Origin: a virus
Virus record (IMG/VR): IMGVR_UViG_3300020178_000058
Span: 1-23,393 of that record
Length of the DNA stretch: 23,393 nt
Reading direction: 5' to 3' (one strand)
The stretch's first letter is position 1. The number at the start of each line of letters is the position of its first letter. A program made the translations under genes and the position numbers. Below, piece after piece: positions 1 through 23,393 of the stretch. The notes beneath the pieces were generated by a model. That model did not search any database and was not told the DNA's origin. It saw only the letters and a list, made by a program, of their open reading frames with translations.

Positions 1-777
1 AAGATAACCTCCTGCTCCTCCTCCGCCAGCAACATCAGTTCCGCCACCACCGCCTCCAGCTACTGAAAGATAAGTAGCATCATAAGTTTCAACAGTTTGG
101 TTCATAGGTAGATAGAAACCATTAGTGCCGTATGTACCTGTGTATTTTTTAGGTTTCCATACACCAGTTGTTGTATCTGTTTCACCGAAGTCTGATGGTG
201 TTAATGCTTGTCCGTCTACTAAGTTGACTTCTGTTAAATAGCCGTCAAAGTATTTATTTATTGTTCCATTAGAGTACCTTCTAGCACCAGTAACATGGGT
301 ATTTGTTGAATTAACAAAAGTATTATAATTTAAACTTGGGTACGTTGCAGAAGAAAATGATGTTATTTGCTCACCATTAACATAAAGTTTTACTCTATTA
401 GTTGATGTTGCTTGTGTAGTATCTATTGCTACTACGATATGATACCAAGCAGAAGGGTCACGAAATAAACCAGTAGTAGTTAATGAAATAGTAGCTGTTG
501 TTACTTGTTCATATATAAATATAGCATTAGCTGAAAATGTAATTTCTGTTCTATTAGTAGGTGTAACTCCGTCAACACCAAACAAACAATAATAAGAAGA
601 ATCTGCTACATTACCTCTTTTAACCCAAGCACTCCAAGTCCATGTTTTAAGATTACCTGCACTAGCAGGAGTTCTTTCTAGATAAGCAGAAGCAGACTCA
701 CGAAAGCGTACACTATCGGTAAGGTCATAAACACCGCCTAGTTGTGGGATAGCATTACTGTTTTGGAGCAGGCTCAT
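1..777 (-). CDS. LamG/concanavalin-A-like lectin domain tail protein, 3' end cut by window edge
   Basis: Reading frame from ATG at 777 runs through base 1 without a stop (259 codons visible), so the C-terminus lies outside the window. Residues about 25-195 look like a LamG/Laminin_G_3 jelly-roll: WTWSAWVKRG near 46-55, WYHIVVAIDTT near 111-121, VKLYVNGEQI near 129-138 and FDGYLTEVNLVDGQAL near 177-192. The segment KKYTGTYGTNGFYLPM (210-225) is a common continuation in phage LamG proteins. The last visible residues are glycine-rich (VAGGGGGGTDVAGGGGAGGYL spans 239-259). The start lies 8 bases after the fibre stop, with AAGGCG overlapping that stop as a probable ribosome binding site. The likely role is carbohydrate or receptor binding at the tail tip, inferred from the fold and from the position next to the fibre. 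The domain call is good; the exact role is uncertain. Confidence 0.8.
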   Translation of the reverse strand, partial: MSLLQNSNAIPQLGGVYDLTDSVRFRESASAYLERTPASAGNLKTWTWSAWVKRGNVADSSYYCLFGVDGVTPTNRTEITFSANAIFIYEQVTTATISLTTTGLFRDPSAWYHIVVAIDTTQATSTNRVKLYVNGEQITSFSSATYPSLNYNTFVNSTNTHVTGARRYSNGTINKYFDGYLTEVNLVDGQALTPSDFGETDTTTGVWKPKKYTGTYGTNGFYLPMNQTVETYDATYLSVAGGGGGGTDVAGGGGAGGYL

Positions 778-785
778 TTAGCGCC

Positions 786-2648
786 TTAGCTATAACTTGC
801 ACTAACAGTTACATAAGCATTAGTGCCGTTATCAAAATAAGATACAAGATAAACACCAGCAGTTGATATAGTAGTTAAATCTGTTGCAGTAATTTTAGTT
901 GTTGCTGCTGCTGTAATAGCATGACCTCCAGAGTTGTCTAGTAGGACATAGCCTGATTGACCTGATGTATGATTAGTAAAGGTAAGTGTACCTGTGCCAG
1001 TAGGAGTGCATGAGAAGTTATTAGTTGTGTTCTGGTCAAATGATAAATCATTATCCGTTGTGACTGTACCTCTAAAGGGAGCAGTTAATGTATCTGCTAC
1101 GTCTGCTTTTAAAGTATCAGCATCATAACCTTGTACTGTAACACCAATGTCAGCATCAACAACAATCGTTGCATCGTATGCTTGTACTGTTGAACCAATA
1201 TCAGAATCAACCACTACATTAGAACCACCGTTTTGAAGTGTGCCAGTAAAGTTAGCAGTTACATCATCATACTTAGCTGTGTCTGCATCATATGCTTGAA
1301 CAGTAGAGCCGATGTCACCCGTAGTTAAAAAGCCAGAGCTTGATATAGCTGTGACTTGCCATGTTGATCCGTTATAAATTCTTGTTTCATTAGAGCTAGT
1401 ATTAAAGTACCAATCACCCGCAGTTACAGGATCACCATTGCCGTCAACTGTTGGATCAGAAGATAAAGCACCTAAGTAGAAAGCATCAATACTTTCAGCA
1501 GCCGTTTGTGCAGCTGTCGCACTTGTGGCCGCAGCACTCGCTGATGTTGCAGCATTAGTCGCTGCCGTACTTGCAGTTGATGCAGAACTCGCAGCATTGG
1601 TTTCACTTGTCGCAGCATTAGTCGCTGATGTACTTGCATTACTTGCTTGTGTGGTTGCTGTCGTTGCGGCACTAGAAGCAGTTGACGCAGAACTTGCAGC
1701 ATTAGTTTCAGATGTAGCTGCATTCGTTGCAGAAGTTGATGCTTCACTTGCTTTCGTTGTTGCTGTTGATGCAGAAGCAGCAGCTGAAGTTGCTGAAGTA
1801 GATGCGTTACTTTCAGAAGTCGCTGCATTGGTTGCTGATGTGGATGCCTCAGACGCTTTTGTTGTTGCCGTTGTTGCTGATGTTGCAGCATTACTTTCAC
1901 TTGTTGCTGCATTGGATTCTGAGGTAGCAGCAGCACTTGCACTAGATGCAGCCGCAGTTGCAGAGGCAGAAGCACTTGCTGCATCAACTAATAAATCCCA
2001 TTTAGCTGAATCTGTGTTTGTAGATATTGGTTGTGAACCTGATGAGGTGTGTGCTGTATTACATAAATAAATATTGTTATTGCTTGTGTCTTTAACTAAG
2101 TCACGTTTATTATAAACTGTAGATGCTGCCCAATTACCACGGTTGTCACCAATCTGTTCACCAATAACTGGATCACCATTAGCATCAAATGCAAGTGTCT
2201 TGTTAGCACGCACAGTATTAATAGGCAATACCATATTAACTGTAGTAGGGTCAGTATTAGGCGCACGCATAGATCGATCAGCTTGCTCTTGGACTTGTTG
2301 AACAAATATGGTTTGACTATCAAACTCATCGTTTAATGAGGTAGCAAAGAGTGGCCCACCTGTGGTAAAGTCTGTGGTTCTTTGAATTGTTCTATCACCC
2401 ACAATGGTAATACGATCAGAAGCAGTAGGTGTACTAGGAACATTGGTGCCTACGACAATCGTTACAGAACCTGTACCATCACCAGAGATTGATACAGTAT
2501 AGTCTGTAGTAAGTGTCAGCTCAGTCGTATTAAAGTATACGGCAATGTCAGTTTGAGCCAATACTTCAAATGCAAATGAGTATGGACCTACACCTGATGA
2601 GCCTGTGTATACTATACGTCTAGTGGTTGATGAGATGTCTATAGCCAT
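786..2648 (-). CDS. Tail fibre protein with T7 gp17-like N-terminus
   Basis: A 620-residue fibre. Residues 1-150 match the T7 tail-fibre N-terminal family (virion attachment), with GPYSFAFEVLAQTDIAVYFN at 21-40 and SLNDEFDSQTIFVQQVQEQADRS at about 104-126. Residues 171-222 (W173, Y179, D183, Y194, C196, H200, W217) resemble a carbohydrate-binding-like W/Y/C/H module. Residues about 225-386 are almost only Ala, Ser, Thr and Asn with occasional Glu/Lys. They form strict heptads inside a 35-residue super-repeat, as expected for a trimeric shaft. Residues 390-430 (GDPVTAGDWYFNT, YNGSTW) are a motif common in phage fibres. Three copies of an 11-residue DIGxTVQxYDA motif follow at 445-510, then a beta-rich C-terminus. 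The fibre precedes the LamG protein and both probably work in adsorption. Start ATG at 2648 has AGGA upstream. No intramolecular chaperone domain is evident. Confidence 0.88.
   Translation of the reverse strand: MAIDISSTTRRIVYTGSSGVGPYSFAFEVLAQTDIAVYFNTTELTLTTDYTVSISGDGTGSVTIVVGTNVPSTPTASDRITIVGDRTIQRTTDFTTGGPLFATSLNDEFDSQTIFVQQVQEQADRSMRAPNTDPTTVNMVLPINTVRANKTLAFDANGDPVIGEQIGDNRGNWAASTVYNKRDLVKDTSNNNIYLCNTAHTSSGSQPISTNTDSAKWDLLVDAASASASATAAASSASAAATSESNAATSESNAATSATTATTKASEASTSATNAATSESNASTSATSAAASASTATTKASEASTSATNAATSETNAASSASTASSAATTATTQASNASTSATNAATSETNAASSASTASTAATNAATSASAAATSATAAQTAAESIDAFYLGALSSDPTVDGNGDPVTAGDWYFNTSSNETRIYNGSTWQVTAISSSGFLTTGDIGSTVQAYDADTAKYDDVTANFTGTLQNGGSNVVVDSDIGSTVQAYDATIVVDADIGVTVQGYDADTLKADVADTLTAPFRGTVTTDNDLSFDQNTTNNFSCTPTGTGTLTFTNHTSGQSGYVLLDNSGGHAITAAATTKITATDLTTISTAGVYLVSYFDNGTNAYVTVSASYS
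1533..1952 (-). repeat. Four tandem 105-bp units encoding a 35-residue heptad super-repeat in the fibre shaft
   Basis: Fibre residues 233-372 divide into four 35-residue units (five heptads each). Three units starting at residues 268, 303 and 338 begin with ASTSATNAATSE. The unit at 233 is more diverged but keeps AATSESN and ATTKASE in register. Each unit corresponds to 105 bases. Units 303 and 338 share 23 identical residues. Codon use within the units differs, so this is protein-level periodicity from an older duplication rather than perfect DNA repeats. Confidence 0.8.
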
Positions 2649-2687
2649 AGTGTCAATCCTATCATAATTTTAGTCAAAAATCTATCG

Positions 2688-5165
2688 TTAATTAAACACA
2701 TCGGGAGCAGAGCTATCGCCCGGAAGCCACCAATATTCTTTAAATTCTTTAGCATCTCTACGTATGCCAGCCTGTAATTTTTTTGCATATGATGGATCAT
2801 TCCATAACAAAACCTTTTCCCATACCATGCGACGCAACATAAGATTAATCATCCAGTTACTTTGATAAGGTAAATTCCTAATAACCTCGCTTAATATTCT
2901 AGTACCAGCTTTACTTGGCTCACCTTCGACAACATCTTTAGCGGAACCAAACAAGGCATAACCTATAGTATCTAATGATCCAATAACAGGACCAGCAACA
3001 TAACCAGATAAACCTTGACGATAATCAGCAAATCCCATAGCCACATCAAACAATGGACCGAAACCTCCTGATCTAACAAGTGCATTACCCCAGAAACGAC
3101 GAGCTGCTTCTGAATCTTCTAATGGATTCATTTCCATTGGTGTACGTCCTTTCGTAATTTCCATTAACTGAACACCTAAAGCTCCCATTAAAGTCATATA
3201 CACAACAGTATCAGCAATAGCTAACAACTTTTTATGTCCTAACGTAGACTCGCCAGCTTCTTTCCATGCTCTCTCTAAATGGTTATGATAGAAAGCCATA
3301 GGCCATGATTTAAACATAGCAAAGGATCTTGTAATTTCACCGGGAATCTCACCGGGTCTAGTGGTACCAGCAAGCTTGGCTCTTTCTTTTAAGTTTACAG
3401 TTGGAACACCAACTTCAACTTCTGCAAATATCATACGTGTATATTTGTCTGCAAGCTTTCTAGCTTCACCCATTTTGAGATTAGGTATATTTGCAATATC
3501 TTCTCCACGTAAATAAGCTACATCTCTGCCAGCAAATTGCTTAGTAAATGCTTTTGCTTTACGTATGGTATTCCAGTCTTGTTCTGTAATATCATAACGA
3601 CCTAATGCAACTTTCATTTGAGCTGATAAGTCAGCATAAGATTTAGATTGCACATCAGCCCATCCACTCATTAACATCATACCAGACCAACGACGTCCAG
3701 ATGCTGTGATATGTGTGAGGCCATTTAATCTTAATGATGAGTCTGTAATAAACTGAAAGAATGGTGACGCATTGTCTTCGTGCAAATAGCGAGCTAATGC
3801 AGAAGAAGTACCATCCATCATATGTTCATTGAGCAATCCAAGTTCAGCTGCAAGCTTTTCTCTTTCACCCGGAGCCAACCTCATAATCTCGTTAAGATAC
3901 CCACGTATCGCTTTCATTTGACTCATACCATTATATTTAGCCATCTTACGTACAGTCATCATATCAGTAGGCGCAGCAATAAGTGTTGTAGATCCTAAAC
4001 GTGTTGCCATAATAAGCGAATTAAAGTTGCGCATAACTTTACTAAATTGCGGTCTAACTGATTCTGGTATGCCTTTATGTAGTTGCCACATGTCATCAAA
4101 CAGCTGTGCTGATTTTTTAGCTCTAATAATAGATTTAGTATCACCTGTAGCTTGAACATCTTTATCAGCAATTTGTTGTATCTTGAGTTTTAAAAACTGT
4201 ACAGTAGACTCTGGATTGCCACCTAAGATTTGTAATGAAGCGATGTCTTTAGACATGCTGCGCAAATGATTCATCATCATGTCATAAGGATTAGAATCAC
4301 TAAATTTATTATGATAGGCTAGCCATGACTCCCCACTCTGGAATCGTAATACTCTTTGTTCTTGATGACGTTTGGCAATAGATCTGCCTGTACTAAATGT
4401 AGTAGCAGTAATAGCATCTAATTTATTACGTCCCTCTTGTGTAATAGATTCATATACTTTGTTGAGTACATCATCTAATTGCTTATCATCTAATGGTAGC
4501 CCTGTAACTCGATCCACCATCTCATCTCTAGATAGTAATGGTTTAACAAACTTTTTCCATGTATCTAAACCAGCAGCAATAATTTTGCCAGCATGATGAT
4601 GTTGAGGTAATGCCCATACTTTAATGTCACCCGGAATAGCACCGCCAGCTTGATTATATAATAGACGTGAATGCTCTGATGCTTCTTGGTAAGCTTTAGC
4701 TAATGCAGCTGCCTCAGCATTTTTGGTTACACCCGGGTTATATAATTCTTTTACAACGAGAGGAATAAAGTCTTCATTTGAACGGGTACCTAATAAAGCG
4801 CCCTTTTTAAACTTAACAATAAACTCATTGAGCGGAGCAATCAACTGAGACATGACAGCTTTTTCTTGATACGCCAATCGCTTGTTAGCAATGTCAATAA
4901 GAGCTTCGTATGGATCCTTAGAATTTTGTAAGTAATCTTCTAGCTCAATCTTAGCCAACATTGTTTGTAGCTTAAGGCGTTTGTTCTGTAGAATATTTCC
5001 TTCTAATACAACTAGTGTTTTGTAAGAAGCATCTTCAATAGCAGATGCTGGATCTTTAATTTGATTGTCAATAGCTTTGTAGTATTCATTAAATAGCTCT
5101 ATTGCATCTTCTTCAAACTTTTTATCTACCCCCGCATTAACTAAACATTGTCTAATATCTTGCAT
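2688..5165 (-). CDS. Large internal virion / ejection-type protein, C-terminal partner of the ParB-domain protein
   Basis: About 825 residues from ATG at 5165, whose A is the last base of the upstream TAA stop (TAATG). A GTG at 5180 would add five residues, but its GGAGG is only two bases away, so I prefer the ATG. I see no catalytic signature. The sequence resembles large structural proteins found just before the fibre gene in BPP-1-like and HMO-2011-like podoviruses: VWALPQHHHAGKI about a quarter of the way in, a hydrophobic stretch near VVYMTLMGALGVQLMEI in the last quarter, and YWWLPG close to the C-terminus. By position it corresponds to the gp16 slot of T7. The inferred role is an inner-core protein ejected into the host envelope during infection. 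No lytic transglycosylase or peptidase motif was recognised. Confidence 0.65.
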   Translation of the reverse strand: MQDIRQCLVNAGVDKKFEEDAIELFNEYYKAIDNQIKDPASAIEDASYKTLVVLEGNILQNKRLKLQTMLAKIELEDYLQNSKDPYEALIDIANKRLAYQEKAVMSQLIAPLNEFIVKFKKGALLGTRSNEDFIPLVVKELYNPGVTKNAEAAALAKAYQEASEHSRLLYNQAGGAIPGDIKVWALPQHHHAGKIIAAGLDTWKKFVKPLLSRDEMVDRVTGLPLDDKQLDDVLNKVYESITQEGRNKLDAITATTFSTGRSIAKRHQEQRVLRFQSGESWLAYHNKFSDSNPYDMMMNHLRSMSKDIASLQILGGNPESTVQFLKLKIQQIADKDVQATGDTKSIIRAKKSAQLFDDMWQLHKGIPESVRPQFSKVMRNFNSLIMATRLGSTTLIAAPTDMMTVRKMAKYNGMSQMKAIRGYLNEIMRLAPGEREKLAAELGLLNEHMMDGTSSALARYLHEDNASPFFQFITDSSLRLNGLTHITASGRRWSGMMLMSGWADVQSKSYADLSAQMKVALGRYDITEQDWNTIRKAKAFTKQFAGRDVAYLRGEDIANIPNLKMGEARKLADKYTRMIFAEVEVGVPTVNLKERAKLAGTTRPGEIPGEITRSFAMFKSWPMAFYHNHLERAWKEAGESTLGHKKLLAIADTVVYMTLMGALGVQLMEITKGRTPMEMNPLEDSEAARRFWGNALVRSGGFGPLFDVAMGFADYRQGLSGYVAGPVIGSLDTIGYALFGSAKDVVEGEPSKAGTRILSEVIRNLPYQSNWMINLMLRRMVWEKVLLWNDPSYAKKLQAGIRRDAKEFKEYWWLPGDSSAPDVFN

Positions 5166-7456
5166 TATTTTTTCGCGCACGCCTCCAGTATTTCAAGCTT
5201 AGCATCGTCATCTGCAATATCAGCTAAAGCTTGTCGCATTGTAATAGGATTGCCGTCTGCATCAAAATCAATCACTCTAGCAGCCATGGCGTCATCATCA
5301 GCAAGTCTACCTTGTATAATATCAAATGCATTATCTACATCTGTTTTAATTTGTTTAGATAGCTGACCTTCAGCATAAGCCATTAACTCTCTGTTACGCT
5401 GTCTAAACTGTTCTCCGAACTTATTAATTTGCGCTGTAGCGTTGCTTTCAGCGACGCGACCAGAGTTGTAGATGCTGTCGAAGCGGCCCTCATCAAATCC
5501 TGATCTGAGAGATTCAATGGTTGATCTAACTGCATTGTCTGCTTCGCCTCCATTTGAGATTGCTTGGGCGCCTCTGGTGATAATGTTTGAGATTTCTCCA
5601 GCTTCATTGCCTTTCTTTTTGAGGACTTCGATAATTTTTTCATTAGTCTCTATACTCCTTAAATTTGCTTGTTTATCTTTCCTACGTTTAAGTTTGTTAG
5701 TTTCTTTCTTTAAATCTTTAAGAACGCGGTCAATAATTAACTTTCTTTCTGGTTCTACAAATAATGATTTAATACCAATATCTGCATCTACCATATCATA
5801 ATCAACCAATGCTTTACTTTCAACCGCATCAATCACCATACGTTCAATATCATCAACATCCGTTATGCCTGATTTAATAATCATATCCATCATAGCTAAT
5901 TGTTCTTGTGGATCTACAATATGTTTACCTACAACCATACCAATTTCTTCTGATAACAGTCCTCTTTTTAATGCAACTAATGGACGAGGACCTAAGTTCA
6001 TAATAGCCTTGTAATGCTTAATGAGTGGATCAAATGTAGAAAGTGCAGTAACCATATCTGGATACTTTTCAAGTATCTTCATATCATACGGTTTAATGGT
6101 GCCATCATAATAGTTACGAATGCGGCCAGCCATCTCAGCCATTTCTTTAGTAAATCCATCAGTCTCTTTAATAACGTATCCGTATATTTTTTTCTGACCA
6201 GCTTTAGCCGCATCAGCCACGCGTTGATTCCCATCAATAATGATACGCTTACCAGCAGTATCTTCAAAAATTAAAATATGCCCAGATTTAATAGGGTCAA
6301 ATTCAGTTGCACTTGCTTTGACCTTTGCTTTTAAGTCAGCTAACTCAAACTCATCCACTAATGTATTTTGTTTTTCTAATGCATAAATATCATCAATCTT
6401 AATTTGCACGTTTTGTTGTGGCATATTATTTGCATCATTGCGTAAAATAGCTGACAATGTTTTTTGCACTAATCGATTATGTTTGATATTGCCAGAATCA
6501 TCTTTAATATAATTATCATCTTCTAAAATCTTATCAGCTGAATCTTTGTTGTTAGCTTGCTCTGTTTCTTTAAATGGTTTGTAATCTACATTTTTTTCAT
6601 TAGCAGCAATCTCTCTAAACAATTCTATTGCATCTAATTCCTCTTTTGGAGTTAATGCTCTGCCAGCTCGATTACTAATAGCGTTAAGCCATTGGCGCAC
6701 AGGAATACTGGTTACACCAACCAAGGCAGCAGTGCCAGCTGTAATGTATCCAGCATCTTGTGCAAACTCAGATAAAGTATAAGGTTCACCTAATACCTGT
6801 TGTTTCCATGCATTGACTTGAGGATAGTCTAATGCCTCAACACCAACGTTAATTGCAGATGCTTCTGCAACCTTTCTTAAAAAGCCAGCACCTCTACTGT
6901 AACCAATAAGTAATGATACTGCATCAGCTGGATCTGTCATATAAGATGTCATGCTACCTAAGAAGTCACCAAAGACACCTTTGCCTGATTGTTTTAAAGC
7001 AGTTTTTTCATATTTTTCTCTATAGTCACGAGCAACATCACGAGACATTTCTTGCAAATTTTCATGCAAGATTTGTGGTGAAGTAAAGTTAATCATAGCT
7101 GGATTAACAGCTTTTAACTTTTCAGCAGCAGACTCACTGTTTTGAGCATAATCCCATATACGTTTAGATACCAATGATCGGCCAGTATATGTATTGCCTT
7201 GCTCATCTAAATAAAATTTAGGATCACCTATCCAAGTCATAAGTTCATCACGAGTCATACCAGAGTCATCCATAATAACTTCATAGATAGGCTCAATGAC
7301 TTCTCTAAACATTTGCTGTTCACTACCAGCATTTTCTATAGATTTGGTGCTGTTGTAAGACGCAACAAAGTTTTCACCAAAAGTTGAATACTCTCCAGCT
7401 ACAACAGATTCTTGTAATGCAAAGTTAGTAGGATCCGGGTCGCTTAAAAATCTCAT
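5165..7456 (-). CDS. Internal virion / ejection-type protein with a DdrB-like ParB domain
   Basis: 763 residues. Start ATG at 7456 overlaps the upstream stop in an ATGA. Residues 160-250 hold glycine- and alanine-rich amphipathic or hydrophobic segments (GDFLGSMTSYMTDPADAVSL, DAGYITAGTAALVGVT) of the kind seen in membrane-active ejection proteins. Residues about 348-450 look like a ParB/Srx-superfamily domain: VQIKIDDIYALE, PIKSGHILIFED, then the core IIIDGNQRVADAAKAG (405-420) with the D-G-N-Q-R turn at 408-412. A helical segment follows, including AEMAGRIRNYYDGT. This arrangement resembles the DdrB-like ParB domains found in phage 'polyvalent' proteins. The region around 590-625 is lysine-rich and probably coiled. 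The C-terminus (EILEACAKK) ends on an A6 run overlapping the next gene. The enzymatic activity, if any, is unknown; DNA binding or nuclease action is inferred only from the superfamily. Confidence 0.68.
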   Translation of the reverse strand: MRFLSDPDPTNFALQESVVAGEYSTFGENFVASYNSTKSIENAGSEQQMFREVIEPIYEVIMDDSGMTRDELMTWIGDPKFYLDEQGNTYTGRSLVSKRIWDYAQNSESAAEKLKAVNPAMINFTSPQILHENLQEMSRDVARDYREKYEKTALKQSGKGVFGDFLGSMTSYMTDPADAVSLLIGYSRGAGFLRKVAEASAINVGVEALDYPQVNAWKQQVLGEPYTLSEFAQDAGYITAGTAALVGVTSIPVRQWLNAISNRAGRALTPKEELDAIELFREIAANEKNVDYKPFKETEQANNKDSADKILEDDNYIKDDSGNIKHNRLVQKTLSAILRNDANNMPQQNVQIKIDDIYALEKQNTLVDEFELADLKAKVKASATEFDPIKSGHILIFEDTAGKRIIIDGNQRVADAAKAGQKKIYGYVIKETDGFTKEMAEMAGRIRNYYDGTIKPYDMKILEKYPDMVTALSTFDPLIKHYKAIMNLGPRPLVALKRGLLSEEIGMVVGKHIVDPQEQLAMMDMIIKSGITDVDDIERMVIDAVESKALVDYDMVDADIGIKSLFVEPERKLIIDRVLKDLKKETNKLKRRKDKQANLRSIETNEKIIEVLKKKGNEAGEISNIITRGAQAISNGGEADNAVRSTIESLRSGFDEGRFDSIYNSGRVAESNATAQINKFGEQFRQRNRELMAYAEGQLSKQIKTDVDNAFDIIQGRLADDDAMAARVIDFDADGNPITMRQALADIADDDAKLEILEACAKK

Positions 7457-9858
7457 TCTTTAGTGGCCTTTTTTGCACGCTCTTGAATCCTTTTAATTTG
7501 CTGCACTTTGTATGGTACCTTTTCTTCTTTGCCTTGTAATTCTTCTTGTTTGCGTTTAGCATATTCGTCTTGACGTCTCATACCCGCTTCTTCTAAACCA
7601 CGGCCTGTACCATAACGTACCGGCTCATCAAGAGGTCCAGCATATTGCAATGTTTCCCAATGCTGGCGTAATATGTCTAAATCAACTTTAATCTCATTGC
7701 CATTTACATCTTTAAATGGAACGCCATTTTCATTAACTAAGGCATAAGCATCACCCCAATTAATTAAGCTAGCACCATTCAAATCTTCTTCACTGTAATT
7801 AAATATTTCGTTACCTTTGTATCCTTCAATGGTTGATAATGTTTTGTCTGGATTATTAATAAAGGCTTTAGCAAATGCTTCTACTGGAAGATCCTGAATA
7901 TATTCCTCTACTTGATCAGTTTTATATTGACCATCTAATATAACTAATCGACCATTAACTTCACCAACGCCACCATAACGTACACCATCAGAAGATACAA
8001 ACCCACCTGTTACAGCAAACAAAGCTTGACGTACATCATTGTCTTGTATAGTTTCTAAATTACCGCCATTACCAATATAATAAGCTTCTGCTGCTGCTAA
8101 GATACGTTCTGCATCTGCACCATGAACATTAACTAATCCACTCACAAGTTTAACAGCAGAGTCTGAACTTCTAATTTTGTTAGTAATATTAATCTTGTTA
8201 AGTTTTTTCTGGCTTTCACCATTAACCATTGTACGTAATGTTGCCGCCATATCTGGAGTGCCTTCCATGGCTAATACGCCCATATGCGCAAAGACTGGAT
8301 TTTTATCAGCAATTTGATTAAACACTGCATCTGCATCATCACCAAAAATAGAGACAATTTGTGTGGCTAGATTAATTTGCCCAAGGTTGGTGGTTCCATC
8401 TGGATTTGTTAGTGTTTGTACTAACTCATCTTTTTGAGCTTTTGTTAATAATGGACCACCTTTTTTATAATCAGGTGATGATTTAACTTTAGCAATTTGA
8501 TCTTCAAAGTTAGCAAGCAATACTGTCCCTGTTTCTGGATCATATTCAATAGCGCCATATTCAGCATCATTTCTACTTAATATATAATCAACACTATCTT
8601 TTGTTTTAGCTGTTTCAGCTTTACTTACAAATGTTTCTGCAATGCCAATTAACACTTCATTATCGCCTCTTTGTTTCATTTTGGCGACGTGTTGTTTCAT
8701 TTGGTTAATATCCATACCACGCATTTTGGTTGCAATATTAAAGGTTGCTTTGGTGAGTTCTACATCTGCTTGAGCAGCTACATTATTGTTTCCAGAAATA
8801 GTGTCTGCTTGTGTTTTATAATTCTCAATATTGTCAAGTAATCTTTCTGGGTTAGCACCATCATTAATAAGCGCATCACGAATACTTTTGCCATTTTTAG
8901 TAACGCTAGTTAATGCAGCATTGTTAGCATTGTCAATACGATTAAAGTCAGCAGCAACGTAATCTTCTAATGCATCTTTTTGTATGGGTGTAAATTGATC
9001 ATATATGCCACTGTATGCACCTAATTCACTTTTAGCAGCGGCATCTAAAAACTCATCCTTAGAGCCATACATTGTTTGAAACTGTCTAGACATATGACGA
9101 TACAATGCGCGCGTAAACTCATTTTCAACTTCATTTTGCAAGGTAGCAGCACGACTACTATTTTTAAATAGCTTTTTAGCTGATTCTTTATCATTAAGGT
9201 ATTTTTGCAATACTATTTCTGGAGCTAATCCAGAATCTAAATCAATTTCAAACTGACGTAAAAGACCTTTATATGATTCATCAGATATAAGGTCTTGTCT
9301 TAATTGTTCTTGTTTTTTAAGCTCAGTCAGGGACTTTCTATAATAACTACTACCATTTGTAATACTTTTTAAATAAAAGCTATTAGCTTCTGCTGGATCT
9401 ATTTGGCCAATAACATTTTGCCATGCCTTAATAGGAGCTTCTATAGCTTGTTGTATATCATCATGACCTGTAAGCTCACCATTTTCAACACGAACTAATA
9501 CATTATCGAAATGCTTATACGATTCATTAGTTAGTTCTGCTGATGCTTGTTGTGCATATAGTTTTGTAACAGCATCATTCCAAACCATACCACCATTTAA
9601 TGCAGCCTCAATAGGATTAATCCCATCATCTTTAGCAGCATTTAATTGTTCAATAGTTAATGGGTTAGCTACAGTGTATTCTTGAGCTTGTTTAACCACA
9701 GCACGTTCTGCCTCTGCTCGAGCAAACTTACCAATGGTGTCTAAAGCACCTTGTATGCTTTCTGAGCGTTTTGCATAAGCACTATACTGAGGCGTTTGTA
9801 ACTGAGGTACATCCGTCATCAATGGTGCTTGTTTTTCGTACTGTGGAAGCTTAGCCAT
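7453..9858 (-). CDS. Large internal virion protein in the T7 gp15 position
   Basis: 801 residues, mostly charged and helical, with no signal peptide and no recognised enzymatic motif. The N-terminus (MAKLPQYEKQAPLMTDVPQL) is proline-rich. The body is rich in Gln, Lys, Asp and Asn with long predicted helices such as LTELKKQEQLRQDLISDE. The C-terminus is a highly charged KR/E tail (RIQERAKKATKE). The start overlaps the upstream stop as TAATG, and its own stop overlaps the next start as ATGA, so the three ejection-type genes are translationally linked. Size and order (after the gp14-like gene, before the ParB-domain gene) match the gp15 slot of T7-type inner cores. Homology to gp15 itself cannot be shown by eye, so this is a positional inference. 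Confidence 0.6.
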   Translation of the reverse strand: MAKLPQYEKQAPLMTDVPQLQTPQYSAYAKRSESIQGALDTIGKFARAEAERAVVKQAQEYTVANPLTIEQLNAAKDDGINPIEAALNGGMVWNDAVTKLYAQQASAELTNESYKHFDNVLVRVENGELTGHDDIQQAIEAPIKAWQNVIGQIDPAEANSFYLKSITNGSSYYRKSLTELKKQEQLRQDLISDESYKGLLRQFEIDLDSGLAPEIVLQKYLNDKESAKKLFKNSSRAATLQNEVENEFTRALYRHMSRQFQTMYGSKDEFLDAAAKSELGAYSGIYDQFTPIQKDALEDYVAADFNRIDNANNAALTSVTKNGKSIRDALINDGANPERLLDNIENYKTQADTISGNNNVAAQADVELTKATFNIATKMRGMDINQMKQHVAKMKQRGDNEVLIGIAETFVSKAETAKTKDSVDYILSRNDAEYGAIEYDPETGTVLLANFEDQIAKVKSSPDYKKGGPLLTKAQKDELVQTLTNPDGTTNLGQINLATQIVSIFGDDADAVFNQIADKNPVFAHMGVLAMEGTPDMAATLRTMVNGESQKKLNKINITNKIRSSDSAVKLVSGLVNVHGADAERILAAAEAYYIGNGGNLETIQDNDVRQALFAVTGGFVSSDGVRYGGVGEVNGRLVILDGQYKTDQVEEYIQDLPVEAFAKAFINNPDKTLSTIEGYKGNEIFNYSEEDLNGASLINWGDAYALVNENGVPFKDVNGNEIKVDLDILRQHWETLQYAGPLDEPVRYGTGRGLEEAGMRRQDEYAKRKQEELQGKEEKVPYKVQQIKRIQERAKKATKE

Positions 9859-10415
9859 TATGCAGTTCCTTTCCAGTAGGCTGTAGATCCATACCTAGGG
9901 GTGCCTGATCCAGACATACCATAGCTTGGTAATTTTGTGCTACCACCCGGCATCAATTGATATGTGGAATAAGCTGTATTAGCTAATGCACTTAATGCAT
10001 TAAAATTAGATGCACTCTTAGCATATTGACCAGCTTGTTCAAACATAGCGGCTTGCACTTCGCCAAATGATCTTCTTTCTTTTGCAGTGCGCTGTAATTC
10101 TTGCACATCTTTTCCAGCATATTCCTCACTTACTGTTTGCATTAATAATGCTGATCCAGAAAAACCAGACACACCCCCAGAAAATCCTTGAGCTACAGCA
10201 GCTGCATTAATTTGTTTTAATTTACGTAATCTATTATTTGCTTCAATTTCTGCATTAACAGCTGCTCTTTCAGACTCTGCTCTTGCTTGGGCTGATTTAA
10301 TTTCAGCTTCTGACTCAGCAGCTGCGCCTTGTTGCATTGCTTGAAATGCACTCATAACGCCAGTAACGGCATTAATCCCCGTCATAATATTAGCTAATGT
10401 TAATTCAAACCCCAT
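9858..10415 (-). CDS. gp14-like internal virion protein
   Basis: 185 residues. The N-terminus is hydrophobic or amphipathic (LTLANIMTGINAVTGVMSAFQAM, about residues 5-27). A long Ala/Glu/Gln coiled-coil follows (about 28-75), with repeats such as SEAEIKSAQARAESERAAV. A Gly/Ser segment VAQGFSGGVSGFSGSALLM lies near 74-92. This pattern (membrane-active N-terminus, coiled coil, then a GxSGxS segment) is typical of small ejection proteins of the T7 gp14 type annotated in podoviruses. The gene follows the tail-nozzle gene by two bases and overlaps the next start. Such proteins form the distal channel through the outer membrane during DNA ejection. That role is inferred from family and context. Confidence 0.7.
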   Translation of the reverse strand: MGFELTLANIMTGINAVTGVMSAFQAMQQGAAAESEAEIKSAQARAESERAAVNAEIEANNRLRKLKQINAAAVAQGFSGGVSGFSGSALLMQTVSEEYAGKDVQELQRTAKERRSFGEVQAAMFEQAGQYAKSASNFNALSALANTAYSTYQLMPGGSTKLPSYGMSGSGTPRYGSTAYWKGTA

Positions 10416-10417
10416 AA

Positions 10418-12394
10418 TTATCTTCCTTGATAAACTGATACTTTATATTCTAACCCAAGTAACGTAAGTTTCAATGGCGCAGATTGTGTAATTGTAATCT
10501 GTCCATCATTACTATATCCGAGTATTCCATGCAATGACTTAGTCCCTGTAAATTTAGGAACAGGCGATCCTAATGCCCCTACGCCTAATGATCGTATAGG
10601 GACTAAATTATCATTAATGACAATATTTTGTGTTTCAAATAATAGTGCATTTACTTCTAATACGCGCTTTCTAAAACCAATACGAGTTCCCGCTTGTGCT
10701 TTAACATTTAGTGGTAATGTTTTAATTTCTATATCAATAGGTAATCCAACTTCAGATGATGTGGTTGGCGGATTAACAAACGTTACAGCACTATCTGCTG
10801 TTTGATCTAATTCAACGTAACCATCAGAAATTACATTGACAGTTGCCCCATCAATGTGTGACATATCTAGACTAGTTGCTGTTGTCCCTTGTTTGGCACA
10901 ATCTGTTAAATAAGCATTATCAAACACTTCTACATAATATTTATCAACGCCATTATCATCCCGTTTAACAACTGTATAAATATCTGTAATATCAACGCCA
11001 ACATCAATATAAGTGCCTACGGTTGTAAACTCAGATGGCGCAATAACATTTTGTAATCTCATTAAAGAAAATGCTGCAATACTGCCATCATCTTCATTAA
11101 CAATTAATAATAAATCGTTTTCATCAGTCGCTACTGCTCTACGCAAATCCATACGTTTAGGCGATTTTAATAAATGTCCAGCCAGCAATGAAATTTTAGA
11201 AGTAATATAAGTAAGTTGTGTATCAGAATATGCAATCTCTGATAATGCCTTGCCTTGTCTTTGAATAAATAAAACACCAGATTCTAGCTGTTTAACCCTC
11301 ATACCTTCTCTAGCACCATTACGTGATGTAGATGATAAAAAGAAACTAGCTGGCGTAATAGGTGTTAATCCTTCTTGCGGAACATAAAACTCACCGCCCG
11401 TAGTAAACACTTGCAAATCACGGCCACTAATAATATCAACGATAGAATTAAAAGTGTTAGTATCAAGGGTAGCTTCAACAGCATCATCATCTAATCCTTC
11501 TACAGCTTCAAAATCAAAATATAGTCCTACCTTAGATCCCCATATGGTCGATGGTCTAGATTTAGATCCACCAAAAAATAAACGTCCTTGATGGAATGTT
11601 ACTGATTGTGGCCAACCTCTACTAGCTGACCATACATTTTCATAGCCTGTTTCTAACTCCCAATCACCATTTGCTACAGCAGATGTATCAAAAAATGGAA
11701 ATTCTGTAACAACATTAACTGATGTCCCACTATTATATTTAACAATTTTTGCTCGCCCTTGAGGATCAGCATTAATATATTGACCAACATGACCGCTAGT
11801 AAATACGCTTGATGATGCAGTAATTGTAATCTTACCTGACACATCACTAGGAGTAATGGTTCCAGCTGGATTAGTAGTAGTTAATGTATATGCATATTTT
11901 GGGATAGAATCAAATGTGATATTAGATATGGTCCATGAACTATCAGAAGCGCCACGCACAATTTTAACAGGTTGAAAATCCTCATCTACAATAATAAGCG
12001 TATCAGCAGACTGTGTCCAACACATATGATCTAAATGCGTACTAGTGATGCTATAACCTGTAGTATCTAAATAATCATTGCCAGAGCTATTAATATTGGT
12101 AATTAATTGTTTATTTTTGTACACATACATTCTGTTGGTTGTAAAACATAACATATAGCTATCATCAACAGAAAATTCAAATGTCACTAAACGAACACCA
12201 TCAGCTGGAGTGCCACCTAATTCATTAATAAATTTACTACCGGGTCTGCGCTTAACACCACCTTGTGGTTGGCAAATAACATTCTTGGCTGTTTCTAAAG
12301 CATTATCATAGGCTTTTAAGTCAACGCGTGAACGCGCTAACGGATCTAGCTCGCCTGTTGTAAAGTTAGTTTGTACTTCTACAAATCGAGCCAT
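10418..12394 (-). CDS. Tail tubular protein B / tail nozzle (T7 gp12-like)
   Basis: 658 residues, beta-rich throughout. The N-terminus carries the hallmark of podoviral tail-nozzle proteins: VQTNFTTGELDPLARSRVDL (about residues 8-27), then a stretch with LETAKNVICQPQGGVKRRPG at about 33-52. Further typical segments are WPQSVTFHQGRLFFGGSKSRP near the middle and FEAVEGLDDDAVEATLDT after it, where the protein reads as a blade-like beta structure. The start overlaps the gp11-like stop by one base (TAATG), and the pair gp11-like/gp12-like is the standard order. The role is to form the tubular tail below the portal, plug the DNA channel and support the fibres. Confidence 0.87.
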   Translation of the reverse strand: MARFVEVQTNFTTGELDPLARSRVDLKAYDNALETAKNVICQPQGGVKRRPGSKFINELGGTPADGVRLVTFEFSVDDSYMLCFTTNRMYVYKNKQLITNINSSGNDYLDTTGYSITSTHLDHMCWTQSADTLIIVDEDFQPVKIVRGASDSSWTISNITFDSIPKYAYTLTTTNPAGTITPSDVSGKITITASSSVFTSGHVGQYINADPQGRAKIVKYNSGTSVNVVTEFPFFDTSAVANGDWELETGYENVWSASRGWPQSVTFHQGRLFFGGSKSRPSTIWGSKVGLYFDFEAVEGLDDDAVEATLDTNTFNSIVDIISGRDLQVFTTGGEFYVPQEGLTPITPASFFLSSTSRNGAREGMRVKQLESGVLFIQRQGKALSEIAYSDTQLTYITSKISLLAGHLLKSPKRMDLRRAVATDENDLLLIVNEDDGSIAAFSLMRLQNVIAPSEFTTVGTYIDVGVDITDIYTVVKRDDNGVDKYYVEVFDNAYLTDCAKQGTTATSLDMSHIDGATVNVISDGYVELDQTADSAVTFVNPPTTSSEVGLPIDIEIKTLPLNVKAQAGTRIGFRKRVLEVNALLFETQNIVINDNLVPIRSLGVGALGSPVPKFTGTKSLHGILGYSNDGQITITQSAPLKLTLLGLEYKVSVYQGR

Positions 12395-13008
12395 TAGTAC
12401 CTCACATCAATAAGCGAGAAGTCTTGTATTGCGTTGGTTGGTTGTCCTTGAGAATCTATGGTCATTGCAGTCCTCATATAACCGCCACGCCCGTTTTCAC
12501 CCGGAGTGCCTTCTGCAATAGTACGCCAATAATCTGTTTTTTCTGTTTGATCTGTAATAGGGTTAGCTAAATGCCATGTCATCTCATAACGTAATAATTG
12601 TACAAAGAAATGCGGCATGGCATATTCAGGTACTGTATATTGATAATCAATATATACTTTTTCATAATTAGTTAATATCTTATCGCCCTGAATTTTATAA
12701 TCACGTCTTGGGTGAGCATAAGTTGAACTAGTATCATAAACCGCTCTTGGTCTTGCAATCATGTCTGATGGCAATTGATATTCGTATTTGTATTCGTTTA
12801 CAGGTGTTGTAATAAGTCTTGAAAGTTGTACTTTCTTAAATGAAAAAGACCATGGAAAGCTTGCTAGTGTTTTAATCTTTACATCTGGGTAAAGTCGGTC
12901 GCATATGCTAGCTTCATCCGTTCCTTCTGTAAAAGATGAGATAGGGTTTGCACCTAGTAATAATAGTGCATCAGAACATATTTTAATATCGGTATCACCA
13001 GTTGCCAT
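12394..13008 (-). CDS. Tail tubular protein A / head-tail adaptor (T7 gp11-like)
   Basis: 204 residues, within the usual length for the family. Diagnostic segments are ICSDALLLLGANPISSFTEG (residues 10-29) and the SICDRLYPDVK and TLASFPWSFSFKKVQLSRL stretches, followed by YEYQLPSDMIARPRAVYD. This is the signature of the podoviral adaptor family that docks under the portal. GGAGAT lies just upstream of ATG 13008 as a strong ribosome binding site. The gene sits immediately after a strong hairpin that separates it from the capsid/decoration pair. It links portal to tail nozzle. Confidence 0.88.
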   Translation of the reverse strand: MATGDTDIKICSDALLLLGANPISSFTEGTDEASICDRLYPDVKIKTLASFPWSFSFKKVQLSRLITTPVNEYKYEYQLPSDMIARPRAVYDTSSTYAHPRRDYKIQGDKILTNYEKVYIDYQYTVPEYAMPHFFVQLLRYEMTWHLANPITDQTEKTDYWRTIAEGTPGENGRGGYMRTAMTIDSQGQPTNAIQDFSLIDVRY

Positions 13009-13024
13009 TCATAATCTCCAAATG

Positions 13025-13061
13025 TGCAAATAGGCGGGAGCCTAAACTCCCACCCTTTGCA
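13025..13061 (-). terminator. Strong hairpin after the capsid/decoration genes, possible late terminator or processing site
   Basis: An imperfect inverted repeat of 13 paired bases starts 9 bases past the stop of the 93-residue gene. TGCAAA (13025-13030) pairs with TTTGCA (13056-13061), GG with CC, and GGGAG (13036-13040) with CTCCC (13047-13051), around a 6-base loop. On the transcribed strand the stem is followed by CATTTGGAG rather than a long U tract, so it may be an attenuator or RNase III site rather than a classical terminator. T7 places its late terminator at the same point, between gene 10 and gene 11. Confidence 0.55.
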
Positions 13062-13069
13062 TTTACTAC

Positions 13070-13351
13070 TTAGTCAGCGTCAGCGACTGATAGTGCTGTA
13101 CCATCAGATACGTCAACAACGCCAGAAGCATTAGAAAGTACAGTAACTAATGAAGATGTAGGAACAGAAGCGTCCCATACATGAATTAAGTCACCTACTT
13201 TTAATACAGTAGAAGCGTCATTAAAGTAACCTGAAGTATTGATGTCAGCAAGAGCATCAGTACCCGGCGCTGTATAGCTCCACATCTGAGGAGCATTACC
13301 AGCTTTAGATTGACCACCGATAGGCTGGAGGTTGTCTTTTGAGTAAGCCAT
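13070..13351 (-). CDS. Small probable head-decoration protein downstream of capsid gene
   Basis: 93 residues, soluble, with no Cys and no membrane segment. The N-terminus MAYSKDNLQPIGGQSKAGNA followed by PQMWSYTAPGTDALADINTSGYFND is a recognisable small protein type found directly after the major capsid gene in many podoviruses and siphoviruses. The rest is short beta strands rich in Val, Ser and Asp (VLKVGDLIHVWDA). It has its own strong AAGGAG site before ATG 13351 and shares the capsid gene's expression unit, ending just before a hairpin. I infer a high-copy capsid-surface (decoration/head-stabilising) role from position, size and translation signals. No function is proven for the family as far as I can tell. 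Confidence 0.6.
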   Translation of the reverse strand: MAYSKDNLQPIGGQSKAGNAPQMWSYTAPGTDALADINTSGYFNDASTVLKVGDLIHVWDASVPTSSLVTVLSNASGVVDVSDGTALSVADAD

Positions 13352-13366
13352 TATAATATCTCCTTA

Positions 13367-14209
13367 TTAAGATTCACGACATGTGAGTTCAATGATACCC
13401 TCGTTGTCGATAGCAACAGCTGTAGCAGAAAGAATTGTATTCACAAGGAATGAAGTCTTTTCTGGAACATAGTTGATCTCTGTACGAGGAGCGATACCTT
13501 CAGCATAGCCAATTGCATCTTTATGGAATGCAAATAATTGACGGTCAAGAGAACCATCAACAGATAGGCCACCTTCAGTTCTGTCGCCAAGTACGTGGAA
13601 TTTAAAGCCTAAGAAAGTATTAAGCTCACCAGATACTAAAGCACGAACTGTGTTGTAATCAGCAGATGTTACAGCTGTTTCTGAAAGTAATGCAGCTAAA
13701 GAGTTAGCATGGATAACCATATGACGATCCATTGGAGGAACGTTATTTTTATCCATAAGTTTTTTAGTTTCACGTAGTTTAGCTACGTTTAAGTTTGTAT
13801 CAGTACCACCAATGTCATTAGACACGGTGTATGATGTAGATGCAGCATCTAATGCATCAAGAATAAGTTGATCTTGACGACGACCAATAGCGTTAGCAAG
13901 AACTTGTACTAACTCTTGTCTTTCATCAAAATTAACTTTTTGTTGCATAAAGATGTCGCTGTATTCAGCTGCGTTCCAATCTTCGAGCGTAGCTGTAACT
14001 TGTGAGAAGCTTACATTAAGTGGAGTAACGTCAGTTTGTGGCACACGAAGTGTCGCTGAACCTTTACCTACTTTAGGAAACTTCACAACTTCCCCTTCAA
14101 CGCCGCGTCTCATACGAGTAGCACCAACTAATTGTGATTTAGCTTGGTACGCCTGTTTAACTTCGGCATCAAAGAGTGTAACAAAAGCATTAGATAAACC
14201 AATAGCCAT
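13367..14209 (-). CDS. Major capsid protein
   Basis: 280 residues, in a range typical of short HK97-fold capsid proteins. Features in order are: an N-terminal helix region (ALS-type start MAIGLSNAFVTLFDAEVKQA), GEVVKFPKVGKGSATLRVPQ near 40-59, SQVTATLEDWNAAEYSDIFMQQKVNFDERQELV, an IGRRQDQLILDALDAA helix and a C-terminal INYVPEKTSFLVNTILSA segment before IELTCRES. It follows the scaffold gene and is preceded by a 174-base leader with several hairpins. The AAGGAG site (14216-14221) at optimal spacing points to very high expression. It assembles the icosahedral head on the scaffold. The call rests on sequence type and on position between scaffold and adaptor. Confidence 0.87.
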   Translation of the reverse strand: MAIGLSNAFVTLFDAEVKQAYQAKSQLVGATRMRRGVEGEVVKFPKVGKGSATLRVPQTDVTPLNVSFSQVTATLEDWNAAEYSDIFMQQKVNFDERQELVQVLANAIGRRQDQLILDALDAASTSYTVSNDIGGTDTNLNVAKLRETKKLMDKNNVPPMDRHMVIHANSLAALLSETAVTSADYNTVRALVSGELNTFLGFKFHVLGDRTEGGLSVDGSLDRQLFAFHKDAIGYAEGIAPRTEINYVPEKTSFLVNTILSATAVAIDNEGIIELTCRES

Positions 14210-14383
14210 GTTATTCTCCTTATAGAAATTAATAAAAAATTAATCGCTGTGGTATGCCAGAGAATCTGGGCCGGTGCTTGCTATTTACGATAGCCATTCG
14301 ACAAGGTTACTTGCGTTAAGGGTTGTGAATACAATAAGCCTTACCCGTGAATATAGCACAGATAAGGCTTTATTGCAATGTTC
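14210..14383 (-). promoter_or_regulatory. Structured 174-base leader upstream of the capsid gene
   Basis: The longest non-coding gap in the window. In transcription order it holds an 11-bp hairpin (14333-14374), a 5-bp stem with 5-base loop (14280-14294; GCTAT/ATAGC), a 5-bp stem with 3-base loop (14257-14269; CCAGA/TCTGG), an ATTAAT-N5-ATTAAT inverted repeat (14228-14244) and the AAGGAG ribosome binding site. I see no convincing sigma-70 -35/-10 pair and no tRNA. It may hold a terminator plus a capsid promoter, or act as an RNA-stabilising or translation-enhancing leader. The individual hairpins are visible; the function is inferred. Confidence 0.55.
14333..14374 (-). terminator. Hairpin after the scaffold gene
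   Basis: AATAAGCCTTA (14333-14343) pairs with TAAGGC plus TTATT (14363-14374) with one bulged T. This gives 11 base pairs closing a loop in which GTG and CAC can pair again. It begins about 10 bases after the scaffold stop codon. On the transcribed strand it is followed by GTATTCAC, not a clean U tract. Partial termination or RNase processing is possible. Confidence 0.45.
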
Positions 14384-15184
14384 CTAGTTAAAGTTTTGAG
14401 AGAACGCTCGTTCTACTTTTTGACGGTAAGCTGGATCATCTTTGTATCGTGGATCCGCTACCATAGCATATAAGTCTTCTTTAGATGGTGCGCCTTCTAC
14501 AGGTGTTGTTTCTATAGGTAGACGGCCCTCATAAGATGATCTAAGTTTTTCTAATGCAGCAAGACCTTTGGCAGTCCCACCCATTACTTTAAATTCATCA
14601 AAATCATCTTTGGACCACACGCCTTTATTAACTAACCCCGAAGCCCACTTAACCATGCCGTTAATTCTAGCATCAGCATTGGGTCCCAAAGCTTTGCGTT
14701 CTTCTGCCAGATTAGTTTCAAATGCAGCGTTTGACTCTTGATTCATTTCAACCACTTGGCTTACTAAAGCATCTAATGCGGCTTGGCTTACGCCATACTC
14801 GCCAGCCCAGTTAAGAACATGTTGCCTGATAGGATCATCTTCAGATGTGCCACCAAACGCAGACATATCATACTTACCGTCAGCGGGTGCTTTATGTTTG
14901 CCTTGTGATATTTGTTTACGTAAATCAGTCCATGATTTTGCTATTGCTTCTAAATCTGGTTCTGATTCTTCTGATTTCCAGAAATTCTCAGGCCACCATT
15001 CTGGTCGCTCGAGTGGTTCATCGTCTTGCTGTGCTGCTAATTCAGCTGGATCACGATGATCTATTTCTACTGCTTGTGGATTTTCTGAGCTGGCTTCCTC
15101 ATTTTCGACTGTTGCTGAATCGAGTAGGCCAGTTTCAGGAGTTGCTTCTTCTTGAACACTAGGCTCGATTGTTTCTTCGCTCAT
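14384..15184 (-). CDS. Capsid scaffold / assembly protein
   Basis: 266 residues, strongly acidic at the N-terminus (Glu/Asp-rich first 90 residues: SEETIEPSVQEEATPETG, RDPAELAAQQDDEPLERPEW). A PEWWPENFW motif, common in T7-like and other podoviral scaffolds, lies near 61-69. A helical core (GEYGVSQAALDALVSQVVEM, then AFETNLAEERKALG) follows, and a basic helical C-terminus (DPAYRQKVERAFSQNF) where scaffolds contact the capsid. The gene lies between the Bbp19-like protein (the stop and start share one base) and the major capsid gene, the usual position. AAGGAAA lies upstream of ATG 15184. It directs procapsid assembly and is expected to leave the mature head. Confidence 0.85.
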   Translation of the reverse strand: MSEETIEPSVQEEATPETGLLDSATVENEEASSENPQAVEIDHRDPAELAAQQDDEPLERPEWWPENFWKSEESEPDLEAIAKSWTDLRKQISQGKHKAPADGKYDMSAFGGTSEDDPIRQHVLNWAGEYGVSQAALDALVSQVVEMNQESNAAFETNLAEERKALGPNADARINGMVKWASGLVNKGVWSKDDFDEFKVMGGTAKGLAALEKLRSSYEGRLPIETTPVEGAPSKEDLYAMVADPRYKDDPAYRQKVERAFSQNFN

Positions 15185-15447
15185 TATAATTTCCTTGCTC
15201 TAATTAACCTCGCTTCTAAATCTCGAATTATACTATTCTGTCCTTCACGGTAGTAAGCATAGCTTGAGTCGCTCCCCGGCAAGGCAACAGGTTGCTCTAA
15301 TACAGTATCTCTTAACCACTGCATTAGTTTTTGTCCATCTTTATCGCCTAGAACCTTAAGTGCTAAACGATCTGTATCATCTCTTTGTTGCTGTACATCT
15401 CTAACATCAAGCGGCAGCGCTTGATCTAAATCATCCCATCCAGCCAT
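15184..15447 (-). CDS. Bbp19-like small phage protein
   Basis: 87 residues. The C-terminal half carries the pattern ALPGSDSSYAYYREGQNSII followed by RDLEARLIRARK, matching the small Bbp19-like family named from Bordetella phage BPP-1 (YYREGQR..., then an amphipathic basic helix). The N-terminus is acidic and helical. The gene lies three bases after the portal stop, with an AAGGAT site, and shares one base with the scaffold start. The function of the family is not established. The steady position between portal and scaffold suggests a part in head assembly. It also links this virion module to BPP-1-type podoviruses. Confidence 0.7.
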   Translation of the reverse strand: MAGWDDLDQALPLDVRDVQQQRDDTDRLALKVLGDKDGQKLMQWLRDTVLEQPVALPGSDSSYAYYREGQNSIIRDLEARLIRARKL

Positions 15448-15450
15448 AAA

Positions 15451-17031
15451 TTATCCTTGTTGTTGTGTCATAGCTTCAGCAACTTGTGCTGCTGCTGCTG
15501 GATTTTGAGCAGCGGCTTGTTCCATTTGTTTTGCCATTTGTTGCTGCATCATCATACGTTCCATTTGTGTTGTTAATATAGATTGAGGCACACCTAATTG
15601 TGCTGCAATAAAGTCCATCATTGCTGGGACTTTAAGCGTAGTCATTGCTTCTGGTCCAGCTTGTGCTGCAATTTGAGCATAGTTCATTACTTTTTCAACT
15701 TCTTCCATAGCTTGTGCTTGTGCAAGTGGAGCTGATGCTTGTATTCTAACTTCAAGCCCATTAACTTTTAATGGTAAATCAATCATACCGCGGTCATCCA
15801 TAACATTTAAAATTTTAGTTACCAATGGAATCATTGTCTCATTAATCAGTCGACCAAATGCAGATCCAAGATTTTGTGATAATTCTTTCATGCGCTCAAC
15901 AACCTCTGTCGCACTCCTAGCACTCATATTATCAGGTGGTAAGCTTTCGTCAAGCAATATACGTTTAATATTTTGACGAAGATCATTCATAATAATATTA
16001 GATACATTAAAGTCACCACTTCTTGGTAAGGGTCTAAGCGATTCACCTTGTGGTCCGCCATTACGCGCCACAGGAATAATAGCTCCCGGCATAATCTTTA
16101 CTGTGTTAGGATTCAGTACACCATCATCGGCTGCTGTATAAACACCACTAATAGCAAGAGATGCATTTTTAAGTACCAACTCTAATGTTTTATTAAGCGT
16201 TTTAACATCTGGTAATGCAGTAATCAATGGTCCTCGACCATAAATCTCACCCGCTACTTTAGAATAACGAGATACAATCCATGGGCTAACACGCATTCTT
16301 CGGTACACTAATTCCTGTTTTGATTGTTTATGAATAACATGGTAACAATAATCACCGCGCTTTTGATCCATAATCGTTGCTTCAACTAACTCTACATCGT
16401 CTGTTGGCTTTTGATCAATCTTATCTTGCAATTCTTTTGGAATTTTAGCATCAGGCCATTGTTTCTGAATAACCTCCCCTTTAAGTCGAATACGTCTATA
16501 TACATTATCTACTTGACCATCTGCGCCTTCTTCAAATGCAACCAAGTATTGTGGTACTGGAATAAAGTTAATAGGATTAACATCATCTCCCGGTTGCACC
16601 ATCATGACTGCGGTACCTACACAAAGGTCTAATAAAAACTCACCAATAGCAATATCAAAGTTAGATTGCTTAAGTGCTGCAAACATTTTTTCAGCATATA
16701 CATCTAAGGCAAGTTGTGCTTCTTGTCTTCTATCCATTGGTATTTCAGATCCGGGTTCCAACCTACACCATTTACGTTGTGGAGGGAAAATACCTGATTG
16801 CATTCTGTTAGCAAAACGTTGTGTAGAATTAATGGCCGTTGAATCAAATACACGATTCATTTTTTTATTGCCACCTACTTTGCCTTCGTAATGACCATCA
16901 TATAAATTGCGCTGAGGTAAAGCAAACTCATAAGCTTCCTCGTAAAGATTTCTAAAATCTTCTTTCTTAACTAACGCAAGCTCATGTCTTTTTAAAACAT
17001 CTTCTGCTTTTAATCTCATCATTGCTACCAT
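15451..17031 (-). CDS. Portal / head-to-tail connector protein (T7 gp8-like)
   Basis: 526 residues, the usual size for the T7-type head-tail connector family. Visible signatures are NLYEEAYEFALPQRNLYDGH near 28-47, a FDSTAINSTQRFANRMQSGI stretch near 62-81, PPQRKWCRLEPGSE, IPVPQYLVAFEEGADGQVDN, SPWIVSRYSKVAGEIYGRGP and LPPDNMSARSATEVVERMKE. The C-terminus is Gln/Ala/Met-rich (QMERMMMQQQMAKQMEQAAA) and probably helical, like other portal barrels. It forms the dodecameric ring at the packaging vertex that docks terminase during packaging and the gp11-like adaptor afterwards. Start ATG at 17031 lies two bases after the upstream stop. MRLKAEDVLKRHELALVKKE shortly after the start is the canonical N-terminal helix, so an internal Met could also serve. 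Confidence 0.9.
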   Translation of the reverse strand: MVAMMRLKAEDVLKRHELALVKKEDFRNLYEEAYEFALPQRNLYDGHYEGKVGGNKKMNRVFDSTAINSTQRFANRMQSGIFPPQRKWCRLEPGSEIPMDRRQEAQLALDVYAEKMFAALKQSNFDIAIGEFLLDLCVGTAVMMVQPGDDVNPINFIPVPQYLVAFEEGADGQVDNVYRRIRLKGEVIQKQWPDAKIPKELQDKIDQKPTDDVELVEATIMDQKRGDYCYHVIHKQSKQELVYRRMRVSPWIVSRYSKVAGEIYGRGPLITALPDVKTLNKTLELVLKNASLAISGVYTAADDGVLNPNTVKIMPGAIIPVARNGGPQGESLRPLPRSGDFNVSNIIMNDLRQNIKRILLDESLPPDNMSARSATEVVERMKELSQNLGSAFGRLINETMIPLVTKILNVMDDRGMIDLPLKVNGLEVRIQASAPLAQAQAMEEVEKVMNYAQIAAQAGPEAMTTLKVPAMMDFIAAQLGVPQSILTTQMERMMMQQQMAKQMEQAAAQNPAAAAQVAEAMTQQQG

Positions 17032-17033
17032 AA

Positions 17034-17306
17034 TTATCCCTTTTTATGTTTGGCTGCAAAACTAGCAGCAGCTTCTTTACTACCAAATCCCCATGCTTGG
17101 AGTGCTTTTTTTAATCGTGTTGGTCTGCCCTTCTCATCTTTTAATGGACCTGACATGCCAGAAAAACGAGCAGCAAAAGATACACGACGACCATCAGTAC
17201 CAGACTTTTGCGGTGCTTTAAGGTCTCCACCTTCCTTGTTTTCAAAGTATTTACGCCCAGCTTCATTAAGACCTCCGTTAGGATTCTGATATTTTTTAGC
17301 GACCAT
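17034..17306 (-). CDS. Small basic DUF6321-like protein
   Basis: 90 residues from ATG at 17306, which overlaps the upstream stop as TAATG. A GTG at 17318 would add four residues and is less likely. The sequence contains NPNGGLNEAGRKYF, GGDLKAPQ, RRVSFAARFSGMSGPLKD and EKGRPTRLKKALQAWGF, matching the small DUF6321-type phage proteins (GGL...GR, LKAP, SFxAR, GP-rich turn, then a basic helix). It is strongly basic and ends KHKKG. The function is unknown; a nucleic-acid-binding or head-associated role is only a guess from charge and from position immediately before the portal gene. Confidence 0.68.
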   Translation of the reverse strand: MVAKKYQNPNGGLNEAGRKYFENKEGGDLKAPQKSGTDGRRVSFAARFSGMSGPLKDEKGRPTRLKKALQAWGFGSKEAAASFAAKHKKG

Positions 17307-17890
17307 TATTCGTACCACTCTAATTCTAAAGTTGCATATTGTGATGCACCGCTCACATTTGTTAATCTAACTAAATAATTTGTTAATGGTGACAATATAT
17401 ATTCTAATGAACCGCCTTCACCACCACTCGCTTTTTTCTTAATACCACCCGGCAATAATTCAGCAAATACTTCTGTGCCTGTAGCTGATACGGTTGGATC
17501 AAGCAATGCTGCTGTGCTACTTGTTTTACTACTTGTTCTATTTCGTTTAACGGCTGTCTTGCTTGTACCACCTGTAGCTGTTGCACCTTCAAATAAATAA
17601 AGTTCAGCATCACCGCCACAAATAGCACCAATGGTCATGTGCATTGACACGCCAGACGCAGAAGCAATGACAAAATCAATTGAGTCAGTATCAACTAATG
17701 GCGTTCCATTTTTTCTATTCTCATAAAGAAAATAAGCATTACCTTCATGCAACCTATGATGATTAACATCTACCGTAATGAGTGGTCGTTCACTACCAGT
17801 GACATGCTGGTCATTATTCTCATCAGCTTGTGTTAGCGTCACAAATCTTGACTTAGTATTATCTGATTCTCTTTTTACACTCAATACCAT
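17306..17890 (-). CDS. Beta-rich probable virion structural protein
   Basis: 194 residues, soluble and beta-rich with alternating hydrophobic residues: MHMTIGAICGGDAELYLFEG in the middle and NYLVRLTNVSGASQYATLEL at the end. A Ser/Thr/Lys-rich middle loop (SKTAVKRNRTSSKTSSTAAL) is likely exposed. The start lies directly at the stop of the upstream gene (shared base at 17890). I do not recognise the family with certainty. Proteins of this type (a single beta-sandwich with an ELYLFEGAT-like strand) occur in the head region of HMO-2011-like phages and may be head fibre or decoration components. A structural role is inferred from the fold pattern and from the neighbouring portal gene. Confidence 0.6.
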   Translation of the reverse strand: MVLSVKRESDNTKSRFVTLTQADENNDQHVTGSERPLITVDVNHHRLHEGNAYFLYENRKNGTPLVDTDSIDFVIASASGVSMHMTIGAICGGDAELYLFEGATATGGTSKTAVKRNRTSSKTSSTAALLDPTVSATGTEVFAELLPGGIKKKASGGEGGSLEYILSPLTNYLVRLTNVSGASQYATLELEWYE

Positions 17891-18147
17891 TAGAAACTAA
17901 TCTCCAATCCAACACCTCTAGAATCAATACCTTTATGGTGACCTTTGCCCCAATCAACATAATGGCCAGCGCCTTGAATTAATAAATCTACTTTATTTTC
18001 TATTATAGGTTGTCTGTATTGAATACCGCCGCCAATAGCTGTCACACTTTTATTTGATGAGCCACCAAAATTATATTCAAGCGATCCGCCTGTAAATTTT
18101 TTTAATACAGCATTAATTTGATTATCAGTTATTATTTCATCGCCCAC
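17890..18147 (-). CDS. Small beta-strand-rich protein with an outer-membrane-like C-terminus
   Basis: 85 residues from a GTG at 18147 with GGGAG six bases upstream. An ATG at 18171 in the same frame would add eight residues inside the lysozyme gene and lacks a good site. After a short helix (NQINAVLKKFTGG) the rest alternates hydrophobic and polar residues as in beta strands: SLEYNFGG, VTAIGGGIQYRQPI, KVDLLIQGAGHYVDWG, RGVGLEISF. The last strand ends in Phe, as in the beta-signal of outer-membrane barrels. There is no signal peptide. I do not recognise the family. It follows the lysozyme, so a role in lysis or virion structure is possible, but nothing in the sequence settles this. Confidence 0.6.
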   Translation of the reverse strand: MGDEIITDNQINAVLKKFTGGSLEYNFGGSSNKSVTAIGGGIQYRQPIIENKVDLLIQGAGHYVDWGKGHHKGIDSRGVGLEISF

Positions 18148-18694
18148 TAAATGCTCCCATAATTTGATCATCAGTTAATGCTTGCTGGCGATTATAATTA
18201 ATTAACTCTTTTTGTTGTCCAAATTTTTTAATAGCTACACTAAAATCTGTTGTGCGCTTAGGTGTTTGCTTATGCCATTTTGAATCAAACACTTCTTGAG
18301 ATGCCTCGTTATATTTTCCTGTACTTAAATATTCCCAAGTTTTTTTATGCACCGTATGCCAATTTTCGCCTAACTGAAAATTAACAGACACTAATGCATC
18401 TATTAACTCTGGCGTAGCGCCATCAATTGATTTGGCTTGTTGTTGAGCTGCTTTTTTTGCCCACGTTAAATCTTCATGCAACCATTGATCAACAACTTGT
18501 TTTGGAATTTGTGTACCTTTAGGGTACATTTTTTGTTCTTCTAGGGTTAATAAATGGCCAACGCCACCCGTCAACTTATCTAAGCTATCAAGGTAACTTA
18601 CATATTTAACCCCTTCTCTTTCTTTTAAATGCTCAATTAAATTTGCCATAATTGGGTGCGTTGTAAAGATTAATAGGAGGAATAGTAATCTCAT
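18137..18694 (-). CDS. GH24 (T4/P21-type) lysozyme with N-terminal secretion signal
   Basis: 185 residues from ATG at 18694; a TTG at 18703 in the same frame would add three. The N-terminus RLLFLLLIFTTHPIMA is a hydrophobic signal peptide or signal-anchor. The catalytic triad spacing of T4 lysozyme, E-8-D-5-T, is exact: Glu in EREGVKY, Asp in SYLDS, Thr in KLTGGVGH. After GGVGHLLT comes a helical domain with QVVDQWLHEDL and LIDALVSVNFQLGENWH. It cleaves the peptidoglycan glycan backbone at the end of infection. An exported or SAR-type endolysin would not need a large-hole holin. An ATG at 18649 (MANLIEH) would give a signal-less cytoplasmic enzyme with the Glu at residue 12, as in T4; neither start has a clear ribosome binding site. 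Confidence 0.88.
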   Translation of the reverse strand: MRLLFLLLIFTTHPIMANLIEHLKEREGVKYVSYLDSLDKLTGGVGHLLTLEEQKMYPKGTQIPKQVVDQWLHEDLTWAKKAAQQQAKSIDGATPELIDALVSVNFQLGENWHTVHKKTWEYLSTGKYNEASQEVFDSKWHKQTPKRTTDFSVAIKKFGQQKELINYNRQQALTDDQIMGAFSGR

Positions 18695-18703
18695 GCCAGT
18701 CAA

Positions 18704-18835
18704 TCATTTTTTCTTAGGAAACCCCGCTTTCATCATAGCGTAAGCTTTTTCAGAAATAGTTGATTTAGACTTAGGACGACTAATCCCTTTTTTTTTGCGT
18801 TCGTTTATGTTGTGATATAAGCCTTGTGATTTCAT
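18704..18835 (-). CDS. Tiny basic conserved phage protein (43 aa)
   Basis: 43 residues from ATG at 18835, overlapping the upstream stop in an ATGA. The sequence reads MKSQGLYHNINERKKKGISR, then a segment with PKSKSTISEKAY and a KAGFPKKK end. This is a familiar small phage protein type (GLYxNINxRKxxG-S-RxKSKSTIS-KAY-MKxGFPKKK) seen beside structural genes in many podoviruses. It is very basic, with no membrane segment. The function is unknown. The conserved motif in a protein this small, plus the translational coupling to its neighbour, supports a real gene. Confidence 0.78.
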   Translation of the reverse strand: MKSQGLYHNINERKKKGISRPKSKSTISEKAYAMMKAGFPKKK

Positions 18836-18978
18836 TTTTTGGCTTGTCCTGACTCAGACATAGCAATGGCAACTGCTTGTTTACGGCTAGTTACTTTAGC
18901 GTCAGAGCCTGATTTTAGTTTACCAGACTTATACTCTTTCATAACTTTATGAACTTTCTTTTGCATTTTATTCATCAT
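18832..18978 (-). CDS. Tiny basic DUF6496-like protein (48 aa)
   Basis: 48 residues from ATG at 18978, which overlaps the stop of the 201-residue gene as ATGA; a second ATG follows at once. The sequence KVMKEYKSGKLKSGSDAKVT continuing with SRKQAVAIAMSESGQ matches the DUF6496 type of very small phage proteins (FKSGKLKSGSG-KVTSRKQAIAIALSEA). It is basic, probably helical, and has no membrane segment. Its stop overlaps the next start as ATGA, forming a coupled pair with the 43-residue protein. Function unknown. Confidence 0.78.
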   Translation of the reverse strand: MMNKMQKKVHKVMKEYKSGKLKSGSDAKVTSRKQAVAIAMSESGQAKK

Positions 18979-19580
18979 ATTTTTAATTCCTCACCCAACA
19001 TATTTGATATTAATCCTAACCCTTGTTCACCTAATGCTGGTAATTTTGTAGCTTCTGGACCCATACCCGGAGCAACTGCTTTAGCAACCAAACCACCCCT
19101 TGCTCTTTTAATTCTACGTGATGCAGCTCTTAATTCTCCTGTTTGTCTTCCAGTTTCTTCTTTAACTGTTTTAAGTTCTTTTGTAGACAGTGCTTTAATT
19201 TTTTCTAGCACTTGTGGATTACGTCCGCCACCGGGTCTATTTAAATATTCATAAAAACTATAACCTGTATTTTGTGCGCGACCAGCTAATTGTGTTGCAA
19301 GATCAATTTGACTTTGCCAAAATGATTCTGGTTGAGGAGTGCCGCGCCCACCAGCTTGTTCAATCAGCCATTCATTGTAATTTTTTGTGCTACGTACATC
19401 ACCACGAATTGCATAAGTTGTTTTAGAGTATGGAGATACCTCAGATGCTGATGTTGTACCACTACCATAAGGATATTTAAGTCCAACACCTCGATCAATG
19501 TATGGATCAACCATACCCCAGTTGCCTAAATCTAAAGCAAGTCCACGTTTGAGTGCTTGCTCGTATGTATAGGCAGCCAT
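18975..19580 (-). CDS. Protein of unknown function (201 aa)
   Basis: Not recognised. 201 residues, soluble, no signal peptide. The N-terminal half is rich in Gly, Tyr and Trp (YEQALKRGLALDLGNWGMVD, KYPYGSGTTSASEVSPYS). The C-terminal half is strongly basic with a helical stretch (EKIKALSTKELKTVKEETGR followed by ELRAASRRIKRARGG) and ends in a Gly/Leu-rich segment (LGEQGLGLISNMLGEELKI). The RARGG stretch resembles the RARMRGGARSLL segment of the protein encoded just upstream, which suggests similar partners. It sits one base after the coiled-coil gene and overlaps the DUF6496-like gene. A minor virion component or assembly factor is plausible from context only. Confidence 0.6.
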   Translation of the reverse strand: MAAYTYEQALKRGLALDLGNWGMVDPYIDRGVGLKYPYGSGTTSASEVSPYSKTTYAIRGDVRSTKNYNEWLIEQAGGRGTPQPESFWQSQIDLATQLAGRAQNTGYSFYEYLNRPGGGRNPQVLEKIKALSTKELKTVKEETGRQTGELRAASRRIKRARGGLVAKAVAPGMGPEATKLPALGEQGLGLISNMLGEELKI

Positions 19581-19581
19581 A

Positions 19582-19818
19582 TTATGCTCCTAGTTTTTCT
19601 TCTTCAACACCGATCTCTGGTGTTAAACGTGTAGTTGCTAATAATGATCTTGCGCCACCACGCATTCTTGCTCTTTTTTTAGCTGCCATTTCTTCTTGTA
19701 AGTCACGTTTTTCTTGTTGTGCTTCTAAACGCATTCTTTCAGTTTCTTGACGTTGTTGTTCAATTTGCGCTAATGCAGCTGAATTATCTGGTTTTGGTGC
19801 GCTAAACATTCCACCCAT
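19582..19818 (-). CDS. Charged coiled-coil small phage protein (78 aa)
   Basis: 78 residues. It starts MGGMFSAPKPDNSAAL, then carries a continuous Gln/Glu/Arg/Lys coiled coil from about 16 to 50 (IEQQRQETERMRLEAQQEKR) and a basic turn RARMRGGARSLLATTRL. This architecture (MGGxFSxPxxP, coiled coil, RGGRxxLL) is common for a small protein placed between the large terminase and the portal in podoviruses. The start shares its first base with the stop of the GNAT-like gene. The function is not known; it is often annotated as a virion or structural protein. No enzymatic motif is visible. Confidence 0.68.
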   Translation of the reverse strand: MGGMFSAPKPDNSAALAQIEQQRQETERMRLEAQQEKRDLQEEMAAKKRARMRGGARSLLATTRLTPEIGVEEEKLGA

Positions 19819-20318
19819 TACTTTCTCCTCATGATATATGTGTCTTCTTTAGTTACGCTATAATTTTTCATTAACCCTTCAGCTTCGAATCCTAAAGTGT
19901 TGGCCCAAGCTACAGCGCGCTTATCTTTGGATACTACCGTAATTTGTATGCGATGTAAATTAAATAATATCTCACAGATATCAAAGAATATTAAAGCGCC
20001 CTTGGTCATAGCTATTGGATATCGTCTAGCTGTCTCATGAAATATAGACCACACCTCACCAACCCCAGACCAAAGTATCCCACAACCAAAAATAGCGACA
20101 GGCTCGTTATGTAAAAGCGCAGTAATAGTCGGACCAGCAAGAGACTGTGTATTAAGACGGTATTTTCTATTTTGTTCCGTAAGCGATGAAAGCCCATAAA
20201 TATCTGTTCCTTTAAAATGATCTGCATGATTAGGATGATAATTAGTATAATATACACCCTTGACACTAGGCATATATTTATCTAAATAGTTCTGATCAAT
20301 TAAATATATCGAAGTCAC
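19818..20318 (-). CDS. GNAT-fold protein resembling T7 gp13 internal virion protein
   Basis: 166 residues from a GTG at 20318 that overlaps the terminase stop by 23 bases. An ATG at 20273 is an alternative, and no strong ribosome binding site decides. The second half has the GNAT acetyltransferase pattern: VAIFGCGILWSGVGEVWSIF strand pair, a helix TKGALIFFDICEILFNLHRI, QITVVSKDKRAVAWANTLGF and EAEGLMKNYSVTKEDTYIMR. This matches the degenerate GNAT proteins of podoviruses that include T7 gp13, needed for virion morphogenesis. The canonical acetyl-CoA P-loop (R/Q-x-x-G-x-G/A) is not clear, so catalytic activity is doubtful. Confidence 0.72.
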   Translation of the reverse strand: MTSIYLIDQNYLDKYMPSVKGVYYTNYHPNHADHFKGTDIYGLSSLTEQNRKYRLNTQSLAGPTITALLHNEPVAIFGCGILWSGVGEVWSIFHETARRYPIAMTKGALIFFDICEILFNLHRIQITVVSKDKRAVAWANTLGFEAEGLMKNYSVTKEDTYIMRRK

Positions 20319-21852
20319 TATTAGCTACGGTAGGTGCAATTAATGTGCTAGCTGCTAATGGACTCTTGGTCATGCGCTTATGTTCCCCGCCACCTAAAAG
20401 TAAATAGCCAAATGCATCACCAATGTGCGAATGTTCGTTTTTGTTTGGGCTGTCTTTAAATCGTTCTTGTCCGGCACCTACACTAATACGTTTGAAATGG
20501 TACCCGCCAGATAATGATTTACGTAAGCGTTTGCATTTTGGATTAATTAATAATCCGGGTTTACCCATAATCAATCTTTGCATAGGTGCAGCGGCTGCTT
20601 CACGTCTGACTTTAAAATTGTTAGACGCTGTAGGTTGTGCGCGTAATCCAATGGTTCTTAGGTAATCAAATGCAGTCACTTCGTAAATAGCATCACGTGC
20701 CATACCCGCTGGGTCACCCCATACCATGACTTGAGCTTTAGGATACTTAGCATTAATCTCTGCAAGTAGCTGTTGACCAAAACGTTCAAGGCCCATATCT
20801 TCAGTGACAATCTCATCAAAAATAATCCATCGACCATTGTTAAGTCGTTGACCAATTGCAGCTGCTGGCGTTAAACCAAAGTCAAGACCAATATGTAATG
20901 GTTGTGCTGGATCGTATTCAGCATCAGGACTTGACATTAAGTGATCATCATACTCAGGCCATACAGGTTTACCTTCTTGTACATAAGTAAACTTACCTTC
21001 TGCATAGCAGCGAACCCAGTCTAAGTTCTTACCACCTAACATCTGTGAGTAGTAACCGCTGGGTAAGTTCCTTACATTCTCAGCTTTAGGATTGAGTTTC
21101 CACCAACGACCACTTGCAAAGCTATGATCATTGGCTTCTGGGTTTTCAGGTAAATCTTCTGGGCTGACTTCCATGACACCACCCGGTTGTTGAAAGAAGT
21201 CCCACCCGTACTTACCCGTAATCTTTTCTTTTTGACTTAATCGGAACCACCAATGGTCATCATCCATTGGGTTCGTGTCCATCCAGACTCCGTGCCAAGT
21301 AGGCCCTCCATCTTTCTTAGTTGGATAACGACCGACACGATGGGTGAGTCCGTCAATGACGGCTTTGGGCAACTCCCTTGCCTCGTTCACCCATGCGCCA
21401 GTCAGCTCTAAGGATAAAAGTTTCCTCACATCCTTTGGCTGATCCAATGCTAAGAATATCACTTCACAATCGATGCCCGCAGCATCACCGCGGGAAGGGA
21501 GGCGAATGTGATGAGTGATCGGAGGAGTATATAGCATTGGCCCAAACGTATTCTCAGGAAAGAGTTCTTGCCAAGTTTTAATCGTTGTTGTCTTGAGTTC
21601 TGGATAAGAGTTACGTACAATAACAAAGCGAGTGTAACGTATGCCATCGACAGGGGATGGCTTTTGCCTAACGGCACGCATCATAATCTCAGCAGCACAG
21701 GCGTAAGATTTGCCTGAGCCTACTGGCCCCATCAATCCACGAACAAATTTATTGCTTTGTAAAAAGTTATAGACAACAGGACTGGTACTAAAATCTAAAT
21801 CAATACCAGGGCCAGCAATCTGTTTCTTGCTACGCTCTTTATTATTGCTCAT
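20296..21852 (-). CDS. terL: Terminase large subunit
   Basis: 518 residues. The N-terminal ATPase has Walker A GPVGSGKS at 42-49, Walker B region LTGAWVNEARELP around 150-162 with Glu157 as the probable catalytic acid, and a coupling-type segment MDTNPMDDDHWW at 191-202. The C-terminal RNase-H-like nuclease shows HIGLDFGLTPAA (Asp324), VMVWGDPAGMARD (Asp380) and HIGDAFGYLLLGG (Asp479), giving the three acidic metal ligands. It cuts concatemers and pumps DNA through the portal. The start follows the PP-loop enzyme directly (stop at 21853, ATG at 21852), with GGAG lying in the last codons of that gene, so the two are translationally linked. Confidence 0.94.
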   Translation of the reverse strand: MSNNKERSKKQIAGPGIDLDFSTSPVVYNFLQSNKFVRGLMGPVGSGKSYACAAEIMMRAVRQKPSPVDGIRYTRFVIVRNSYPELKTTTIKTWQELFPENTFGPMLYTPPITHHIRLPSRGDAAGIDCEVIFLALDQPKDVRKLLSLELTGAWVNEARELPKAVIDGLTHRVGRYPTKKDGGPTWHGVWMDTNPMDDDHWWFRLSQKEKITGKYGWDFFQQPGGVMEVSPEDLPENPEANDHSFASGRWWKLNPKAENVRNLPSGYYSQMLGGKNLDWVRCYAEGKFTYVQEGKPVWPEYDDHLMSSPDAEYDPAQPLHIGLDFGLTPAAAIGQRLNNGRWIIFDEIVTEDMGLERFGQQLLAEINAKYPKAQVMVWGDPAGMARDAIYEVTAFDYLRTIGLRAQPTASNNFKVRREAAAAPMQRLIMGKPGLLINPKCKRLRKSLSGGYHFKRISVGAGQERFKDSPNKNEHSHIGDAFGYLLLGGGEHKRMTKSPLAASTLIAPTVANSDFDIFN

Positions 21853-22656
21853 TTAATCTCCACAGTAACATGGTATTGCTTCTTCATCTTGATCAAACAT
21901 GTCTTGTTGATTAATAGCAAATTCTTTTAAAGCTTTATAATTAGGTCTATCTAATCTAAAATTATCATGTTTTGTTTCTACTTCAATCCACCAATCAGCA
22001 CGACTTGGTTTTTCTTTTATTAAACTTACAATTTGATGGGTAGGTTTCAAAAAACAAAGATCACAATTTCCATGCATGGTTTTACCATTCATATTTGGTA
22101 ATCCTAGATCAAACTCATGGTTAGTCCAAAATTCACCAACATCATGTTTTGTTATACCAGCAACATATAAAGGAACTCTGCTTTTGTCTACTTTGGCAGC
22201 ACGTCTTGGTTCATCAGCTCTTATACCCATCCAGTCCATATTCTCATTATGTTGCCATCCAATAGATTTTATATATTTATCTATTGCGCGTACTTTTAAA
22301 TGACCAGTACATGCTCTTGATACTGGGGTTGGTATTGCCTTTGTAGATTGTATGTAAGCTAGAAATGGCTCACCATTGCGAGATGCACTTTCAAAGTCAA
22401 CTACTTTAAACCTGTGACTTGGTTCTTCATGCCATACATATTCTAACCATACGATCGGAACATTCCATTTCGTTTCACAATCATGAACAAACTGTAATGT
22501 AGCTTCCTCTTCTTTTCCTGTATTTGCAAAACAAACAATGGCTTCATCTGGTAATCCATTATTAGATTGTAGAATACGCCATAGCATATAAGCAGAAGTC
22601 CTACCGCCACTAAAAGATATGACAGTTGGCTCTATAATTTTAAACGGATCAAACAT
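21853..22656 (-). CDS. PP-loop ATPase of the phosphoadenosine phosphosulfate reductase family
   Basis: 267 residues. PP-loop SFSGGRTSAY at 14-23 binds the ATP pyrophosphate. RACTGHLKVR (114-123) and WMGIRADEPRRA (142-153) are the second and third family motifs. CDLCF gives Cys198 and Cys201; Cys116, Cys263 and Cys265 are further conserved-looking cysteines that could hold a metal or Fe-S cluster. The C-terminal ECGLH motif of true sulfate-assimilation PAPS reductases is absent, so thiolation or nucleotide/nucleic-acid modification (as in DndC- or TtcA-like PP-loop enzymes) is at least as likely. The gene is preceded by AGGA at good spacing inside the 31-residue gene and followed at once by the large terminase. 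Phages with this enzyme commonly place it near packaging genes. The substrate is unknown. Confidence 0.82.
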   Translation of the reverse strand: MFDPFKIIEPTVISFSGGRTSAYMLWRILQSNNGLPDEAIVCFANTGKEEEATLQFVHDCETKWNVPIVWLEYVWHEEPSHRFKVVDFESASRNGEPFLAYIQSTKAIPTPVSRACTGHLKVRAIDKYIKSIGWQHNENMDWMGIRADEPRRAAKVDKSRVPLYVAGITKHDVGEFWTNHEFDLGLPNMNGKTMHGNCDLCFLKPTHQIVSLIKEKPSRADWWIEVETKHDNFRLDRPNYKALKEFAINQQDMFDQDEEAIPCYCGD

Positions 22657-22744
22657 AATATTGTCCTATGATTAATACAGCTATGACTAAAACAACAACG
22701 CCATAAAAAATAAACGCAAATTTTTTATCTTGTTTATTGCTCAT
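22649..22744 (-). CDS. 31-residue single-span membrane protein
   Basis: ATG at 22744 lies inside the end of the preceding 54-residue gene, and the stop overlaps the start of the PP-loop gene (ATGTTTGA). The sequence is MSNKQDKKFAFIFYGVVVLV followed by IAVLIIGQYYV. A short charged N-terminus (K4, D6, K7, K8) is followed by about 18 hydrophobic residues, so one membrane span with the N-terminus inside is expected. Small phage membrane proteins of this size can be pinholin-like, superinfection factors or spacers; nothing here decides. The tight overlaps on both sides argue that it is expressed. No family recognised. Confidence 0.55.
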   Translation of the reverse strand: MSNKQDKKFAFIFYGVVVLVIAVLIIGQYYV

Positions 22745-22898
22745 CGTCGTCTATATCAGGATGCTTGGCATTAATTAATTGTCGAAGACGTTGATTATCT
22801 TGCCATAGCTCATCTATGATTTTCATAACACGTGTGTTATTCATATTAGCCATAGCAAACTCCTCGCGCAACAATTCAATCTCTGCTTTGATTTCCAT
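22734..22898 (-). CDS. Small helical protein of unknown function with two good starts (54 or 39 aa)
   Basis: A 54-residue frame from ATG at 22898 with GGAGGA six bases upstream, overlapping the DUF3310 stop by 23 bases. A second in-frame ATG at 22853 has GAGGAG six bases upstream and would give 39 residues (MANMNNTRVMKIIDELWQDN). Both starts look usable. The protein is charged and probably all helix (IIDELWQDNQRLRQLINA), ending in an acidic DIDDDEQ tail. No family recognised. It precedes the membrane microprotein, whose start overlaps its last codons. Confidence 0.6.
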   Translation of the reverse strand: MEIKAEIELLREEFAMANMNNTRVMKIIDELWQDNQRLRQLINAKHPDIDDDEQ

Positions 22899-23115
22899 GG
22901 TCTTTCCTCCATTGTTTCCAAAGTTGTAATGTGTGTATTGCTTTATCTATGTCTTCATCACCATTACCCTTACGGTCTACTCGTACAATGTACTTAATAG
23001 CCGTATGTTGCATGGGGTTTAATCCGTTTACCATAGAAAATTCCATCGGCTGGATCTTCATTTGTGCATAGTGATTACCACCCACTTGGGTGTCTTTAGG
23101 ATTCGTCATTATCAA
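22876..23115 (-). CDS. DUF3310 (SaV-like) protein
   Basis: 79 residues. It shows the DUF3310 pattern VGGNHYAQMKIQPMEFSMVN, then NPMQHTAIKYIVRVDRKGNG, EDIDKAIHTLQLW, that is the VGGxHY...IQP, the IKYxxR and the D-KA-H-L motifs. The start could be ATG 23115 or ATG 23109 (third residue). It overlaps the upstream terminase-like gene by 20 bases and the next small gene by 23. The family is widespread in phages. It is sometimes labelled nucleotide kinase-like, but its function is not established. Confidence 0.85.
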   Translation of the reverse strand: MIMTNPKDTQVGGNHYAQMKIQPMEFSMVNGLNPMQHTAIKYIVRVDRKGNGDEDIDKAIHTLQLWKQWRKDHGNQSRD

Positions 23116-23393
23116 TTATCTCAGGTGCTTTAACATTAATTCCAATCACGGACGGTTTATCTGATTCATCAGGATTATCTAATAGTCCACTTGCTTTTGC
23201 TAACAATCTTAGTGTTTGTACTTTGTCCCAAAACTCTATTGCTATCATACCATCTCTATCTATCTTGATTGACTTAATACTTTGCAATGCGTGTTCTGGA
23301 ATATCTTTACTTGCTTTGACTTGCACATTGCCTTCATGGTCCCATTCCATAACATCTGTAATTTTTGTGTTAGCCATACAAAGAAGGCTGTAC
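23096..23393 (-). CDS. Probable terminase small subunit, N-terminal part outside the window
   Basis: The frame is open to the right edge (codons TGT, CTT, CTT, AGC, TAC precede ATG 23377), and that ATG has no ribosome binding site, so I treat the gene as 5'-truncated. The visible sequence reads ITDVMEWDHEGNVQVKASKD, then IPEHALQSIKSIKIDRDG and IEFWDKVQTLRLLAKASGLL. It ends with an acidic segment and INVKAPEII. This is the C-terminal layout of many small terminase subunits: I-x-D-x-x-x-W-D-x-x-G-x-V, then D-K-x-x-A/T-L-x-x-L-A-K-x-x-G-L-L/F. The missing N-terminus should be the helix-turn-helix DNA-binding part. The role would be recognition of the packaging start and regulation of the large subunit. 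The position upstream of terL fits. Confidence 0.65.
   Translation of the reverse strand, partial: YSLLCMANTKITDVMEWDHEGNVQVKASKDIPEHALQSIKSIKIDRDGMIAIEFWDKVQTLRLLAKASGLLDNPDESDKPSVIGINVKAPEIIDNDES

What the first reader, a model, noticed from the sequence alone, without database searches (positions are those of the whole stretch)
5165..7456. ParB/Srx-like domain embedded in a probable ejected virion protein
Residues about 348-450 of the 763-residue protein carry an IIIDGNQRVADA core typical of the ParB/DdrB-like superfamily. They lie between an N-terminal membrane-active-looking region and a lysine-rich coiled C-terminus. The gene sits in the ejection block, so the domain may be delivered into the host with the DNA. 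It could act as a DNA-binding, nuclease or anti-defence module (the 'polyvalent protein' idea) in place of a lytic transglycosylase. Related ParB-bearing phage proteins are known; entry of this domain into the cell has not, to my knowledge, been shown for this type.
Basis: partly seen in the sequence, partly recalled or inferred. Interest (0 to 1): 0.6.

Follow-up and report, generated by a model that had tools for sequence, protein, structure and literature searches.

The report
Phage ejection protein with ParB domain
A short-tailed marine phage has, among the proteins it probably pushes into the cell with its DNA, one with a worn-out ParB-like module; close relatives of that protein carry a swappable toxin-like enzyme behind the module, so these phages probably deliver interchangeable enzymes at the moment of infection.

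Summary
The 763-aa ORF lies in a T7-type ejection block (gp14-like, gp15-like, target, phrog_684, fibre) and contains a ParB-like module at about residues 365-550. A profile of 44 modules hits only ParB/Noc/Spo0J chains in the PDB (best E 7e-5); the model's first 34 Foldseek hits are all ParB, Noc, KorB or sulfiredoxin types. It is ParB/Noc-like rather than DdrB-like. The window's copy is degenerate: it keeps 10 of 26 conserved columns, 43 of 44 relatives keep 23-26. The larger find is the family. A search anchored on the downstream gene gave 70 complete upstream genes; all have the same N-terminal module, ParB module and Cys-containing tail. Sixty-one carry an enzyme between ParB and tail: zeta-type kinase (36) or Tas1/RelA-like alarmone synthetase (25). 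Two chassis 97.8% identical over residues 1-720 carry different enzymes. The window's slot is empty. A Vibrio phage has the chassis without ParB. Best reading: an ejection-protein chassis that delivers interchangeable effectors, here without one; ParB is probably a DNA/nucleotide-binding module. Ejection and activity are inferred, not shown. The concept is close to polyvalent proteins and MuF toxins; the chassis appears new.

The parts
5165..7456 (-). Target gene, 763 aa: ejection chassis with ParB-like module, no effector
6590..7387 (-). N-terminal helical chassis module (residues 24-289), shared by all upstream neighbours of phrog_684 and by Vibrio phage ZCVPP1 without ParB
   Evidence: HMM E 2e-73 self, 2e-30 ZCVPP1, 3e-14 DVV-SI2; 70/70 complete genes in the phrog_684-anchored set
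5810..6364 (-). ParB/Noc-like module (residues about 365-549): nucleotide-type domain plus helical middle domain
6209..6235 (-). DGNQRVADA (residues 408-416), counterpart of family DGHQRL and of ParB GERR/GxRR
6080..6124 (-). RIRNYYDGTIKPYDM (residues 445-459), degenerate form of family motif A..KNIAEGTGTAIDAAK, counterpart of the ParB ENxQR box
5342..5767 (-). Basic helical region after ParB (residues 564-705), conserved across the family
   Evidence: Cterm HMM E 6e-34; AF2 helices 568-591, 595-615, 621-634, 639-655
5252..5359 (-). Empty effector slot (residues about 700-735): relatives insert 250-600 aa of zeta-type kinase, Tas1/RelA-like synthetase, GNAT or other domains here
5171..5344 (-). 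Conserved C-terminal tail (residues 705-762) with invariant Cys760
   Evidence: tail HMM; Cys760 invariant in A5
2688..5165 (-). Downstream ejection-block gene, phrog_684 'virion structural protein' (likely ATG at 5165 rather than the listed GTG at 5180)
   Evidence: fused to the chassis-ParB protein in one 2,812-aa ORF in L180
7453..9858 (-). gp15-position ejection protein, 801 aa
   Evidence: homologues in 69 loci
9858..10415 (-). gp14-like internal virion protein, 185 aa (phrog_418)
   Evidence: E 7e-12
10418..12394 (-). Nozzle / tail tubular protein B-like

Best explanation
The gene encodes one of the internal virion (ejection) proteins of a T7-like podovirus. It is a chassis of conserved parts: an N-terminal helical module, a ParB/Noc-like module, a basic helical stretch and a short C-terminal tail with an invariant cysteine. 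In the capsid it would sit with the gp14-like, gp15-like and phrog_684 proteins and leave through the portal with or before the DNA. In most relatives the chassis carries a swappable enzyme between the basic stretch and the tail (zeta-type kinase or Tas1/RelA-like alarmone synthetase), which would thereby reach the cytoplasm at the start of infection. The ParB-like module most likely holds nucleotide and/or DNA, helping to keep the protein with the genome or to time its release. In this window the slot is empty and the ParB motifs have decayed, so this copy most likely serves only as a structural or DNA-gripping ejection component. Shown by sequence: domain composition, fold, synteny, slot, cassette exchange. 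Inferred: packaging, ejection, nucleotide or DNA binding, effector activity.
For: Fold. Ejection block and synteny. Independent anchor (phrog_684, no ParB in the query): 70 of 70 complete upstream genes have N-module, ParB and tail; 36 zeta, 25 rel, 9 empty; 44 clusters at 70% identity (23/14/7). Cassette exchange with sharp edges: L227 (zeta) and L229 (rel) share 704 of 720 residues over 1-720, about a fifth to a quarter of aligned residues over the next ~280, and then 27 of 31 in the tail. Cargo identity: the profile of the rel group hits T6SS effector Tas1 (6ox6) at E 1e-23; zeta-group segments hit PF06414 at E 3e-17 to 1e-39. Chassis without ParB: Vibrio phage ZCVPP1. Physical link to a second ejection protein: 2,812-aa fusion with phrog_684 in L180. 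The same module is fused to lambda-type and Mu-type portals and follows the gp15-position gene in P-SCSP1 cyanophages. Degeneracy here.
Against: No proteomics or infection data exist for any member that I could find; P-SCSP1 genes in this region were only speculated to be internal virion proteins from size and position (PMC9860041). The class-A-only profile gave no ParB hit in the PDB; the link relies on the wider family profile and on the fold search. TM-scores are modest (mostly 0.35-0.59 by target length) and model confidence is moderate (mean pLDDT 70; mostly 74-90 in the ParB part). The N-terminal module has no fold match. Whether cargo enzymes are active or toxic is unknown; zeta-like P-loop kinases can have other substrates. 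The tail match in ZCVPP1 is weak (E 0.0013).
Confidence: 0.62

Rival explanations
1. The ParB-like module is a working NTP-dependent DNA clamp of the ejectosome: after ejection it grips incoming DNA in the cytoplasm, doing the job proposed for T7 gp16-C.
For: ParB/Noc-like two-domain fold. In the intact family the Q of FQFK lies 44 residues before the H of the GH motif in the commonest case, close to the spacing between Q52 and the GERR motif of Myxococcus ParB; the Q52A variant lacks CTPase activity (PMC12462528) and the last R of GxRR is kept (PMC10770331). T7 gp16-C binds DNA without sequence preference and is thought to clamp it (PMC8954989).
Against: The window copy lost the FQFK motif and the H of GHQR. 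ZCVPP1 lacks the module. No nucleotide or DNA binding data.
Confidence: 0.2
2. The module is itself an injected effector (NTP-regulated DNase or NTPase), as Iyer et al. 2017 predicted for DdrB-ParB domains, acting on host DNA, rival DNA or defence nucleotides.
For: Same module in a polyvalent protein and fused to portals; ParB-like nucleases exist (PMC5512222).
Against: Not PF18763. Present in all 70 anchored homologues whatever the cargo, which suits a constant chassis part rather than a variable effector. Degenerate in the window.
Confidence: 0.12
3. The protein is an assembly or scaffold factor that is never ejected.
For: No proteomics; a conserved virion-gene neighbourhood also suits assembly factors; the module is fused to portals in other phages.
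Against: It sits in the gp14-gp15-gp16 block, not with the likely scaffold gene just upstream of the capsid gene (14384-15184, by position only); swappable enzyme cargo is hard to explain for a scaffold; fused with phrog_684 in L180.
Confidence: 0.1

Closest known systems
Polyvalent proteins with DdrB-like ParB domains (Iyer et al. 2017, PMC5512222)
   Same: Phage virion-gene context; ParB/Srx-superfamily domain joined to disparate enzymes in one polypeptide; predicted injection with DNA; RelA/SpoT and GNAT domains are also reported there
   Different: ParB here is closer to ParB/Noc with a middle domain and does not match PF18763; fixed chassis in a T7-type ejection block with one slot; no metallopeptidase hit in the class-A proteins; zeta toxin is not mentioned in that paper (0 occurrences)
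MuF polymorphic toxins, Apk2 family (PMC12226406)
   Same: Constant phage head-associated N-terminal part, variable toxin including (p)ppApp synthetases
   Different: No MuF domain in class A; cargo lies inside the protein and is followed by a constant tail; found in podovirus ejection blocks; phrog_684 follows directly, with no room for an immunity gene between
T7 gp16 / P22 gp16 ejection proteins (reviewed in PMC8954989)
   Same: Place after gp14 and gp15; mosaic domain content; T7 gp16 has transglycosylase and DNA-binding parts
   Different: No detectable homology, no transglycosylase; the gp16 role may be split between this protein and phrog_684
Chromosomal ParB / Noc / KorB
   Same: Fold and order of nucleotide domain and middle domain
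   Different: No ParA partner seen in the window, no C-terminal dimer domain recognised; GxRR replaced by GHQR/GHNR in the family; motifs decayed in the window copy

Membership tests
ParB/Noc (CTPase plus middle domain) | ParB/Srx fold plus ParB middle domain | tested here: met
   PDB profile search only ParB/Noc/Spo0J, aligned over 38-194 of the profile; Foldseek ranks 1-34, about 200 columns. A class-A-only profile alone gave no hit
ParB/Noc (CTPase plus middle domain) | GxRR phosphate motif | tested here: inconclusive
   G and final R kept (G409, R412), first R replaced (GNQR; family GHQR/GHNR)
ParB/Noc (CTPase plus middle domain) | Catalytic Q (Q52 of M. xanthus ParB) | tested here: not met
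   Family has Q in FQFK at similar spacing, but the window region is not alignable to it
ParB/Noc (CTPase plus middle domain) | CTP binding and hydrolysis, specific DNA binding | not testable with these tools
   needs purified protein
DdrB-ParB (PF18763) | Match to the family HMM above cut-off | tested here: not met
   No hit in the window protein, in 23 class-A proteins, in the family consensus or in six contigs searched with the family
Polyvalent proteins | Two or more disparate effector domains in one polypeptide | tested here: not met
   Window protein: ParB-like only. Relatives meet it
Polyvalent proteins | Encoded among virion genes | tested here: met
MuF polymorphic toxins | N-terminal MuF domain | tested here: not met
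   no PF04233 hit in class A
MuF polymorphic toxins | Constant carrier with exchangeable toxin | tested here: inconclusive
   Exchange of enzyme cassettes is clear in relatives, toxicity untested, and the window's slot is empty
T7 gp16-type ejection protein | Transglycosylase domain and sequence homology | tested here: not met
   no family hit; N-terminal model without fold match
T7 gp16-type ejection protein | Gene position after gp14 and gp15 homologues, before fibre | tested here: met
T7 gp16-type ejection protein | Present in virion and ejected | not testable with these tools
   no proteomics found

The most novel reading that the evidence does not exclude
A large group of podoviruses (marine contigs and prophages of Alphaproteobacteria among others) uses one ejection protein as a polymorphic-toxin-like carrier: a constant N-module, ParB module and tail with an internal slot for exchangeable enzymes (Tas1-like alarmone synthetase, zeta-type kinase) that are injected with the genome, the ParB module acting as a nucleotide-gated DNA handle. 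The window is an unloaded member whose ParB has decayed.
Probability: 0.45. Interest if true: 0.82.

Novelty: new variant of a known kind. Interest (0 to 1): 0.62.

Why it matters
If right, a T7-like ejection protein doubles as a delivery vehicle for interchangeable enzymes, extending the polyvalent-protein and MuF ideas to a defined, abundant and alignable chassis. It makes an open question testable: whether podophages inject enzymatic effectors before any phage gene is expressed. It also suggests a function to test for genes of P-SCSP1 cyanophages that their describers could not annotate (PMC9860041).

Tried and rejected
Pfam and PHROGs on the window protein alone: no hit. phmmer against the PDB with the single protein: only a chance match. 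A family consensus sequence against Pfam: nothing of note. A class-A-only profile against the PDB: no ParB; the wider profile was needed. PF18763 (DdrB-ParB) searched in relatives' contigs: none. The first alignment suggested a 17-aa deletion before the motif in the window; counting residues shows that the stretch is present but not alignable, so I claim divergence, not deletion. Structure prediction of the N-terminal module: pLDDT 66, no fold match, so no claim is made. Lytic transglycosylase in the target: not found. A possible selection bias (relatives were found by the GH(N/Q)R pattern) was countered by a scan anchored on phrog_684. Paper searches for zeta toxin with internal virion protein or with polyvalent proteins, and for ejection proteins of podoviruses with ParB: no paper in the held library.

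Full report
WHAT IS IN THE WINDOW. The window is a 23.4-kb virus contig, all main genes on the minus strand: terminase 20296-21852, T7-type portal 15451-17031 (PF12236, E 2e-100), capsid 13367-14209, tail tubular A 12394-13008, nozzle 10418-12394, gp14-like internal virion protein 9858-10415 (phrog_418), a gp15-position protein 7453-9858, the target 5165-7456, phrog_684 'virion structural protein' 2688-5165, and a fibre 786-2648. The target overlaps its neighbours by ATGA and TAATG. Two other metagenome contigs hold nearly the same protein.

THE PARB-LIKE MODULE IS REAL. Single-sequence searches gave nothing. tblastn in phage records found Dunaliella viridis virus SI2 (same gene slot) and a 3,912-aa polyvalent protein of Ruegeria phage 45A6; from there P-SCSP1 cyanophages and the fosmid phage S31-C1. 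Alignment-based scans gave hundreds of relatives. A profile of 44 such modules hits the PDB only in ParB/Noc/Spo0J chains: 11 of 11 matches, best E 7e-5, aligned over both the nucleotide domain and the middle domain. The AlphaFold2 model of the window protein (mean pLDDT 70; mostly 74-90 at 390-550) has ParB, Noc, KorB, PadC or sulfiredoxin at Foldseek ranks 1-34 (best E 2.8e-4; TM by target length up to 0.59). A class-A-only profile had no ParB hit, so the evidence is good but not overwhelming.

THE WINDOW COPY IS DEGENERATE. Among 44 other representatives, 26 columns are at least 88% identical; 43 of the 44 keep 23-26 of them (a truncated one keeps 19), the window keeps 10. The stretch holding FQFK is not alignable in the window, GH became GN, and NIAEGTGTAIDAAK became NYYDGTIKPYDMK. 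In intact members the Q of FQFK lies 44 residues before the H of GH(Q/N)R in the commonest case. Q52 of Myxococcus ParB, whose Q52A variant lacks CTPase activity (PMC12462528), lies 41 residues before the residue preceding R94-R95 of its GxRR motif (numbering from PMC10770331). That these are counterparts is my inference. One other phrog_684-anchored relative (L241, 614 aa, DGQQRV) also looks decayed.

THE EJECTION BLOCK. In class A (contigs L008-L086) the order MCP - gp11 - nozzle - gp14 - gp15 - target - phrog_684 - fibre is kept wherever the contig reaches, apart from small members below the search threshold. It also occurs in prophage-like regions of Sphingopyxis, Novosphingobium, Aureimonas, Methylobacterium, Bradyrhizobium and Stappia. 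In L180 the target and phrog_684 are one 2,812-aa protein. In L046 a transglycosylase lies in the gp15-position protein. The giant P-SCSP1-type proteins sit in the same place; their describers speculated that genes there are internal virion proteins, on size and position only (PMC9860041).

THE EFFECTOR SLOT. Long class-A proteins have 250-600 extra residues between window positions ~705 and ~730. One group of inserts hits Tas1, a T6SS effector that makes (p)ppApp, at E 1e-23 (activity of Tas1 is established knowledge, see also PMC12226406). Another hits Zeta_toxin PF06414 at E 3e-17 to 1e-39. GNAT domains occur in two. Of 84 complete class-A proteins 34 are Tas1/RelA-like, 18 zeta-like, 6 other and 26 without recognised cargo; this sample is redundant. 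A scan anchored on phrog_684, which does not see ParB, gave 70 complete upstream genes: all 70 have the N-module, ParB and tail, with 36 zeta, 25 rel and 9 empty; as 44 clusters: 23, 14, 7. Close chassis carry different enzymes: L227 and L229 share 704 of 720 residues, then unrelated cargo, then 27 of 31 in the tail; three more pairs behave alike. A Vibrio phage has N-module and tail in 615 aa with no ParB, so ParB is itself an added part. The window protein is an empty form.

MECHANISM. Packaging and ejection follow from position, neighbours and the T7 precedent (PMC8954989); they are inferred. The constant presence of ParB whatever the cargo (70/70) suits a carrier function - holding DNA or nucleotide - better than an effector function. 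In the window, with ParB decayed and the slot empty, a structural or DNA-gripping role is most likely.

COMPARISON. Polyvalent proteins (PMC5512222) and MuF polymorphic toxins (PMC12226406) are the known concepts. This family works like them but fails their defining tests in part: no PF18763, no MuF, and in the window no effector. I therefore call it a new variant of a known kind. The novelty lies in the chassis and the exchange, not in the existence of a ParB-like domain in a phage protein.

Noticed in passing
21853-22656 (-): PAPS-reductase-family gene (PF01507, just above its cut-off) directly before the terminase gene; role unknown.
   Followed up: no
18137-18703 (-): Lysozyme-type endolysin (phrog_7, E 8e-17) encoded far from the ejection block, followed by a 93-aa ORF 17890-18171 that reads like a small beta-barrel.
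   Followed up: no
L046 4781-7795: gp15-position protein of 1,005 aa with an N-terminal transglycosylase, while the neighbouring ParB protein is intact: the peptidoglycan enzyme can move between ejection proteins.
   Followed up: partly
L019 10051-10470 and L065 10054-10900: Weak ParB_N (PF02195) matches inside the cargo segment, i.e. perhaps a second ParB-like domain with an L.DGNSTY motif.
   Followed up: no
L120 7633-11208 and L138 4888-10089: Two copies of the ParB-like module motif in one protein.
   Followed up: no
L131 7243-9987, L135 4674-7490, L146 4524-7589: The ParB-like module is fused behind Mu-type (L131) and lambda-type (L135, L146) portal proteins.
   Followed up: partly
L155 8272-12504; L180 7714-16149: ADP-ribosyltransferase domains in the same polypeptides as the ParB-like module.
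   Followed up: no
L241 5160-7001: Second case of a short, cargo-less chassis with decayed ParB motifs (DGQQRV, no FQFK, no NIxxGxG); ParB may decay when cargo is lost, though other empty forms keep intact motifs.
   Followed up: no
5177-5179 (-): A cysteine at the extreme C-terminus (Cys760) is invariant in all 33 aligned class-A proteins; reason unknown.
   Followed up: no
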